The notes: generated by a model from the letters alone, not told the origin. A stretch of 64,000 bases of DNA from an uncultured Bacteroidota bacterium (GCA_937871435.1 CALMQM010000025.1:1-64000); one strand, 5' to 3'. Shown: positions 1 to 64,000, numbered from the stretch's first letter. Made by a program: numbers and translations.

Positions 1-1
1 A

Positions 2-808
2 ATGTATCTTCATGATATTTCGAAATTGCCAATGGTAACCATGGAAGAAGAAACTCTACTTGCACAACGAATTAAAAATGGTGATCAGACAGCATTGAAA
101 AAACTTGTTTCAGCAAATCTCAGGTTCGTAGTATCTGTCGCTAAGCAATACCAAAATCAGGGTATCAGTCTGTCTGATCTCATTAATGAAGGCAATACCG
201 GTCTGATTAAAGCGGCTTCAAGATTTGATGAAACGAGAGGATTTAAATTCATTTCATATGCTGTGTGGTGGATCCGTCAATCTATTATGCAGTCAATTTC
301 TGAACAGTCGAGAGTGATCCGATTGCCTCTGAACAAAATCGGTACATTAAATAAAATCAGAAAAGCGCAGGGTGTTCTGGAACAACAACTGGAACGAAGC
401 CCTACGAATTCTGAAATCGCGGCATTTGTTGACCTGAATGAGGATGAAATAAATTTTACACGAAATTCTTCCTCTTGGCATGTTTCTACCGATGCGAATC
501 TGCCCGGACAGGAAGAATTAACCCTGATGGATTTTCTACATAATCCGGATGACAGTAAGCCTGATCATGTGCTGATCGCTGATTCTTTGAGAATAGAAAT
601 AAGCAGAGCATTAGAAACCCTTTCTGAAAAGGAAAAAGAAGTACTGATCCAATATTATGGAATTGCAGGTACAAAAGAGATGTCGCTGGAAGAGATAGGC
701 AAGAAATACGATCTTACACGGGAACGGGTAAGACAAATCAAGGAAAAGGCAATCAGAAAATTGAAAGTTAAATCGCGAAGCAGGAATCTTGTAAGCTATT
801 TAGGCTAA
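2..808 (+). CDS. rpoD: Primary RNA polymerase sigma factor (RpoD/SigA type), 5' end probably cut by the window
   Basis: Housekeeping sigma factor that directs RNA polymerase core to promoters. Region 2 is intact (NEGNTGLIKAASRFDETRG, then FKFISYAVWWIRQSI, the -10 recognition and melting segment). Region 3 follows at about residues 95-165. The C-terminal region 4 helix-turn-helix reads LEEIGKKYDLTRERVRQIKE. The protein ends SYLG, like Bacteroidota RpoD proteins of about 286 residues. The first visible ATG (base 2) aligns with an internal YLQEI-like segment of the family, so about 15-20 N-terminal residues probably lie left of the window. The lack of region 1.1 and of the large non-conserved insert is normal for this phylum. 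Confidence 0.93.
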   Translation: MYLHDISKLPMVTMEEETLLAQRIKNGDQTALKKLVSANLRFVVSVAKQYQNQGISLSDLINEGNTGLIKAASRFDETRGFKFISYAVWWIRQSIMQSISEQSRVIRLPLNKIGTLNKIRKAQGVLEQQLERSPTNSEIAAFVDLNEDEINFTRNSSSWHVSTDANLPGQEELTLMDFLHNPDDSKPDHVLIADSLRIEISRALETLSEKEKEVLIQYYGIAGTKEMSLEEIGKKYDLTRERVRQIKEKAIRKLKVKSRSRNLVSYLG

Positions 809-1496
809 TTCTGGTTCTTTATCTAATGCAGACACGATTCACTTACAATGGAAATATAATCCGGCATTTTATAATCCACATTTGGAGTTGCTGTTTATTT
901 AGATTACAATCAGTCAATTTCAGTGTCTGATCTTTTTGCAGTAATCGTCAGACGGTTATTAGATTTTTATCTTTTTTCCTCTGGCCTTGTTTTGAAAAAA
1001 ATCTTCTCACGTTTCACAAATCATATTTTAAAGGAGAATTTTATTCCATTCCGAGACCTGCATTCTCTATGTTAATTCAAAAATACATTTTTATAAATTT
1101 TGCATCAATCGGAAAATCTGAGCCATCTACGAGTAGAATCACTATTTTTAAGTGTTTAGAATTTTAAAGATAGTAGGAGAAAGATTTTAGAATTTATTCA
1201 TCTCCCTGAACAAACAAAATCTGTTGGGCAGAATCTTCGGATTGAATTTTCCGTCGAAGAGAATAATCAGAAACATACGAAAGCTGAAGGCAGGCAGATC
1301 AGGCTCAAAAATTTAGCGGAATCAGTCTTTTTGAGATCAGTAATTCTGTTTCGATTTTACTTTTGATTTTTCAGGTCAAAAATCATGTTCTTTTCAAGTA
1401 TAAAAGCTGAACTTTACAAAAACTATGAAGTCTTGTAAGTCAGGTCCTGGTATTTGCTGATCAATAGAAATAGCCATCTTTTTAAAAAATGAAAAA
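809..1496. other. AT-rich intergenic region, no gene seen
   Basis: About 690 bases between the sigma factor and the next membrane protein gene. I find no credible coding frame, tRNA-like fold, convincing terminator or repeat. It presumably holds the end of the rpoD transcript and the promoter of the gene at 1497. It is unusually long for this otherwise compact window. Confidence 0.5.
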
Positions 1497-2783
1497 ATGG
1501 AAATCCTGAAGATTGAAAATGTCCTCTTTTTTGACTTTCTCATTGTCGCGGCATTGTCCCTGATTATTGGTCTGGAGCAAAGAAGGCATCACCTCGAACA
1601 GGAAGAACCAGCAGAGCAATTATTTGGTACCGATCGAACCTTCACCTTCATCGGCATCCTTGGATTTATTCTTTTCACATTAGATCCGGATCGCAAACTG
1701 TTGTTTCTGTGTGGAGGATTTGTCATATCCATACTCTTGTCTATCTTTTATTACAACAAAATCAATCAACGAAAGAAGTATGGTTTAACGTCCATTCTCT
1801 CAGCGTTAATAACCTATTGTCTTGCTCCATTGGTTATCACACAGCCGCAATGGCTTTCACTGTTGATTGTGGTAACTGTATTGGTATTTACAGAAATGAA
1901 GGAAGAATTTATCCACGTTTCCAAAAAATTTGGCAAGGAAGAATTCATTTCCCTGGCAAAATTTATTCTCATAGCCGGAATCATTTTACCCAATCTTCCG
2001 GATGAACCTGTGTTTTCACTTCTACAGCTTACTCCGTATAAACTATGGCTAGCTATTGTAGCAGTTTCAGGTATTTCTTACCTGAGTTACCTTTTACAAA
2101 AATTTATTTTCCCGAAATCAGGAGTAGTCGTATCAGGAATACTCGGAGGGCTCTACAGCAGTACAGCTGTATCGCTCATTCTTTCCCGCAAAAGCAGGGA
2201 AGGTGTAGCTTCAGCAAATGAGTATGCTTCCGGAATTATTCTCGCCACATCTGTCATGTTCGTGAGAATATTTTTAATCGTCATGATTTTTAACCCCTCT
2301 CTTGCGACACTCCTGTTGCCTTATCTGCTTATTCTCTTCGCGGTTTCCGCAGGGGTTGGTTTTGTTTTATTTCTGAAAAAAAATTCTTCGCAATTTCCGG
2401 TTAAAGATCAGCCGGTCATTCAAAAAAATCCATTAGAGTTTCGTGTCGCGCTCGCATTCGCCGTGTTTTATATAATTTTTTCTTTGCTCTTACAGGTAAC
2501 GGAAAATCGCTACGGGACAAGCGGATTGAATTTTCTTTCCTTCATCGCCGGATTCGCGGATGTGGATGCATATGTTATGAATATTGTACAGGGAAAATTC
2601 TCAGTAAGTGAGCTGACCATGGTCGCATTCATCCTCAAAACTTCCTTTTCCAATAACCTGATCAAAATGCTTTATTCTTTCGGGCTGGCGGAAAAGAAAA
2701 CTAAAAAATCCGTCGCCATCGGCTTTGGAATAATTCTTCTCGTGAACCTTTTGCTCATTCTCAAACTGCAGTTCATTTCATGA
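1497..2783 (+). CDS. MgtC/SapB-type DUF4010 polytopic membrane protein
   Basis: Inner-membrane protein of 428 residues with roughly 11-12 hydrophobic segments. The N-terminal part carries the MgtC-like signature LSLIIGLEQRRH (about residues 20-31). The C-terminal half matches DUF4010 by eye: GGLYSSTAVSLILSRKSRE (near residue 220), NPLEFRVALAFAVFYII, and FLSFIAGFADVDAYVMNI. The family is widespread; its substrate is unknown and transport has been proposed only by analogy with MgtC. The ATG at 1497 is used because an upstream ATG at 1489 is out of frame. It stands alone. Its stop codon lies inside a hairpin shared with the convergent gene on its right. Confidence 0.85.
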   Translation: MEILKIENVLFFDFLIVAALSLIIGLEQRRHHLEQEEPAEQLFGTDRTFTFIGILGFILFTLDPDRKLLFLCGGFVISILLSIFYYNKINQRKKYGLTSILSALITYCLAPLVITQPQWLSLLIVVTVLVFTEMKEEFIHVSKKFGKEEFISLAKFILIAGIILPNLPDEPVFSLLQLTPYKLWLAIVAVSGISYLSYLLQKFIFPKSGVVVSGILGGLYSSTAVSLILSRKSREGVASANEYASGIILATSVMFVRIFLIVMIFNPSLATLLLPYLLILFAVSAGVGFVLFLKKNSSQFPVKDQPVIQKNPLEFRVALAFAVFYIIFSLLLQVTENRYGTSGLNFLSFIAGFADVDAYVMNIVQGKFSVSELTMVAFILKTSFSNNLIKMLYSFGLAEKKTKKSVAIGFGIILLVNLLLILKLQFIS

Positions 2784-2805
2784 AAATTTATTTCACGAAA
2801 TGAAC
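2771..2805. terminator. Hairpin between convergent genes, probable bidirectional terminator
   Basis: Arms at 2771-2785 and 2791-2805 are complementary over 15 positions, with one A/C mismatch that becomes a G-U pair in the minus-strand transcript. The loop is 5 bases. The arm includes the stop codon of the plus-strand gene (2781-2783), and the hairpin ends 16 bases from the stop of the minus-strand gene. T runs are short, so termination strength is uncertain. Confidence 0.6.
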
Positions 2806-2820
2806 TTACAGTTTTGTTGT

Positions 2821-5364
2821 TCAGTTTTGCAATACGATTAGTTTTTCCGACAAAGTCTCACCATTTACAAAATCAACCTTACAAACATAAGCTCCGGCTG
2901 AAAGTGTTCCTTCGGGGATTGTAATTTTATTCGAACCTGATGGTAAAGAAAAATTGCTCAGCTCTTTTCCTTCCATGGAGAAAATTCTGAGTTTGCCTGC
3001 GCCGGCATTTCCGCTCATGTAGCTGAATTCAAAAGTGCCATGGCCCGGATTGGGATAGATTGTAAACGATGCTTTGCTTCCTGTAACCGGAATGTTAGTC
3101 ATTACTGAATACAAATCGGATTCCCATATTCCCCGGCCATAGGTGGATACACGGAGTTTATTTGTGGCTCTGTACAGAGCGAAATCAGTTACCTGAACCG
3201 CAGGAAGTCCGTCGTTGAATGAAATCCACGAGCCAATAGAATCATTTGTATAGAAAATTCCAATGTCAGTACCTACATAGATACCGTTAGGGCTGTTCGG
3301 TTCATAAAAAATCGCATTCGCCGGTACATTGGGAAGGGCGCCGGTGATATTTTGAAAATTCACTCCGCCATCTGTACTTTTATAAACATGGTTTCCATAT
3401 CCGCTCCGTGTAATCCATACATGCAAAGGATTTGTCGGATCTACAGCAATTGAGCTGATTGTTTCAGATCCACTGAACGGATTGTGATTCCAGGTTTGTC
3501 CGTGATCGAATGAGTAATAAAACACATTCTCCTGTCCAACGTACATATAATTGGAATCAGAAGGAGCAACTTCCATTGAATTGATTGTTCCTCCACTGAG
3601 GATGACAAGATTCAGCTTCGTCCATGAATCACCCTGGTTGCTTGAATAATACATTCCGTCGTAGCCGGCATAAATGGAATTATTGTTTTGCGGGTTCAGC
3701 ACATAGGGTGTTACCCAACTACCACTTACGCGGTTGCCAAGATTGTCCAGAGGTGTGATGTCATGGTACTGATCATTTGTCCACTTGTCGCGTGAACGAT
3801 ACAATTGTCCGTTGGTGTAGGTGGTATAAATGATGTTGTCGTTGTTTTCATCAATGGCTGTTACCATTGCATCCCCGCCATTGGTTGAGGCCCACAAGGA
3901 TTGTGCAACACGTTTACGTCCGCCATTGTCCTGAGTACCTCCTGTTAAAAAGTAGGGGTCGGATTGAGAAGTAGCGAGGCTATAAAATTGAGTGATTACC
4001 AGATTATCGGATAATTCAGTCCATGAAGAAGCGTTCTGTTCATAGCGATACAGTCCGCCATCATTATTAAAATAAAGATCCAGTGGACGTAAAGGATTCC
4101 AGTTGATGTTGTGCAAATCCGCATGCACTTCCGGATAGGAACCGGAATTGTACCAGTCGGTAATTTGTTGCCAGGTCATTCCTCCATCGTTAGATTTCTG
4201 AACGACGATTGCGCCGCAGTACATAATGTTCGCACTCTGTGGAGAAACAAAAACCGCTGCAAATCCGGGCAGGTTTGTTTGTCTAAGAGAAAGATTGGTT
4301 CCGGATGTAGTAGAAACATACAGAGACATATTGTTCGTTGCAAAAACAGCCAGGAAATTCGGATCAGCAGGAGTAACGGCCAGTTTCAGTGCATTCGAAG
4401 CAGTCGCGAAAGAAGAAGTCTGATTCCAGGTTGCACCGGAGTCCGGGGAAACGAATAATTCTGAAGAGCCCCAGTAATCATCCGTTACAGCATACACCAC
4501 AGAAGGATCTCCCGGTTTTAATTCCATATCGGCGACAGAACTGTTGATCACTTTTGTCCAGTTACCTCCGGCATTCACGGTACGAAACAATCCGTTGGTA
4601 GTAGCGGCATATAGAATATTCGGGTTTGCCGGATTGATCATGATTTTGTAGATGGCGATTTGCCCCGACAATTGCCAGGACAAGGAAGTAGGACTCCAGC
4701 TCTGACCACCATCGGTAGATTTGTATACTCCCATTCCATAATTCCACCAACCCACTGCATCTCCGGTAGAAACATAAAGGGTGTTGGGAGAAACAGGATC
4801 AACAGCAATGGAACCGGCACTTACAAATGGAAGCTGGTCACCAAGAGAAACGTAGCTCAACCCGCCATCAGTTGTTTTCCAAATGCCTCCGTTAGGGGCG
4901 CCTACATAGAAGATATCCGGGTCAACCGGATCAAAAGCCGTACAGGTTGTTCTGCCCATTCCGTTATATCCGCCTGTACAGGTAGTCTGGGAAATACAGG
5001 CCCAGTTCCCATAAAAAGGCGAAGAAGAACTCTGTGTGAGTTCATTTTTTCTCGCAACTTCCTGAAGTAAAAATGATGAGGAAGGGTAGGAGCCATCCGG
5101 CAACACGCGGTTTTGCCAGAAGTTTTCCCAGCGTTTGAATTGAGCATATTCTTCCTGCTCTTCAAAAATTTCATCCGCATCTTCCCGATGGAATCCGGAA
5201 AGCTTTTTCTCTTCTTCCTGTTCCTTAAAAAATTTCTCCGCTTTTTCACGGGCCATAAAAAAGTTGCTTTCTTTTGTATATGGATACATTCTTTCATTCT
5301 GATCCTGTGCCAATGCAATGAAAGAGTAAACCATGCAAAAGAGTAGAGTAGAAGAATATTTCAT
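2821..5364 (-). CDS. Secreted Asp-box (BNR/VPS10-like) beta-propeller protein with T9SS sorting domain
   Basis: Exported protein of 847 residues. A signal peptide (residues 1-19, ending IALAQ) is followed by a very acidic, Glu/Lys-rich helical stretch (about 35-75). The body has at least nine Asp-box motifs of the S/T-x-D-x-G-x-x-W type (for example KSTDGGQSW, KSNDGGMTW, YSFDHGQTW), the pattern of sortilin, sialidase and xyloglucanase-type tandem seven-bladed propellers. The last 85 residues are a type A T9SS sorting domain (FTIYPNPGHGTFEF; ends SEKLIVLQN). I see no catalytic signature that fixes a substrate; it could be a glycan-active enzyme or an adhesin. It is monocistronic and convergent with the DUF4010 gene. 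Confidence 0.82.
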   Translation of the reverse strand: MKYSSTLLFCMVYSFIALAQDQNERMYPYTKESNFFMAREKAEKFFKEQEEEKKLSGFHREDADEIFEEQEEYAQFKRWENFWQNRVLPDGSYPSSSFLLQEVARKNELTQSSSSPFYGNWACISQTTCTGGYNGMGRTTCTAFDPVDPDIFYVGAPNGGIWKTTDGGLSYVSLGDQLPFVSAGSIAVDPVSPNTLYVSTGDAVGWWNYGMGVYKSTDGGQSWSPTSLSWQLSGQIAIYKIMINPANPNILYAATTNGLFRTVNAGGNWTKVINSSVADMELKPGDPSVVYAVTDDYWGSSELFVSPDSGATWNQTSSFATASNALKLAVTPADPNFLAVFATNNMSLYVSTTSGTNLSLRQTNLPGFAAVFVSPQSANIMYCGAIVVQKSNDGGMTWQQITDWYNSGSYPEVHADLHNINWNPLRPLDLYFNNDGGLYRYEQNASSWTELSDNLVITQFYSLATSQSDPYFLTGGTQDNGGRKRVAQSLWASTNGGDAMVTAIDENNDNIIYTTYTNGQLYRSRDKWTNDQYHDITPLDNLGNRVSGSWVTPYVLNPQNNNSIYAGYDGMYYSSNQGDSWTKLNLVILSGGTINSMEVAPSDSNYMYVGQENVFYYSFDHGQTWNHNPFSGSETISSIAVDPTNPLHVWITRSGYGNHVYKSTDGGVNFQNITGALPNVPANAIFYEPNSPNGIYVGTDIGIFYTNDSIGSWISFNDGLPAVQVTDFALYRATNKLRVSTYGRGIWESDLYSVMTNIPVTGSKASFTIYPNPGHGTFEFSYMSGNAGAGKLRIFSMEGKELSNFSLPSGSNKITIPEGTLSAGAYVCKVDFVNGETLSEKLIVLQN

Positions 5365-5573
5365 CGGGTAGGGTTTTCACAAATATAGTGAAATCAACAA
5401 TAATTGCCATATCGTACCAGGATCAAACCACTCAATTGAAGCAAGTCTAATTCCTGAAGGTGAATGTGTCAGGTGTTGAAGAGTAGGAGTGAAGAAGATT
5501 ATTGACTCATCCTGTCATCATTTATAAATTATAATTTTATAATACGATCTAAAAAAACAATCCCTTTCCGCTG

Positions 5574-5876
5574 ATGCCTGAAAAAGACAAATCGTCTCAC
5601 ATTCTGAATACTTCTTCCAACCTTCTTGGTTTTTGTCTGGTGGTGATTACTTCTTTGAAAGTGAATAATTATTCAGAAAAAACATTGATCGATGAATTTA
5701 CAGCTTTATCGGCACTCTTATTTATGGCTTCAAGTATCTTGTCTTTTCTATCCATGCGAACTGAAGTGGAGAAGAAAGCAACACGGTTTGAAAAAACTGC
5801 CGACACCATTTTTCTGGTGGCATTGATGTGCATCTTCATCACCGTTGCGCTGATCACTTTTCATATTCTGATCTAA
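5574..5876 (+). CDS. Small three-helix membrane protein, unknown function
   Basis: A 100-residue protein with three hydrophobic segments (about residues 14-27, 42-60 and 79-99) and a charged EVEKKATRFEKTAD loop between the second and third. I do not recognise a named family, though small proteins of this shape are common in Bacteroidota. The ATG at 5574 follows a short AT-rich gap and nothing is co-directional nearby, so it is probably transcribed alone. The consistent hydrophobic pattern and lack of a competing frame support a real gene. Confidence 0.6.
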   Translation: MPEKDKSSHILNTSSNLLGFCLVVITSLKVNNYSEKTLIDEFTALSALLFMASSILSFLSMRTEVEKKATRFEKTADTIFLVALMCIFITVALITFHILI

Positions 5877-6290
5877 GCCAATGTTAAGATCATACAAACA
5901 ATAGTTCAGGGAATGCGTGGATTTTTTTAAAAAAAATATTCAGGGGTGTAAACCTTTTGGAGTCTTTATCCGTGCATTTTTATTCAAAAATTATAAAGCA
6001 GAAAAAAGACTGTTTTCTATGTAAAAATCAATGAAATTCGTGATTCATTCAGTCACAAATTCAATCTGCGGGATGAAATATTTCCGGAGTTGTTAAAATT
6101 ATCCGCATTTCATTTTTTCATTCACCCAGTTGAAACAACTGTCTATGGAAATTTTGAAACTTTTATTGGCGGCCTGATGAAAGAATGATACATTGGTTTT
6201 TTATTTCCCTACTCTTTTATGCACGCAATCTAAGTAGTTGACCAGTACAAATATTTTCCCCACCCCCTTTATTCTAAAATTAAACTTACG
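5877..6290. other. AT-rich intergenic region upstream of the SprB-repeat gene
   Basis: About 410 bases with no supported gene. It should contain the promoter of the exoprotein at 6291, but I could not find a clear -33/-7 pair. No repeat or convincing hairpin seen. Confidence 0.45.
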
Positions 6291-8867
6291 ATGATGAAAA
6301 AAAATTACTTATTACAAAAAAGCAGAATTGGCCGTATCTTTTTGTTGAGCATGGTGTTTTTGCAAATGTTTAACATGAAGGTGTATGCGACACACATGGC
6401 CGGAGCGGATTTAACGTACAGGTATTTGGGAAATAATCAGTATGAACTGAATTATACTTTCTACCGGGATTGTGTAGGAATCTCTGCGCAGACATCGATT
6501 GATATTACGTATAGCTCTCTTACTTGTGGAATCAACAGCATTGTCACATTGTTTCCCCTTCCCGGAACAGGCAGGGAAATTACACGGGTTTGTCCGGGTG
6601 CAACCACCACCTGCAATGGCGGAACTGAACCCGGAATTCAAAAGTGGGAATACAGCGGAGTTGTAACCTTGTCCAATTGTCCTGACTGGATATTTGGTAC
6701 ACGCGAATGTTGCCGGAACGGCGCGATCACCACGCTGGTTAATCCGCTGAGTGAAAACATGTACATTGAAGCAACGCTTGACAACTCTGTTTCACAAAAT
6801 AATTCTCCTGTGTTTTCCAATATTCCGATTGCATTTGAATGTATCGGGCAGAATAATTATTACAATCATGGCGGTTTAGATACAGATGGAGACTCGCTCG
6901 TATATTCGTTTGTTGCTCCTCTCAACGATGCAAATCTTCCTGTCGTGTATGGTCCCGGGTATTCGGTCAACAATCCGATTACTTCTGTTCCCGGAGTTTC
7001 GATTGATCCTCAAAGCGGCGACATTTTCATGCATCCTACAACACCTGAGATTGCAGTAATGGCCGTGGAAATTGATGAATACAGGAACGGTGTATTAATT
7101 GGTACCGTGATTCGTGATCTGCAGATTTACACTATTACGTGTAGCAATGAACTTCCGTTGATGAGCGGAATTGACAGTACGAATATTTACACAACTCAGG
7201 CCTGTCTTGGTTCTACTGTTTGCTTTGATGTCTATTCCGCGGATCTTGACACACCCGATTCACTAGGTATTTCCTGGAACAACGGAATTCCTGCAGGAAC
7301 ATTTACTATCAACCCGGGTCGTCGTCCGACCGGCCATTTTTGCTGGACTCCCACTGCAGCTGATGTTCGTACACAGCCCTGGTATTTCACAGTAACTGTG
7401 TTTGATGATGCTTGTCCATCCAACGGAGTTCAGACTTTCAGCTACGGGATTACAGTTTCGGAATTAAATGTGTCAGCGAGTAGCAATGATGTGAGCTGTG
7501 CGGGAGGTCACAATGGATCTGCCACTGTGAATCCTTCGGGGACCGGACCTTTCGAGTATGTCTGGATGCCCGGTGAATTTCTATCACAAAGTATCAATCA
7601 CTTGTTTCCGGGGACTTATTCTGTTATGGTATCGAATGGTGCTGGTTGTCATACCACAGAGTATATCACGATTACCGAACCACCGGCTTTGCAATCTGAC
7701 ATTTCAGGATATGATGCCAATTGCAGCGGACAAGCAGGAAGTGCAGCGGTTCATGTAAGCGGAGGCACAGGAGCATATACTTATTCCTGGAATACCACTC
7801 CTCCCGCGCTAACAGATTCCATCAGTAATTTAGGTGCAGGGACCTACATCGTACTCGTTCGTGATGCAAACAATTGTATTTTGAGAGATACGGTAAGTGT
7901 TGCAGGAGCTACTGGTTTCACAGCTTCCATGCAAACAACACCTGCGACATGCAATGCATCTGATGGTACAGCAACTGTTTCCGTAACAGGTGGAAGCGGA
8001 GATTTTTCGTATGCTTGGACGCCATCTGTCAGTAACGGATCGAGTGCTACAGGATTAACTTCCGGTTATTATTCTGTATTGATTACAGACAATCAGGGTG
8101 GTTGTGCGCAAACTGTTTCGGCGCTTGTTGGTAATACCTCAGGTATCACAGCTTCTCTTGTATCATCGACAAATGCGCATTGCGAGAACAGCGAAGACGG
8201 AAGCGCTACAGTATCCGCATCCGGCGGAATGGCTCCGTATGAATATCTGTGGCAACCGTCAGGAGACATATCTGCATCTGTAAACAACCTTGCTCCTGGA
8301 GAGTACATTGTACGTGTTTCAGATTACAACAATTGCCCTGCCTATCTCACAGTGAATATCGGATATGATTTTGCGATTCCTTCAATAGATCTCGGTCCGG
8401 ATACAGTGATTTGCATGGGCGATTCACTTGTGCTGGATGCCGGTGCCGGCTATGCTTCTTATTTCTGGTCAGATCAATCTACTTCACAACAGATTGTTGT
8501 ATATACTGATGGAAATTATTCAGTGTTGGTTAGTAATGCGGAAGGTTGTGAGAATTTTGATAATATTCAGGTTACTACAATAGCATGTCAAAGTGCATCT
8601 CGTCCTTCACATTCATATCATGATTCACCAATTGTTTATCCGAATCCTGCAGCAGATGAAATCAATATTGTTTTCACTCCTGCGGAAAGATCAGATGTAC
8701 AAATCAGAATTGTCAATAGTGTTGGAGATGAAATGTATCTGTCACAACAATCCGCAAAAGGAATTTTCCGTAAAAAAATCAATATCGAATCATTCATTCT
8801 GGGAATTTATTTTGTGGAAATTATTTACGATGGAGAAAAGCATATGTATAAAACTATTAAACTATAA
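6291..8867 (+). CDS. Cell-surface SprB-repeat protein with T9SS sorting domain
   Basis: An 858-residue exoprotein. The signal peptide ends near residue 33, and the mature part starts THMAGADLTYRYLGNNQYEL, a conserved opening of a Bacteroidota surface-protein family. From about residue 395 to 695 there are four SprB-type repeats of about 75 residues, each with an early Cys, a G-x-A-x-V core, a YxW strand and a PGxYxVxVxxxxGC end. An Ig/PKD-like gliding-associated module follows (DLGPDTVICMGDSLVLDAG). The last 80 residues are a T9SS type A domain (VYPNPAADEINIVF). SprB repeats occur in gliding-motility adhesins, so a surface adhesin role is inferred. A strong terminator follows at 8922. Confidence 0.85.
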   Translation: MMKKNYLLQKSRIGRIFLLSMVFLQMFNMKVYATHMAGADLTYRYLGNNQYELNYTFYRDCVGISAQTSIDITYSSLTCGINSIVTLFPLPGTGREITRVCPGATTTCNGGTEPGIQKWEYSGVVTLSNCPDWIFGTRECCRNGAITTLVNPLSENMYIEATLDNSVSQNNSPVFSNIPIAFECIGQNNYYNHGGLDTDGDSLVYSFVAPLNDANLPVVYGPGYSVNNPITSVPGVSIDPQSGDIFMHPTTPEIAVMAVEIDEYRNGVLIGTVIRDLQIYTITCSNELPLMSGIDSTNIYTTQACLGSTVCFDVYSADLDTPDSLGISWNNGIPAGTFTINPGRRPTGHFCWTPTAADVRTQPWYFTVTVFDDACPSNGVQTFSYGITVSELNVSASSNDVSCAGGHNGSATVNPSGTGPFEYVWMPGEFLSQSINHLFPGTYSVMVSNGAGCHTTEYITITEPPALQSDISGYDANCSGQAGSAAVHVSGGTGAYTYSWNTTPPALTDSISNLGAGTYIVLVRDANNCILRDTVSVAGATGFTASMQTTPATCNASDGTATVSVTGGSGDFSYAWTPSVSNGSSATGLTSGYYSVLITDNQGGCAQTVSALVGNTSGITASLVSSTNAHCENSEDGSATVSASGGMAPYEYLWQPSGDISASVNNLAPGEYIVRVSDYNNCPAYLTVNIGYDFAIPSIDLGPDTVICMGDSLVLDAGAGYASYFWSDQSTSQQIVVYTDGNYSVLVSNAEGCENFDNIQVTTIACQSASRPSHSYHDSPIVYPNPAADEINIVFTPAERSDVQIRIVNSVGDEMYLSQQSAKGIFRKKINIESFILGIYFVEIIYDGEKHMYKTIKL

Positions 8868-8921
8868 AAGAACTTCAATTTCGGAATTTAAAAATCCGGA
8901 AGTCTATTGTGTTCATTTGGG

Positions 8922-8953
8922 TAAGGCGGAGAAACTCTCCGCCTTATTTTTTT
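8922..8953 (+). terminator. Rho-independent terminator of the SprB-repeat gene
   Basis: A perfect 10-bp GC-rich stem (8922-8931 with 8937-8946) with a 5-base loop, followed directly by seven T residues (8947-8953). It lies 55 bases past the stop codon. The opposite strand has no T tract, so it acts only on plus-strand transcripts. Confidence 0.93.
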
Positions 8954-8978
8954 CTTTCAATTCAGGAATCCTGTATGC

Positions 8979-10253
8979 TTAGTGCAGATTTTTCTTCTCA
9001 AAAGAATCCGCGAGCATATTCAGGGAAAGCAACAAAAGAAAAACACAGAGTCCGGGAAACAAAACCAGCCACCATGCACTCACATTTTCTTTTCCCTGAA
9101 AAAGAAGCTGTCCCCATGTCACAGTATCCGGCGGTACGCCAATACCGAGAAAAGACAATCCTGTTTCCGCTAATATGGCTGAGGCGATCCCATAGACTGC
9201 AAATACTTTCAATTGTGAGAATGTTGCAGGCAATAAATGTTTTCGAAACAAACGAAAGTTGGACATTCCGATTGAACGTCCGGCATCGATGTAAGTGGAT
9301 TCACGCAATGAAAGTATCAATGCTCTCACCATTCGGGCAATCCCGGTCCAAGAGGTAAGGCCAATGATCAGAATCACTGAAAAAACCGAAGGCCTGAACA
9401 GTAATGCGAACGTGATCAGGACAATTATTCTTGGTAACGCGAGAAACAATTCAATGATCCGGGAGATGATGGAGTCGATAGGAATCGTTATTTTTTTTCC
9501 GAGAAATGTCGGAAGTGAAAATTTATTTATAAAAAATGCCGGAAGAAAAAAGATAAGTAAGAAAAGCAGACCTGAAAATGACAGGTTCAACACCCCTGAA
9601 AAAACAGAGTACGCGAAACTTTGTTCAATGGAATGAGAGCGAAGTGTAAAACTCAGAAACCAGGCCGGAATAAATAGAATCAACATAAACATAGCCTGAA
9701 TCCGAGTGATACGCATCAGACTGTTTCCATAATAACCGGAAATTATTCCAAGACTTAATCCAATGATGATCGCAATTATCATTGATCCCAGTCCTATACT
9801 GAGCGAAATTCTGGTTCCTTCTATCACACCTGCCAAAACATCATTTCCGAGGTTCCCGGTGCCTAACAAATGCCGGTTTCGGAATGAAAGTTCCTTTTGT
9901 TCAGCACCCAGATCTTTGACTTGTTTTCCCAATGGCGAAGTGTAATTGCTGTTGGCGAGATCCGATTGTCCTGCTGAATAAGGGATCAGTGCTTTCAACA
10001 CAAATCCTGTTTGCAAGGTATCCCAGTCGATGTTATCTGTTCGCACCGTGAATGGTTTTCCTTCTTTTGTGAAAAGCGTTGTGTAAGGATTTGAAAATAG
10101 CGACGGTGAACTGATATGTCCATGTTGAATCAGCAATACAGGTTTATTGTTTGAGAGAATTGGACTGAACAGGGCAATGCATACAAATACGATCAACACG
10201 ATCTTAGGAAAGCGAGGAAGCTGATTTAAAAATGCAAAGCCTGGTTTTTTCAT
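8979..10253 (-). CDS. Oligopeptide/dipeptide-type ABC transporter permease (OppC/DppC family)
   Basis: Inner-membrane permease of 424 residues, longer than the roughly 300 usual for DppC. An N-terminal membrane segment (about 17-34) is followed by an enlarged periplasmic loop of about 90 residues. The family segment HLLGTGNLGNDVLAGVIEGT then opens the permease core. An extra hydrophobic stretch with a basic loop occupies about residues 190-270. The cytoplasmic EAA loop that contacts the ATPase is present (STYIDAGRSIGMSNFRLFRK), followed by LAETGLSFLGIGVPPDTVTW. It starts 6 bases after the OppB-type gene stops, so the two form one unit. No ATPase or binding protein gene is adjacent. Confidence 0.88.
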   Translation of the reverse strand: MKKPGFAFLNQLPRFPKIVLIVFVCIALFSPILSNNKPVLLIQHGHISSPSLFSNPYTTLFTKEGKPFTVRTDNIDWDTLQTGFVLKALIPYSAGQSDLANSNYTSPLGKQVKDLGAEQKELSFRNRHLLGTGNLGNDVLAGVIEGTRISLSIGLGSMIIAIIIGLSLGIISGYYGNSLMRITRIQAMFMLILFIPAWFLSFTLRSHSIEQSFAYSVFSGVLNLSFSGLLFLLIFFLPAFFINKFSLPTFLGKKITIPIDSIISRIIELFLALPRIIVLITFALLFRPSVFSVILIIGLTSWTGIARMVRALILSLRESTYIDAGRSIGMSNFRLFRKHLLPATFSQLKVFAVYGIASAILAETGLSFLGIGVPPDTVTWGQLLFQGKENVSAWWLVLFPGLCVFLLLLSLNMLADSFEKKNLH

Positions 10254-10259
10254 AATGAT

Positions 10260-11690
10260 TTATTTTTCCAGGTTAATGCGCGGATCGACGCGTGAATAAA
10301 GGAGATCGCTCAGATAAAATCCGCTGATTGTGAGCAAACCACTGATCATGAATACAGCCAGGATCACAGGATAATCCAATGCGTCCACACTTTGATAAAT
10401 CATCAATCCCATTCCCGGAAGTGTAAAAACAGTCTCGAGAATTACAGAACCGCTGATGGCGAAAGGAAACACATTTGAAAACAAAGTGATAATTGGCAAC
10501 AGACAATTTCTGAACACATGCGTCCATAAAATTTTGTTTTCATCGAGTCCTTTTGCTCTGGCAGTCCGGATATAATCCTGACGGAAAACTTCAAGCGCGT
10601 TGGCACGAATACTTTTTGTTACAAAAGCAAAGGAACTATACGTGTAACAGAAAGTCGGGAGAATAAGATAGGGGAGACTCAGCCAGATTTTTTCAAACAA
10701 GGAGCTTCCGGTGGGATATCCTGTGACAGGTTTTATTCCCGAGGATGGGAGAATATTCAGAACATCCGGATTGCAAAGTAATAACATCAGCAATGTTGCA
10801 AGCCAGAATGCAGGGAGTGAATACAAAATTGTAAAGAGAAGTGATGAGTTTCTATCGAATCGACTTCCCGGTTTTGCCGCCGATTTCAAAGCAACAGGTA
10901 CACTGATAAAGAAACTTAAAATTACTGAAGTCAAAGTGAAGAACAGTGTCCAGCCAATACGGGATCCGATAAGTGAAAGCACGGGTTCTTTTGTTCTGTA
11001 GGAGATGCCCCAGTCGCCACGAAAAATTCCTTTGTTTCCTCTTTCATCTCCGAAGAGAAAAGAGTGAAATTGATTTTTTGCATGATAAGAAATTACGGGA
11101 AGAAAAGTGCGGAAAAATTTTGGGTGTGAAATAGCGTTCGCCAGACTTTGATCCAGTAATTGAATTTCTTTTTTTGTATTGTCATCGAGCGTGGTATCGC
11201 TCAGAATATTTTTCAGTCGTTCCTGGTGATCGGAAAGTTGATCGAGTTGAAAGAGGGAAGACAGATTTGAATTTAAGGACTTGTTATAGTTGTTTTGTAA
11301 GGTAATTGCTCCTGAATTCAACTCTACAAGGGATTTCCATTGTTGATAGTACTCCATCACAGCCTTAGTATTCCCTGACTCTCTCAGTAGTTCGATCAGA
11401 TTTTTCCGTTCCCTTTCAGGTTGAATATTGTTGAGAGTGTCGGGTTCCGCGAGTGAATGAACACTGAAATAAAATAAAGGAAGATCGAGTCCGAGCCGAT
11501 GTGTCCAGTAGTCTACTTCTTTCTGATGGAAAATGGCGGAAGATGAATTTTCATCATCGTTACCGGCGCTTGTTACCAATCGATCAACAGGATTTCCCGG
11601 ACAGAGATGAATGAGAATAAATGCCAGAACCAACAATAAAAATACTGATGGTAAAAGGTAGAGCAGTCTTCGGAGTGAATAGCTACGCAT
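10260..11690 (-). CDS. Oligopeptide/dipeptide-type ABC transporter permease (OppB/DppB family)
   Basis: Inner-membrane permease of 476 residues pairing with the OppC-type protein downstream. The start is placed at the ATG at 11690: it gives the standard opening (MRSYSLRRLLYLLPSVFLLL, then LCPGNPVDRL), whereas the longer frame from 11885 would overlap the preceding gene and add 65 unrelated residues. The periplasmic segment between the first two membrane helices is about 200 residues, roughly twice the usual, and ends in GDWGISYRTKEPV. The EAA loop reads DYIRTARAKGLDENKILWTH, and SGSVILETVFTLPGMG follows. It lies 142 bases behind the exporter operon and may be read through from it. Confidence 0.87.
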   Translation of the reverse strand: MRSYSLRRLLYLLPSVFLLLVLAFILIHLCPGNPVDRLVTSAGNDDENSSSAIFHQKEVDYWTHRLGLDLPLFYFSVHSLAEPDTLNNIQPERERKNLIELLRESGNTKAVMEYYQQWKSLVELNSGAITLQNNYNKSLNSNLSSLFQLDQLSDHQERLKNILSDTTLDDNTKKEIQLLDQSLANAISHPKFFRTFLPVISYHAKNQFHSFLFGDERGNKGIFRGDWGISYRTKEPVLSLIGSRIGWTLFFTLTSVILSFFISVPVALKSAAKPGSRFDRNSSLLFTILYSLPAFWLATLLMLLLCNPDVLNILPSSGIKPVTGYPTGSSLFEKIWLSLPYLILPTFCYTYSSFAFVTKSIRANALEVFRQDYIRTARAKGLDENKILWTHVFRNCLLPIITLFSNVFPFAISGSVILETVFTLPGMGLMIYQSVDALDYPVILAVFMISGLLTISGFYLSDLLYSRVDPRINLEK

Positions 11691-11832
11691 GCTTTCGGCG
11701 GATAACTGTGACGGGTTGCAGCTAAAATAAATAATTCGACTCCGCGAATTCCTGTATTTCAGGAAATTTACAAAGAGGGGAATGCTGAAAAACTCATGAC
11801 CAATCGCTTGAGCTGTTAACCGGTTTAGCGAA

Positions 11833-12951
11833 TCAGGATGTTTTCCGGTAGTTGAGGATTGCCCATGCATTAAATATAAGAGCAAAAATCAGGATTACGC
11901 CAAGATGATGCGAAATATTGTGGAATGAACTTCCTTTCAGCACGACCATTCGCATCACTTCAATGAAGTAGGTTACAGGATTGAGTGAGGCAATAACCTG
12001 CGCCCATCCCGGCATACTTTCGATTGGGGTGAACAAGCCACTGAGCAGATTGAAGATCATAATGAAGAAAAATGAAACCGACATGGCCTGTTGTTGTGTG
12101 GAAGAATAGGTAGAAATGAGCAGTCCAAGTCCGAGGATAGCGATGAGATATACGGATAAGAATGTATACACAAGCAAAATATTTCCAAGGGGAATTATTC
12201 CATATACCACACGCGCAAGAATGAGTCCCATGGTGAAAACGATCATTCCAAGTATCCAGAAAGGAATCAGTTTACCCAAAATAAAATGGATCTTACTGAT
12301 TGGCGTAACATTGATTTGTTCAATGGTTCCTATTTCTTTTTCTTTTACAATATTCATGGCGCACATCATACTGCCCACCATTGTGACGAGAAGAACCAAT
12401 ATTCCGGGAACCATAAAAATTTTGTAGTTCATTAACGGATTGTACCAGTTGGAAGAAACAATTTCTACGGTTGGCTGTGGATTCATTTTCCCGGGTTCCA
12501 GCCAGACCATCCTCACCGTGGAATTGTATTCTGCGATAATCCCTCCGAGGTAATTTGTGCCTACAAGAGCCTTGGTTCCATTGATGGCATTCGCGGCGAT
12601 GTATAATTTTTGTTTTCCATCGCGTACCAGATTTCGTTCAAAATGAGAAGGAATTTCAAGGATGATATCCGCTTTGTCTTCTTCAATCAAATTGTATGCA
12701 TGAGAATAATCAGCCGGAAAAGCTTTAAGAATAAAATATCCTGACGAATAAATTTTGGAAATGAGTCTTTGTGATTCGATAGAATGGTCGTTATCGACAA
12801 CTGCAAGTGCAATATTTTTGACTTCATAATTCGCGGCCCAGGGGAGCAACATCAACTGCATGAGTGGTGCAAATAAAATTGCCCGCAACAGTGTTTTGTT
12901 ACGAAAAATCTGGCGAAATTCTTTCTGAAGTAAAAAGCGGATCGTTCTCAT
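11833..12951 (-). CDS. ABC-2 type exporter permease (YbhR-like)
   Basis: Inner-membrane subunit of 372 residues with the classic ABC-2 layout: an N-terminal cytoplasmic anchor (LLQKEFRQIFRNKTL), one membrane helix, a periplasmic domain of about 150 residues, then five to six helices. The conserved amphipathic segment before the second membrane block reads NIVKEKEIGTIEQINVTPIS. It overlaps the preceding permease gene by 4 bases (ATGA), indicating translational coupling. With its partner it should form the pore of the exporter driven by the two ATPases upstream. The exported compound is unknown; the E. coli homologue YbhGFSR has been linked to antibiotic and cation efflux. Confidence 0.88.
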   Translation of the reverse strand: MRTIRFLLQKEFRQIFRNKTLLRAILFAPLMQLMLLPWAANYEVKNIALAVVDNDHSIESQRLISKIYSSGYFILKAFPADYSHAYNLIEEDKADIILEIPSHFERNLVRDGKQKLYIAANAINGTKALVGTNYLGGIIAEYNSTVRMVWLEPGKMNPQPTVEIVSSNWYNPLMNYKIFMVPGILVLLVTMVGSMMCAMNIVKEKEIGTIEQINVTPISKIHFILGKLIPFWILGMIVFTMGLILARVVYGIIPLGNILLVYTFLSVYLIAILGLGLLISTYSSTQQQAMSVSFFFIMIFNLLSGLFTPIESMPGWAQVIASLNPVTYFIEVMRMVVLKGSSFHNISHHLGVILIFALIFNAWAILNYRKTS

Positions 12952-14054
12952 GCCAGGCGGATTTTAAAACTGCGAAGGCTAACGATCAATAAAAACAAAG
13001 CCATGCCACATAGGATGAGTGTTTCTTTCCAGATCGTTTGAAATCCTGAACCTTTGATCATGATGGATTTGACAATCACATAAAACCATTTGGAAGGAAC
13101 GATGTTGGAGATTATTTGCAAGGGTAATGGCATATTTTCAATGGGGAACATGAATCCGCTTAACAGCAAAGTAGGAAGTAAGGTGGCCATGAGAGAAATA
13201 AACATGGCAGTTTGTTGTGATTCGGATTTGATCGAAATCAACAAGCCAAGACAAAGTGATGTGATAATAAAAATGAAACTTATCGCGTATAGCAGAACAA
13301 TGCTTCCCTGTACAGGAAGGTTGAGAAAGAATTTGCTCAGAAGAAGAATCGATGTAACGTTCATCAGGGAGATGAGAAGGTAGGGAACGAACTTCGACAG
13401 AATGACAAGAATTGGTTTGAAAGGAGATACAAGAAGTATTTCCATTGTACCCAATTCTTTTTCACGTACAATTGAAATCGCGGTCATCATCACACAGATG
13501 ATCATCATAATCATGGCCATCATTCCGGGAATGAATGTATGTTCACCTTTGAGTTGGGGATTGTACAGCATCCGGATTTCCGGCACAATACGATAAGGAA
13601 TAGTTGTTCCTTTGTTTAATCCGGACTGATAATCAGTGATGATATTTGAAATGTAATTGGTGAGCGTGGTGGCAGTGTTGAGGTCTGATGCGTCCGCGAT
13701 CACCTGCACTTGTGCTTTGTTGGTATGTAGCAAATCAGAGTAGAAATGATCCGGAAAAATGAGCGCCATTTTTATTTTTCCGCTCCTGAATGCTTCTTCA
13801 ATTTCTTCATGTCCGCTGAGATATTTATCTATATCAAAGTATGTACTCGCGTCTACTTTATCAGCGATCTGTCTGCTCGCTTCATCTTTTGCATAATCGA
13901 CAACTACAATTTTCGCGTTCTTTATTTCATTGGTGAGTGCAAAACCAAAAAGAATGATCTGTGCTATGGGTAATCCAAAAAGCATGAGCAATGTTTTTCT
14001 GTCACGAAAAACATGGTAGAATTCTTTTTTAATAAATGAAAGGAGTTGTTTCAT
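12948..14054 (-). CDS. ABC-2 type exporter permease (YbhS-like)
   Basis: Partner permease of 368 residues. It opens LLSFIKKEFYHVFRDRKTLL, has a periplasmic domain (about residues 40-170), and carries the conserved pre-helix segment SIVREKELGTMEILLVSPF before five to six C-terminal helices. It begins 24 bases after the ATPase gene and overlaps the next permease by 4 bases. The sequence is clearly related to the next gene but not a recent copy, consistent with a heterodimeric pore. Confidence 0.88.
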   Translation of the reverse strand: MKQLLSFIKKEFYHVFRDRKTLLMLFGLPIAQIILFGFALTNEIKNAKIVVVDYAKDEASRQIADKVDASTYFDIDKYLSGHEEIEEAFRSGKIKMALIFPDHFYSDLLHTNKAQVQVIADASDLNTATTLTNYISNIITDYQSGLNKGTTIPYRIVPEIRMLYNPQLKGEHTFIPGMMAMIMMIICVMMTAISIVREKELGTMEILLVSPFKPILVILSKFVPYLLISLMNVTSILLLSKFFLNLPVQGSIVLLYAISFIFIITSLCLGLLISIKSESQQTAMFISLMATLLPTLLLSGFMFPIENMPLPLQIISNIVPSKWFYVIVKSIMIKGSGFQTIWKETLILCGMALFLLIVSLRSFKIRLA

Positions 14055-14078
14055 GATGTTGTAGATGAATCCCGGATT

Positions 14079-14819
14079 TTATTCGCTTCGTTTTGCATTT
14101 CTTGCCAGTTGACGAAATACTTCATCCATCGATTTTGAAGAATAATTCTTTTTCAGGTTAGCGGGAGTGTCCAGTGCTTCTATCACGCCATCTACCATAA
14201 TGGAAATCCGGTTGCAATATTCAGCTTCATCCATGTAGTGTGTGGTTACAAACACAGTAATCCCGCGGTGCGCGGCATCATAGATCAGATCCCAGAATTG
14301 TCTGCGTGTGACCGGGTCAACACCTCCTGTGGGTTCATCCAGGAAAACGATTTTCGGATCGTGAATTACCGCAACAGAGAAAGCCAGTTTTTGTCTCCAG
14401 CCAAGTGGCAGACTACTTACTAACTGATTTTCTTCTTTGCGCAAATCCAGTTGATGAATGAGTTGTTCGCTTTTCTCTTTGATGAGGGAGTCAGACAATC
14501 CATAAATCCCCGCGTAGAATTTTATATTTTCAGAAACGGTCAGATCTTCGTACAAAGAAAATTTCTGACTCATGTATCCGATGTTTTGTTTGATTTTTTC
14601 TCTGTGTTTATATACATCATATCCCGCCACAGTTGCAGTTCCGGAGCTGGGGACAAGTAACCCGCAGAGCATACGCATGGCAGTAGTTTTTCCTGCACCA
14701 TTGGCACCGAGGAAACCAAAAATTTCACCTTTGTTCACTTCAAAGCTTAGTTCATTGGCAGCAATAAAGTCTCCAAATTGTTTGGTTAGTTTATTGGTTG
14801 TGATTACAGATTCATTCAT
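14079..14819 (-). CDS. ABC exporter ATPase, equivalent to the C-terminal half of YbhF
   Basis: ATP-binding subunit of 246 residues. Walker A is GANGAGKTTAMRMLCG, Walker B VFLDEPTGGVDP, and the switch His is in VTTHYMDEAEYCNR. The signature motif is not LSGGQ but LPLGWRQKLA. From memory, the second nucleotide-binding domain of E. coli YbhF has the same LPLG variant, so this looks like a family trait rather than damage. In E. coli the two domains are one fused protein; here they are separate genes 13 bases apart. It should pair with the ATPase encoded just upstream. Confidence 0.9.
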   Translation of the reverse strand: MNESVITTNKLTKQFGDFIAANELSFEVNKGEIFGFLGANGAGKTTAMRMLCGLLVPSSGTATVAGYDVYKHREKIKQNIGYMSQKFSLYEDLTVSENIKFYAGIYGLSDSLIKEKSEQLIHQLDLRKEENQLVSSLPLGWRQKLAFSVAVIHDPKIVFLDEPTGGVDPVTRRQFWDLIYDAAHRGITVFVTTHYMDEAEYCNRISIMVDGVIEALDTPANLKKNYSSKSMDEVFRQLARNAKRSE

Positions 14820-14832
14820 TCTGACAATTATT

Positions 14833-15753
14833 TTAGTTGGAGCCTTCAGACATTAATTTGATGAAGCAATCTTCGATTTTGGGAGTGATCTCTTCAAATT
14901 CGAGAGACTGATGTCCTTTTTCTTTAAGACTTCGGAGTAAAGCACTGGAGGCATCATCGGAAGTATCTTTCAATGTGAGATGATAAAATTCTCCAAAAGC
15001 ATTGCAGCTTTTTACAACTGAAGAACTGCGCAAATCCTGCTGGAGCGTATACATCATTTCGGATTTGATGCCGAAAAGTTTTTCTCCGAATGCAGAAGTG
15101 ACGGCTTGAGGTGTGTTGATGGAAAGAATAGATCCATTTTGTATCAGTGCGATTCTGTCGCAAAGTGAGGCCTCATCCATATAAGGTGTGGAGACGAGAA
15201 TTGTGATTCCCTGCGACTTTAAGCGTCTCAACATTTCCCAGAATTCTTTTCTGGATACGGCGTCTACACCTGTAGTAGGTTCATCAAGAAATAACACCTT
15301 TGGCCGGTGAATTAATGCACAGGAGAGGGCAAGTTTTTGTTTCATTCCTCCCGAGAGTTGTCCGGCTTTTCTTTTTCGGAAGGGTTCAATCTGACTGTAG
15401 ATGTCTTTAATCAGCGCATAGTTTTGTTCAATGGTTGTTCCGAAGACAGTTGCAAAGAAGGACAGATTTTCTTCAACGGTGAGATCCTGATAGAGAGAAA
15501 ATTTTCCGGGCATGTATCCAACGGATTCACGGATATTTTTGTACTGCTTTTGAATATCAAATCCTGCGACCTGCGCATTGCCGCTATCCGGTAAGAGCAA
15601 GGTTGTGAGAATGCGGAACAAGGTTGTTTTACCTGCTCCGTCCGGACCAATCATTCCGAACACTTCACCTTCGTTTACACGAAACGTAAGATTGGTGATG
15701 GCTTTGACTTTGCCTTCACTGTATGATTTGGTTAAATTTTCAACTGTAACCAT
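14833..15753 (-). CDS. ABC exporter ATPase, equivalent to the N-terminal half of YbhF
   Basis: ATP-binding subunit of 306 residues. Walker A is GPDGAGKTTLFRIL with the PDGAGK form typical of the first YbhF domain. The signature LSGGMKQKLALSCALIH is intact, Walker B is VLFLDEPTTGVD, and the D-loop and STPYMDEASLCDR segment follow. The switch position is Pro-Tyr (STPYMDE) instead of the usual His, so this site may be catalytically weaker than its partner's. About 85 extra C-terminal residues form an accessory domain. The gene sits between the adaptor lipoprotein and the second ATPase. Confidence 0.9.
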   Translation of the reverse strand: MVTVENLTKSYSEGKVKAITNLTFRVNEGEVFGMIGPDGAGKTTLFRILTTLLLPDSGNAQVAGFDIQKQYKNIRESVGYMPGKFSLYQDLTVEENLSFFATVFGTTIEQNYALIKDIYSQIEPFRKRKAGQLSGGMKQKLALSCALIHRPKVLFLDEPTTGVDAVSRKEFWEMLRRLKSQGITILVSTPYMDEASLCDRIALIQNGSILSINTPQAVTSAFGEKLFGIKSEMMYTLQQDLRSSSVVKSCNAFGEFYHLTLKDTSDDASSALLRSLKEKGHQSLEFEEITPKIEDCFIKLMSEGSN

Positions 15754-15809
15754 AGATCGCAGGAAAACTGAATGTGTAATTTAGAATAATAATAGCTCTG
15801 TGTATTTTC

Positions 15810-16700
15810 TCACTGAAATTTCACTTCACCATACATACCTATTTTCAGGGCACCATCATTTTTTACTTTTACTTTGATAGCATACACCATGTTGGAACGT
15901 TCTTCTTTTGTCTGGATAGTCTTTGGAGTAAATTCCGCTTTGTCGCTGATCCAGGTAATAGTTCCGGAGTATTGCTTGAACTTTTTTTCTCCGTCATCCA
16001 CGCTTACAGTTACGCTCTGGTTTAATTTCACCTGACTCAATTGAGCTCCGCTGATGTATGCTCGCAGGTATAATGCGGACACATCAGCGATTTTGTAGAG
16101 TGCTTTCCCGACAGCAGTCATTTCTTTTTCTTCCGCATACTTTGTCAGTACTGTACCATTCACCGGATTCACAAGACGACATTTCGAAAGCTGATCATTG
16201 ATCTGTTCAATCTGTACCTGGAGCGGATTGGTTTGTTGGTTGATACTTTCTGTAGTGATATTCAGTGAAGATTGTTGGGCTTCCAGTTGTTTTTTGATCA
16301 TGTCCACCTGGGAAGTAGCGTCATCCAGTTGTTTTTGTGTAGCTGCTTCCGCTTTCACGAGATTGGCTAAACGTTTTTGTTCTCTTTCAGCGGTTGACAG
16401 TTGTATTTGCAATGCAGCAATTTGTGCGGCAATGTTTGGTTTCTGACTAAGAGTGGACTTCACCTGTGATTCCAGTTGTTTCTTTTTCAGATAAAGTTGG
16501 GTGCTGTCAATGGAGCCTACTATATCACCTGATTTCAGTGTTTGACCTTCTTCCACATTGAATACTTCGAGTCGTCCGGTTGCTTCGGATGAGATGATTG
16601 TTTCTTCCGTTTCAAATGATCCGGAAGCATCAAAGGAATTCTGATTTCTGTTGCAGGAAAACAGTGTAAAAAAGAGGAGTGCGAGGAGCGTATATTTCAT
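15810..16700 (-). CDS. Periplasmic adaptor lipoprotein of the exporter (HlyD/YbhG-like)
   Basis: Membrane-fusion protein of 296 residues linking the inner-membrane pump to the outer-membrane channel. The signal peptide ends in a lipobox (FFTLFSC, lipidated Cys near residue 16). A first lipoyl half follows (ATGRLEVFNVEEGQTLKSGD), then a long alpha-hairpin from about residue 70 to 165 (rich in Gln, Leu and Ala), the second lipoyl half (LVNPVNGTVLTKYAEEKE) and a beta-barrel ending FTPKTIQTKEERSNMVYAIK, typical of the YbhG branch. It lies 95 bases after the TolC-type gene and 56 bases before the first ATPase. Confidence 0.9.
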   Translation of the reverse strand: MKYTLLALLFFTLFSCNRNQNSFDASGSFETEETIISSEATGRLEVFNVEEGQTLKSGDIVGSIDSTQLYLKKKQLESQVKSTLSQKPNIAAQIAALQIQLSTAEREQKRLANLVKAEAATQKQLDDATSQVDMIKKQLEAQQSSLNITTESINQQTNPLQVQIEQINDQLSKCRLVNPVNGTVLTKYAEEKEMTAVGKALYKIADVSALYLRAYISGAQLSQVKLNQSVTVSVDDGEKKFKQYSGTITWISDKAEFTPKTIQTKEERSNMVYAIKVKVKNDGALKIGMYGEVKFQ

Positions 16701-16795
16701 GATTTGTAAGTTGAATGATTATTGCTATCTGAAATCAATTTCTGAAAGTATTTAGACAAGATTCCTACGGAATATACCATAATCTTCACGTATTT

Positions 16796-18094
16796 TTATT
16801 TAGGAATGGTATAATTTCCGCTTGTTGTTTGAAGGGTATGATACATAAGAAGAAGTTGTAATTCATGGAGAGACTTATTTTGTCTTGACTGATCTTCCGC
16901 ATTTACTTCTTTTAAATAATCGTTTGTGGTAATGATTCCATTTTCCAGTTGTATCTGTGCGCGCTTTTTGATAGAGTTGCGTAAGGCTACGATCTCGTCG
17001 TCGGATTGCAGCAAAGACTGAAGTTTGTTGATTTCCCCGTTCGTCTGTGTGCAGGCTGAAGTAGTGTTGAAGAGAAAAGTTTCTTTTTGTGCTGCATTCA
17101 TTTGTTGTTCCAGATCCACAATATTTTTTTCCTTCTTCAGCGTGTACAAACCGGTAATAGCCCAGTTCAACTTCAGTCCGGCAATGTAGTAGGATGAAAG
17201 ATCGCGTGAGAACAGATTGACCGGAGAAGGTTGTCCCCATCCACCCTGAACAAAGACTCCGAGTTTAGGAAGGTTTTTGGCATTGAGTAGTTTTTTCTGC
17301 GCGTCGTAGCTTTTGTCTTTTACTGTATAAAAATTTAATTCCGGTCGGTGAATGCCGGTTGAAACCATCGGGAGTGCAGGTTTTTCAAGAATTGTATTTT
17401 CGTTTAAAGTAGAATGAATGAATTCCGATAACATTTGCAGGTAAGATTTTTTTGCTGAAGCAAGTTCTATGCTGCGTTGATCTGCTCTGAGTAGTTCCGC
17501 TTTGAGTTTATCCGCGTTGCTTTTGTAGTCAGTGCCGTTTTCGAGTGCCGCCTGAATTCTGGTCAAACCGTTTTGTAAATCTTTTTTCAGGAGTTCGTTC
17601 AGGCGAAGTTGTTCGTCCAGCATTAATATTCCAAAATACAATTGGTTGACTCTGTCTTTTAATTTGTACAATTCTACCTCAAGACCAGCGGCCTGAACGT
17701 CCGATTGAATCAATTGCAGGTCCTTGTTTCTGCTGACAGTAAGTAGATCTGTGAGAGGCTGGTTGAGTTCCGCGTATATTTTGTACTGATCCGAAGGAAT
17801 TTCCGGAATGTTGATACCCGGCAGATGTATTGGAATGGATGTAACATCTGACTGAACAGTTGCCTGTCCGCCAACTGAAATCTGTGGCCAATAGCCTTTG
17901 TTCAGGTTGGACAAAGTATAAGCTTTACTTTTTTCAATCAGTCCGCTTTGTTTTATGAGCGGATAATTTTCTCTGGCCAAAGCCTGACAGGAATCCAGTT
18001 GAAGGGTTTGTGCTGAGGAAATTGTATATCCTGCGAATTGCAGAATCAACAGAGCCGGTAAAAAGTGTTTTGTATATATTGTTTTGTTGAACAT
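16796..18094 (-). CDS. TolC-type outer-membrane efflux channel
   Basis: Outer-membrane factor of 432 residues that completes the tripartite exporter. The start at 18094 is preferred because the protein then opens with a normal signal peptide (cleavage near TISSAQT) and the gene sits 22 bases after the TetR stop. The longer frame from 18154 would overlap that gene and add 20 unsuitable residues. Two related halves are visible, each with long amphipathic helices (LDSCQALARENYPLIKQSGL and AQKKLLNAKNLPKLGVFVQG). It is the first structural gene after the regulator. Confidence 0.88.
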   Translation of the reverse strand: MFNKTIYTKHFLPALLILQFAGYTISSAQTLQLDSCQALARENYPLIKQSGLIEKSKAYTLSNLNKGYWPQISVGGQATVQSDVTSIPIHLPGINIPEIPSDQYKIYAELNQPLTDLLTVSRNKDLQLIQSDVQAAGLEVELYKLKDRVNQLYFGILMLDEQLRLNELLKKDLQNGLTRIQAALENGTDYKSNADKLKAELLRADQRSIELASAKKSYLQMLSEFIHSTLNENTILEKPALPMVSTGIHRPELNFYTVKDKSYDAQKKLLNAKNLPKLGVFVQGGWGQPSPVNLFSRDLSSYYIAGLKLNWAITGLYTLKKEKNIVDLEQQMNAAQKETFLFNTTSACTQTNGEINKLQSLLQSDDEIVALRNSIKKRAQIQLENGIITTNDYLKEVNAEDQSRQNKSLHELQLLLMYHTLQTTSGNYTIPK

Positions 18095-18116
18095 GACGGA
18101 AAGTATTGGATCCGGA

Positions 18117-18758
18117 TTATTTTTTTGCGGAGGTATTTGCCTTAAGCATAGCATTGATCCATTGTGGAATCATTTTCTTTCTATCTCTCATGAGGTCCAT
18201 ATATTGTTTGGGTGTCACTCCGGTAATTTTCATAAGCATAGGGGACGCGACAAATGGAAATACAATCAGGCTCATCATGTTTGAAAGAAAGTGGAGAATG
18301 TGCATTTTCGGATAGGTTCCTTTTTTCATGGCAGCGTTTATCTGTTTCACAAAAGAAGAGCGGGCAATGTCTGCTATCATATCAAGTTTTGCAGGGAAAC
18401 GGTCAGGATGCTGTCTCAATTCACTTAAAATAAAGAGAGGCAGATCAGGATAAATCGTGAAAAGGTCAATGTAGCTGGCAACGAGGTTTTCGATTTTTTG
18501 ATCCAGCGTAGTTTCTTCGTTCGCGAAATTTTCCGCGATGCCTTTGACAAACTGAACAAGACTTTCTTCCATGATCAGATTGAAGAGTTTTTCTTTACTC
18601 CGGAAATAATAATTGAGCAGCGCCAGATTGATACCGGCTTCATCCGCGATATCACGGGTTTTCACGGCAGCGAATCCTTTTTTTGTGAACAGTTTTTGAG
18701 CGGCAGATTTGATTTTATCCTCTGTGCTCGGATCCGGTTTTTTTTCTGCTTGTTTCAC
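18117..18758 (-). CDS. TetR-family repressor of the exporter operon (CecR-like position)
   Basis: DNA-binding regulator of 213 residues. The N-terminal helix-turn-helix reads IKSAAQKLFTKKGFAAVKTR then DIADEAGINLALLNYYFRSK, followed by KEKLFNLI; the rest is a helical ligand-binding domain. In E. coli the TetR protein CecR controls the homologous ybhGFSR genes, so a regulatory link to the exporter is likely. The start is placed at the GTG at 18758: the frame can be extended to a TTG at 18812, but that codon lies inside the apparent -33 element of the promoter. First gene of the minus-strand operon. Confidence 0.85.
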   Translation of the reverse strand: MKQAEKKPDPSTEDKIKSAAQKLFTKKGFAAVKTRDIADEAGINLALLNYYFRSKEKLFNLIMEESLVQFVKGIAENFANEETTLDQKIENLVASYIDLFTIYPDLPLFILSELRQHPDRFPAKLDMIADIARSSFVKQINAAMKKGTYPKMHILHFLSNMMSLIVFPFVASPMLMKITGVTPKQYMDLMRDRKKMIPQWINAMLKANTSAKK

Positions 18759-18781
18759 GTGTGTCTTTTTGATAGCCGGGA

Positions 18782-18812
18782 CAAAAGTAAAATGGAATGT
18801 TAGTTTAAACAA
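18782..18812 (-). promoter_or_regulatory. Bacteroidota-type promoter of the TetR-exporter operon
   Basis: On the minus strand there is a TTG at 18812-18810, a 20-base spacer, then TACTTTTG at 18789-18782, an exact match to the TAnnTTTG -7 consensus of Bacteroidota primary sigma factors. Transcription would start near 18776, giving a short leader to the GTG at 18758. Confidence 0.55.
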
Positions 18813-18825
18813 GTATTTTAAACAA
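18804..18825. promoter_or_regulatory. Tandem TTTAAACAA repeats overlapping the promoter, candidate TetR operator
   Basis: TTTAAACAA occurs twice, at 18804-18812 and 18817-18825 (13-bp spacing), covering the -33 element. The first copy extends to the palindrome GTTTAAAC at 18803-18810. The position suits autorepression, but the binding site itself is not proven and the sequence is AT-rich. Confidence 0.35.
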
Positions 18826-18902
18826 ATGATTAAAATAAATGTTTGAATATGCGAAATTGAATTAAAAACGAAGGAAAATTTCTTGAAGCGGGGCGGTATT
18901 TG

Positions 18903-20177
18903 TTAATTCTGAAGCGGTAATTTCATTCTGTTCCGTTCCCTGAGGTAAAAAATCAGGATGAACGCGAACCATACAAAGTTGCCGATAATTGTTCCATAAG
19001 CCGCGCCGATGGAACCAAAGTGGGGAACAAGCAGAAAACTTGCGCTGATACTGACAATGCTGCCGGCAACGATACTTGTGAATGTTTGACCGACTTTTTT
19101 CCGGAATAAAAGCAACAAGGCTGTTATCTGGGCAAGCACACTGAGGGAAGTGCCGGTGACCATTATGGGAATCAATGGAAGTGAACCGGAGAAAGAAGGA
19201 TCGATCATGTATTTGGCGAGTGTCAGAACAACAAAACTCATGATGCCAAAGAATACAATTACTCCGGGATAGAGGTAGGTGAGTTTTTGGGAGTAATTTC
19301 CTTCTGAAAATTGTTTCAATGTACGCGGGTTGTTCGCATTCAAAAAAGGCTGTATGATGAGCGGATCAAAAATGGAGGTGAATTTAATGGCAAGGGAATA
19401 CAATCCCACTTCGGCGAGAGTTCCGTAATGCAACAGGATCCATCGGTTGGCGCTGTTTAATAACCAATACGACAATGCGCCGGGAATGAATGGTAAACTC
19501 AGGCGAAGGATGTTTTTTACCTGTGAAATGCTGATGGAAAAAACAAAATCGCGGAACTGATTCCGGATGCTGCTGCTGATAATGATGAGGGAAATGACGG
19601 TACAGATTAAGTTGGCCCAGATGATGCCGGCGATTCCTGTTCTCAGATAATACACAAATAAAATGTTCAGCGACATGGACAATACTCCCAGCACAATCTG
19701 AAGAATTGTCACACGCTTGACTTTTTCGGATAATTTAAGGACAAGAATATAAATGCCCTGGAAAAAGTTCAGGTAAGAAGTGAAAATGCTGAAGTATACC
19801 AATACGATGCTGATGGAGCCCAGAAAAAATTCGTGGTTAAACCACAGAATAATTAAGGTAAGCAGGTATAAGATTCCGGAAATGCTCAGGTAAATCGATA
19901 AGACTGAATTCATCAGACGCACCCGGCTTTGGCTGTCTTTCTGATGAAAAAAATCCATATACAGAAAATTGAATAATCCGAGAGAACAAACAATTTCAAG
20001 AATGGAAGTAAATGTGTTGAGCAGTTCAAGATGCCCATAATCCTCAGGGCGCAGGAGACGTGTATACAAGGGAATGAGAAAAAAGGAGATCCCTTTCAGA
20101 AACAAAGCTCCAAACCCATAAATGAGTGTGTTGCGAAAAAGTACAGTCCGGAATTGTCTTTTAAGAAATGAAATCAC
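18903..20177 (-). CDS. Polysaccharide flippase (Wzx/MATE-like, MOP superfamily)
   Basis: Inner-membrane protein of 424 residues with about 12-14 helices. The opening (FRNTLIYGFGALFLKGISFF, then LIPLYTRLLRPEDYGHLELL) is characteristic of lipid-linked oligosaccharide flippases, and SLPFIPGALSYWLLNSANRW is the matching mid-protein segment. It probably flips a lipid-linked glycan to the periplasmic face. No glycosyltransferase genes are adjacent, so the pathway served is unknown. The start codon is GTG (20177); no ATG lies in the right place. A perfect 10-bp inverted repeat sits just upstream at 20194-20219. Confidence 0.88.
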   Translation of the reverse strand: MISFLKRQFRTVLFRNTLIYGFGALFLKGISFFLIPLYTRLLRPEDYGHLELLNTFTSILEIVCSLGLFNFLYMDFFHQKDSQSRVRLMNSVLSIYLSISGILYLLTLIILWFNHEFFLGSISIVLVYFSIFTSYLNFFQGIYILVLKLSEKVKRVTILQIVLGVLSMSLNILFVYYLRTGIAGIIWANLICTVISLIIISSSIRNQFRDFVFSISISQVKNILRLSLPFIPGALSYWLLNSANRWILLHYGTLAEVGLYSLAIKFTSIFDPLIIQPFLNANNPRTLKQFSEGNYSQKLTYLYPGVIVFFGIMSFVVLTLAKYMIDPSFSGSLPLIPIMVTGTSLSVLAQITALLLLFRKKVGQTFTSIVAGSIVSISASFLLVPHFGSIGAAYGTIIGNFVWFAFILIFYLRERNRMKLPLQN

Positions 20178-20193
20178 CTTGCCTGAATTGCCT

Positions 20194-20219
20194 TCAAAGA
20201 AAAGATTATTTTTCTTTGA
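20194..20219. other. AT-rich inverted repeat upstream of the flippase gene
   Basis: Perfect 10-bp arms (20194-20203 and 20210-20219) around a 6-base loop, 17 bases before the flippase GTG. There is no T tract after it on the minus strand, so it is more likely a leader structure or operator than a terminator. Confidence 0.35.
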
Positions 20220-20429
20220 TAGACCGGGCCGGGTGAATCATTAATCAACAAAGACTTATTTAATTTGAGGATATAGCTTTTTATCTGCGAACACAACAAC
20301 ATCTTCGATTGTATTTCATCAGATTGTTAAAAGGAATAAGCCACAGAGGGAAGGAAGGCAGAAAGTATGGTATACACTTCTCTCCATGAAATGAATTACC
20401 AATGTGTTGATTGAAAATAACTGGTTCTT

Positions 20430-22055
20430 TTACTCGCCGGGCGAATTATAATTTCCCCCTACAAAAATTTTCTTCTGAACAGCGTTTATTCCATCGGAGA
20501 TGCTTAGGACATACATCCCTGTGGGAAGAGCAAGAGAGGGAATGAGGTATGAGTTTTTTCCGGCAATGGAAGAAACAGATTCCTGAAACAGATTTCTTCC
20601 TGTAAGATCAAAAAGAGAAAGATGTAGCGAAGCAGAAGTTTCCGTGTTATACTGTAATAAAATTTCTCCATGAGCATTAGGGCAAGCCGTAAATTCATTT
20701 ATGCCTGGAGATAGTTCCGGGACTCCAACACCGGATGGAGCGAGTTTAACAACCCAGGCATCCTGTGTGCCGGAAGGAGGATGCATACCATGTACATCTC
20801 CGTTGAATGATTTGGTATAACCAACTACGAGATAACCTCCGTCCGGTGTTTCAATTCCATCAAAGGCTTCATCTTCCAAATTTCCTCCCATACATTTACT
20901 CCATTGATAATTAAGAAGGCTATCGGTTTTTACTACCCACACATTGTTGTACAAGGAAGAGGTGTTGCAAAAAGGCATGGAGTCGCTACTGTATGACATA
21001 CCGGAAAGCAATACTCCTCCGTCAGAAGTAATGGAAGCAGAATTTGAATAATCCCAGTCACTTCCGCCAAAGGTATGTCTGTTGATGAGGTTGGTGCCAT
21101 TCGTTTGAAATAACCAGTAATCAGCAAGACCATGGTTGCCATACACATTCCCATTGTTGGATTCTACCACACCAGAAATGAGGAATGATCCGTTGTCTTT
21201 TTTCAAAATTCGTATAGCTCCATCAACCAGACTGCCTCCGAAACTGCTTTGTTGAAGAATATTTTGAGCGGGGTCGATTTTGACTAACCAGATATCGGAT
21301 TCACCATGATTGGATAACACATCGTGATCAGTAGAGCTGGTAGTCATCAAACACCAGAAAGTATTTGTATCCGTCTCCACAACAGATTTTGCAAAATCTA
21401 AATCTGTTCCGCCAAAAGTTTTCTGCCATTCCAGATTTCCAATGCTATCCAGTTTCACCACCCATGCGTCATAGGCCCCCCCCAAATAATTCGTGATGTC
21501 TCCGTCCCAAGAATCTGTTTCTGCGCAAAGGATGTATCCTCCATCCAGAGTTGGATGAATTTCGTATCCATAGTCGAGATTATTTCCACCAAGGCATTTT
21601 TGCCAGAGAAGATTTCCGCTACTGTCTGTCTTTACCACCCACACATCTGTTGTCCCAGTTAAGACTCCACCGCCATGAATACCTACCACATCTCCATCAT
21701 TTGAATTTGCTTCACCAATCATTATGGTTCCTCCATCAGAGGTGAGTTGAATATTTTTAGCGATTTCTATTCCCCATGTTCCGCCATATGTTTTCTCCCA
21801 AAGAATGGTACCAAATTCGTCAATCCGGATTAACCAAAAATGCTCGTAATTCCCTGAATGTATGCTTACATCCCCGTCGTTGGAGGTAGTGAAACCAGCA
21901 ATGTAATAACCGCCACCGGGTGCTCTGCAAACGGAATAAGCACCATCATCACCACTACCACCATAACAACGCGACCATTGGATGGAGGGGGCTTGTGAAT
22001 TTACCGAAAAAGCACCTAGTGAAATGATCAGTAAACCGAGGAAAAACTTTTTCAT
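20430..22055 (-). CDS. Secreted seven-repeat (probable beta-propeller) protein with T9SS sorting domain
   Basis: Exoprotein of 541 residues. After the signal peptide (ends near AFSVNSQA), seven repeats of about 60 residues fill residues 25-450. Each follows the pattern WxKxxGG, xxDxA, DGGYxxxG, SxDGDV, then WVVKxDxxGN. Repeats 4 to 6 are more diverged. Seven units strongly suggest a single seven-bladed propeller. The C-terminal 90 residues form a sorting domain ending KKIFVGG plus a seven-residue tail; its first strand reads FTACPNAHGEILLQYN, with Cys where most T9SS domains have Tyr. I cannot assign a ligand or activity. Confidence 0.82.
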   Translation of the reverse strand: MKKFFLGLLIISLGAFSVNSQAPSIQWSRCYGGSGDDGAYSVCRAPGGGYYIAGFTTSNDGDVSIHSGNYEHFWLIRIDEFGTILWEKTYGGTWGIEIAKNIQLTSDGGTIMIGEANSNDGDVVGIHGGGVLTGTTDVWVVKTDSSGNLLWQKCLGGNNLDYGYEIHPTLDGGYILCAETDSWDGDITNYLGGAYDAWVVKLDSIGNLEWQKTFGGTDLDFAKSVVETDTNTFWCLMTTSSTDHDVLSNHGESDIWLVKIDPAQNILQQSSFGGSLVDGAIRILKKDNGSFLISGVVESNNGNVYGNHGLADYWLFQTNGTNLINRHTFGGSDWDYSNSASITSDGGVLLSGMSYSSDSMPFCNTSSLYNNVWVVKTDSLLNYQWSKCMGGNLEDEAFDGIETPDGGYLVVGYTKSFNGDVHGMHPPSGTQDAWVVKLAPSGVGVPELSPGINEFTACPNAHGEILLQYNTETSASLHLSLFDLTGRNLFQESVSSIAGKNSYLIPSLALPTGMYVLSISDGINAVQKKIFVGGNYNSPGE

Positions 22056-22188
22056 TGCTAATTCAATTTAGTGAATTTTCCTGTAAAGTTGTTTTGAATA
22101 ATTGGTGATATCAAAAAATGCATATGTAAATATCGCTATTTTGAAGGTCAATGATATTGCTTGGGATGAATTTTATTTACCAAAATAT

Positions 22189-23772
22189 TTAATAAGCAAT
22201 CAAAATCAGGCGCGACAAATTCTCTTCACCGGAATTGCATTGCAGGAAATAGATTCCTTTAGTCGGATGACCAATTTCTTTTTCAAATGAGTTTTCTCCC
22301 GATTGACTTTGGTCTGAAAAACTTTGTAATTGCTTTCCCGATAAATCATACAAAGTAAAATCCACTTTTCCGGAATTTATACCGGAGTAGTGAATGTACA
22401 GGATATCGTTTTCAACGTATGCATGTAAAGAGGAGGAATTTTCTTTCAGTTCGTCCAGACCATTGGGAAGACATGGATCCGACTCAATCGGAGTTATCAT
22501 AGAAGAACTGAAGTTATTCAATGAAAATGCTGCTGCAGAAACGTTGGATGTTTGTTGCGTGAAACCGGTACTGTCGTAGGTGATTAAATTCAGTTCGGAA
22601 ACATTGAGGGAAGATTCGTTGCAGACTCCGTGAAAAGTTGAATCTGTTTTCAACAGATATGTGGAGTTGAATCCATTGCCATCCGGTGTTTTTGCGGTAA
22701 TCAGAATTGAACCATCGCTGCAGGTTGTAGCGTCAATTCCATCCAAACCGAAAACCGGTTCTGAATACGACGGAGTGAAGAGTACATGTCCGCCTGAATC
22801 AAGGATGCACGTAAAAGCTGTTTCAGGACCTGATGATGGAAGATTGTATCCTGTCAACACAATGTTCGAATTCATCGCAACCGTAGCGCTATACATTGTA
22901 AAAATATCAGATGTCTGATACACATTCATCCATGCAGAACTGCCATTTGGATTCACTTTAATCAGATAAGGATAAGAAGCAAAGAATGGAACCTGTTGGG
23001 TTGCTACACCCGCGATCAGAATGGATTGATCCGGGAGTTCCATCGCTGAAAGTGTACTCATCGTGAAAGAAGAATCGCCTGTTTGCAAAGCCCACAATGG
23101 ATTTCCTGAAGGATCAGTCACAAGTACCCCAACCTGGTTTCGCTGATGTGTTCCCAGATTCATGCTTACAGGTCCGGTGAAAAGACGGTTGTCATTACGA
23201 AGTAGTAGTCCTGTGTTAAATACAACCGGGTGATTATTGATTTCGTATTCATCCGCCCTGTGTACATTTCCTGAGAGATCGGTCTCCACTATAATTCCTT
23301 TGTTGAATTGTGACAAATAACCCATCATCACATTGTGATTAGAGCCATTGGAGAATATCCCATTAAATGATGCATAGGAACTGAATGTATATTCGGTTGT
23401 AGACAAAATATTTCCCGAGCTGTCGAGCAAAATATACACCGGATCACTAAAATTATATACACCCGAAACGCCGATTTGATTATTGCTATGTAATGTGAAA
23501 TCAGTAAAATCCATGAAGCCGACGCAATCATGTTTTTTATACCAATTTGTGATTCCATTTGGAAAACAATTCATCACATGAAGTTGAGGCGCCGTTGCTC
23601 CAAGGTTATTGTAGGATGTAAGCGTCAGAAAAGAGCCGTTGTTTAATTCCACAGATTTCAACATGGAATAATAAATGGAGTCTCTGACTAAATATTTTCT
23701 TTGAAATTTATTTTGTGCTTGAGCACGAACAACAATACCAGTAAAAAGAATCAGGTAAATAAAGTTTTTCAT
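22189..23772 (-). CDS. Secreted protein of unknown function with T9SS sorting domain
   Basis: Exoprotein of 527 residues with a signal peptide (ending VVRAQAQ). The body is beta-rich and weakly repetitive: segments such as ILLDSSGNIL, IIVETDLSGNV, VLVTDPSGNPLWAL and LIKVNPNGSSAWM recur about every 55-60 residues, resembling a degenerate version of the seven-repeat protein next door. The C-terminal 75 residues are a sorting domain (LYDLSGKQLQSFS; GIYFLQCNSGEENLSRLIL). The neighbouring order, orientation and repeat style suggest the two proteins are distant paralogues. Confidence 0.75.
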   Translation of the reverse strand: MKNFIYLILFTGIVVRAQAQNKFQRKYLVRDSIYYSMLKSVELNNGSFLTLTSYNNLGATAPQLHVMNCFPNGITNWYKKHDCVGFMDFTDFTLHSNNQIGVSGVYNFSDPVYILLDSSGNILSTTEYTFSSYASFNGIFSNGSNHNVMMGYLSQFNKGIIVETDLSGNVHRADEYEINNHPVVFNTGLLLRNDNRLFTGPVSMNLGTHQRNQVGVLVTDPSGNPLWALQTGDSSFTMSTLSAMELPDQSILIAGVATQQVPFFASYPYLIKVNPNGSSAWMNVYQTSDIFTMYSATVAMNSNIVLTGYNLPSSGPETAFTCILDSGGHVLFTPSYSEPVFGLDGIDATTCSDGSILITAKTPDGNGFNSTYLLKTDSTFHGVCNESSLNVSELNLITYDSTGFTQQTSNVSAAAFSLNNFSSSMITPIESDPCLPNGLDELKENSSSLHAYVENDILYIHYSGINSGKVDFTLYDLSGKQLQSFSDQSQSGENSFEKEIGHPTKGIYFLQCNSGEENLSRLILIAY

Positions 23773-23982
23773 AAATAATATTTTTCAAGATGGCAATGAG
23801 TCCGGATGCTCTGACAGTTTAGTGTTATCCGTTAATCAATATTACATTAGAAAGGTAAATAAAAATATAGAAAGTTGTCACTGTAGAAATATCTCAAACC
23901 CAATCAGGATTTGAGTTTAACCGCGAAAAATTAGTGAAGGAGAATGGATTATTACCGTAATAATAAAAAATTTCAAATAGAA

Positions 23983-24426
23983 TCAGCGATGAATACTAAT
24001 TGCTGATGTGCTCACAGTATTGCTTGAGTGTCCCTGACGATCCACGACATATACATTGAAGCTTACATTTTGTGAAGTTAAAGAAGTATCCGTAATTCCC
24101 TGTCCGCCGATGTCGATATTAATTGTCCCGGTGATTGGAACAGAAGATGATGCCGGAGCGAGTTGTTGAATCCGGTAACCGGAAGTGATGCCAATTCTGT
24201 TGTCAGTAACAAAACAGTTTTTTACTCCGGAAGTATTTTCACCCAGATCGCCGTCGCCATCAGTGTATTTAATTGTGATTGTTACAGCCTGTGTGTATTC
24301 TGTCACTGAACCCGGACTGACAGAAACAATTTCAATCGAAGGGATTGGGTCAAATTCGATCGTTTCTTTCTTGCATGACAAGAACAGAAGCACACCAAAA
24401 AGCATTAATCTTCCTTTATTGTACAT
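23983..24426 (-). CDS. Lipoprotein with Ig-like fold, last gene of the DUF1501/cytochrome operon
   Basis: A 147-residue lipoprotein. The ATG at 24426 is chosen because it gives a standard signal (MYNKGRLMLFGVLLFLSC, lipidated Cys at 18), whereas the longer frame adds 26 non-signal residues. The mature part has one beta-sandwich-like region with IKYTDGDGDLGENTSG, a Ca-binding-looking Asp/Gly loop, and ends with VYVVDRQGHSSNTVST. It overlaps the end of the cytochrome-like gene by 11 bases, so it is translationally coupled. No function is known; an accessory surface lipoprotein is the cautious reading. Confidence 0.72.
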   Translation of the reverse strand: MYNKGRLMLFGVLLFLSCKKETIEFDPIPSIEIVSVSPGSVTEYTQAVTITIKYTDGDGDLGENTSGVKNCFVTDNRIGITSGYRIQQLAPASSSVPITGTINIDIGGQGITDTSLTSQNVSFNVYVVDRQGHSSNTVSTSAISIHR

Positions 24427-25342
24427 AGAAAGAAAAATATGTTTTATAATAATCGGGCGAATCAAAACGCGGGAACTCTGTGTTGTTACTGTGATGTCCG
24501 TCATTCACGTATATTCGGAAATACACAATAGTTCCGGCCGGCCAGTTTACAGATGGTAAGATGGCCAGCCATGCTGAGTACGGGGACAGATAAGTGCTTG
24601 CGACAAGTACTGAAGAGTTGCTGAAGTCATCTTTATCAAGTGAAAAATGAATTTCTTTCACTGTGAATTGTGACGGATCAGTAGCTGAGGTTCCATCCGC
24701 TGTATCAGTAGTGATAAATGCAATTTGCATTGCACTTCCGGCAGCGACCAGGAATGGGTTGATCGGATTCCCATTGAGGCGGTTAGTATCAAGCTGGTTC
24801 CAGTTTAGATCGAATGCAGCAAAACCTGTGACATTGGGAGGGAGGTTTGGTTTTACCGCTACCACTCCATTCATATCCGGACAGCCGGCGTTGATCCAGT
24901 TCTTTACGTGATCAATATCAGATGCAGACAACCTGATTCCATTGGATGGCATGTATTCGGTTGTGGAAGTGGTGAGTCTTTCTATCAGCCAGGAATCAGC
25001 TACATTGTTGGGAATTGTCCGGTAATTGAAAAACCTGGCGGAGTCAAGAGTCAGTTTGTTAACCGGCTGATACACCAAAGTGGAATAAGAAGATTCGATG
25101 GTCCGGAAATCAGGTTCGAAAGTACCGTCATGGCAACCCGGGTTGTTACATTTCACGGAGAAAATATTTTTGTAGAGTCCTGCAATGGAATTCGGATCCG
25201 GATTTTCGGGTGTAGTAGTGGTAGAGGAATGATCAATAGAATCAAATGGATTGACCGGTTCTTCATCATTCTTGCAAGCATTCACAAGTGAGATGCTTAT
25301 CAACAATAGAACGAAGCAGGATATGTTTTTTAATCTGATCAT
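24416..25342 (-). CDS. Lipoprotein with atypical CX4CH cytochrome c-like motif
   Basis: A 308-residue lipoprotein (lipobox LVNAC, Cys23). Residues 60-71 read IFSVKCNNPGCH, a haem-attachment-like motif with four residues between the cysteines (C65, C70, H71) instead of two. A Met-Pro segment (EYMPSNGIRLSASDIDHVKN, near residue 130-150) could supply the distal haem ligand as in class I cytochromes c. The C-terminal half (about 165-308) is beta-rich and unassigned. It overlaps the DUF1501 gene by 4 bases and the next lipoprotein gene by 11. An electron-transfer or sensing role is inferred; haem binding is unproven. Confidence 0.75.
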   Translation of the reverse strand: MIRLKNISCFVLLLISISLVNACKNDEEPVNPFDSIDHSSTTTTPENPDPNSIAGLYKNIFSVKCNNPGCHDGTFEPDFRTIESSYSTLVYQPVNKLTLDSARFFNYRTIPNNVADSWLIERLTTSTTEYMPSNGIRLSASDIDHVKNWINAGCPDMNGVVAVKPNLPPNVTGFAAFDLNWNQLDTNRLNGNPINPFLVAAGSAMQIAFITTDTADGTSATDPSQFTVKEIHFSLDKDDFSNSSVLVASTYLSPYSAWLAILPSVNWPAGTIVYFRIYVNDGHHSNNTEFPRFDSPDYYKTYFSFYVQ

Positions 25343-26688
25343 ACGAATGCGGCCTGAAGCTGGCAGGTGGACCAGGGTTTAACTCCATATGTTCCGGGCA
25401 TGTCTGAATCAAATCCGAGAAGGTTAGCGATGGCGGGAACTATTTCTGTGCTTTCTCCCATGATGGTGGAGATCGTTTGATTTTGAACGACAACATTCGG
25501 CGGACCAACGACGAGACAGAAAATTTCTCTTGCCATATTGAGATTCGGATCACCGGTAAAATTTGGATCGGTAGGAGCAGTGTGATCGAGTGCGCGCCGA
25601 CCGAATGCATCCACTGAAGTGTTCGGATAAAAATTTCTTCCGTGTTCCGGCGCGATGATGAGTACGGTATCATCGGCCATTCCCGGAGTAGACTGAATAG
25701 TTTTCCAGAGTTGAGCTACCGCGAAATCCGCTTTCCGGAGATTGTTCGCGTATTGTGAAAACTGAAAATGACACACATCTACATCCTGCATATTCACCAC
25801 GAGAAGTTCAGGAGTGAAGGTGCGAATGATCTCTTCCGCGAAAAGAATATTGTACATGTCATTGTTCATCGCTCCTCCTGCGTTCCATGAATTGAGAAAA
25901 GCGGAGTTTTGCGCTTTGGTATACAGATCAGTAATAAAGTTTTGAAGTGTAGCTCTGTCTGAATCGCTATTGGTAATTCCTCCGGAACCGTCGCTATAGG
26001 AATGATTGAACATTCCGTTCACAAAACGACGAATGTTGTTGACGGCAGCTTCCTCCTGGCTGTTGAATGTTCTTGGATTTCCCAAAACGTCATAACCTTG
26101 AGGACTGATGAGTGAAGTGGGGGAAATAAAATTTGCTCCGTATGAAGCACCGTAAGCATTGGAAGAGGAATAATTTAAGGCGGGATATGGTCCGAGTGTA
26201 TTGGCTACCCACCAGCATTTCAATGCGCTTTGCTGAGGGGAGTTGTGTTTTCTGTAATATTCAAAAATGGTGGGCTTCCGTGGATGTTCACGCAGATTCA
26301 AATCCACATCCACATAATTTCCGGTTAATGCAACTGTGTGTCCGTTATAATGCCCTGTCGGTCCGTTGTAGTAACGAAATTCTTTAAACAGTGTCCCATA
26401 ATTTTGCAACGGCATTGGGAGGGGAGAAGGAGGAAGAGCTTCCATCGCGCCCAGAATATCGGGTGAAATGGATCCGCCTCCGTTCAGCAAATTCGGCATC
26501 AGGTTTCCATCGTTCATGTGCACGGACTCCAGGTTTCTGACACCGCCGGCGTAGAGGCAAAATACCACGTGATTTACTTTTCTTGCTCCTGTTGCTGCAA
26601 ACAAACTACCTGAACGCAGCAGGTAAGGTGCTGCAAGAACACCGGCTCCGGCGAGAGTAGATTTTTTTATAAAGTCCCTTCTTTTCAT
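25339..26688 (-). CDS. Tat-exported DUF1501 protein (alkaline phosphatase/sulfatase-like superfamily)
   Basis: A 449-residue protein starting MKRRDFIKKS, a twin-arginine export signal, with an Ala/Gly-rich hydrophobic core to about residue 33. The body matches DUF1501 by eye: VVFCLYAGGVRNLESVHM, MPNLL, GPTGHYNGHTVALTG, VVNMQDVDVCHFQFSQY and VLIIAPEHGRNFYPN, the last carrying the metal-ligand-like Glu-His pair of the alkaline phosphatase fold. In Planctomycetota, DUF1501 proteins pair with large cytochrome/DUF1549 proteins; here the partner is the CX4CH lipoprotein, overlapped by 4 bases. The substrate is unknown. Confidence 0.83.
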   Translation of the reverse strand: MKRRDFIKKSTLAGAGVLAAPYLLRSGSLFAATGARKVNHVVFCLYAGGVRNLESVHMNDGNLMPNLLNGGGSISPDILGAMEALPPSPLPMPLQNYGTLFKEFRYYNGPTGHYNGHTVALTGNYVDVDLNLREHPRKPTIFEYYRKHNSPQQSALKCWWVANTLGPYPALNYSSSNAYGASYGANFISPTSLISPQGYDVLGNPRTFNSQEEAAVNNIRRFVNGMFNHSYSDGSGGITNSDSDRATLQNFITDLYTKAQNSAFLNSWNAGGAMNNDMYNILFAEEIIRTFTPELLVVNMQDVDVCHFQFSQYANNLRKADFAVAQLWKTIQSTPGMADDTVLIIAPEHGRNFYPNTSVDAFGRRALDHTAPTDPNFTGDPNLNMAREIFCLVVGPPNVVVQNQTISTIMGESTEIVPAIANLLGFDSDMPGTYGVKPWSTCQLQAAFV

Positions 26689-26700
26689 GATTCAGTTAGC

Positions 26701-27183
26701 TCAGTAGAAACGGTATTCGTCGGAAGTCATCAGCGTATAATACACAATAAGCGGAGTGATGGAGGCATCCTGTCGTATGGTTGATTTCCAGGTGTACACT
26801 TCAAATTCTGATGGTTCTCTGTTGTAAAATTTTTTGTAGGCTTTTGAAATGAAGGCGGAAGTATCGCCATTGACTACAAGTGAATCGGGAACAATTGCTG
26901 TGCTGTCATTCAGAAAATTGCGGATGATGCGGTCTTCAATTACTTTTTCATCACCGAAAGAGCTGTAAGCAATACTCAGGTTTACAAGCCGGCTTTGAGG
27001 AATCTGAACTCCGAAAACATCCGCATAAGCGATAGAAATAAATTCAGAGGTAGTCTTCTGTGTGTTTTTATCTCCGCCATTTCCGGAAATGTTCACAGGA
27101 TCCACTTCATACTCATACTTTTTGTCCTTGGTACAGGCAAAAAGGAAAGTGAAAAGAAGGCTATAGAGAAATATCTTTTTCAT
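26701..27183 (-). CDS. Lipoprotein of unknown function, operon partner of the DUF1501 protein
   Basis: A 160-residue lipoprotein (lipobox LFTFLFAC, Cys17). The mature part is mostly helical, with SKAYKKFYNREPSEFEVYTW (about 112-131), which resembles the Y-x-x-x-x-x-R-x-P-x-x-x-E repeat seen twice in the preceding lipoprotein. It overlaps that gene by 4 bases and ends 12 bases before the DUF1501 gene. The two lipoproteins are probably paralogues that together replace the DUF1549-type partner in this operon. No enzymatic motif seen. Confidence 0.72.
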   Translation of the reverse strand: MKKIFLYSLLFTFLFACTKDKKYEYEVDPVNISGNGGDKNTQKTTSEFISIAYADVFGVQIPQSRLVNLSIAYSSFGDEKVIEDRIIRNFLNDSTAIVPDSLVVNGDTSAFISKAYKKFYNREPSEFEVYTWKSTIRQDASITPLIVYYTLMTSDEYRFY

Positions 27184-28043
27184 TCGATTCCGATAAATTC
27201 ATTGGTAGAAAGTATGTCTTTCTGCACAGCGGTATAATCACCCGTGGAGCTGTACTTTTGTGTACCCTTCAGCATTTCATCTGAATTGGGATCGCGGTTG
27301 AGAAATTTTCGATACAATAATACAACTTGACTTTCGTAGTAATTGCTTGCATGGGTGAGAATGTCGAGATAGTCATTTTTGGTTGAACCACTTTCCAGAA
27401 ACAAAATCGCGTTGATTCCTCCAACCATATTAATTCCATTCTGTTGCTCGGATCCGGTTGGATTTCTGTTGATCAAATGCTGGAAAGTAGAAATCACAAA
27501 ATTAGCTGCACCCATATTAATCTGATCATAGAGGTAATTGTTACACATCCTGCGTTGCAATTCATCTATGTTTATGGTACCTGAAATGAATTCCGGGAAA
27601 GCATTTCTCAGTGAGATCAATCTGTCTTGCTCCATATGAATATATGGCCATGAAGCCTGGTTAGAGGTATCATTCAGCGCGTTTTGAAAAATCGTAATCC
27701 ACAAAGTAAATTCTGATGTGTCGATATTATTCAGAAGATCAATTTTGCTTTGGTTATAAAGCGTGGCAGCGTAGGAAGCATCAGAAAAAACATCCTGCAG
27801 GAAATTTTGTCTGGATGTACTGTCAACACCTGCATCCATCAAGGATTGACGGGCTGAGTTGAATTCGGTTTCATCGGGTTCACGACCAAGTGTGAGGATG
27901 TATGTGCGATTGATATAATTTTCAACAACAACGGGTTCGATAGTATAATCCTCCGGTGGTTGATTGTTTCCAACGGTTACAAGCTCCTCCTTTTTACAGG
28001 AAAAAAGCATGGTGAGAAGTAGAAAAATATAGATCCGCTTCAT
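27180..28043 (-). CDS. Lipoprotein with repeated GRxPD-type helical motifs, first gene of the DUF1501 operon
   Basis: A 287-residue lipoprotein (lipobox LLTMLFSC, Cys16). All-helical by composition. Three related motifs recur: NRTYILTLGREPDETEF (about 45-61), HLINRNPTGSE (about 190-205) and LLYRKFLNRDPNSDEM (about 243-258). They recall the Y-x-x-x-L-G-R-x-P-D pattern of DUF4214-like and DUF1549-like helical domains, but I cannot confirm membership. It leads a run of five tightly packed genes on the minus strand (28,043 to 23,983). Confidence 0.72.
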   Translation of the reverse strand: MKRIYIFLLLTMLFSCKKEELVTVGNNQPPEDYTIEPVVVENYINRTYILTLGREPDETEFNSARQSLMDAGVDSTSRQNFLQDVFSDASYAATLYNQSKIDLLNNIDTSEFTLWITIFQNALNDTSNQASWPYIHMEQDRLISLRNAFPEFISGTINIDELQRRMCNNYLYDQINMGAANFVISTFQHLINRNPTGSEQQNGINMVGGINAILFLESGSTKNDYLDILTHASNYYESQVVLLYRKFLNRDPNSDEMLKGTQKYSSTGDYTAVQKDILSTNEFIGIE

Positions 28044-28519
28044 ATACAGGTAAATTTATATAAAAATGCCAATCGGATCCAGGCGAAGGCAATCAGGTTA
28101 TTAACAAGAATTTGAATACTCCAAATGGAGCTTCATCAGAAACGTAAAAAGTGAAAATTTTATTGAACGAGAATTTATAATTCATCATATTAAGATTGAT
28201 TGTTGAAATGAATTGCCCATGTTAGCAGATCAAAGAATGAGTGTCTTTGACTGATTCATTCCAATCCTTTGAATCATGCTTGGTGATGATCCGGATTTAG
28301 CCTGATGTTCTCTCTCTGTGCCCCCTTTTCTTCATTTTTCAACCCTAAACTTTCATTAGTTTTACCCGCTTCCTGAAAGGATTTCCATCTGTTTTATATA
28401 ATCTTCAGGAAGTAGCTGAATATTTGATGGTCTGTTACAATCAGGCTTCAATATTTATCTATAAAATACTATCCAATAAAAAATAATTCCTGTTTCCAAA
28501 ATTCTACATCCCAGATTAA
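28044..28519. other. Divergent intergenic region between the DUF1501 operon and the multicopper oxidase
   Basis: About 475 bases, AT-rich, without a supported gene or repeat. It must carry divergent promoters for the minus-strand lipoprotein operon and the plus-strand oxidase. I found no consensus -33/-7 pair that I would defend. Confidence 0.45.
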
Positions 28520-30211
28520 ATGAAAAAAGTATTGTACCTGCTGCTGTTCGGATCCGTGATGAATTGTAAAGCGCAAAACTACATCCCGATTCCTGATACT
28601 CTAAGCGGAACGAGTATTCACCTGACTATGCACAGTGATAGTGTACAGTTTCTGCCGGGAATGAAAACGTTCACCAATGCATTCAATCAATATTCTTATC
28701 TCGGACCTACATTGATTTTGAATCAGGGTGACGCGATGACGATGAATGTGGACAATTCATTAACAGATACCACTACGGTGCACTGGCATGGATTGCATGT
28801 TCCTGCGATGGCAGATGGCGGACCCCATACGGTGATTCTTTCCGGAACAACATGGAGTCCGCAATTTACGGTGATGAATCATGCTTCTACTTTCTGGTAC
28901 CATCCGCATCTGCACATGAGAACCGGTGAGCAGGCAATGCGTGGTGCTGCAGGTGTGATCATCGTACGTGATCCGGAAGAAGCGGTACTCGCGCTTCCAA
29001 GAACATATGGTGTGGATGATTTTCCATTGATAGTACAATCACAACAATTTGATTCGCTCAACCAGATCATGTGGAGAGGAATGCAGGACAGCATTTTGCT
29101 TGTGAACGGTACTACTCAACCGCAGCTGGATGTTCCCGCACAGGTTGTCCGGTTTCGATTACTCAATGCTGCTCAGAGCCGCAATTTCAATTTTGGGTTC
29201 ACAGCGAATCAGTCATTTTATGTAATCGGGAATGATGGAGGATTGTTGAGTGCCCCGGTTCCTGTAACACGCATCCGTCTTGCTCCGGGTGAACGCGCGG
29301 AAATACTGGTTGATCTTTCCACACAGGTGGGACAAACGCTTTATCTGATGAGTTATGCATCTGAATTGGGTACCGGTGTTCAGGGTGGTATTCCACCGGC
29401 GAGTATGGCAAGCGACTGGTACAGTCCGTTGAATGGAGCCGACTTCAATATTCTTCAATTGAATGTAATCGTTCCAACAGCCAATCCGGTTCTTACCGTT
29501 CCCTCAGCTTTGGTAAATGTGGTACCGTGGACAGCGGGTCAAGCCGATACCACAAGAAACATTTCATTTACAGCACAGAGTATGATGAACCTTGATGGTC
29601 CGTTTTATTTTAACGGTTTGTCCTATGACATGAACAGAATAGATTATGAAATTCCATTGAACAGAACTGAAATATGGACTCTCAGCAATCAAACTATGGT
29701 GGCGCATCCGTTTCATATTCATGATGTGCAGTTTTTCATTCTTGACAGAAGTTCTCTTCCTCCGGCTCCGCAGGAAGCGGGATTCAAGGATGTGGTGCTT
29801 GTATCGCCTTTTGAATCGGTTCGGTTCATTACCAAATTCGAAGACTTCGCCGATCCGATGATGCCGTACATGTATCATTGTCATATTTTGATGCATGAAG
29901 ACGATGGAATGATGGGACAATTTGTTGTTGTGCCTTCCACAAATGTTGAATCTGTTTCAGGTTCGGCATATATGAATGCTTATCCTAATCCGTTGGTGAA
30001 TGGAAGTATTTCAATTCCTGTGAACAAAGCATTCACTACTAATCCGACTTTTATTCTCTCAAATATTACCGGTCAGGAAGTAATGCATGGAAGTCTTGTG
30101 GGAGAAAATGGTGAATACAAAATTTCAATGTCTGATTTGCCCGCCGGTACATTTGTTTTGAAAATGATCGCGGGAAATCAATCTTCCGTTTCCAAGATTG
30201 TGAAGCAGTAA
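28520..30211 (+). CDS. Multicopper oxidase with T9SS sorting domain
   Basis: Exported copper oxidase of 563 residues. After a signal peptide (ends near CKAQ) three cupredoxin domains carry all four copper-ligand blocks: VHWHGLHVP (H88, H90), WYHPHLHMRTGEQAMRG (near 131), HPFHIHDVQFFI (near 396) and YHCHILMHEDDGMMG (near 453), the last holding the type 1 Cys, His and axial Met. The last 80 residues are a T9SS domain (NAYPNPLVNGSISIPVN), so the enzyme is probably sent to the cell surface rather than kept in the periplasm. Substrate could be cuprous ion, Mn, bilirubin-like or phenolic compounds; no Met-rich CueO-type insert is seen. A clean terminator follows. Confidence 0.9.
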   Translation: MKKVLYLLLFGSVMNCKAQNYIPIPDTLSGTSIHLTMHSDSVQFLPGMKTFTNAFNQYSYLGPTLILNQGDAMTMNVDNSLTDTTTVHWHGLHVPAMADGGPHTVILSGTTWSPQFTVMNHASTFWYHPHLHMRTGEQAMRGAAGVIIVRDPEEAVLALPRTYGVDDFPLIVQSQQFDSLNQIMWRGMQDSILLVNGTTQPQLDVPAQVVRFRLLNAAQSRNFNFGFTANQSFYVIGNDGGLLSAPVPVTRIRLAPGERAEILVDLSTQVGQTLYLMSYASELGTGVQGGIPPASMASDWYSPLNGADFNILQLNVIVPTANPVLTVPSALVNVVPWTAGQADTTRNISFTAQSMMNLDGPFYFNGLSYDMNRIDYEIPLNRTEIWTLSNQTMVAHPFHIHDVQFFILDRSSLPPAPQEAGFKDVVLVSPFESVRFITKFEDFADPMMPYMYHCHILMHEDDGMMGQFVVVPSTNVESVSGSAYMNAYPNPLVNGSISIPVNKAFTTNPTFILSNITGQEVMHGSLVGENGEYKISMSDLPAGTFVLKMIAGNQSSVSKIVKQ

Positions 30212-30230
30212 ATAGGCTGTCTTTATAGTG

Positions 30231-30270
30231 AGAATCCGGAACAACAGATCGCTTTTTCCGGATTCTTTTT
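30231..30270 (+). terminator. Rho-independent terminator of the multicopper oxidase gene
   Basis: A perfect 11-bp stem (30231-30241 with 30256-30266), a 14-base loop and a T run from 30266 to 30270, beginning 20 bases after the stop codon. Confidence 0.85.
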
Positions 30271-30444
30271 AATGATGGTTAAAGTGGAATGAAATATTAT
30301 GATGAATTCTTGGATAATATTCAGTGACGCTCCGGGCCACATTCTGATTTAACGGAATTTGTATATATTGTCAATGATTTATTTGTCAACTTTCAGACTC
30401 AATTTTTAGTTCCATTCTGTTTCCAATCAATTCAATCAATATCT

Positions 30445-32517
30445 ATGAAAAAGAATTTCTTTACTCTGTTTTTTATCGTGTTAAATCTATTTGTTGTTCA
30501 ATCCGGTTTTGGGCAATGCGGCAGCGGACTTGATTCTGTATCGATTCAGGCGATTACAGATGAATATGGTTACGAAGGATACTGGGAATTGGTTCCGGGA
30601 ACGAATACCTGTGGAAACGGAACAATTTTCGCCGGAGGAAATGTGTCACAAATCGGATGTAACGGAGGAGGAAATCAATCGGCAACATCGGGAAACGGAT
30701 ATGGAGATTTGCAAACATATACTGAAGGTCCATGGTGTTTACCGGATGGAGCAACCTACACTATTCATTTTGTTGATGACTATGGAGACGGAGGAACAGA
30801 TTTTGTTGTGTATATAAACGGTTTTCCTGTTTACAATTTTACAGGAACAGGAATTGGCAATGTGTTTACATTTACCATTACGCCCCCATTGTCGTATGAT
30901 GCGGGGATCACCAAAATTTCAACACCGTTGTATGTGAATCCGGGTTCCGTCTTTATTAAGGGAAAAATAAACAACTACTCTTTGAATACACTTCAGTCGA
31001 TCGAATTGAATTATTCGGTGAATGGAGGAGCAGCTGTAACGCAAACTATTTCCGGTTTATCTGTAGCGCCGTTTTCAGAATATTCATTCACACATCCAAT
31101 CGCGTGGACCCCGGCATTGAACGGAACATACGAAGTAACAGTATGGCCGGGAATGCTGAATGGAAATGCGGATCAGAACGCGGTGAATGATACAATGAGA
31201 AAGATAATTGTTGTAGGCGATGCGATTCCGAATATTATTGATGATTATTTATCAGGAACTCCTTTTTCCACAACAATTGCGGGATCCGCGGATCAGGTGG
31301 AAGCGCCACGCGATCTGGATTTTCATCCAATTCTGTCCAATAACGAATTGTGGGTGATGAATGCCGGAACAGTGAACACGGGAGGCAGCACGGTAACTGT
31401 GTATCATGCCGGGGAAGCTTCACAACAATCATTATACAGGGAAGATGGTAATGCATGGCATTTTATGTGTTTGCCAACAGCATTCGCTTTTAGTGAGAAC
31501 ACCAATTTTGCCAGCACTACAGGAACGCTGGATGACAATCACAACGGAACTCATTTCAGTGGACCAGCATTGTGGAACAGTGATTCAATGGTGTATTGTA
31601 TTCCGAATGGCGGAAACGGATCGCATATAGATATGCTGCATCAGAGTCCGTATTCCATGGGTATTGCTTCCGATTCCGAAAATGTTTTCTGGGTTTTTGA
31701 TGATTTCAACCATTGCATCATGCGTTATGATTTTGTGAACCCGCATGAACCGGGTGGTTCAGATCATACGGATGGAAGAGTGAGTCAATACACTGATTTT
31801 TCAGTATCACGAATCAATGATGATATTCCGGATCATCTTGTGTTGGATCATGAAACAGGATATTTGTATATCGTCGACGGCGGATCTCAAAGAATTATCC
31901 GGATGAATACACGCAGTGGAAGTGTAACGAGTTCGTTTACTCCATATGCGGAACCGCTTGCGGAATCGAGTATAGTGACCGGAACCAACTGGAGTACTTA
32001 CATCAGTAGCGGATTGAGTCAGCCATGTGGGATAGATTTGGTGGGAAACAGATTGATTGTGTCGGATTACAGCAATGGTGATATTATTATTTACGATAAT
32101 ACCGGTACAAGCGGAGTTGAACTGGGCCGAATTCATACAGGTTCAGCCGGGATTGCCGGAGTGAAAATCGGTCCTGATGGAAAGATCTGGTATGTAAACC
32201 AATTGCTGAATACTGTTTCGAGAATAGATGGGAACAGTCCGGTTGGTATTCCATCAAATTCTTTGGAAAACCAAATCGGTATTTATCCTAATCCGGCTCA
32301 GGGATTTTTAAACCTGAGTTTTGCGAAATCATGGGAAGATCCGTCTCTCAGTGTAACAGTGACGGATGCCATTGGGAATGTTGTGGTTGATTCTCCGGTT
32401 CTTTTTTCACCCTGTAAAATTAATCTTGAACAGGAGGCAGACGGTATTTACTTTCTTACTCTGAAAAATTCCCGACAGTCATTGACACAGAAAATTTTGA
32501 TCCAGCGGGCCTATTGA
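30445..32517 (+). CDS. Secreted propeller-like protein with T9SS sorting domain
   Basis: A 690-residue exoprotein. The signal peptide ends near SGFGQ. Residues about 25-150 form a Cys/Gly-rich domain (CGSGLDSVSI, then FVDDYGDGGTDFVVYING) of the kind often found at the start of Bacteroidota exoproteins. Residues 155-255 look like a CARDB/Ig-type domain. From about 265 to 600 there is an NHL/SGL-like propeller (DLDFHPILSNNELWVMN, YLYIVDGGSQRIIRMN, GVKIGPDGKIWYVNQL). The final 80 residues are a T9SS domain (IGIYPNPAQGFLNLSFA). Its stop overlaps the start of a small haem-motif lipoprotein gene, suggesting the two act together. Confidence 0.82.
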   Translation: MKKNFFTLFFIVLNLFVVQSGFGQCGSGLDSVSIQAITDEYGYEGYWELVPGTNTCGNGTIFAGGNVSQIGCNGGGNQSATSGNGYGDLQTYTEGPWCLPDGATYTIHFVDDYGDGGTDFVVYINGFPVYNFTGTGIGNVFTFTITPPLSYDAGITKISTPLYVNPGSVFIKGKINNYSLNTLQSIELNYSVNGGAAVTQTISGLSVAPFSEYSFTHPIAWTPALNGTYEVTVWPGMLNGNADQNAVNDTMRKIIVVGDAIPNIIDDYLSGTPFSTTIAGSADQVEAPRDLDFHPILSNNELWVMNAGTVNTGGSTVTVYHAGEASQQSLYREDGNAWHFMCLPTAFAFSENTNFASTTGTLDDNHNGTHFSGPALWNSDSMVYCIPNGGNGSHIDMLHQSPYSMGIASDSENVFWVFDDFNHCIMRYDFVNPHEPGGSDHTDGRVSQYTDFSVSRINDDIPDHLVLDHETGYLYIVDGGSQRIIRMNTRSGSVTSSFTPYAEPLAESSIVTGTNWSTYISSGLSQPCGIDLVGNRLIVSDYSNGDIIIYDNTGTSGVELGRIHTGSAGIAGVKIGPDGKIWYVNQLLNTVSRIDGNSPVGIPSNSLENQIGIYPNPAQGFLNLSFAKSWEDPSLSVTVTDAIGNVVVDSPVLFSPCKINLEQEADGIYFLTLKNSRQSLTQKILIQRAY

Positions 32518-32885
32518 TGTGGCGTTTACTTTTTGTCATCATTCTGTTAAGTGCATGTACATATAAAAAAGCGGAGATTGTTCCTGCTGCTGAATATGTA
32601 CATTGTGATACACTCAGGTATATTTCATACACCGGTGAAATTCAGGCATTCCTTTCACTGAAATGTGGATCGGGAAGAACAAATTGTCACAACAATACCG
32701 CTCCTACAGGATTTTATCTCGACACCTATGAGCATGTGAGCAATCTTGTGGAATCAGGAGATTTTTATTCAGCCATCAAGCACGCTCCCGGATATACTCC
32801 GATGCCATACAATTTACCGGCTCTTGATTCGTGCTCATTGGCAACGTTGTTACGGTGGATACATACAGGATATCCTGAAAATTGA
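32517..32885 (+). CDS. Small lipoprotein with CX6CH cytochrome-like motif
   Basis: A 122-residue lipoprotein (lipobox IILLSAC, Cys14). The start is the ATG at 32517, sharing one base with the previous stop (TGATG), rather than the TTG three bases earlier. Residues 45-58 read FLSLKCGSGRTNCH, a haem-like motif with six residues between the cysteines (C50, C57, H58). A Met-Pro segment (YTPMPYNLPALDSC) and the closing helix TLLRWIHTGYPEN match the C-terminal layout of the CX4CH lipoprotein at 24416. So it is a minimal relative of that domain. Translationally coupled to the T9SS propeller protein. Confidence 0.72.
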   Translation: MWRLLFVIILLSACTYKKAEIVPAAEYVHCDTLRYISYTGEIQAFLSLKCGSGRTNCHNNTAPTGFYLDTYEHVSNLVESGDFYSAIKHAPGYTPMPYNLPALDSCSLATLLRWIHTGYPEN

Positions 32886-32974
32886 ATTACGGCGAAATGG
32901 ATTTATGTCAATCCTTTTTCATTTATTTGCGGTATGTGATGTTGTACAAATTGTCGTACAGCATTCATTGACGA

Positions 32975-34090
32975 ATGACAGATTCCCGTTCAGAAAATAG
33001 TTATTACAAGCAGATCGACGGACTCCGGTTTATTTCTGTTTTTGGTGTCATGGTTGCCCATTGGTACCAAAATTCATTTCATCGTGAATACCTGAAAGAG
33101 CTGCCATTCGGTACCGGAGTGGTTTTCTTTTTTGTGATCAGTGGTTTTCTGATTACACAGATCTTGCTTCGTTTTCGTTTGCGTAATGAGACCGAAGGGA
33201 ATTCGCAAGGGAAATCTATTCTTTCCTTTTATATGCGCAGAACACTGCGGATTTTCCCGATTTATTATCTCACCATCTTTGTGTTGTATGCAATAGATTT
33301 CGATCAGTCACATGCTTTGTTGCCATGGCTCCTGACATACACATTGAATATTCAGATGGCGATCACAAATAATTTACCGGGAGCATTTACGCATTTGTGG
33401 TCGTTGGCGGTGGAAGAGCAGTTTTATTTATTCTGGACTTTTATAATTGTTTTCGCTCCCAAAAAGTTTTTGAAGCATTTGATTATACTTTTTATTTTGA
33501 TTTCACTCGCTCTGAAATACTATATGTTTTACAAAACATCCAGGTGGCTGGGAGCAAACACATTGGTGATTACCAATATGCACAGTCTTGGATTGGGAGG
33601 ATTACTGGCTTACTACGAAGTATTCCGCAGAGAAAAGTTTTATACGATAGGTCTTGGAAAAATGAAAGCTGCCATGTGGCTGGTGTTGGCGGTCATTCTC
33701 TTTCTATTCGCCGCATTTGTGCCCTATGATAAACTTGAATTTCTCAAACCGTATAATGATCCGCTGATGACAATTGTATATGGCTTGGCCGTTTTTGTAG
33801 CCGCCAGAAACGGATTCGTTGGATTGGGAAAATATTTTCTGGAAAATAAAGTGGTGGTTTATTTTGGCAGAATCAGTTATGGATTGTACATGTATCATTT
33901 ATTTATGAGTCCGTTTTATTTCAATTTTGTGAATCATTTTTTGCATTGGAATATCACGAATGATAAAATTTACTTCGTGATATTTTTTGTGCTGGATGTA
34001 TTGCTCGCGACACTGTCATGGTTTATTATTGAAAAACCAATTTTAGGATTGAAGAAGCATTTCACGTATTTCCTGAAAGAAAAAAAGTGA
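32975..34090 (+). CDS. Acyltransferase-3 (AT3/OafA-like) integral membrane protein
   Basis: A 371-residue inner-membrane acyltransferase with about ten helices. Family signatures are clear: IDGLRFISVFGVMVAHW with the conserved His, FFFVISGFLIT, FYMRRTLRIFPIYYLTI (the R-x-x-R-I-x-P-x-Y motif) and HLWSLAVEEQFYLFW. Such enzymes O-acetylate or otherwise acylate extracellular glycans. The substrate is not deducible because no glycan gene cluster adjoins. It lies 89 bases after the small lipoprotein gene and may share its transcript. Confidence 0.9.
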   Translation: MTDSRSENSYYKQIDGLRFISVFGVMVAHWYQNSFHREYLKELPFGTGVVFFFVISGFLITQILLRFRLRNETEGNSQGKSILSFYMRRTLRIFPIYYLTIFVLYAIDFDQSHALLPWLLTYTLNIQMAITNNLPGAFTHLWSLAVEEQFYLFWTFIIVFAPKKFLKHLIILFILISLALKYYMFYKTSRWLGANTLVITNMHSLGLGGLLAYYEVFRREKFYTIGLGKMKAAMWLVLAVILFLFAAFVPYDKLEFLKPYNDPLMTIVYGLAVFVAARNGFVGLGKYFLENKVVVYFGRISYGLYMYHLFMSPFYFNFVNHFLHWNITNDKIYFVIFFVLDVLLATLSWFIIEKPILGLKKHFTYFLKEKK

Positions 34091-34260
34091 GTTTTATTCA
34101 AGAAGCTAAGTTTAGCTTTCTGGATTTTCAATAATTACAAATAGGGAAAATTTATAGTCTCATTTGTTGAGCTCTCCGGTCTGAATTGGAAGGAAGTGTG
34201 TAAAAGGAAGATAATTTCAGTTTTCCGAAAATGATTTGATGAAGTTGTGTCTTCCCCGGT

Positions 34261-34908
34261 TTATTGTTTTGCCAACATATTTTTCACCTCCTGAAGATGA
34301 ACTTCTTTTTGAGCGTCTCTCAATTCCTTTGCTGAGCGGGTAAAATATTTGTGAGCAGTGAGAAAAGTAACCTGAAGTTGATTCCATTCTTTCAGAGTAG
34401 TAAGGTTCCCGCTTGATTTTAATTCTTCAAACAAAGTATTTCCGATACTGAAAAAATCTGGGCGGCCGAGGTAGTCCAGATCCGCATCACACATAATTTC
34501 TTCCAGCCGGTTATGCGGTTGCTGTGGAAATTTTGTCGCGAGAATCATACCGCAGATGGTATCTATTTCTGTTTCTGAATAACCAAATTCAGGGAGAAGT
34601 TTTTTCGCCATGTCGCATCCAATCTGTTCATGATTCACAACATTGAGCATAAAGCCAGAGTCGTGGAAAAGAGCTGCAACGCGAACAAGTTCTTTTTCAG
34701 CAGGGGAAACATTTTCTTTGTCACATAACATTTCGGCCGCGTTCAATACGTCCAGCACATGGTGATAGCCATGATAGGTAAGTCCGGCCGGTAGTCCGGA
34801 CTGTAGCTTTCCGAGGATGAATTGTTTTGTATGTTCGTATCTGTTCATTGCCAGATTACTTGGCTTTACTATTTCTGGTGTTCCTTTCGGAGAGCTGAGT
34901 GTGTTCAC
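34261..34908 (-). CDS. HD-domain phosphohydrolase
   Basis: A 215-residue soluble protein with a metal-dependent HD domain: the first His in YHGYHHVLDVL (near residue 43), the His-Asp pair in ALFHDSGF, and the closing Asp in MCDADLDYLGRPDFF. Its role may be hydrolysis of a phosphomonoester or cyclic nucleotide. It overlaps the hybrid kinase gene by 4 bases (GTGA) when the GTG at 34908 is used. An ATG at 34848 (residue 21) is a good alternative start. Coupling to a kinase with a cyclic-nucleotide-binding domain hints at a nucleotide-signalling job, but this is inference. Confidence 0.83.
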   Translation of the reverse strand: MNTLSSPKGTPEIVKPSNLAMNRYEHTKQFILGKLQSGLPAGLTYHGYHHVLDVLNAAEMLCDKENVSPAEKELVRVAALFHDSGFMLNVVNHEQIGCDMAKKLLPEFGYSETEIDTICGMILATKFPQQPHNRLEEIMCDADLDYLGRPDFFSIGNTLFEELKSSGNLTTLKEWNQLQVTFLTAHKYFTRSAKELRDAQKEVHLQEVKNMLAKQ

Positions 34909-36584
34909 GATTCGTTAGGGAAAGCGTTACGCAGAACTTTTTCCCGGAGTGTTTCTGTGCTGAATGGTTTCATCATGTAATCATTCATTCCTGAAGCAAT
35001 ACATTCATCAATTTCTTCCCGGGTTACATTGGCAGTCATCGCGCAAATGCGAATACTGTTTTTTACCGGGTTTGCCAGTTTGCGGATTTGACGCGTTGTT
35101 TCATAGCCATCCATTCCGGGCATCTGGATATCCATGAAAACGAAACTGTAATCGTCTTCATTCATTTTATTCAATGCATCCTGTCCATCCACTGCAACGA
35201 TCACTTTCACTTCAGGGAAAATATCATTGAGTGTATCCACTGCCACCATCTGATTGAATTCATTGTCTTCTACCAGAAGAATTTTTACATCCGATAAATT
35301 GTGCGATGTAGCCAGTGCGTCAATGTTATCTTCTTTTGGCTTCTCAGCGATTTTGTAACGAATGGAAAAGTAAAACTCGGATCCTTTACCGGGCTCACTT
35401 TGTACCTTCAGATCGCCACCATGCATTTCCACCAATTGTTTTGAAATGGTGAGGCCCAATCCTGTTCCGCCGAATTTCCGTGTGGTATCTGATGAAGCCT
35501 GACCGAAACTTTCGAATATTTTATCAATCTTATCTGCAGGAATTCCGATTCCGGTATCCCGTATTCCCACTCTGATCTGTACTTCGGTAGCAGTTTTGTT
35601 TTCAGCAATAACTGAAATAGTGACTGCACCTTTCTCTGTAAACTTTATCGCGTTTCCTGCGAGGTTCATGATTACCTGAGTGATGCGTGTTTCGTCACCG
35701 ACTACATATTCGGGTACACCTTCGCCGATAAATTCTTCCATACGGATTCCTTTTTCTTCCGCCTTCAATCCGAGAATAGTATGGATGTTGTGGATAGCAG
35801 CTACAAAAGGGAACGGAACAGACTCCAGTTCCATTTTACCGGATTCAATTTTGGCAAGATCAAGGATGTCGTTGATGATAACGAGCAGGTTGGCGCCGCT
35901 TTTCTTGATTACCTGCAGGTATTTTTCCTGCTGTTCATTCAATGGAGATTTTATAAGCAGGTTGGTGAGACCGACGATGGCATTCATCGGCGTTCGGATT
36001 TCATGGCTCATATTCGCCAGAAACTGTTGACGAAACTTTTGTGTCTCGATGAGGTTGTCACGTGTGATGGATAATTCATCATTCGTTTTTCTCAACTCCT
36101 GCATGGCCTCGTTCAATTCATGCGTTCTTTCCTTTACGAGGACATTCAGCTTTTCTTCTCTTGCTCTTGCTTCACTCAGTGCTGCTTCATTGGATGTTCT
36201 CAGTCGTTGAAAATTAATCCGGAAAATATTAAAGATAAGTTGCGGATATTTTTGTGCCAATGAATAGAAAACATCTTTTTTAATTTCGACAGTTTTCAGA
36301 TCGGAGCCGGCGACGATAGTAGCGGTAGCAACAGCATCGGCAAGGAAACTTTCTCCAAGAATAGACAAAGCTCCGAGTTGTGCAAGCAATACATCTTCAT
36401 TGAAAATTTCCACGGTGCCATTGCTGACGATATACAATGCGTCAGGAACAGAACCTTTATTAATCAACACAGCACCTTTGGGATATTCTTTTCTGTTGGT
36501 ATAGGAAAGAACTTCCCGGAGAACTTGCTGGTCAAGATTGTGAAACAGGCTGCACGTGATGAGCGTGGAGTCAGATTGATTCAT
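34905..36584 (-). CDS. Hybrid histidine kinase with N-terminal cyclic-nucleotide-binding domain
   Basis: A 559-residue cytoplasmic sensor with no membrane segment. Domains in order: cNMP-binding/CAP-like domain (about 10-125), coiled-coil linker (130-185), HisKA with phospho-acceptor H194 in NMSHEIRTPMNAIVG, HATPase with NLAGNAIKFTEKG, DTGIGIP and GTGLGLTISKQL, and a receiver domain starting ILLVEDNEFNQM with phospho-acceptor D485 in VFMDIQMPGMDGYE. The cNMP-domain phosphate cassette looks like LSILGESF followed by an Ala-rich stretch without the usual Arg, so it may not bind cAMP. First gene of a two-gene operon with the HD hydrolase. Confidence 0.9.
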   Translation of the reverse strand: MNQSDSTLITCSLFHNLDQQVLREVLSYTNRKEYPKGAVLINKGSVPDALYIVSNGTVEIFNEDVLLAQLGALSILGESFLADAVATATIVAGSDLKTVEIKKDVFYSLAQKYPQLIFNIFRINFQRLRTSNEAALSEARAREEKLNVLVKERTHELNEAMQELRKTNDELSITRDNLIETQKFRQQFLANMSHEIRTPMNAIVGLTNLLIKSPLNEQQEKYLQVIKKSGANLLVIINDILDLAKIESGKMELESVPFPFVAAIHNIHTILGLKAEEKGIRMEEFIGEGVPEYVVGDETRITQVIMNLAGNAIKFTEKGAVTISVIAENKTATEVQIRVGIRDTGIGIPADKIDKIFESFGQASSDTTRKFGGTGLGLTISKQLVEMHGGDLKVQSEPGKGSEFYFSIRYKIAEKPKEDNIDALATSHNLSDVKILLVEDNEFNQMVAVDTLNDIFPEVKVIVAVDGQDALNKMNEDDYSFVFMDIQMPGMDGYETTRQIRKLANPVKNSIRICAMTANVTREEIDECIASGMNDYMMKPFSTETLREKVLRNAFPNES

Positions 36585-36931
36585 AGATAAACGAAATGAT
36601 AAAACAGTTAAATCGTTGCACGCAGCAAGGATCAGGGGGTGAATTTAATGCAAGATAAATTATTTAGATAATTCTGCAATAAAAAAGAACTCTTTTCTTA
36701 ATTTCCGCTATTCCTCAGGTCTGTGGCGGCTTCAGGCTTGTGGAAATCCCGATTTCCTGACCCGACAACCTTTATTATCCTGCATAAAAGATGGAATTTC
36801 CGGAACGGATATGAGGAAATATTGAAGTCCTATGAGCTGCCTTAAAAATCCTTCTTCATGTTAAAATCCGGAAAAAAGATTCTTCTTCAGACTTTGAAGG
36901 TTGACACTGAGCCAACATGAAGGTGTAGGAA
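36585..36931. other. Intergenic region between the hybrid kinase and guanine deaminase genes
   Basis: About 345 bases. It should contain the promoter of the minus-strand kinase operon and the 3' end of the guanine deaminase transcript. A short AATTAT/ATAATT inverted repeat (36659-36674) is present, but nothing that looks like a gene or a strong terminator. Confidence 0.4.
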
Positions 36932-37408
36932 TCAGTAATCAATTTTGTCAGGCTTGGCTATCCAATCCTTAAAAATCTTCAAAGCAGAAGCATCCGGAAG
37001 ATGAATCATTTCAATTTTTCTTTTATCGGGAGCTACGTTTATTTCTTCATAGATAAAAGCATCATCAAAACCAGCCTGCGCGGCTTCGTGTCGGGTATTC
37101 GCATAATATACTTTGGACGGACGAGCCCAGTAGATTGCGCCGAGGCACATCGGACAAGGCTCACAGGAAGTATAGATTTCGCAATCTGTCAGTTGGAAGG
37201 AATTTAAATTTTTACATGCATCTCGGATAGCAACAACTTCCGCATGAGCTGTGGGATCATTGGACGATGTTACCTGATTCGAACCTTTCCCTATGATTTT
37301 ACCATCTTTCACCACCACGCATCCGAAAGGACCTCCTTTGTTTGACTGTGATCCTTCTCTTGATAGTTCAACTGCCATCCTGATAAATTCCGTCGGGTTG
37401 TTTTTCAT
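36932..37408 (-). CDS. guaD: Guanine deaminase (cytidine-deaminase fold, GuaD type)
   Basis: Converts guanine to xanthine, feeding xanthine dehydrogenase. The 158-residue protein has the zinc site of the nucleoside deaminase fold: H55 and catalytic E57 in NDPTAHAEV, C85 and C88 in SCEPCPMCLGAIYWARP. Other segments (FQLTDCEIYT, AAQAGFDDAFIYEEI) match Bacillus GuaD closely from memory and distinguish it from tRNA adenosine deaminase TadA. It is divergent from xdhC across a 220-base region with a palindrome, in keeping with joint purine control. Confidence 0.9.
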   Translation of the reverse strand: MKNNPTEFIRMAVELSREGSQSNKGGPFGCVVVKDGKIIGKGSNQVTSSNDPTAHAEVVAIRDACKNLNSFQLTDCEIYTSCEPCPMCLGAIYWARPSKVYYANTRHEAAQAGFDDAFIYEEINVAPDKRKIEMIHLPDASALKIFKDWIAKPDKIDY

Positions 37409-37467
37409 GTGTATTCGGGTTCAAAAAAGTTTGGGGCTTGAAAATACTATTTTTTAAAATGCTAAAA

Positions 37468-37480
37468 TGTTGTGACAACA
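37468..37480. promoter_or_regulatory. 13-bp perfect palindrome in the guaD/xdhC divergent region, candidate operator
   Basis: TGTTGT-G-ACAACA, a perfect inverted repeat with a GT-N-AC core like many GntR-type operators. It lies about 60 bases upstream of guaD and 114 bases upstream of the xdhC -33 element. No regulator gene is visible in the purine locus, so the binding protein would be encoded elsewhere. Confidence 0.4.
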
Positions 37481-37581
37481 ATTTTTGAATTTAAGAATTT
37501 CAGGCAGGGACAAAATCCGGAGTTTTTATTCTAATACGGTATTTATGTGTCTAATCAAGGAGAACGCGCATTCCTGTTCTC

Positions 37582-37611
37582 TTGGAGGATTCCCAATTAT
37601 AGGTATTTTTG
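37582..37611 (+). promoter_or_regulatory. Bacteroidota-type promoter of xdhC
   Basis: TTG at 37582-37584, a 19-base spacer, then TATTTTTG at 37604-37611, an exact TAnnTTTG match. Transcription would start about 10-12 bases before the GTG start at 37629, giving a very short leader. Confidence 0.6.
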
Positions 37612-37628
37612 AATCTCAATAAAATTCA

Positions 37629-38402
37629 GTGAACAACATCTTTGATACTCTTTCTGCTGCCGGTAAAGACCGGAACAATGTGGCATTGTGCATCATTGTT
37701 CAAACCCGGGGATCTACCCCGAGATCAACCGGTGCCAAGATGTTGGTTTTTCCGGATGGCTCCATTGAGGGAACCATTGGCGGTGGAGAGTTAGAGAAAA
37801 GTGTTATTGAACAAGCATTGAAGGTGTTGAAGAATGGAAAATCATCACTTTTCCGTCACGATCTCCTGCATCAGCACAATATGTGTTGCGGAGGAAGTGT
37901 GGATGTATACATTGAACCTGTTATGAAAAAGAAAAGACTCTATATTTTTGGCGCAGGACATACAGGTCATGCATTGGCCAGACTGGCTGTTCATCTTGAT
38001 TTTGAAATTTTCGTGATAGATGATCGCAAGGATTACCTCGATCAGATTCAGGTAGAAGGAGTGAATAAAATGCATTTACATTATGCGCAGGCGCTCACCG
38101 TTCTTCCGTTTGATGAACAAACCTTTATCACCATCATGACATACAGCCATCCTCACGACAGAGATATCCTCGCATATTGCCTCGGGCAGAAGTATGCTTA
38201 TTTGGGAATGATCGGCAGTGAAAGAAAAGTAGAGATGACTAAGAAAATGTTTGAAGAAGGAAAAGTCGCATCCCGGGAAGTCTTGAATTCCGTTGATATG
38301 CCAATGGGATTGTCCATAGGTGCAGAAACTCCGGAAGAAATCGCCGTAAGTATTCTTGCAAGACTAATTGAGGTGAAAAATTTTTCGATGAAGGAGAAGT
38401 AG
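37629..38402 (+). CDS. xdhC: XdhC-family molybdenum cofactor insertion protein
   Basis: Chaperone that delivers the sulfurated molybdenum cofactor to xanthine dehydrogenase. The 257-residue protein has the XdhC N-terminal domain (VQTRGSTPRSTGAKMLV; GTIGGGELE; MCCGGSVDVYIEP) and the C-terminal Rossmann domain (YIFGAGHTGHALARLA; MIGSERKVEMTKKMFEEG; GLSIGAETPEEIAVSILA). The start is GTG at 37629; an in-frame stop lies 12 bases upstream and the next ATG would remove the first motif. It is the only plus-strand gene of the purine locus. A heptamer repeat array begins 28 bases after its stop. Confidence 0.9.
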   Translation: MNNIFDTLSAAGKDRNNVALCIIVQTRGSTPRSTGAKMLVFPDGSIEGTIGGGELEKSVIEQALKVLKNGKSSLFRHDLLHQHNMCCGGSVDVYIEPVMKKKRLYIFGAGHTGHALARLAVHLDFEIFVIDDRKDYLDQIQVEGVNKMHLHYAQALTVLPFDEQTFITIMTYSHPHDRDILAYCLGQKYAYLGMIGSERKVEMTKKMFEEGKVASREVLNSVDMPMGLSIGAETPEEIAVSILARLIEVKNFSMKEK

Positions 38403-38430
38403 GAGGTATTCCGGGGGAGGGAATTGAGTG

Positions 38431-38570
38431 GTATTAGGTATTAGGTATTAAGTATTAGGTATTAGGTATTAAATATTTGGTATTAGGTATTAGGTACTAA
38501 GTATTAGGTATTAGGTATTAGGTATTAGGTATTAGGTATTAGGTACTAAGTATTAAGTATTAAGTATTAG
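38431..38570. repeat. Heptanucleotide tandem array, 20 units of GTATTAG and variants
   Basis: Exactly 20 consecutive 7-base units. Most are GTATTAG; the rest are GTATTAA (four), GTACTAA (two) and one diverged ATATTTG. Variants are scattered and single units repeat in register, so it is a true tandem array. Non-coding, between the convergent xdhC and DUF6986 genes. Confidence 0.95.
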
Positions 38571-38590
38571 GTGATACTAGGCAGAATTCT

Positions 38591-38668
38591 GTCTTTGTTG
38601 AAGGATGTAAAGGTTGTTGGTTGTTGGTTGATGGTTGTTGGTTAAAAGTCGCTCCAGCAACCAGGAAC
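38591..38668. repeat. Direct repeat copy 1 (94-bp period) with GGTTGWT heptamers
   Basis: Begins GTCTTTGTTGAAGGATGTAA, continues with four heptamers of GGTTGTT/GGTTGAT, then AAAAGTCGCTCCAGCAACC and AGGAAC. The same block recurs 94 bases later with small changes. Confidence 0.9.
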
Positions 38669-38684
38669 ACGAAACACGAAACCA

Positions 38685-38776
38685 GTCTTTGTTGAAGGAG
38701 GTAAAGGTTGTTGGTTGATGGTTGTTGGTTGAAAGTCGCTCCAACAACCATCAACCATCAACCATCAACCAGGAAC
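38685..38776. repeat. Direct repeat copy 2, with added inverted heptamers
   Basis: Starts with the same GTCTTTGTTGAAGGA block as copy 1 and ends in CCAGGAAC, but has extra CATCAAC heptamers on its right side. These are the complement of the GGTTGAT heptamers on its left side. It ends 4 bases before the stop of the DUF6986 gene. Confidence 0.9.
38713..38756. terminator. Perfect 16-bp hairpin inside repeat copy 2
   Basis: Arms 38713-38728 and 38741-38756 are perfectly complementary (GGTTGATGGTTGTTGG and its complement) around a 12-base loop. It lies between convergent genes and could halt transcription from either side, but no T tract follows, so terminator function is only a guess. Confidence 0.4.
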
Positions 38777-38780
38777 CCAC

Positions 38781-40211
38781 CTACGCCCTTCTTCCCTTCA
38801 ATATCCGGTAAAAAGATCTGCTGTGAATTTCATCCAGAGTGAGTCCGGTTACTAATGCTTCTTCTTCGGAGATGGCTCCGGAATTCATTGCCCGCAAAAA
38901 GTAGTTAAGCAATCCTTGTCCTGTTGCAGCATCGTCGAAGATGTCGCCTGAAAGTGTTGCTTGTGCTGCTTTGTTTACAAAGTGAAAAAGTCTTGCTGCT
39001 GCATCTTCATAGCTTTCGAGGAAGAAAGTATAAACAGCTGCATAACGCATCGGTAATTGAGCAGGATTCAAGTCCCATCCCTGGTAAAATCCGTTTCGAA
39101 GAGAATGTGTGGAATGTCCGAAACACAATTTCCAGGCACGGTGTACTACAGTTGTGTTTTCTTCAATCTGTGCCTGAGTAAGGTTGTCACCTTTATGCGG
39201 GCCGATGGGCATCACGTTGGTTGCACCATCGGATAAAAATATTCCTGTCCCTGCCAACGCAACTTTCGTCATGTGATGCGCGAAATCGCATACAGGATGA
39301 TCCATCGTTTGGTATTTGGCGGTGATGTTGCAGGAAGCCGTATAGTCATAGGTTCCGAAATGTGCCGCGATGCAACGACCTTCTCCTGCCATGATTAATC
39401 CACGCAAAGGATTTATTCCATCTTTGTTCATGATAGCCTGAGTAGCTTCGACCATCATTTCCATTTTTAAAGTACCGGCAGCAAGCTTATTTTCTTTTTC
39501 AATTATTTCAAATAATTGTACAAGTGCTTTTACCTGTTCCGGAATGGTAACTTTCGGAAGCATGACAACAAAATTATCGGGCAGTTTACCTCCTGTTTGT
39601 TCGAGTAATGTGCTGAGAAAAATATCCAGTGTGCGTACACCACGTGCTTTTAGATCTTCGGTGAAAGGTTTGATTCGTATTCCGATGAAAGGAGAAATGG
39701 TTTTCTCTTTCATTCCTTTAGCAAGTTCTGTTGCCGCTGTAACTGCTGTTGCATCTTCTTCCGCATCTGGACGATTGCCAAAGCCATCTTCAAAATCTAT
39801 CCGGAAATCTTCTACAGCTTCACGCTGTAGTTTGGCGATCACTTTATTGTAGACTGTATAAGAAAGCCAGGCCGGATGATTTTTACGGTCAGCTTCCGAC
39901 ATACTGTCGAGAGATTTTTTTAAGGAAGCGATTTTGTCAGTCTGAACGGGAAGGGTTTCATGTCCGCTCAATTGCAAAACTCTGGCAAGTACTGTGAAAT
40001 CCGGAGCGTAAGCGGTGAGACTACGCAATGCAATATCTCCCATACGTTTGGTGGAATCTGATTTAAACAGGTTCGCTCCGCCATATACAGTGTGCACCGG
40101 TTGTCTGTCAGGTTTGTCGCCCGGGTATATTTTTTGAAATGAAAGATTCGCTGAATGGAGTTCGCCGAGAATTTTTTCTTTTGCTTCAGTAGGAATGCTT
40201 GTCTTCATCAT
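38781..40211 (-). CDS. CitE/HpcH-like TIM-barrel protein (DUF6986 type), probable lyase or aldolase
   Basis: A 476-residue soluble protein. By eye it is a HpcH/HpaI/CitE-superfamily TIM barrel: the acidic metal or substrate segment FRIDFEDGFGNRPDAEED (D139, E141, D142), IGIRIKPF (near 178, phosphate or carboxylate-binding Arg), FVVMLPKV, and the metal-ligand segment KMEMMVEATQAIM (E251, E255). I recall proteins of this type near ureide genes in other phyla. Here it lies in the purine locus, 378 bases from xdhC. Allantoicase yields ureidoglycolate and then glyoxylate, so an aldol-type reaction on glyoxylate, as in malate synthase relatives, is plausible but unproven. The second codon is also ATG. 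Confidence 0.72.
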   Translation of the reverse strand: MMKTSIPTEAKEKILGELHSANLSFQKIYPGDKPDRQPVHTVYGGANLFKSDSTKRMGDIALRSLTAYAPDFTVLARVLQLSGHETLPVQTDKIASLKKSLDSMSEADRKNHPAWLSYTVYNKVIAKLQREAVEDFRIDFEDGFGNRPDAEEDATAVTAATELAKGMKEKTISPFIGIRIKPFTEDLKARGVRTLDIFLSTLLEQTGGKLPDNFVVMLPKVTIPEQVKALVQLFEIIEKENKLAAGTLKMEMMVEATQAIMNKDGINPLRGLIMAGEGRCIAAHFGTYDYTASCNITAKYQTMDHPVCDFAHHMTKVALAGTGIFLSDGATNVMPIGPHKGDNLTQAQIEENTTVVHRAWKLCFGHSTHSLRNGFYQGWDLNPAQLPMRYAAVYTFFLESYEDAAARLFHFVNKAAQATLSGDIFDDAATGQGLLNYFLRAMNSGAISEEEALVTGLTLDEIHSRSFYRILKGRRA

Positions 40212-40301
40212 TGAAAGATATTGATAGATGCGTATGAATTTTCATTGATCAGCCGGTGAAAATTTTCGGCTAAAATGGAGGGCAAAGCTAATGAAATATG
40301 C

Positions 40302-41012
40302 TTATCGAAGGAGGCGATAATCTTTTAAAAAGTCCGCAAATTTCCCGCTGTTTAACAAGGCATAATCCTGATCCATTCCCGGATGTGTCATCAATTCGAT
40401 GGTGTTGCCATGAATGCGAGGTCTGGCTTCCATGAATTTTTCCAGTCTGGCAAAATAGGGAATATGATTTTCCGGATTTCCGGATTTCATAAAATACTGA
40501 TTGAGTAAAGACCGGTAGACTTGTTTGTGCAAGGCTGAAGGATAAAGCACATTTCCCGCTACACGGATCCGGATATTTCCGAATTTCCTTGCAAGTCTGA
40601 CGACAATTTTCGCAACCGGCCAGTTGGTATGTTTGTGGTGATGAGAATCGATGTGATGAATTTCTATTCCCGAATCAATCAGTTTTTGCATTTGCGCATC
40701 CAGTTCAATTTGCAGTATTTCGAGGTAATGTTTGTCTGCGGAGATTCTACCACCACGATAAAATAATTTTTCACTTCCATATTCATTTCTAAAAGCATCT
40801 GAAACAGGTTTTCCTCCATCAAGATCAAGATGAATACCCAGTTTGGGTTTGGATGGTTGTGATTTATACCAACTGACGGCTTCATCAAATCCGGGCATCG
40901 TGGCCATCATCGAAGACGATGATATCAGTCCTTTCTCATAACAGTCTGTGATTCGATGGTTGGTAAGGGAATTAATTCCCAGATCATCCGCGATGATGAG
41001 AATATTAATCAT
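40302..41012 (-). CDS. ChbG/YdjC-family carbohydrate deacetylase
   Basis: A 236-residue enzyme of the YdjC family that removes N-acetyl groups from amino sugars. The metal-binding motifs are present: IADDLGINS at the N-terminus, LGIHLDLDGG (near residue 58), the His cluster HHIDSHHHKH (near 119) and ELMTHPGMD (near 209). There is no signal peptide, so it works in the cytoplasm. It overlaps the SGNH/DltD-like gene by 8 bases and closes the five-gene dlt-like cassette, which suggests that the glycan being modified carries an amino sugar whose free amine may matter. Confidence 0.85.
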   Translation of the reverse strand: MINILIIADDLGINSLTNHRITDCYEKGLISSSSMMATMPGFDEAVSWYKSQPSKPKLGIHLDLDGGKPVSDAFRNEYGSEKLFYRGGRISADKHYLEILQIELDAQMQKLIDSGIEIHHIDSHHHKHTNWPVAKIVVRLARKFGNIRIRVAGNVLYPSALHKQVYRSLLNQYFMKSGNPENHIPYFARLEKFMEARPRIHGNTIELMTHPGMDQDYALLNSGKFADFLKDYRLLR

Positions 41013-42096
41013 TTGCGGATGTATTTTGAGTTCTGTTAAGATACATCAGGTTGTTGAATGCTCCTGCAAGGTAACGAGTAAATAAAATTGCTCCTTCTTC
41101 ATTCAGATGTGTTTCATCGGATGCATATGCGGAGAGATAAAGTTCCGGATATTTTCTGCTGTCAGCGATTTCGATTCTGTATTGAGGTGGAATTGAAAAA
41201 AACACGGGGAGAATTTCTTTGTATTGCCTTGGATCCGCCTTCGGATTCATTACGAATACAGGATAAATTCCTTTTTCTTTCAGTTGCTTAATCGTTAGGT
41301 TGATTCGGTCCAGGTAAACTTTGTTGCAGGATTTTATCAGGTCCGGATTTCTCTCTATTTCCTCAAAAGCCTGAGCAGAATTTATCGCTCTTGCCGTTAA
41401 CCCGCTTGTGTCCCGGAGGAAATGTTCTCTTCCGCTTTCTTCATGCAGTTCTTTGCCGCTGTAACCCGCGTAAGAATTCCCCATATAGTGGAGAGAATCG
41501 TTCACCATTTTCTGTCGGTTGTGATAATCGTTTCTGTCATTCAGAGAGCCTACATTCAGCAGATGATCAATATAACCAATGCTGTGTGAAGCAATAGCAG
41601 CCAGTTTTACCTGTAACGGTGAAGCGGAGGATAAAATGGATGAGACGGTGAATTTATAATCCGGCCAATTGTACCAATAAATAGCCCTGGCAGTATGCAT
41701 ATTCTGGTAATCGATAATTTTAATTTTTGATAATTCAATGAAAATATATTTTGTTCCGGTTAAATTTTCCTTCATCACATTGTCAAGCATGTAATACACT
41801 TCAGGAAAACCCATCCAGTCTACTCCATAGTTGAATGAACGAACGATTAATCCGGAATCCAGTGAATGGTCAAAAATTTCCGGAACAAATCCTCTTCGTG
41901 TAGAACTGGAACCAATGAACAATAAATTGAATGTGTTCTGATGTGTGCGCAGGTACTCTCTTTTCAAATGCAAGGCATCGAAACTGTATGACCAGGGCAA
42001 ATCATTTTTCGGTGAATGAATAAATTTCCCTACCGTTATGCTCAGAAGCAACATGATCAATCCGAATAATAACAGTTTCCAGAGTAGTCTTGCCAT
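41005..42096 (-). CDS. SGNH/DltD-like extracytoplasmic protein of the acylation cassette
   Basis: A 363-residue membrane-anchored protein: one N-terminal membrane helix (about 5-22), then a periplasmic domain. SGNH-fold residues are visible: nucleophile block LLFIGSSSTRRGFVPEIFD (near 58) and the C-terminal Asp/His block SDETHLNEEGA (near 335). Like DltD and AlgX-type partners of MBOAT enzymes it probably accepts or transfers the acyl group outside the membrane. The ATG at 42096 is preferred over a GTG three bases earlier; the gene starts 3 bases after the MBOAT stop. Identity with true DltD is low by eye, so the call rests on fold motifs and context. Confidence 0.78.
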   Translation of the reverse strand: MARLLWKLLLFGLIMLLLSITVGKFIHSPKNDLPWSYSFDALHLKREYLRTHQNTFNLLFIGSSSTRRGFVPEIFDHSLDSGLIVRSFNYGVDWMGFPEVYYMLDNVMKENLTGTKYIFIELSKIKIIDYQNMHTARAIYWYNWPDYKFTVSSILSSASPLQVKLAAIASHSIGYIDHLLNVGSLNDRNDYHNRQKMVNDSLHYMGNSYAGYSGKELHEESGREHFLRDTSGLTARAINSAQAFEEIERNPDLIKSCNKVYLDRINLTIKQLKEKGIYPVFVMNPKADPRQYKEILPVFFSIPPQYRIEIADSRKYPELYLSAYASDETHLNEEGAILFTRYLAGAFNNLMYLNRTQNTSAND

Positions 42097-42099
42097 CAC

Positions 42100-43527
42100 T
42101 TAGAATTGAGCATAGATAAATCCTTTCCCTCCAAGAATACCAAAGTTGAGAAGGATAAGCGCCGTGATACTATAAATTGCCCAGCGAAGAATTACCGGTT
42201 GAGCGGAGATGTTTGAACTGAAGCTTTGTTTCGGTTGATAGAATTGTAAAAAGAGTAACAGTGCAACTCCCAGGCATGCGAGCATGAAATTAGCGGAATC
42301 CAGACCAAGGCTCAATACTGATACGGTTTTCGACTGATCAAAAAGATGTGTGACTACATACCATCCCTCGCTAACAGTATTTGCTCTGACAAAAGTAAAA
42401 CTCAGTAGTGTAAACAGGAATGTGATGGAGATGGATAATAATTTTGCTGTAGAAGGTTTCAGTTTTTTAAAAAAACTTTTACGCCATTTTACTGTGCGTA
42501 ATTCATAGCCCATAGCCAGACCATTGAGTAATCCCCATGAGATGAATGTCCAGCCTACTCCATGCCACATTCCACTGAGAAAAAAGGTGATGAATATTGC
42601 CAGAACCATTCCCCAGTTCCCCCAATTTCTCCATTGCAAGGAGACAGGGTTGTAAACATATTCGTACAACCATGTGGAAAGAGAAATATGCCATCGTTTC
42701 CAAAAATCTGTGATTGAAGTAGCGGAAAATGGTCTGTTGAAATTGGGCATCATTTCTATTCCCAGAATATGAGAAACACCCAATGCAATATCCATGTATC
42801 CGGAAAAGTCGGCATACAATTGTACCATATAGAATAATCCCGCCATCAACAAGACGGAGCCGCTGAAGTCATGCGGATGTGCATACACTTCACTGACGAT
42901 GATGGAAAGTCTGTCCGCAATCACAAGTTTTTTAATCAATCCCCAGGCAATGAGTTTAAGCCCTGTGGTCGCTCGTGTATAGTCAAATACTTTTGTCTCT
43001 TTGAGCTGAGGTAAAATATTTCTCGGTCTGTCAACAGGTCCCTGGATCAATTTTGGGAAATACAGAAAGTATGATGTGAATACCAGAAAATTTCTTTCGG
43101 CCGGCTCCATTTCCCTTTGTATGTCGGTATTGTATCCTATTGCCTGCAGTACAAAGTATGAAAGGCCAACAGGAATAATCCAATGCAGCACCGGCAGTGG
43201 ATTATCTATGTTCCAGGATTTAAGGAGCGTTGTGAATTCTACATTGAAGAAGTTATAGTATTTGAAAAGAAATAACGCGCCAAGGTTGATCGCGCAACTT
43301 AAAAAGAGAATTGCATTTTTATATCTGGACTGTTCGATCCAGATTCCTGTGAAATAGTTAGCGATGATGAGTGAAAAGAGGATGGCCAATCCTGCCAGAC
43401 TGTAAAACGCACAAAAAATGATGGAACCTGCAAGCAACCACCACAATTGCAATTTTCCTTTCATCCTGAAAAACAGGACTGAAAAGATGAAAAAGAAAAC
43501 CAGAAAAGTAAACGAATTGAATACCAT
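42100..43527 (-). CDS. MBOAT-family O-acyltransferase (DltB/AlgI-like)
   Basis: A 475-residue inner-membrane protein with about 11 helices that moves an activated acyl or aminoacyl group across the membrane. MBOAT signatures are present: YFPKLIQGPVDRPRNILPQL, SITDFWKRWHISLSTWLYEY, and the conserved His block LSGMWHGVGWTFISWGLLNG. It opens MVFNSFTFLVFFFIFSVLFF, the usual start of the AlgI branch. It lies 7 bases after the carrier protein gene and 3 before the SGNH gene, so the four core genes are clearly one operon. Confidence 0.93.
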   Translation of the reverse strand: MVFNSFTFLVFFFIFSVLFFRMKGKLQLWWLLAGSIIFCAFYSLAGLAILFSLIIANYFTGIWIEQSRYKNAILFLSCAINLGALFLFKYYNFFNVEFTTLLKSWNIDNPLPVLHWIIPVGLSYFVLQAIGYNTDIQREMEPAERNFLVFTSYFLYFPKLIQGPVDRPRNILPQLKETKVFDYTRATTGLKLIAWGLIKKLVIADRLSIIVSEVYAHPHDFSGSVLLMAGLFYMVQLYADFSGYMDIALGVSHILGIEMMPNFNRPFSATSITDFWKRWHISLSTWLYEYVYNPVSLQWRNWGNWGMVLAIFITFFLSGMWHGVGWTFISWGLLNGLAMGYELRTVKWRKSFFKKLKPSTAKLLSISITFLFTLLSFTFVRANTVSEGWYVVTHLFDQSKTVSVLSLGLDSANFMLACLGVALLLFLQFYQPKQSFSSNISAQPVILRWAIYSITALILLNFGILGGKGFIYAQF

Positions 43528-43534
43528 AATATCG

Positions 43535-43783
43535 TTAAGCTGTTTCCAGTTTAGTATGGATCATGTTCACCATGTCGCCGACATTTTTGAAACCGAGTAC
43601 TTCTTTCAGCTTAAACTTCACGTTGAAATGTTTTTCTACTTCCACAATCATGGAGGTATGAGTGAGTGAGTCCCATCCGTCCACATCATTAGCCGTTGTA
43701 TCCATCTGCAGGATCACAGAATCGTTTTCAAACACTTTCTTAAAAATTCCTGTGAGCTCGCTGAGGATATTTTGTTTTTCCAT
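43535..43783 (-). CDS. Acyl carrier protein (DltC-like)
   Basis: An 82-residue carrier protein. The phosphopantetheine attachment Ser is S39 in VDGWDSLTHTSMI, followed by the usual helix IVEVEKHFNVKF and KEVLGFKNVGDMVNMI. The D-S-L-T-H form is typical of carriers linked to MBOAT acyltransferases rather than fatty-acid ACP. It is encoded between the adenylating enzyme (100 bases upstream) and the MBOAT gene (7 bases downstream), the same order as in dlt operons apart from the B/C swap. Confidence 0.92.
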   Translation of the reverse strand: MEKQNILSELTGIFKKVFENDSVILQMDTTANDVDGWDSLTHTSMIVEVEKHFNVKFKLKEVLGFKNVGDMVNMIHTKLETA

Positions 43784-43883
43784 TTTTCTATTTGTAATTT
43801 TTCAGGATGATCAAACTTTTGTTCTCATGATGCATTGTCTTTTAAAGCATGGATCAGTTTCACATTCTTCCTTTTGTTTATGA

Positions 43884-45377
43884 TTAGAGGTTGACTCCCT
43901 GCATCAATACTTTTCTGTCTGTTTTTCCATTCGAGTTCAGCGGAAAAATTCCTGTACCAAAAATTTTCGCCGGAAGCATGTAAGAAGGCAATGATTCTTT
44001 CAAATGATTGTTGAGTTCCTCAGTGCTGCCGGAGTAATTTTCAATGAAGAGATAAATTTGCCAAACCGTGGCTTCGTTTTGTCTGGCAATGGCTACAACT
44101 GCATGAGTTTTCATAAATTCCCGGGCGCACACTTCGATTTCTCCAAGCTCCACACGGAAACCCTGGATCTTCACCTGGAAATCAATCCGCCCGCTATAGC
44201 TGATATCACCCTGCGCATCAGCAAAGCACAAATCTCCTGTACGATAATATCTTTTGTTGCGATAATCGAAAAATGCTTCCTTGTTCTTTTGTTCATTTTT
44301 CCAGTATCCCGGAGTAACCTGATCGCCACTCAGACAAAGTTCTCCTTTTTCCATCGCAGCAGCAGGTTGTCTATCTTCTGTAAAAATATCTGCCTGCATG
44401 TTATTCATTGCTTTTCCAATACAAAGAATACCATTGAGACATTTATTTCCGCCATTTCTGTTTATAGGATAAGTAGTACAGAAAATCGTAGCTTCAGTCG
44501 GACCGTAAACATTCAGCAATTCGGCATTGGGCAGGCATTTTGCCCATTCTAATGTTACATCTTCATACAATGCTTCACCACAGAAAAGAGAATATTTCAT
44601 TTTCTCCAAATGTATTTCTTCAAAATACGGACGAAGATGTGTGATGATCGATGGAACCAGCAATGCAAATGTAATTTGATGATCTTCGAGTAAGCGATAT
44701 ACCTGCATGTATTTGATTCCGTCGAAAGGAACAGTATATACACAAGCACCGATGCACAAAGGTGCCATATAACTCATGATCGAAAGATCAAATGTCATAT
44801 CAAACATTTGAATAAACCGATCTGATGAATCAATGTTGAAACCTAATTCGAAAAATGCTGCAAGAAATGATTCCAGATTGTGAATCGTCAGTGGAACTCC
44901 TTTTGGGACACCGGTACTTCCGGAAGTAAACAGGATGTAAGCGTGACGCTCAGGAATTTGTTCGATAAAAGATGGAATCGCACTGATATCATCGCCAATG
45001 CCGGTTTTCACCACCATAGTTGAAGTGGACGAAAAACTGATGGCATCTTCTTCCATTCTGCTGCTCAGCAGGACACTGATTTCCGCTTGTTCGAGGATGG
45101 ATTCATTTCTGCCTGTTGGATGGAGCGGATTAATGGGAACAAATGTATGTCCGCTAAAAAGAATCGCGAATACAGAAGCATACGTCGGCAGGTCATCGTA
45201 AGTAAGAATTCCGATGTTACAATTTCCTTCCAGTCCTTTGCTTTGGATCTGTTGTTGAATCGTTGCCACACAAGCTCCGAATTCAGCATAAGTATAATGC
45301 CGGTCGGCAATGCAAAAAGCAGCCTTGTCCCGTTGAGTCAGAATATTGTGAAGGATGCTCTCCAAAGGGCGATTCAT
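43884..45377 (-). CDS. Amino acid-adenylating enzyme (DltA-like, AMP-forming)
   Basis: A 497-residue adenylation enzyme that would activate an amino or carboxylic acid and load it on the adjacent carrier. Core motifs: YILFTSGSTGVPKGVPLT (ATP loop), LNVYGPTEATIF (A5), GELCLSGDQVTPGYWKN and YYRTGDLCF (A7), GRIDFQVKIQGFRVELGEIE (A8) and NSNGKTDRKVL with the catalytic Lys (A10). The overall size, a stand-alone A domain, and segments such as MFDMTFDLSIMSYMAPLCIG resemble DltA (D-alanine ligase), but I cannot read substrate choice with confidence. First gene of the cassette; upstream is an AT-rich 220-base gap. Confidence 0.88.
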   Translation of the reverse strand: MNRPLESILHNILTQRDKAAFCIADRHYTYAEFGACVATIQQQIQSKGLEGNCNIGILTYDDLPTYASVFAILFSGHTFVPINPLHPTGRNESILEQAEISVLLSSRMEEDAISFSSTSTMVVKTGIGDDISAIPSFIEQIPERHAYILFTSGSTGVPKGVPLTIHNLESFLAAFFELGFNIDSSDRFIQMFDMTFDLSIMSYMAPLCIGACVYTVPFDGIKYMQVYRLLEDHQITFALLVPSIITHLRPYFEEIHLEKMKYSLFCGEALYEDVTLEWAKCLPNAELLNVYGPTEATIFCTTYPINRNGGNKCLNGILCIGKAMNNMQADIFTEDRQPAAAMEKGELCLSGDQVTPGYWKNEQKNKEAFFDYRNKRYYRTGDLCFADAQGDISYSGRIDFQVKIQGFRVELGEIEVCAREFMKTHAVVAIARQNEATVWQIYLFIENYSGSTEELNNHLKESLPSYMLPAKIFGTGIFPLNSNGKTDRKVLMQGVNL

Positions 45378-45599
45378 ACCCCTGCAATACGTTCAAAAAA
45401 AGGCATTGTTTCGGATCAAAAAAGTTTCGAATCAAGCGAAGAAAATACCCTGATTCCGGATGGAGAATTTCGTAAAGTGCAGACAATTGATCTAAACCAC
45501 CAAACCTTTTTAATTCTTCAAAAAAATGAAAATTTTGATAAATTATACTTTAAAAAGTAATAATGATACTATAAAATAATAATAGATAATATAAAAATA

Positions 45600-45941
45600 T
45601 TAACTTCCTCTATACGTAGTAAATCCGTACGGACTTAAAAGCAGTGGTATGTGGTAATGTTTAGTGTCTTTGATTTCGAACACAAGTTGAACGAAAGGAT
45701 AAAAGCTTTGTAATTGTTGCGCTGCAAAATAAGGAGCGGTTTCAAAAGTCATCCTGTACATTCCCGGATCAAGTATAGCATCCGCTTTCAAAAGATCAGA
45801 AATTCTCCCGTCCTGATTGGTGATTCCGTTTCCTAGCATCATCCATTTGTCGCCGGGCAATGATTTTTCGAAAACAATTTTTATTCCGGAAGCAGGAAGA
45901 CCTTTCGATGTATCGAGAATATGTGTTGTGATCTGACTCAT
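45600..45941 (-). CDS. uraH: 5-hydroxyisourate hydrolase (transthyretin-like)
   Basis: Hydrolyses 5-hydroxyisourate, the product of urate oxidation, to OHCU. The 113-residue protein has the family ends: ITTHILDTSKGLPASGI with the active-site His at the N-terminus, HYHIPLLLSPYGFTTYRGS at the C-terminus with the YRGS signature. No signal peptide, so cytoplasmic. It overlaps the OHCU decarboxylase gene by 4 bases and is the last gene of the purine operon. The 3' flank is extremely AT-rich with no terminator seen. Confidence 0.95.
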   Translation of the reverse strand: MSQITTHILDTSKGLPASGIKIVFEKSLPGDKWMMLGNGITNQDGRISDLLKADAILDPGMYRMTFETAPYFAAQQLQSFYPFVQLVFEIKDTKHYHIPLLLSPYGFTTYRGS

Positions 45942-46441
45942 GGGACTAATTTTTGTAAACGTAAATGAGTGATTTTGTGCTGTTCGGCTGCTGCAATTTT
46001 TAATTCCGTTTGTTTATCGTTGTGAATCCGTGTATTAAGGAGTTCAAGCATTTCCGATGCACTCTTTCCTGTGGCACAAACAATAAATATAAATCCGAAT
46101 TTATTTTCATATGCTGCATTCCCTTTTGCCAATGCTTCAAGTACATCCTGTGAAGCACTATTTACGGAAGCTTGTTCGCTGCCCGCAAGCTTACTTGTTG
46201 TCGCGAACTTTTTTTCCAGACTTTTTAAATCTCCGATTTTAGGATGATGTAAAAATGCTTCGAGCCAATCGTTTTCATTGGTTTCGTTCCAGACTTCATC
46301 GGCAGCTTTTAGCAAAGCATCTTTTGTAGCAAATGGCCTGCGTAGGATCATTCCGTTTGTCCATGATGAGGAACCACAACATTTGGTGAATTCCTCTCGA
46401 AGTACATTCGCATCCAGCTGATTCAATTCGGCAATTGTCAT
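45938..46441 (-). CDS. uraD: OHCU decarboxylase
   Basis: Decarboxylates OHCU stereospecifically to S-allantoin. The 167-residue helical protein carries the catalytic His in EAFLHHPKIGD, the conserved Ser/Glu segment LAGSEQASV, and FGFIFIVCATGKSASEMLEL followed by KITHLRLQKL. The ATG at 46441 is chosen because MTIAELNQLDANVLREEF matches the usual start and it lies just after the allantoicase stop; a longer frame from 46468 would overlap that gene. Coupled to the hydrolase gene by a 4-base overlap, so the two enzymes after urate oxidase are made together. Confidence 0.93.
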   Translation of the reverse strand: MTIAELNQLDANVLREEFTKCCGSSSWTNGMILRRPFATKDALLKAADEVWNETNENDWLEAFLHHPKIGDLKSLEKKFATTSKLAGSEQASVNSASQDVLEALAKGNAAYENKFGFIFIVCATGKSASEMLELLNTRIHNDKQTELKIAAAEQHKITHLRLQKLVP

Positions 46442-46448
46442 ATCCTGT

Positions 46449-47462
46449 TTATCTGCTGATATTTCCAAAGCATCTCAGTCGGCTCACTCCTCCGTCCGGA
46501 TAAATAAATAAACGAATGTGTGAAACGTTATCATGCACGAGAATTTCTTTTTCAAAAAAATGTTCGTGATCTGCCTGCAATTTTTGTTTGGGTAAAATTT
46601 CTTTCCAGACGATTGCAGACTGACCGGGATCTTTTTCCTGTTCCTTCGTCATGGTACAGGCTTCAATCGAACAGGTGTCGGGATAATTACCTTTGAAATG
46701 ACATGTATCTACAAGCATTTTTGAGATTTTCCCGGGATGAGCAAGGCGGATAATTACCCAGTCGCGGTTGTTGGGTGTTCTGTTTCTTTTCGTTTCCCAT
46801 CCATCACCCATATTGATTCCTCTTCCGGGCATGAGGAGATTATCCATGTGAGAAAAAAACATGTCGTTACACAAGATCGCTTTGGCGCCATTCAATGCGG
46901 AAGCGAGATCAATCACGTCGCCTGCTTTTACAGCGTTCCAGTCTTTCTGAACTTCTCCATATACTTTCAAACGGGCGACTCCTCCATCAGGATAAATATG
47001 AAGCTTCACATGTGTGAACAATGTTGCATTTGTACATGCGTAAAAATTCTGACTTCCGGGATTCAATGGTGATTTGGGTAAAATTTCTTTCCACGTCACA
47101 TCAGATGATGTCGGATCAGTTCCTGCAGGAAGAGTACATGCTTCCACAGAAGCGTAAGGAGGATGATTGCCAAGAAAGAAATTCGTATCGATATCAAAGC
47201 CGTGTATGATGCCGGCTGCACCTAACTGAACAATGCACCAGTCATGCCCTTCGACACGTTTCCGCCGCGATTCCCAACCATCCATCCATTTTCCACGGTC
47301 TGTATATTTATCCGCGATAAATATACCGCGTCCGGGCTTAATCAGGTTTTCTTTTTCGGCAAAAAAATCATCTGTACATGCAATTGCTTTCGCGCCCAAT
47401 CTATCCGATGCAAGGTTGATCAGCTGAGTAAATGCCGGGGCATTCGTACTTTCTTTTATCAT
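46449..47462 (-). CDS. alc: Allantoicase
   Basis: Hydrolyses allantoate to ureidoglycolate and urea. The 337-residue protein shows the two-fold internal repeat of the family: GAKAIACTDDFFAEKENLIK with GRGIFIADK and GWESRRKR, then GAKAILCNDMFFSHMDNLLM with GRGINMGDGWETKRNR. Each half also ends in an Asp/Asn-rich jelly-roll segment (HGFDIDTNFFLGNHPPYASV; LVDTCHFKGNYPDTCSIEAC). It overlaps the allantoinase gene by 4 bases. No ureidoglycolate lyase or urease gene lies in the window. Confidence 0.95.
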   Translation of the reverse strand: MIKESTNAPAFTQLINLASDRLGAKAIACTDDFFAEKENLIKPGRGIFIADKYTDRGKWMDGWESRRKRVEGHDWCIVQLGAAGIIHGFDIDTNFFLGNHPPYASVEACTLPAGTDPTSSDVTWKEILPKSPLNPGSQNFYACTNATLFTHVKLHIYPDGGVARLKVYGEVQKDWNAVKAGDVIDLASALNGAKAILCNDMFFSHMDNLLMPGRGINMGDGWETKRNRTPNNRDWVIIRLAHPGKISKMLVDTCHFKGNYPDTCSIEACTMTKEQEKDPGQSAIVWKEILPKQKLQADHEHFFEKEILVHDNVSHIRLFIYPDGGVSRLRCFGNISR

Positions 47463-48814
47463 GGTTTTCTTAAAATCACATTTCCTGTGGGCGAAGATAC
47501 TAAGGAACCTTTATCGTAAACCTTGATTCCCCTTACAAATGTTTGTTCCACAAGTCCGCTCAGCATTTGTCCTTCATATGGAGTAATCGGATGACGGAAA
47601 CGAATGTTACTCCGGGATACCTTCAGTTTTTTTTCCGGACTCCAGATGACGATATCTGCATCAGCTCCGATTTCAAGTCGTCCTTTGTTTTTCAATCCAA
47701 GAAAATCGGCAACATTTGTACTCATCAGACGTGAAATTTCAGCTACGTCAGTTTTGTCGCGCAGTGCGAGTGTCCAAACAATGGCAAGAGAAAACTGGAG
47801 AGATGATATTCCGCCCCAGGCATCTCTGAGATTTCCACTTTCCAGTTCCTTAATATCCGGAGGAGCAGGAGAGTGATCCGTGACAATAAAATCAAGCGTT
47901 TTGTCTTTCAATGCGGCCCAGAGCAATGCATTGTTTTCTTTTTCCCGAATAGGCGGTGTGCATTTGAAACGTGTGTCACCATCCGGAATACTTTCGGCAT
48001 CGAAAAAAAGATAATGCGGACAAGTTTCCACAGTCAAAGGAATTCCTTTGGATCTTGCAGCACGAATTTGAGGAAGAGAATCAGAAGAAGACAAATGAAC
48101 AATATGAACATGCACGCCGGTTTTTTCACTCAAGGTGATGAGCGCTTTGATCGCTTCATCCTCCCAGGAGCGCGGACGGGAATTCAGAAAGGCTTTGTAT
48201 GAATACGAATCTTCTTCAAAAGCTTTTTGTCCTTTGTGTTTAGAGTCGAGTTCAGCGTGTGCCAGTAACGGTACATTGTGTTTTTTTAAAATCGGTGCTG
48301 CCTTTTCAAGATCTTTCACACTTGCATTTGGAAAATCATCAATTCCGGAATGCGTAAGAAATGCTTTGAATCCAAGTACTCCGGCATTAATCAAAGGCTC
48401 CAGTTGAGAAGTATCGCCGGAAACAATTCCGCCATAAAATCCGCAGTCGACAAACAATTTACCTTTCGCTGCTTCCAGTTTCTCATTCAGATTTTTCACA
48501 CTGGTTGTAACGGGAGTAGAATTAAGCGGCATGTCAACCAGGGTGGTAATCCCTCCTGCAGCCGCAGCGCTGGTAGCTGTCTCAAATCCTTCCCATTCTG
48601 TTCTTCCGGGTTCATTGATATGCACATGACAGTCAATCAATCCGGGCATGACAACAGAATCTTTTGCCTCTTCAAATACTTTTGCGGACTTAACATCTCC
48701 TTTTCCATCCACGATGTCAATAATTTTTCCTTCGTGAATATATAACGTGGCGTCTTTCAGCTCTCCATGTATAAGAACACGTTTACTGTGAATGGCAAGA
48801 TCCGGGATTGACAT
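47459..48814 (-). CDS. allB: Allantoinase (cyclic amidohydrolase)
   Basis: Opens the hydantoin ring of allantoin to give allantoate. The 451-residue TIM-barrel enzyme has the metal site residues of the dihydroorotase superfamily: GLIDCHVHINEPGRTEWEGF, the carboxylated Lys region GFKAFLTHSGID (near 152), LLAHAELDSK, HIVHLSSSDSLPQI, CPHYLFF, KCTPPIR and VTDHSPAP. The R-T-E-W-E-G-F string favours allantoinase over dihydropyrimidinase. It begins 62 bases after the urate oxidase gene in the same operon. Confidence 0.94.
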   Translation of the reverse strand: MSIPDLAIHSKRVLIHGELKDATLYIHEGKIIDIVDGKGDVKSAKVFEEAKDSVVMPGLIDCHVHINEPGRTEWEGFETATSAAAAGGITTLVDMPLNSTPVTTSVKNLNEKLEAAKGKLFVDCGFYGGIVSGDTSQLEPLINAGVLGFKAFLTHSGIDDFPNASVKDLEKAAPILKKHNVPLLAHAELDSKHKGQKAFEEDSYSYKAFLNSRPRSWEDEAIKALITLSEKTGVHVHIVHLSSSDSLPQIRAARSKGIPLTVETCPHYLFFDAESIPDGDTRFKCTPPIREKENNALLWAALKDKTLDFIVTDHSPAPPDIKELESGNLRDAWGGISSLQFSLAIVWTLALRDKTDVAEISRLMSTNVADFLGLKNKGRLEIGADADIVIWSPEKKLKVSRSNIRFRHPITPYEGQMLSGLVEQTFVRGIKVYDKGSLVSSPTGNVILRKP

Positions 48815-48876
48815 TTGTTTGAATAAAAATTCGTGTAGTACTTCCTGCTTTTATCAACAGGCATCACAAGGTACGT

Positions 48877-50211
48877 TTATCTGGTGGATTCCAGTGCAGC
48901 GATGTTAGCTCCCTGATTAATCCAGTCACCAATCAGCGCACGTTCCTCTTCCGTGATACCGGTTTTGTTTGCCTGCGGCATTGTCTTGGTTTGAACAGCA
49001 CGGACAAGAATTCGTTGTGCCATCTTCTGGATTTGTTCCGGAGTATCAAACATGACACCTCCGGGAGCAATTTTCTGTACATCATCAGTTGGATGCGCGG
49101 AATGACAACTCTGACAACGTGACTGGAATATCGGCATTACTTCAGTGAAGGAAACCGGGGCCGAAGATGTACGCGTACTTTTTACCGGAGCAGTTACAAT
49201 GACCAAAGCGATCAAAGCAACTGTCGCGAAAGGAATCATCCAGACAGCATGCTGACCTTTTTCATGCATATTGATGTAATGTCTTACAGCGACACTGGCA
49301 AGAGTGAGTCCACCTAAAACTGCCCAGTTAAAAGCATTCCCATAAGTAGTAGGGAAGTGGTTACTGATCATCACAAAGATGACAGGCAAGGTCATGTAAT
49401 TGTTGTGCAGTGATCGAAGGCCTGCAAATTTTCCAAGGTTTGGATCGAGGGGCTTTCCTTGTTTGGCAGCTTTCACCATCGCTTTTTGTGATGGAATAAT
49501 CACGAAAAAAACATTGCCTGCCATGATTGTTCCGATTAAAGCTCCCACATGAATGAATGCGGCACGACCGCTGAGAAAATGACTGAGAAAATAAGCGATG
49601 AAAATAATAATCGTTCCGCCGACCAGTGCGAATGATTTCTTTTTGTGAATTAATGGTGTGCTGCAAAGGAAGTCATACAAGAACCATCCTCCGATAAGTG
49701 TCCCGCTTCCAATCAGGATTGCTGTCGCAGAGGAAATTTTTGCGACAGAAGGATCCACCATAAATGACTTCGCGTTGAAATAATATACGAGCATCAACAG
49801 AATAATTCCTGTCAGCCAGGTGAAATAAGCTTCATATTTAAACCAATGTAATTTTTTAGGAAGCTCACCGGGAGCGATCTTGTATTTTTCTACATAATAA
49901 AATCCGCCTCCATGAATTGCCCAAAGGTTCCCTGCAAGTTCATCACGGAGATTTTCAGTACGGTTCAAACTATTCTCAAGGAAAATAAAATAGAACGACG
50001 CACCAATCCAGGAAATACCGAGTATCACATGCGCCCAGCGGAAAAGCAGGTGGATCCAATCCATCACATGAGCACCAAGACCGTAATGATCGACAATCTG
50101 ATACACACCAAAGCCGATGAAAATAGCAACAGCCAACCAGGCGATAACTTTTCTGTAAAGCCTGATTTCTTCAATCGATTCCTTTAACTCCTCAATCTCG
50201 TGTTGATCCAT
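48877..50211 (-). CDS. puuD: Membrane-bound urate oxidase fused to cytochrome c (PuuD type)
   Basis: Oxidises urate to 5-hydroxyisourate. The 444-residue protein has about eight membrane helices (residues 20-320, opening MDWIHLLFRWAHVILGISWI, the urate oxidase N-terminal family) and a C-terminal periplasmic cytochrome c domain with a standard CXXCH (C366, C369, H370) and a distal Met in TKTMPQANKTGIT. Unlike soluble uricase it should pass electrons to the respiratory chain and avoid making hydrogen peroxide. It replaces uricase in this operon: no soluble urate oxidase is encoded here. Confidence 0.92.
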   Translation of the reverse strand: MDQHEIEELKESIEEIRLYRKVIAWLAVAIFIGFGVYQIVDHYGLGAHVMDWIHLLFRWAHVILGISWIGASFYFIFLENSLNRTENLRDELAGNLWAIHGGGFYYVEKYKIAPGELPKKLHWFKYEAYFTWLTGIILLMLVYYFNAKSFMVDPSVAKISSATAILIGSGTLIGGWFLYDFLCSTPLIHKKKSFALVGGTIIIFIAYFLSHFLSGRAAFIHVGALIGTIMAGNVFFVIIPSQKAMVKAAKQGKPLDPNLGKFAGLRSLHNNYMTLPVIFVMISNHFPTTYGNAFNWAVLGGLTLASVAVRHYINMHEKGQHAVWMIPFATVALIALVIVTAPVKSTRTSSAPVSFTEVMPIFQSRCQSCHSAHPTDDVQKIAPGGVMFDTPEQIQKMAQRILVRAVQTKTMPQANKTGITEEERALIGDWINQGANIAALESTR

Positions 50212-50236
50212 TTCGGGATAATATGATGCTGAACGA

Positions 50237-52549
50237 TTATTGATTTTTCTTCTTTTTGATTTCTTCTATGGAAAGAAGAATCACTTCATTGGTTGCAGGC
50301 AAACGGAAAGATGGTTCGTATGCATGATCTCCAACAGCGGATATAGCATCCTTAATTGCCAACCATGAACTGAAGGCAAGCATTAGTGGAGGTTCCGCGA
50401 CAGCTTTACTCTTTCTTATAGCATTCGGATTCGGAGCGTTCTGCAGGAGCTGAACCCTGAAATCTTCCGGTACATCCTGCACCGATGGGATCTTATATGT
50501 ATCCGGTGAATGGTTCAGCAAATTGCCTTTGCTGTCCCATTTAATTTCTTCTGTCGTACACCAGCCAAGACCTTGTATAAATCCTCCTTCAACCTGACCA
50601 ATGTCCAGACCTTCATTGATGGAATCTCCCACATCATGCAGAATATCCGTCCGTAAATGTCTTACATATCCGGTAAGAGTATCGAGTAGAACTTCGCTCA
50701 CAGACATGCCGAACGCATAATAATTGAATGGCTTTCCCCAACCTTTTTGTTTGTCCCAGCCAATATTTGGAGTGGCATAAAATCCGGTAGCACTTAAACT
50801 TACCTGTTGCAAATTGGCCAAAGTCATTGCCTCCGCAAATGAAATTTTGCGCTCAGGATATTGATTATCGAAAATAGTATTGTCTTTTATCAGAATATCT
50901 TTTTCAGCAGACGCTTCAGCAGGATAGCTTTTACTGAATTCGGAGGCCATCAGTTTCACAATTCTTGCGCGAAGAATATCTATCGCATTTTTTACGGCCA
51001 TCCCGTTCAGATCTGTCCCGGCTGATGCAGCCGTAGCGGAGGTATTCGGTACTTTAGATGTATTGGTCGCGTTCACTTTGATACGATCCAGACTTACGCC
51101 CATTTCAGAAGCAGCGATCTGCGCGATCTTTGTGTTGAGACCTTGTCCCATCTCTGTACCTCCGTGATTTACGAGGATAGTTCCGTCCTTGTAAATGTTT
51201 ACCAATGCTCCGGCCTGATTCAGAAATGTTGTGGTAAATGAAATTCCGAATTTTACCGGCGTGAATGCCAGTCCTTTTTTATAAAACTCATTTCGCGCAT
51301 TGAATGCATCAACTTCTTTTCTTCGTTGATAGTAATCAGAAGAAAGCGACAATTCTTCAAACAATACAGGCAAACGGTTCAATTCTACTTCTTGTCCATA
51401 GTGTGTGATTGCACGTTCACCGGTTTCATAGAAATTGATTTTCCGTATATCAGCGGAATCTTTTTTCAGGAAACGAGCGATTCGGTCAATCACAGTTTCC
51501 ATACCCGCCACACCTTGTGGTCCGCCAAATCCACGGAATGCTGTGTTAGAAGGAAGATTTGTTTTATACGCTTTTCCAACAACAGTCATGTTTGGAATGA
51601 AGTAAGCATTGTCGGCATGCAGCATTGCTCTCTCAAGAATCGCGATACTCAGATCTGTTGCACAACCGCCATCCGCATGTTGTTCGAATTTCAACGCGTC
51701 AATTTTTCCTGCATCATCGAAACCAACTTCGTAGTGAATAAAGTAAGGATGTCTTTTTCCGGTCATCTTCTGATCATCATCCCTGAACAAACGAATAGAT
51801 ACAGGTCTCCGTGTTGCATGCGCAAGCAATGCTGCCCATGCAGCTGTATGGTTGGCTTGTGTTTCCTTTCCTCCGAATGCTCCGCCCATTCTTCTTGTCT
51901 CCACAACAATTTCGTTTTTGGGAAGCCCCAAAACTTCAGCAACGATTGCCTGTGTTTCGGAAGGATGTTGTGTAGATGAATAAATATTCATTTCATGACC
52001 TTCACCGGGAATAGCAAGACATGACTGTGTTTCCAGATACCAGTGTTCCTGGGCTCCGGTGCGGACTTCTCCGCTGAGAATATGTTTGGATTTTTTGAGT
52101 GCCGCATCCGCATCTCCTCGTTGCATAGTACGGGGAGGGGCGAGGAGTGTATTTTTTTGTATAGCTGTTTCAAGATCCAGGATTGCGTCCAATGGTTCAA
52201 ACTCAATACGGATGAGCTTTTCCGCGGCTCTTGCGCATTCAGCATTTTCAGCTGCAATGAGAACGATGGCTTGCCCTACACAAATCACTTCTTTGTCGGC
52301 CAGACAAGGTTCATCGTGAACTACAGGTCCGAGTTGGTTTTCACCGGGAATATCTTTTGCCAGAACGATTGCATGCACACCGGGAACAGAAGAAGCAGTG
52401 GAAATATCGATGGATTTTATTTTCGCATACGCATGCGGACTATACATAATGTGTCCGTACAACAATTGTGTATTGACGAGAATATCGTCGATGTAAACGG
52501 ATTGCCCGCTGACATGTTTGCCGGCGCTATCGTGAGGGATATTTTTCAT
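50237..52549 (-). CDS. xdhB: Xanthine dehydrogenase, molybdopterin-binding subunit
   Basis: Catalytic subunit of 770 residues for hypoxanthine and xanthine hydroxylation to urate. Molybdenum site motifs are in order: MGGAFGGKETQANHTAAW (near 226), NTAFRGFGGPQGVAG (near 340), GGTEMGQGLNTKIAQIA (near 452), and the catalytic Glu in KSKAVAEPPLMLAFSSW near the C-terminus. No signal peptide; cytoplasmic. It begins 21 bases after the iron-sulfur/FAD subunit gene and 25 bases before the urate oxidase gene, so urate is produced and consumed by products of the same operon. Confidence 0.95.
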   Translation of the reverse strand: MKNIPHDSAGKHVSGQSVYIDDILVNTQLLYGHIMYSPHAYAKIKSIDISTASSVPGVHAIVLAKDIPGENQLGPVVHDEPCLADKEVICVGQAIVLIAAENAECARAAEKLIRIEFEPLDAILDLETAIQKNTLLAPPRTMQRGDADAALKKSKHILSGEVRTGAQEHWYLETQSCLAIPGEGHEMNIYSSTQHPSETQAIVAEVLGLPKNEIVVETRRMGGAFGGKETQANHTAAWAALLAHATRRPVSIRLFRDDDQKMTGKRHPYFIHYEVGFDDAGKIDALKFEQHADGGCATDLSIAILERAMLHADNAYFIPNMTVVGKAYKTNLPSNTAFRGFGGPQGVAGMETVIDRIARFLKKDSADIRKINFYETGERAITHYGQEVELNRLPVLFEELSLSSDYYQRRKEVDAFNARNEFYKKGLAFTPVKFGISFTTTFLNQAGALVNIYKDGTILVNHGGTEMGQGLNTKIAQIAASEMGVSLDRIKVNATNTSKVPNTSATAASAGTDLNGMAVKNAIDILRARIVKLMASEFSKSYPAEASAEKDILIKDNTIFDNQYPERKISFAEAMTLANLQQVSLSATGFYATPNIGWDKQKGWGKPFNYYAFGMSVSEVLLDTLTGYVRHLRTDILHDVGDSINEGLDIGQVEGGFIQGLGWCTTEEIKWDSKGNLLNHSPDTYKIPSVQDVPEDFRVQLLQNAPNPNAIRKSKAVAEPPLMLAFSSWLAIKDAISAVGDHAYEPSFRLPATNEVILLSIEEIKKKKNQ

Positions 52550-52570
52550 TGGATGTTTTGCCGGATAAGC

Positions 52571-54010
52571 TTAGTGTTGTGTGTCTTGCCAGAATTTCAA
52601 CATGAGATTGCGGGCTGCGAGTCTGCGGAATTCGGCGCCGGAACGTGTATCAGAAAGCGGGGTAAATTCGGAATAGACATATTCGCCCGCCTGTTCCGCA
52701 ATTTCACGTGTCCATTTTTTTCCAACAAGATAATTTTCCGCTGTCACTGCTCTTTTGGTTCGTTCAGCCATTCCGCCGTATGCGAGAACAGCCGCACTGA
52801 TAAAATCACCCTGAAATGTGAGACTGAATCCTCCGCTAAGTGTGGAGATGTCGAGGTCTTTTCTTTTGGAAACTTTGTATGAACGGACAATTGAATTCGG
52901 ATTCATTTTAGGAATGATGACGGCAGAAATCAGTTCATTGGATTGCCGTTGTGTTTTTCTGTAACCAATAATAAATTCCGTCATCGGGATTTCTCTTTTA
53001 CCGGAAATTGATTGCAGTTCAATTCTTGCATTCAAAGCCATCAACACGGGTAAGGTATCTCCGATAGGCGAAGCACTGCCGATATTTCCGCCAAATGTTG
53101 CAAGAGATCTGATTTGACGTGAACCAAATACGCTCAACATTTTGTACAACGGAGGAAAAATATTTTCGCAATACTTCCGAATATCTTCCAGGTTCATTCC
53201 TGCACCGAATGAAAATTCCCTGTCTGCGGTTTTTATTTCTTTGAGTGCACTCAATGCTGACAAGTCGAGAATCTTCCCGAGCACTTCGTGTTTTTTTGTT
53301 ACTCTGAGTGCAATGTCTGTAGCCCCCTGCACGATCAATGCATCCGGATTTTCAGAAAGGAAGCGAAGAGCTTCTTCCAATTGTTGTGGTCGAACATAAA
53401 TCTGGTTGCCTGAAAGCAGTCGGATGCTGTTCTGATCCTTTGATATTGACTTTAATTTTTGAATGACATTTTTTTCTTCTTCAGAAAAGTGATCTCTCCC
53501 TTCGTGCACACATGCGGCAGCGGCAGCTTCCACAATAGGCCGATAGCCTGTGCAGCGACATAAATTTCCTGTAAGTGCGTCTTGTATTTCGTCTTTAGAA
53601 GGTGAATTGGAAGTTTTGTACAACGCAAGGAGGGACATAATAAATCCGGGAGTACAATACCCACACTGACTTCCATTGCGTTCAATCATTTCCTGCTGAA
53701 CAGGATGGTACTGATTGTCTTTTTTCAGGTTTTCTACAGTGACGAGTTGCTTGCCCTGCAACATCGGAAGAAAAACCAGGCAGGAATCAATTGCGGTGTA
53801 TTTGAGTCTTGAATCTGAATGAGGTTCCGCAATTACTACTGTACAGGCACCACAATCACCTTCCGCACATCCTTCTTTCGTTCCTTTGTGTTCAGCGGAT
53901 GCTCTGAGGTAATTGAGTACAGTCGTTGTTGGACTAAATCCGTCTTTTCCGATTCGTATTGTCCGGATTTCTCCGTCTTGTAAAAATGTAATTTCCGAAT
54001 TTTCCTGCAT
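52571..54010 (-). CDS. xdhA: Xanthine dehydrogenase, iron-sulfur/FAD subunit
   Basis: Electron-transfer subunit of 479 residues. The first 2Fe-2S domain has C48, C53 and C56 in EGCAEGDCGACTVV; the second has CGYCTPGFIMS and GNLCRCTGYRPIVEAA. The FAD domain follows from about 195 (FGAGMNLEDIRKYCENI; FGSRQIRSLATFGGNIGSAS). The start is taken at the ATG at 54010; the frame can be extended six codons to a TTG at 54028, but that codon overlaps a TAAATTTG box. First gene of the seven-gene purine operon running to 45600. Confidence 0.93.
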   Translation of the reverse strand: MQENSEITFLQDGEIRTIRIGKDGFSPTTTVLNYLRASAEHKGTKEGCAEGDCGACTVVIAEPHSDSRLKYTAIDSCLVFLPMLQGKQLVTVENLKKDNQYHPVQQEMIERNGSQCGYCTPGFIMSLLALYKTSNSPSKDEIQDALTGNLCRCTGYRPIVEAAAAACVHEGRDHFSEEEKNVIQKLKSISKDQNSIRLLSGNQIYVRPQQLEEALRFLSENPDALIVQGATDIALRVTKKHEVLGKILDLSALSALKEIKTADREFSFGAGMNLEDIRKYCENIFPPLYKMLSVFGSRQIRSLATFGGNIGSASPIGDTLPVLMALNARIELQSISGKREIPMTEFIIGYRKTQRQSNELISAVIIPKMNPNSIVRSYKVSKRKDLDISTLSGGFSLTFQGDFISAAVLAYGGMAERTKRAVTAENYLVGKKWTREIAEQAGEYVYSEFTPLSDTRSGAEFRRLAARNLMLKFWQDTQH

Positions 54011-54079
54011 AGATTTGAATTGCTTCAAATTTAAGGAAAGAAATGAGATGAAGAACAGTCAAGTACTCAGGAATAAAAT

Positions 54080-54087
54080 CAAATTTA
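54080..54087 (-). promoter_or_regulatory. Candidate -7 element for the xdhAB-puuD-ureide operon
   Basis: TAAATTTG on the minus strand fits TAnnTTTG, 70 bases before the xdhA ATG. The nearest TTTG upstream is 23 bases away, a little beyond the usual spacing. A second TAAATTTG lies at 54033-54026 without a good -33 partner. Confidence 0.3.
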
Positions 54088-54099
54088 TACCTTTAATTC

Positions 54100-54696
54100 A
54101 TGAAAAGCAGCAAACGAAAATTTAGCTTTATTTTGTTCATTGTTGTGATAGGTTTCCATAACTTTTCCTTTTCGCAGGCCTCACTTGGCTTAAAAACAGG
54201 AGCAGGGATTTTTTCAATTCAATCCGAATTAAAATCCAAATCCATGTTTGCATGGGAGGCCGGTTTTTTTTCTTACGCGGACCTTTCCGATAAAATTAAT
54301 CTTCAACCCGAAATTGATTTTTCTGATAAAGGGGGAGAAGTCAGTTTCGCGGACAGCTCCTACACCATTCATCTCCAAAGTGCCAATATGCGATTCATTG
54401 TATCCTATCTCTTCAATGATCATTTTTCAGCCGGAGCGGGTCCGTATTTTTCCTATATGTTCATGGCGAGACAAAACAAAGAGTTGGTTCCTAAATCCTG
54501 GTATTCACCTTTTGGCGTAGGTTTGAATGTTGCAGCAAGTGCATATGCCGGTGATTGGATTTTTTCGATTCGATATGATAAGAGTCTGTCCTTGCTCACC
54601 CGTGACAATGACGTGGAAATTTCAAAATCTTTCAATCCACTTAAAGGCTCACATGTAAATGGATTTTCGCTGGTGGTGTGTGTTGGATTCGATTAG
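54100..54696 (+). CDS. Small outer-membrane beta-barrel protein (PorT/OmpA-barrel-like)
   Basis: A 198-residue exported protein: signal peptide ending NFSFSQ, then alternating hydrophobic strands typical of an eight-stranded barrel (GLKTGAGIFSIQ, AGFFSYADLSDKINLQPEID, FRF-type strands such as MRFIVSYLFNDHFSAGAGPY), ending with VNGFSLVVCVGFD. Family members are usually annotated as porin-family or outer-membrane beta-barrel protein. It diverges from the purine operon across about 90 bases, so its promoter overlaps that region; a link to purine uptake is possible but unsupported. Confidence 0.72.
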   Translation: MKSSKRKFSFILFIVVIGFHNFSFSQASLGLKTGAGIFSIQSELKSKSMFAWEAGFFSYADLSDKINLQPEIDFSDKGGEVSFADSSYTIHLQSANMRFIVSYLFNDHFSAGAGPYFSYMFMARQNKELVPKSWYSPFGVGLNVAASAYAGDWIFSIRYDKSLSLLTRDNDVEISKSFNPLKGSHVNGFSLVVCVGFD

Positions 54697-54798
54697 TAGG
54701 AAGCAAGAACAAATTTGTCTGTTCGTTGTGAAAAAATTTCTGATTTATTTCCAGAAAGTACTATTCTGTCCGGACAACTCTGTCAAGAATGAAATCGA

Positions 54799-55731
54799 TC
54801 ATTGTTTCAATGCAATCGACAACGCTTGTTTCCAATGTTGGATGATATCTCTGTATGCATTCACAAGAGAATAGGAAGGATCGTAAATATGTCCGGGCTC
54901 CGAACTGATACCATTCAATTCGAGAATACGGATGGATTCGCCTTGGTACAAGTCTTCAACAGATTTCACCCGTAAGTCGAACCGTCCGTAGTAGAATCCG
55001 GGAATGGACGTTGCGATGTTATCAAACACCTCGCACAATTGATCATTGATAAGATGATTGGCATTTACAAAACGGGTTCCTCTGCAGTGATTGCCGATGT
55101 GTTCAAGCACAACTTCTTCTCCCGGATAAGGAATAAACTCCATCTTATGAACTAATTTTCCTGACATTCTTTTAATCTGAAAGCGAGAGCGATCATCTTT
55201 TTCCATGAGTTCACGAATCGTGGAATAGCCATCTCCGTGCACCGTCATAAAAACCTTTTGTGTTACAGATGTAACTTTCCCCCGTAAATGTCCGGGTTGT
55301 CGAACATAAAAAATACCTAACTCAAGTGGAAAATTCACATATTCCTGAATAATAAAATCATTTTCGTTATCCTGAAGATAATGGATGAGTTCTGTTTCGT
55401 TGTGAATTTTTTCCACACGATATCCTCTTTCTCCAATATTGGGTTTCGCAATGAATGGAACAGAGACAGAGTTTTCACCCAGAGTTCCGGTGATTTCTTC
55501 CACGGAGCTGTTCTTAGAGAAAAGAAATGTTTTTGGTTTATACTTTGAAGTGATTCCGTCTAAAATATCTTTTTTAGATTCACCTGCCAGTCCTCCAAGT
55601 TTCATGGATGGATTCACACGACTGACAAATCTGACAGATCCTGTTCTCAGTATCATCCAGAGAACATATGGCAGTAATGGAAGATAAAAAAACCACCAGG
55701 GCCAATATTCATAATTGAAAACTTTCACCAT
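54799..55731 (-). CDS. ATP-grasp superfamily protein
   Basis: A 310-residue protein with a membrane-associated N-terminus (FNYEYWPWWFFYLPLLPYVL) and an ATP-grasp core: SVPFIAKPNIGERGYRVEKI, DFIIQEYVNFPLELGIFYVR, YYGRFDLRVKSVEDL and ILELNGISSEPGHIYDP, the last two carrying the metal-binding Asp/Glu/Asn. Such enzymes form amide or ester bonds through acyl-phosphates; the substrates are unknown. The start is placed at the ATG at 55731, where the conserved region begins; an ATG at 55803 would add 24 residues and overlap the NRDE gene by 41 bases. Confidence 0.78.
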   Translation of the reverse strand: MVKVFNYEYWPWWFFYLPLLPYVLWMILRTGSVRFVSRVNPSMKLGGLAGESKKDILDGITSKYKPKTFLFSKNSSVEEITGTLGENSVSVPFIAKPNIGERGYRVEKIHNETELIHYLQDNENDFIIQEYVNFPLELGIFYVRQPGHLRGKVTSVTQKVFMTVHGDGYSTIRELMEKDDRSRFQIKRMSGKLVHKMEFIPYPGEEVVLEHIGNHCRGTRFVNANHLINDQLCEVFDNIATSIPGFYYGRFDLRVKSVEDLYQGESIRILELNGISSEPGHIYDPSYSLVNAYRDIIQHWKQALSIALKQ

Positions 55732-55762
55732 CCACAAGGGTTTGCGAAACTTCAAGGACGAA

Positions 55763-56479
55763 TCAGCAAATTCTACGGCTGTAAATTTTTTGGTTAACAA
55801 CATCTTTGTAGGTCATTTGTAAATGATTGTTTTGTCTCAGAATGCTTGTAATACTAACCGTTCTGACTTCATTTTCCCGATCCATCACCAGACTGTTTGA
55901 TGTATCTCCTTTTCCTCCCAAATGATGAAAATCCAGAATGCTGTATCCCATATAATCGGGATGACTCATCAGGAAATCACGAAACCAGTTCTCACGTTGC
56001 TTGACTGTTTCCGGGGTATACAATGTTGCTGACGACCAGATGTGCGGTTCTTGCGTATCGATTTCGGTTTGGTGTAATTGACTTCCATCCCATCTGGCTT
56101 CCGTCAAATGGATTTTCAAATTTGTATCCAATAACAACAGAGTGAAAGGTTCAATTCCGTTGAAATCATATTCCCGCAGAAAGCGCTGAACATTGTTGTA
56201 TTTGAAAAAGTCGAGCAAAACCAACCCGCGACTTTTTTTGTAATTTGATTTTGACTGATGCTTTTGAAAAGCTCCGTTCAGTAAGCATAATGTAAACGGA
56301 TTTCCGCTTGTCGCAATCCATGTTCCTTCAGCTTGTTGATCCTTTGGAAATACTACCAGAGTATCATCAACAAGGTGAATGCGCGGATCCAGGGCAGGTT
56401 TACGCAGATACTTTTCGTCTCTGTTAGAAGTGAGAACGAAATTGTTATTTCCCAATGGCAGAAAGGTTACTGTGCACAT
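55763..56479 (-). CDS. NRDE (TANGO2-like) family protein
   Basis: A 238-residue protein starting MCTVTF with the Asn-Arg-Asp-Glu signature in VLTSNRDEKYLRKPAL (near residue 19). Cys2 would become N-terminal after Met removal, as in Ntn-hydrolase-fold proteins. GTWIATSGNPFTLCLLNG is the second conserved block. The family's activity is not settled; eukaryotic TANGO2 is linked to haem and lipid handling. It overlaps the DinB-like gene by 13 bases and precedes the ATP-grasp gene, so the three are translated as a set. Confidence 0.87.
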   Translation of the reverse strand: MCTVTFLPLGNNNFVLTSNRDEKYLRKPALDPRIHLVDDTLVVFPKDQQAEGTWIATSGNPFTLCLLNGAFQKHQSKSNYKKSRGLVLLDFFKYNNVQRFLREYDFNGIEPFTLLLLDTNLKIHLTEARWDGSQLHQTEIDTQEPHIWSSATLYTPETVKQRENWFRDFLMSHPDYMGYSILDFHHLGGKGDTSNSLVMDRENEVRTVSITSILRQNNHLQMTYKDVVNQKIYSRRIC

Positions 56480-56976
56480 AATTGAGTTTTATAACGGAGA
56501 GTTGAATAGGCTACACCAAAATTCTTTTCTACAGAAATAGTCGGATAAGCGGTGTTCAATCCAATTTTAATAATGGCCATATGGTGAATCGCATGTTCAA
56601 TGTTGTATGCTAATTCACGGTAGAACGTTGTGTCAACAATAACCGGCTTGTCTTCGGTAGTCAGATCCATACTTAACATCAGCATTTTGTCAGTTCTGAC
56701 TTTATTGATGTTATCAATTATTTCAAGCAAAACAGTAACCGCGAAATATTGATCTGTTTCAAGAAGGTAATTGCGACTGCGTGCATCGTAATTTACAAAA
56801 CCGGAATCCACTCCTTTGAGCAAGCATTGGTAAAATTCAATTATGTGGCGCACATGTGAACCGATACTGCTTTCTGACAACGCATCTACTGGAGAAGTGT
56901 ATTGATCCTGCTCCATTTTATCAATGAGTCCCACCAACTGTTGTAATATACCGGAAGAAGATTGTTGCAAAATCAT
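56467..56976 (-). CDS. DinB-like metal-binding helical protein
   Basis: A 169-residue four-helix-bundle protein. Likely metal ligands are the His in SIGSHVRHIIEFYQCLL (near residue 48-52) and the pair in LAYNIEHAIHHMAIIKIG (near 133-138), the arrangement of DinB/YfiT proteins. Some DinB relatives are thiol-dependent transferases; no specific substrate can be read here. First gene of the DinB / NRDE / ATP-grasp operon, with a palindrome and a -7 element directly upstream. Confidence 0.78.
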   Translation of the reverse strand: MILQQSSSGILQQLVGLIDKMEQDQYTSPVDALSESSIGSHVRHIIEFYQCLLKGVDSGFVNYDARSRNYLLETDQYFAVTVLLEIIDNINKVRTDKMLMLSMDLTTEDKPVIVDTTFYRELAYNIEHAIHHMAIIKIGLNTAYPTISVEKNFGVAYSTLRYKTQLCAQ

Positions 56977-56979
56977 AGC

Positions 56980-57000
56980 TTGTATAGTTTATTTATACAA
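56980..57000. promoter_or_regulatory. 7-bp inverted repeat at the start of the DinB/NRDE/ATP-grasp operon, candidate operator
   Basis: TTGTATA (56980-56986) and TATACAA (56994-57000) are perfect complements around a 7-base spacer. The site lies between the -7 element and the start codon at 56976, overlapping the likely transcription start, where a repressor would act. Confidence 0.4.
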
Positions 57001-57001
57001 A

Positions 57002-57009
57002 CAAATGTA
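57002..57009 (-). promoter_or_regulatory. -7 promoter element of the DinB/NRDE/ATP-grasp operon
   Basis: TACATTTG on the minus strand, an exact TAnnTTTG match, 26 bases before the start codon. No TTTG at the usual 19-21 base distance was found, so it may depend on an activator. Confidence 0.4.
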
Positions 57010-57063
57010 TATGCAGGGAGGGTGCTGAAATGTCAGTCAACTTACAATGAGGCCTAAAAACCC

Positions 57064-57089
57064 AAAAAAGCCCCGGAAATTTCCGAGGC
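57064..57089 (-). terminator. Rho-independent terminator of the Omp28-like gene
   Basis: On the minus strand, a GC-rich inverted repeat (arms 57080-57089 and 57070-57079, one G-U pair) is followed directly by six T residues (57069-57064). The two arms abut, so the real loop is about four bases taken from AATT. It lies about 120 bases past the stop at 57209. Confidence 0.82.
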
Positions 57090-57208
57090 TCTATTCACAC
57101 AAGCACATCAAAAAAATATTAATTTTATACCTGGTGTTTCAACTACCAATGAGGCTCACACCACGGAAAATTTGATTTTTCGACTTAAAATCAGCCTGAA
57201 AACCCTCA

Positions 57209-58243
57209 TTATTTTGAGATAAACAGTCTTTCAGATTGCGTTTTTTCTTCATTCCAGACCTGAATAATGTACACTCCCATAGGAAATGATATTGTAGAAA
57301 CTTCATATTCTGATTGCCCCTCATTCAGGTTTCTGTAAACCAATTCATTTCCCAAAATATCTACTATCCGGATTCGGTCATTCCGTTTTGGATCCCGGAG
57401 GTGAATCCGAATTGCTTTTTCGGAAGCGAGGTTACGGTATTCAAAAAGATCACGATGATGTGATGCGTTTTCGTGAATTCCGGTAACGTTGGACGGCGTT
57501 GAAACTTCAGCCTGGTAAATTTCTTTATTCATAGTGTTTTGAACAAAGGCAACTACACGCAATTCCTGAAGATCTTTCACATTGTTAATGGTCCAGTTGA
57601 CTTGCACAGTATCTTTGTGTCCAACCGCTGTAACAGAAAGTAAATTGCCGTGTTCATCAGGTAACATTTTCCGGACTACCCAGGGATATTCATTCTCCGA
57701 ATTATTTCCTGGTGAGGCAAGGTATGAGCTTTTCAATACAGTTTTCTCACACGCTACTATGTGTGCAACCAGATTTTCTCCTGTATTTCCGGAATCCGTG
57801 GATTCAAATTCAAGAGTTACATTCAATCGGTTGCCGTTTATTTTACTTTCAAGAAATCGAATGGCATACCGCGGAGCAACGAGAGCTCTTGTTGAAATGC
57901 TGTTGTTCAGATTCGATACCAATGGTGCAGAAGCTCCGGCATACACATTCCCGTCTTCAACAGAATGCGGAACACTGGGAACTCCATAGAATGCTACCCG
58001 TTGATCGCTCTGTCCGGGATTTTCATAGTACATGGAATCCAGGTAAGGAAAGGATGTGTGATAAGACAACATCAAAACATTGTTCGGATGGTTATTGACA
58101 TACGAAGCGATGACCGGAGTATTCGCTGCGCAAGGCGGACAACCACTGTTTGTGAATTGTTCAATGAGTACTTTTCGCTGAGCGAATGACGCGGTATTTA
58201 GTAGAATCAGAAAACAATTAAGCAGCAGGATTTTTATTTTCAT
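57209..58243 (-). CDS. Omp28-like secreted protein with thioredoxin motif and T9SS sorting domain
   Basis: A 344-residue exoprotein. The signal peptide ends TASFAQ. The opening of the mature part reads KVLIEQFTNSGCPPCAANTP, giving a CPPC dithiol in a thioredoxin-like fold as in Omp28-related proteins. A beta-rich domain follows (about 110-250). The last 75 residues are a T9SS type A domain (IRIVDILGNELVYRN; MGVYIIQVWNEEKTQSERLF). It may help with disulfide chemistry at the cell surface. It starts 21 bases after the DoxX-like gene. Confidence 0.85.
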   Translation of the reverse strand: MKIKILLLNCFLILLNTASFAQRKVLIEQFTNSGCPPCAANTPVIASYVNNHPNNVLMLSYHTSFPYLDSMYYENPGQSDQRVAFYGVPSVPHSVEDGNVYAGASAPLVSNLNNSISTRALVAPRYAIRFLESKINGNRLNVTLEFESTDSGNTGENLVAHIVACEKTVLKSSYLASPGNNSENEYPWVVRKMLPDEHGNLLSVTAVGHKDTVQVNWTINNVKDLQELRVVAFVQNTMNKEIYQAEVSTPSNVTGIHENASHHRDLFEYRNLASEKAIRIHLRDPKRNDRIRIVDILGNELVYRNLNEGQSEYEVSTISFPMGVYIIQVWNEEKTQSERLFISK

Positions 58244-58264
58244 AAGATTGATAAGACAAATGAA

Positions 58265-58657
58265 TTACATGAAATGATTTTTCAATACCGGAATATTTTT
58301 TCTCTCATACCATGCAATGGCGGCACAAGCAGCAGCAACTATAAGAGCAAGGAAAAATAACTCTCCGCCATCATTCATCACCACAATTCCCAGCTGAGTC
58401 AGATGCGCAAGAATAGCTCCTGCCATTATTCCCAGCCCAAGCAAGGCAGCGAACCAACGCAGAGATCTCACAAAGAGCAATACTGCAACAATTAATTCAA
58501 GACAACCACTGAGGATTCTTCCCCATGGTTCTACTCCTAATTTAGAGAATATGTAAACCGATTCCGGTGCGGCGCTAAACTTGAAGAATAATGTTTGCAG
58601 AAGAATGATTGCTGCAATTATTCTTAAAACCGGCTGAATGAGATGCTTTAAATTCAT
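58265..58657 (-). CDS. DoxX/MauE-like small membrane protein
   Basis: A 130-residue protein with four membrane helices, the DoxX-like layout: PVLRIIAAIILLQTLFFKFS at the start, LSGCLELIVAVLLFV in the second helix, and a final helix rich in Ala. The Glu in the second helix and the FKFSAAPE loop are the recognisable family features. Such proteins are linked to quinone or thiol redox in the membrane. It precedes the CPPC-containing Omp28-like gene by 21 bases, so a redox partnership is reasonable. Confidence 0.82.
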   Translation of the reverse strand: MNLKHLIQPVLRIIAAIILLQTLFFKFSAAPESVYIFSKLGVEPWGRILSGCLELIVAVLLFVRSLRWFAALLGLGIMAGAILAHLTQLGIVVMNDGGELFFLALIVAAACAAIAWYERKNIPVLKNHFM

Positions 58658-58756
58658 AAAATATACTATTTCACAAATATCTGTTGAATCAACCAGTTGA
58701 AATGTCTGCCAAGCGACATGTTCAATTGATTGGTGAAACCGGATAATGTGGCATTT

Positions 58757-60376
58757 TCAGGGATTTAATCGTCCGGGAACCTCGAGCCTGATTTTGTACA
58801 CTCCTGTTCTGGCAGTAAGGTAGAGACTTTTTCCATCCGCATCGCCCCAGGCCATATTGGCTGGCAGTTCCGGACCTTTAATCTTTCCCAATAATTTTCC
58901 TTTCTCTGATATAATCCATACACCTCCCGGTCCGGATGCGTAAATGTTTCCTTTGCTGTCAGCCTTCAGTCCATCAAGTGCAATTTCACCTTGTTCGGCA
59001 TTCATATTGAAAAATTCTTTCTCGTTGGAAAGGGTTCCATCTGCATTGACTTCAAAGCGAAGAATAATTTTTGTTGAAGCTATTGCAGTGATATCCCAGT
59101 TGGACACATAAAGATATTTTTCATCCGGAGAGAAAACGATTCCATTCGGTCCATTCAATGCAGTACTAAGCAATTTGATTTTCCCGTCTTTGATGGAATA
59201 GACTCCGGAAAATGCGAGTTCTTTTCTTGAATCATTGAATGCCTTTGGTAAACCATAGGGTGGATCTGTAAAATACAAGGTTCCATCGCTTCGGTACACT
59301 AAATCATTTGGAGAATTCAAACGTTTGCCATTGTAGTTATCGGCTAAAACTGTAAGTGTACCATTCTTTTCGAGTCTGGTTACACGATGATTTCCGTGTT
59401 CGCAAATGGTGAGCCTTCCCTCCCGATCAAAGGCTAGTCCGTTGGATCCCGGCTGGCTGTATTCTCCGATATCTGTTCCTGTATATCCGCTCTTCGTTCT
59501 GAATACATGAACGTCACCGGAATTGTTCAGGCTGTAAATAGCATTCGTATTAGGATCGCTGAACAATAAAAATCCGTCTTTATTCCAAACCGGACCTTCA
59601 GTAAATTGAAATCCGTTTGCAAGTCTTTCCATTTTTGTTTCCGGTGAAATGATTTCATCCAGCGAAGGATCTAAGCGTTCCACTGTATTGGCGATAGCTT
59701 CATATGAAGGAGCATGAGGAAACGTAGAGTAGAAGTCAAGTGTTGCGGATCGTATCCAGATATAATTGTCCGGCAGATCCGACAAAGGTCCATTGATTCC
59801 AAGGATTGCAAGCTGAAATATTTGTCCAGCATAAGCGTCAGTGCTTAACAGAATTCTGTTGCGTGAATTGAAACCGCTGATGACAGAGTTACCGCTTTGT
59901 CCGATGCTTTTATTCAACACTCCATTCACCCAGACTTCTGCATAATCATCTACAACAATTTCGAAAAATACAGTTGAATGGGCTGTTGATAGTGAACCAA
60001 TTTTATCCGGAACAGTAAATTTGAAACGGTACCAGTTGAAACTTAGTTTTCCGCTACCTCTTCTTGCATCAAGACTTGATGGATCCAATGTTTCCCAGGA
60101 TGAATCATCAAAATTCTGCATCCCTGCTTTAGGAACTATGTCATGTGTTGAATTCACCGGCCCACTTGGTTTTCGATCCGGACCTGCTTCGTGAAATGGT
60201 GTACTGATAATAGAAGCATCGGAATATTTCCATTTGCCTTGTACAAGATCTGTTCCGGATTTTGTGGAAAGATCTACAATCGCATCCGGGCGACCGGATT
60301 CAAGTTCTACTCTGTTTTGTGCCTGAGAATGTAAGAACAAGCCGGCGGAGATTATCAGAAGAAGATATTTTTTCAT
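58757..60376 (-). CDS. Secreted SMP-30/gluconolactonase-like protein
   Basis: A 539-residue exported protein (signal peptide ends LHSQAQ, no T9SS domain). Residues about 25-225 look like a galactose-binding jelly roll (FEIVVDDYAEVWVNG; NWYRFKFTVPDKIG). Residues about 245-535 form a six-bladed SMP-30 propeller with the metal-site Glu in FTEGPVWNKDGFLLFSD, the Asn in LNSPNDLVYRSDGTLYFTDP, and the second Asn/Asp in LNGPNGIVFSPDEKYLYVSN. Probably a periplasmic sugar lactonase or esterase. It is followed by GlcG and YHS genes upstream on the same strand. Confidence 0.87.
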   Translation of the reverse strand: MKKYLLLIISAGLFLHSQAQNRVELESGRPDAIVDLSTKSGTDLVQGKWKYSDASIISTPFHEAGPDRKPSGPVNSTHDIVPKAGMQNFDDSSWETLDPSSLDARRGSGKLSFNWYRFKFTVPDKIGSLSTAHSTVFFEIVVDDYAEVWVNGVLNKSIGQSGNSVISGFNSRNRILLSTDAYAGQIFQLAILGINGPLSDLPDNYIWIRSATLDFYSTFPHAPSYEAIANTVERLDPSLDEIISPETKMERLANGFQFTEGPVWNKDGFLLFSDPNTNAIYSLNNSGDVHVFRTKSGYTGTDIGEYSQPGSNGLAFDREGRLTICEHGNHRVTRLEKNGTLTVLADNYNGKRLNSPNDLVYRSDGTLYFTDPPYGLPKAFNDSRKELAFSGVYSIKDGKIKLLSTALNGPNGIVFSPDEKYLYVSNWDITAIASTKIILRFEVNADGTLSNEKEFFNMNAEQGEIALDGLKADSKGNIYASGPGGVWIISEKGKLLGKIKGPELPANMAWGDADGKSLYLTARTGVYKIRLEVPGRLNP

Positions 60377-60450
60377 AGTGTATAATGTGGATAGTGGACA
60401 GCCCGAAAGAGAAATTTTCCTTACAGGCTGCCCATTGATCTTTCGTTGGG

Positions 60451-60939
60451 TTAATCAAATTTTATCTGAACCGCGGCATTTGCAATCTGTTCATCTTGTT
60501 GCGCACTCATAGATCCGCTGACGCCAACAGCGCCAAGAATTTCTCCATTATACACAATCGGTACACCTCCTTGCAAAGGTGTGAAGGGGGTTACCGCAGG
60601 CAGAGTATTCATTGTTACTCTTCCTTTGGTGATGACATCTTCAAAAACTGAAGTTGGTTTTTTAAAATGTGCTGCCGTTTGTGCTTTACCTATGGCAACT
60701 TCAGCGCTTGCTGAAAATGTTCCATCGATTCTTACAAGGTAAATGAGATTGCCGCCGTCATCTACAATCGCGATGCTTCCGCCGGCATTGTTTTTCTTTG
60801 CTTCCGACACTGCGGCGTCAGCGATTTTACGTGCAGCGTCGAGCGTTAATGTTGCACGGGTTTTCACCTGAGCTTCTGCAGCGATGGAGAACAATGTAAT
60901 CCAGGCAGCAATGAGAATAGAAAATTTTAATTTTGACAT
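60451..60939 (-). CDS. GlcG/HbpS-family protein with signal peptide
   Basis: A 162-residue exported protein (signal peptide ends AAEAQ). The mature part is a single GlcG/HbpS domain: LTLDAARKIADAAVSEAKKN, SIAIVDDGGNLIYLVRIDG, and FTPLQGGVPIVYNGEILGAV. In Streptomyces HbpS this fold binds haem and senses redox stress; in other bacteria the role is unknown. It lies 74 bases upstream of the SMP-30 gene and 26 bases after the tandem-YHS gene. Confidence 0.87.
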   Translation of the reverse strand: MSKLKFSILIAAWITLFSIAAEAQVKTRATLTLDAARKIADAAVSEAKKNNAGGSIAIVDDGGNLIYLVRIDGTFSASAEVAIGKAQTAAHFKKPTSVFEDVITKGRVTMNTLPAVTPFTPLQGGVPIVYNGEILGAVGVSGSMSAQQDEQIANAAVQIKFD

Positions 60940-60965
60940 GAGTAGGGTATGTTAAGGATTGAAGA

Positions 60966-61910
60966 TTAATTGTGTGCAGTTACGTTCTCCGTAACAGGCT
61001 TTGCGGGTTTGTCATATTTCACTTTCTTCCCGGCTTTTTTATGAACAAGAAGTGGCCAGTTGGTGTCGGCTTTCACAATGTTCGCTGCCAGATCTTTGTT
61101 GAAGAGAGTATATGCGTTTTGTGTATGTTGTAAAATCAGTTTTCCGTTATCAATCTGGAAAATGGTTGGATCTACCGGGCGAAGTTTATTCAGACTCACA
61201 GCATACCCGCAAAAGGCGCCATATTGAGGAGCATATTTTTCAGGAGAATCTTTGAACTTGTCAGCATGTTCCTGCGACATGAACCAATAGGTAGCACCAT
61301 TGTAACGAGTAGTGAAATCGGGACTTCCTTTTTCGGGTTTTGTATTTTCGAAATATGAAAGCACATCGTACCCTTGCAGGATGACGCCGTTTTCATCTGT
61401 ATTCACCAGGAATTTTTTCTCTTCATCTGTTTTAATTTGCTTGCCACCTTTTTTACTTACCGCCGGCCAGTATTTATCCGCCTTGCTTAAATTTCCTGTT
61501 ACATCTTTTTCCCAGGCATTTACAGCTCTCATGTTGTGTTGAATAACGAGCCGGTTGTTGACGATGGAAAATGTATTGACATCGATCGGAGCTGTTTTAC
61601 CGAGAGAAACAGCATAAGCACAATAGCCACCGAATTGTACATCATACTTCGCCGGATTTTTCGAAAACATCTCCTGATGTTCTTTGGTCGCGAACCAATA
61701 AATCGCATCGTGATAATGCGTAGTAATTGTCGGATCGCCTTTCACCGGTTTATTATCTGTAAAAAATGCTACAGGATCATATCCGTCGAGGATAACTCCT
61801 TCGCTGTTCACATTTACCAGATATTTTCCATTGTACTGTTGTCCTTTTACTGCAGTGGACAGAATTCCCATTGCAAAGAACAGAACTGTGTATTTGAGTA
61901 TTGTTTTCAT
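60966..61910 (-). CDS. Exported protein with two tandem YHS domains
   Basis: A 314-residue exported protein. The ATG at 61910 is used because it gives a proper signal peptide (MKTILKYTVLFFAMGILSTA); the longer frame adds 16 residues. Two YHS-like copies are obvious: GVILDGYDPVAFFTDNKPVK with YWFATKEHQEMF and FGGYCAYAVS, then GVILQGYDVLSYFENTKPEK with YWFMSQEHADKF and YGAFCGYAVS. Each copy ends with QH and a KAD-W-P segment. The conserved Cys and aromatic residues suggest metal or haem binding. Divergent from the outer-membrane protein at 62064. Confidence 0.88.
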   Translation of the reverse strand: MKTILKYTVLFFAMGILSTAVKGQQYNGKYLVNVNSEGVILDGYDPVAFFTDNKPVKGDPTITTHYHDAIYWFATKEHQEMFSKNPAKYDVQFGGYCAYAVSLGKTAPIDVNTFSIVNNRLVIQHNMRAVNAWEKDVTGNLSKADKYWPAVSKKGGKQIKTDEEKKFLVNTDENGVILQGYDVLSYFENTKPEKGSPDFTTRYNGATYWFMSQEHADKFKDSPEKYAPQYGAFCGYAVSLNKLRPVDPTIFQIDNGKLILQHTQNAYTLFNKDLAANIVKADTNWPLLVHKKAGKKVKYDKPAKPVTENVTAHN

Positions 61911-62063
61911 GATTTTTTTTCTGCAAAGAAATATTGCATGAAAGGAAACCCGTGTCATCTGTCTTACAATTCACCGGATGTGTATGTATTATTATTTTAT
62001 GTGTAATATTGTCTTCCACACGACAAGGGAAATTGAATGAGACGGTATTTTAGATAAAAAAAA

Positions 62064-62975
62064 ATGAGAAAAATAAATTTCACAATTATTTTCGTTCTGT
62101 TGTTTGCTAAAGTCTTTAGTCAGGGCTGCAGCGATGCAGGATTGTGCAGTATTGCAAATGCTCACCTTGAAAACAATCCGGACTCATCTCGTCGCTTTTC
62201 AGCAGCATTGACTTTGAGTGTTGGTGTTGGTGAACAAAGCACAATTATTTCTCAGGTTATTCCGGAGATTAATTTTTCCAGCTCTTCATCTTCGACTTTT
62301 CAATTAAAAGTTCCTTATACTGTTGTGGATGGTGATTTGGGTAATTCGTCCGGAACAGGAGATATCTCTCTTAGTTTTCTTCATCGCCAAAGAGAAAAGA
62401 AAAAAGTTGGTTTAAGCTGGAATGCAGGTGTAAAAGTCCCGACCGGAAATTCAAATCGTAAAATATCCGGCAATTCCTTACCAATGCCATATCAAACAAG
62501 TTTAGGTACTGTTGATTTGATCGGAGGAGTTTCAATCCAATTCAATTCCTGGAATTTCACTGCAGGATATCAATATGTCGCATGGAATGGAAATAAAAAT
62601 CAATTCCTGAGGCCTGCATCTTCTTCTACTGATACAGAGCAAAATTATTTTGAATCCAATTTTCTGGATAGGGGAGATGATGCATTAGTTAAAACTGATT
62701 ATGAAATCAAAATTGGAAAGACAGTATTGAGTCCCGGTTTATTGGCTTTGTACCGTATTCAATCGGATAAAATCGTAAGTGCTGATGAAAGAAAAACATC
62801 TCTTGATGGTTCTTCAGGATTAACATTGAATTGTACTTGTAATTTTCAGTTTCCTTTAAATTCTTTTTTGGACATGCGACTATCCGGAGGTGCTCCGGTA
62901 ATCGTAAGAGAGTACCGTGCAGATGGTTTGACCAGAAGTGTAGTATTTAATCTGCAATTCCAGTTAAAGTTGTAA
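62064..62975 (+). CDS. Outer-membrane beta-barrel protein, unknown function
   Basis: A 303-residue exported protein (signal peptide ends AKVFSQ). It opens with GCSDAGLCSIANAHLE, a two-Cys segment, and then alternating strands typical of an outer-membrane barrel, including GTGDISLSFLHRQREKKKVG and VGLSWNAGVKVPTGNSNRK, which resemble the phenol-degradation MetA-type transporter family. It ends VVFNLQFQLKL, with aromatic and hydrophobic alternation. It precedes a single-YHS protein gene by 72 bases. Confidence 0.72.
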   Translation: MRKINFTIIFVLLFAKVFSQGCSDAGLCSIANAHLENNPDSSRRFSAALTLSVGVGEQSTIISQVIPEINFSSSSSSTFQLKVPYTVVDGDLGNSSGTGDISLSFLHRQREKKKVGLSWNAGVKVPTGNSNRKISGNSLPMPYQTSLGTVDLIGGVSIQFNSWNFTAGYQYVAWNGNKNQFLRPASSSTDTEQNYFESNFLDRGDDALVKTDYEIKIGKTVLSPGLLALYRIQSDKIVSADERKTSLDGSSGLTLNCTCNFQFPLNSFLDMRLSGGAPVIVREYRADGLTRSVVFNLQFQLKL

Positions 62976-63047
62976 AAACAACACGATCTGTCATTTGCAC
63001 GACATTGGGATCGGGTGAAACGGCGGTTATTTGTATAAAAAAATAAC

Positions 63048-63533
63048 ATGCTCATCCGTATATTTTCAGCCATCATCATTTTCTGTACAGTACTAATTGC
63101 CGCGAATGCTAACGGACAATCTTCTACTGTCGTGACAAAAACATCCGGTTTAAATATTGAAAACGGACTTGCGATACAGGGATATGACCCGGTATCGTAT
63201 TTCACTCTGGGGAAAGCTGTGAAAGGCAATTCGTCCATTAGTGTAAACCGGAATGGAGTCACTTATTATTTTAGTTCCGGATCCAATCGTGAATTGTTCA
63301 ATCAGAATCCATCAAAGTATGAACCTGCTTATGGTGGCTGGTGTGCTTATGCTATGGGTGTGGATGGAAGTAAAGTGGAAATTGATCCGGAGACATTCAA
63401 AATTGTTGATGGTCATCTTTGTTTGTTTTACAATTTTTATTTCACCAATACACTTCCAAAATGGAATAAGCAGGAATCACAGTTGAAGAAAAATGCTGAT
63501 GCCAATTGGAATAAGTTGAATAATAATCATTAA
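63048..63533 (+). CDS. Exported single YHS-domain protein
   Basis: A 161-residue protein with a signal peptide (ends ANANGQ) and one YHS-type domain: GLAIQGYDPVSYFTLGKAVK, YYFSSGSNRELFNQNPSKYE, YGGWCAYAMGVDGSKVEIDP, ending in a short KNADANWNKL helix. The layout matches each half of the tandem protein at 60966, so it is a third copy of that module within 2.6 kb. Co-directional with the outer-membrane protein before it and the dehydrogenase after it (20-base gap). Confidence 0.87.
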   Translation: MLIRIFSAIIIFCTVLIAANANGQSSTVVTKTSGLNIENGLAIQGYDPVSYFTLGKAVKGNSSISVNRNGVTYYFSSGSNRELFNQNPSKYEPAYGGWCAYAMGVDGSKVEIDPETFKIVDGHLCLFYNFYFTNTLPKWNKQESQLKKNADANWNKLNNNH

Positions 63534-63553
63534 TCCATATTAAATCACACTCT

Positions 63554-64000
63554 ATGTCGAAACCTGTTGTTATCATCACCGGAGCGAAAGGAAATTTAGG
63601 AAAGGCGACCGTCAGGCAATTTATTGAAGAAGGATATCACGTTGTCGCTACAGTGAGCTCCGGAAATTCCCTTGGATATCTGCAGGATCATCCCTCGCTA
63701 ACTGTTTTCCCCGTTAATGTTTTGGATGCGGATCAATCTGCTCAATTGGTGAAAGAAGTTACGCTTCGCTTTGGAGAGATTCACTCTGTATTCATGCTTG
63801 TTGGGACTTACATTTCCGGAACCTTTGAGGAAACCGGATTGGATGCTTTGGATAAGATGATCAATATGAATTTCAAGAGCGCATATACGATTGCACAGCC
63901 TGCATTTCGTCAGATGATGAAACAGAAGAGCGGAGGCAGACTGGTTTTCATTGGAGCAAGACCGGCTATTCAACCTGAAGAAGCAAGAACTGCTGTCGCG
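63554..64000 (+). CDS. Short-chain dehydrogenase/reductase, 3' end cut by the window
   Basis: Open from the ATG at 63554 to the window end (149 codons seen). It opens MSKPVVIITGAKGNLGKATV, with the TGxxxGxG cofactor motif of SDR enzymes as TGAKGNLG. VFMLVGTYISGTFEET stands where the usual NNAG motif would be, and GGRLVFIGARPAIQP is the strand leading to the catalytic Ser region. The catalytic Tyr-x-x-x-Lys lies outside the window. It starts 20 bases after the YHS gene, so it is probably in the same operon. Confidence 0.88.
   Translation, partial: MSKPVVIITGAKGNLGKATVRQFIEEGYHVVATVSSGNSLGYLQDHPSLTVFPVNVLDADQSAQLVKEVTLRFGEIHSVFMLVGTYISGTFEETGLDALDKMINMNFKSAYTIAQPAFRQMMKQKSGGRLVFIGARPAIQPEEARTAVA

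Follow-up and report, generated by a model that had tools for sequence, protein, structure and literature searches.

What would a cassette resembling the dlt operon acylate in a genome of non-teichoic type? The question is raised by five genes in the window, a 64,000-nucleotide stretch of DNA from an uncultured Bacteroidota bacterium. The preliminary description read them as an extracytoplasmic aminoacylation-type cassette in such a setting, and the genome content appears to support this reading. The PF04464 family (CDP-glycerol glycerophosphotransferase) makes poly(glycerol/ribitol-phosphate) chains, and a search of the genome for it gave no match, while the B. subtilis control was positive.

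The cassette occupies positions 40302-45377 on the minus strand. The coordinates, the strand and the five protein families given in the preliminary description were borne out, four of the five being backed by Pfam (Table 1). The genes are transcribed in the order adenylating enzyme, carrier, MBOAT, SGNH-type protein and YdjC deacetylase. They had been described as separated by spacings or overlaps of 3 to 8 bases, which does not hold for the first junction, where 100 bp lie between the adenylating enzyme and the carrier. The carrier and MBOAT genes are 7 bp apart, the MBOAT and SGNH genes abut (0 bp), and the SGNH and YdjC genes overlap by 8 bp. No glycan genes were found among the neighbours of the window cassette.

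The cassette is inserted within a purine-catabolism (purine-degradation) cluster. Neither this surrounding cluster nor the C-terminal FIYAQF of the MBOAT was mentioned in the preliminary description. A link between the cluster and the cassette was considered and judged incidental; only a deaminase recurs, and it does so beside a single relative.

Table 1. Features of the cassette, in the order of transcription, with positions counted from the first letter of the window.
Feature	Position	Strand	Evidence or remark
DltA-like amino-acid adenylating enzyme, 497 aa	43884..45377	-	Pfam AMP-binding 3e-56, NCBIfam, pocket alignment
Gap, 100 bp	43784..43883	.	Between adenylating enzyme and carrier; GNAT gene here in relatives, e.g. 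L065
Carrier protein, 82 aa	43535..43783	-	Pfam PP-binding 1.4e-5; phosphopantetheine site Ser39 (DGWDSL)
MBOAT, 475 aa	42100..43527	-	Pfam MBOAT 2.7e-25; His280, His322; C-terminal FIYAQF (Tyr472)
Membrane-anchored SGNH-type protein, 364 aa	41005..42099	-	Ser65, Asp328, His331, by alignment
YdjC/ChbG-type carbohydrate deacetylase, 236 aa	40302..41012	-	Pfam YdjC 4.8e-35

The adenylating enzyme and the carrier

Among curated models, the adenylating enzyme scored highest with a general amino-acid adenylation domain, at 298 bits, and next with DltA, at 280 bits; neither reached its cut-off. The DltA equivalog cut-offs of NCBIfam were missed by a wide interval, the two scores being 280.5 bits, where 476 is required, and 266, where 560 is. 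The carrier scored 24.5 bits against the NCBIfam DltC model, for which the cut-off of 68 was not reached. Reading of its sequence confirmed Ser39, the residue singled out in the preliminary description. The genome encodes two genes of the phosphopantetheinyl-transferase family. The carrier could serve another enzyme.

The substrate pocket of the adenylating enzyme was read as D197, L198, M201, L239, L264, C266, V290, I298, F299 and K485, in columns set from known motif positions rather than from a solved complex. The ten-residue code is DLMLLCVIFK, compared with DLMVVCTVAK in the Latilactobacillus DltA of the same alignment, half of the positions being those of DltA. The identical code was found in the relatives L015, L016, L064, L065, L066, L067, L068 and L070. 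Asp197, Cys266 and Lys485 align with Asp197, Cys269 and Lys492 of Bacillus cereus DltA, where the aspartate binds the amino group, the cysteine selects the enantiomer and the lysine binds the carboxylate (PMC4176424). Because these three residues are kept, activation of a fatty or aryl acid, which the preliminary description had set against its own reading, appears unlikely. The substrate is likely to be an amino acid, probably a small one. With half of the pocket positions matching DltA, D-alanine is not assured as the substrate, and it is perhaps a reasonable guess.

The MBOAT tail and its SGNH-type partner

The MBOAT has the histidine block noted previously, consisting of His280 and His322. 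It ends at residues 470-475 in FIYAQF, which fits FxYxxF, the motif by which PatA-type MBOATs shuttle acyl groups. The window has 1,936 open frames of 20 aa or more; the MBOAT alone has this ending, and no DltX microprotein was found among them. The motif was present in all 31 of the intact MBOAT C-termini collected, one of them having Tyr in place of the last Phe. In PatA, the FxYxxF tyrosine has been proven to carry the acyl group, and in the Dlt pathway this tyrosine resides on the separate microprotein DltX (PMC12148441). In the dltXABCD operon used for comparison, the motif likewise sits on DltX (FIYNEF) and is absent from DltB.

The MBOAT matched the DltB structure by sequence (2e-21), and its fold matched that of DltB with a Foldseek value of 4e-10, obtained from a modest model (pLDDT 64). 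Its score against the NCBIfam DltB equivalog was 144.6 bits, short of the cut-off of 375. Since the built-in shuttle tyrosine is absent from DltB, the DltB label that the protein had been given was not retained. The same genome encodes two more MBOAT-SGNH pairs, both without an adenylating enzyme and carrier, indicating that the donor module is specific to the cassette pair. A single origin of the carrier-linked MBOATs was also considered and was dropped, the tree giving no resolution at its deep branches.

The fourth protein matched no Pfam family even at E<=1 and no NCBIfam family. In an alignment of nine sequences, Gly63, Ser64, Ser65, Asp328, His331 and Asn333 were invariant, as expected of SGNH blocks I and V and in agreement with the Ser and Asp/His blocks described earlier. 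Furthermore, the profile of the protein matched another SGNH family found in these cassettes (hhalign E 6e-10). When searched against PDB sequences, the profile of the nine SGNH relatives gave chance matches only and the second cassette SGNH family gave no match. An AlphaFold model built from a four-sequence alignment was unusable (pLDDT 40). The protein had also been likened to DltD; no such kinship was detected, the hhalign probability against L. curvatus DltD being 0.3%, and that label was given up. The SGNH assignment, drawn from the motifs and the profile match, is a good one, although not proven, and the protein is likely to be the final transferase.

Distribution, acceptor and the GNAT

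Of 395 class genomes, 27 encode the adenylating enzyme (E<=1e-90), and at least 18 of those 27 have an MBOAT gene no more than a few genes away from it. The counts were tallied from locus tables, and in three of the other nine genomes the locus ends at a contig edge. The distribution is patchy within the window's own family, where the enzyme occurs in 2 of the 11 genomes examined.

The surroundings of related loci were inspected for the acceptor. The L018 cassette lies in a polysaccharide locus with a flippase, glycosyltransferases, EpsG and a pyruvyl transferase, and neighbours read from the sequence were a glycosyltransferase in L068 and a sugar transferase in L020. In L074, L076 and L079, a GDS motif together with LysM-like repeats was read by eye in a partner protein, which suggests that peptidoglycan may be the acceptor there. 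In Segatella copri, a locus of the O-antigen/capsule type holds a related adenylating enzyme (39%), a carrier, an N-acyltransferase of the AAC(3) type and an alanine racemase.

The possibility was considered that the deacetylase prepares an amino sugar acceptor, as the preliminary description had proposed. The protein is a genuine YdjC member, with a match to a chitooligosaccharide deacetylase structure (6e-11) in addition to the Pfam match, and its gene is the only one of this kind found in the genome. No YdjC counterpart was present in the 54 other loci examined, so the gene says little in favour of an amino-sugar acceptor; the proposal was not supported, and the role of the deacetylase in the pathway was demoted. 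It is probably a local accessory.

A possible sixth part is a GNAT. In many relatives, a gene for a GNAT of 215-225 aa lies between those of the adenylating enzyme and the carrier, and in locus L069 the GNAT and the carrier are fused in one 299-aa protein. The window cassette has no GNAT, and its 100-bp gap contains no recognisable GNAT remnant. The copy in this genome is on contig C48 (1394-2125) and is 59% identical to the cassette GNAT of L064 and 51% identical to that of L015; as it is encoded outside the window, it was missing from the preliminary description. Of the 15 class genomes with the GNAT (E<=1e-25), 13 also belong to the 27 that carry the adenylating enzyme, where 1.0 would be expected (hypergeometric 3e-15, a value uncorrected for relatedness and inflated by genomes in which the genes adjoin). 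The two genes co-occur though unlinked in genomes G000, G088, G117 and G269, and the remaining two GNAT genomes have weaker relatives of the adenylating enzyme on the same contig. Linked cassettes that are free of the GNAT include L018, L019, L073 and L080. The GNAT in relatives and the copy on another contig make an N-acylated aminoacyl group possible. The carrier-bound amino acid may thus often be N-acylated; alternatively, the GNAT may use the charged carrier as its donor.

Proposed route, competing readings and known systems

We consider it probable that the cassette encodes a carrier-fed MBOAT-SGNH pathway that acylates an envelope or exported polysaccharide. The protein families, the motifs and the recurring gene linkage were observed, and from them every chemical step of the route was inferred. 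The adenylating enzyme would activate a small amino acid, judged from its sequence to be most likely D-alanine or one of similar size, and load it onto the phosphopantetheine arm of the carrier. In an optional second step, the GNAT encoded elsewhere in the genome would N-acylate the carrier-bound amino acid. By homology with PatA and DltB/DltX, the acyl group would then pass, at the cytoplasmic face, from the carrier to the MBOAT, which would place it on Tyr472 of its own FIYAQF. On the periplasmic side, Ser65 of the membrane-anchored SGNH protein would receive the group from the MBOAT tail, and that protein would esterify a hydroxyl of the polysaccharide. The deacetylase would be an accessory, perhaps trimming an N-acetyl sugar or preparing one. 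The more specific route, in which a dedicated GNAT N-acylates the amino acid on the carrier and the MBOAT hands it through its own shuttle tyrosine to the SGNH protein to form N-acyl-aminoacyl esters on Bacteroidota surface glycans, is offered tentatively, at somewhat less than an even chance.

Omission of the GNAT step gives a sub-case of the carrier-fed pathway, in which free D-alanyl (or glycyl) groups are esterified as in a Gram-negative analogue of dlt. The amino group would stay free, the negative surface charge would be lowered, and the GNAT homologue elsewhere in the genome would be unrelated. Such chemistry is consistent with the DltA-like Asp197, Cys266 and Lys485, with the GNAT-free cassettes of the window and of the four relatives named above, and with the alanine racemase beside the related enzyme of S. 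copri. However, the co-occurrence of the GNAT with the adenylating enzyme, its fusion to the carrier in L069 and the retention in this genome of a copy 51-59% identical to cassette GNATs argue against it, and we regard the free ester as possible and rather doubtful.

A separate donor for the MBOAT was also considered. The charged carrier would then supply the GNAT or another cytoplasmic transferase acting on an amine, for example an amino sugar, and the MBOAT-SGNH pair would independently O-acetylate the same polymer from acetyl-CoA, the shared polymer accounting for the co-location of the two modules. The MBOAT could draw on acetyl-CoA instead of the carrier. For every other MBOAT-SGNH pair whose FxYxxF is fused, acyl-CoA is held to be the donor (PMC12148441). 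Moreover, an adenylating enzyme, an N-acyltransferase and a carrier occur with no MBOAT nearby in L072, L016 and S. copri, where the N-acyltransferase is of the AAC(3) type. This arrangement is nevertheless unlikely, given that the carrier and MBOAT genes of the window are so closely spaced in an operon without a GNAT, and that the adenylating enzyme and the MBOAT are linked in 18 class genomes, several of them GNAT-unlinked (L073, L080, L083-L086, L090). It is highly improbable that the adenylating enzyme and carrier supply a small secondary metabolite or a lipid, with the MBOAT acylating a lipid and not a glycan: the MBOAT superfamily includes lipid acyltransferases and the cassette is surrounded by purine-catabolism genes and not by a glycan locus, but the MBOAT best matches DltB in both sequence and fold, its shuttle tail and adjacent SGNH-type partner mark polymer acylation, and relatives are found in polysaccharide loci or with partners bearing LysM-like repeats.

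Read as carrier-fed acylation, the cassette recurring in many Bacteroidia looks like a missing combination of a carrier-fed donor and a fused shuttle. If this is true, the groups that Gram-negative surface glycans can bear would extend beyond acetyl to include aminoacyl or N-acyl-aminoacyl ones, and the N-acyl-aminoacyl route, if true, would represent a third donor logic for the acylation of envelope polymers. The pairing of a carrier-fed donor with a fused-shuttle MBOAT is not described in the accessible mechanistic literature, and a search conducted mostly outside subscription papers found no publication on a cassette of this kind in Bacteroidota. Among other Gram-negatives, a few, Bordetella for example, are reported to have operons resembling dlt.

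The cassette resembles the Dlt system in that a single operon encodes an adenylating enzyme, a carrier, an MBOAT and an SGNH-type protein with a membrane anchor, and in the Asp, Cys and Lys of the pocket. It differs in that the window scan found no DltX and the shuttle tyrosine is on the MBOAT itself, in scores below the DltA, DltB and DltC curated cut-offs, in an SGNH-type protein unlike DltD, in the addition of YdjC and in a genome without the PF04464 teichoic-acid polymerase. A C-terminal FxYxxF on an MBOAT encoded beside an SGNH-type protein is shared with PatA-PatB (peptidoglycan O-acetylation) and with AlgI-type systems (alginate, cellulose). Those fused-shuttle pairs, however, are held to take acetyl from acyl-CoA with no adenylating enzyme or carrier (PMC12148441), both of which are present in the cassette operon. 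In AlmEFG of Vibrio cholerae, a DltA-like enzyme and a carrier also aminoacylate a Gram-negative envelope (PMC3783018, PMC12930378), but glycine is transferred to lipid A by AlmG, a final transferase of the LPLAT type, in place of an MBOAT-SGNH pair. The S. copri locus is alike in its adenylating enzyme, carrier and N-acyltransferase and differs in having no MBOAT nearby. By the tests made, the cassette is a full member of neither the Dlt nor the PatA-PatB system; it is Dlt-like on the cytoplasmic side and PatA-PatB-like on the transfer side, and the combination of a Dlt-type donor module with an MBOAT ending in FIYAQF suggests that Dlt-type activation feeds a PatA/AlgI-type MBOAT-SGNH pair.

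Purine-catabolism genes around the cassette

The cassette splits a purine-to-glyoxylate catabolic cluster in the window, which encodes xanthine dehydrogenase, XdhC, a PuuD-like urate oxidase with a cytochrome-type domain, HIUase, OHCU decarboxylase, an amidohydrolase, allantoicase and a deaminase. The deaminase was 64% identical to that adjoining the cassette of genome G022, and no other purine gene is common to the two surroundings.

GNAT family outside MBOAT cassettes

In three non-Bacteroidota loci (L021, L024 and L026), the cassette GNAT (N-acyltransferase) family also adjoins a separate group of adenylating enzymes with the pocket code DLFFLCLIAK or near it. MBOAT is absent from these loci, and possible carriers of roughly 90 residues accompany the pair.

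Variant cassettes in relatives

GNAT and carrier are naturally fused in one cassette; another has two tandem MBOAT genes downstream of a single carrier, and a third two tandem adenylating enzymes with unlike pocket codes ahead of a single carrier. The SGNH-slot proteins of one cassette group carry GPCEPLW in place of the expected GxS and lack Asp-x-x-His, and are possibly cysteine enzymes or degenerate SGNH proteins.

Coordinates of features in the window and in related loci
Feature	Locus	Positions
Purine cluster	window	36932-54028
Deaminase	window	36932-37408
Deaminase (G022)	L065	11515-11988
GNAT-carrier fusion	L069	1920-2819
Tandem MBOATs	L067	8421-11400
Tandem adenylating enzymes	L075	5984-9118
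GPCEPLW protein	L083	4367-5320
GPCEPLW protein	L084	9112-10104
GPCEPLW protein	L085	9322-10311
GPCEPLW protein	L086	3619-4587
GPCEPLW protein	L090	4011-4988
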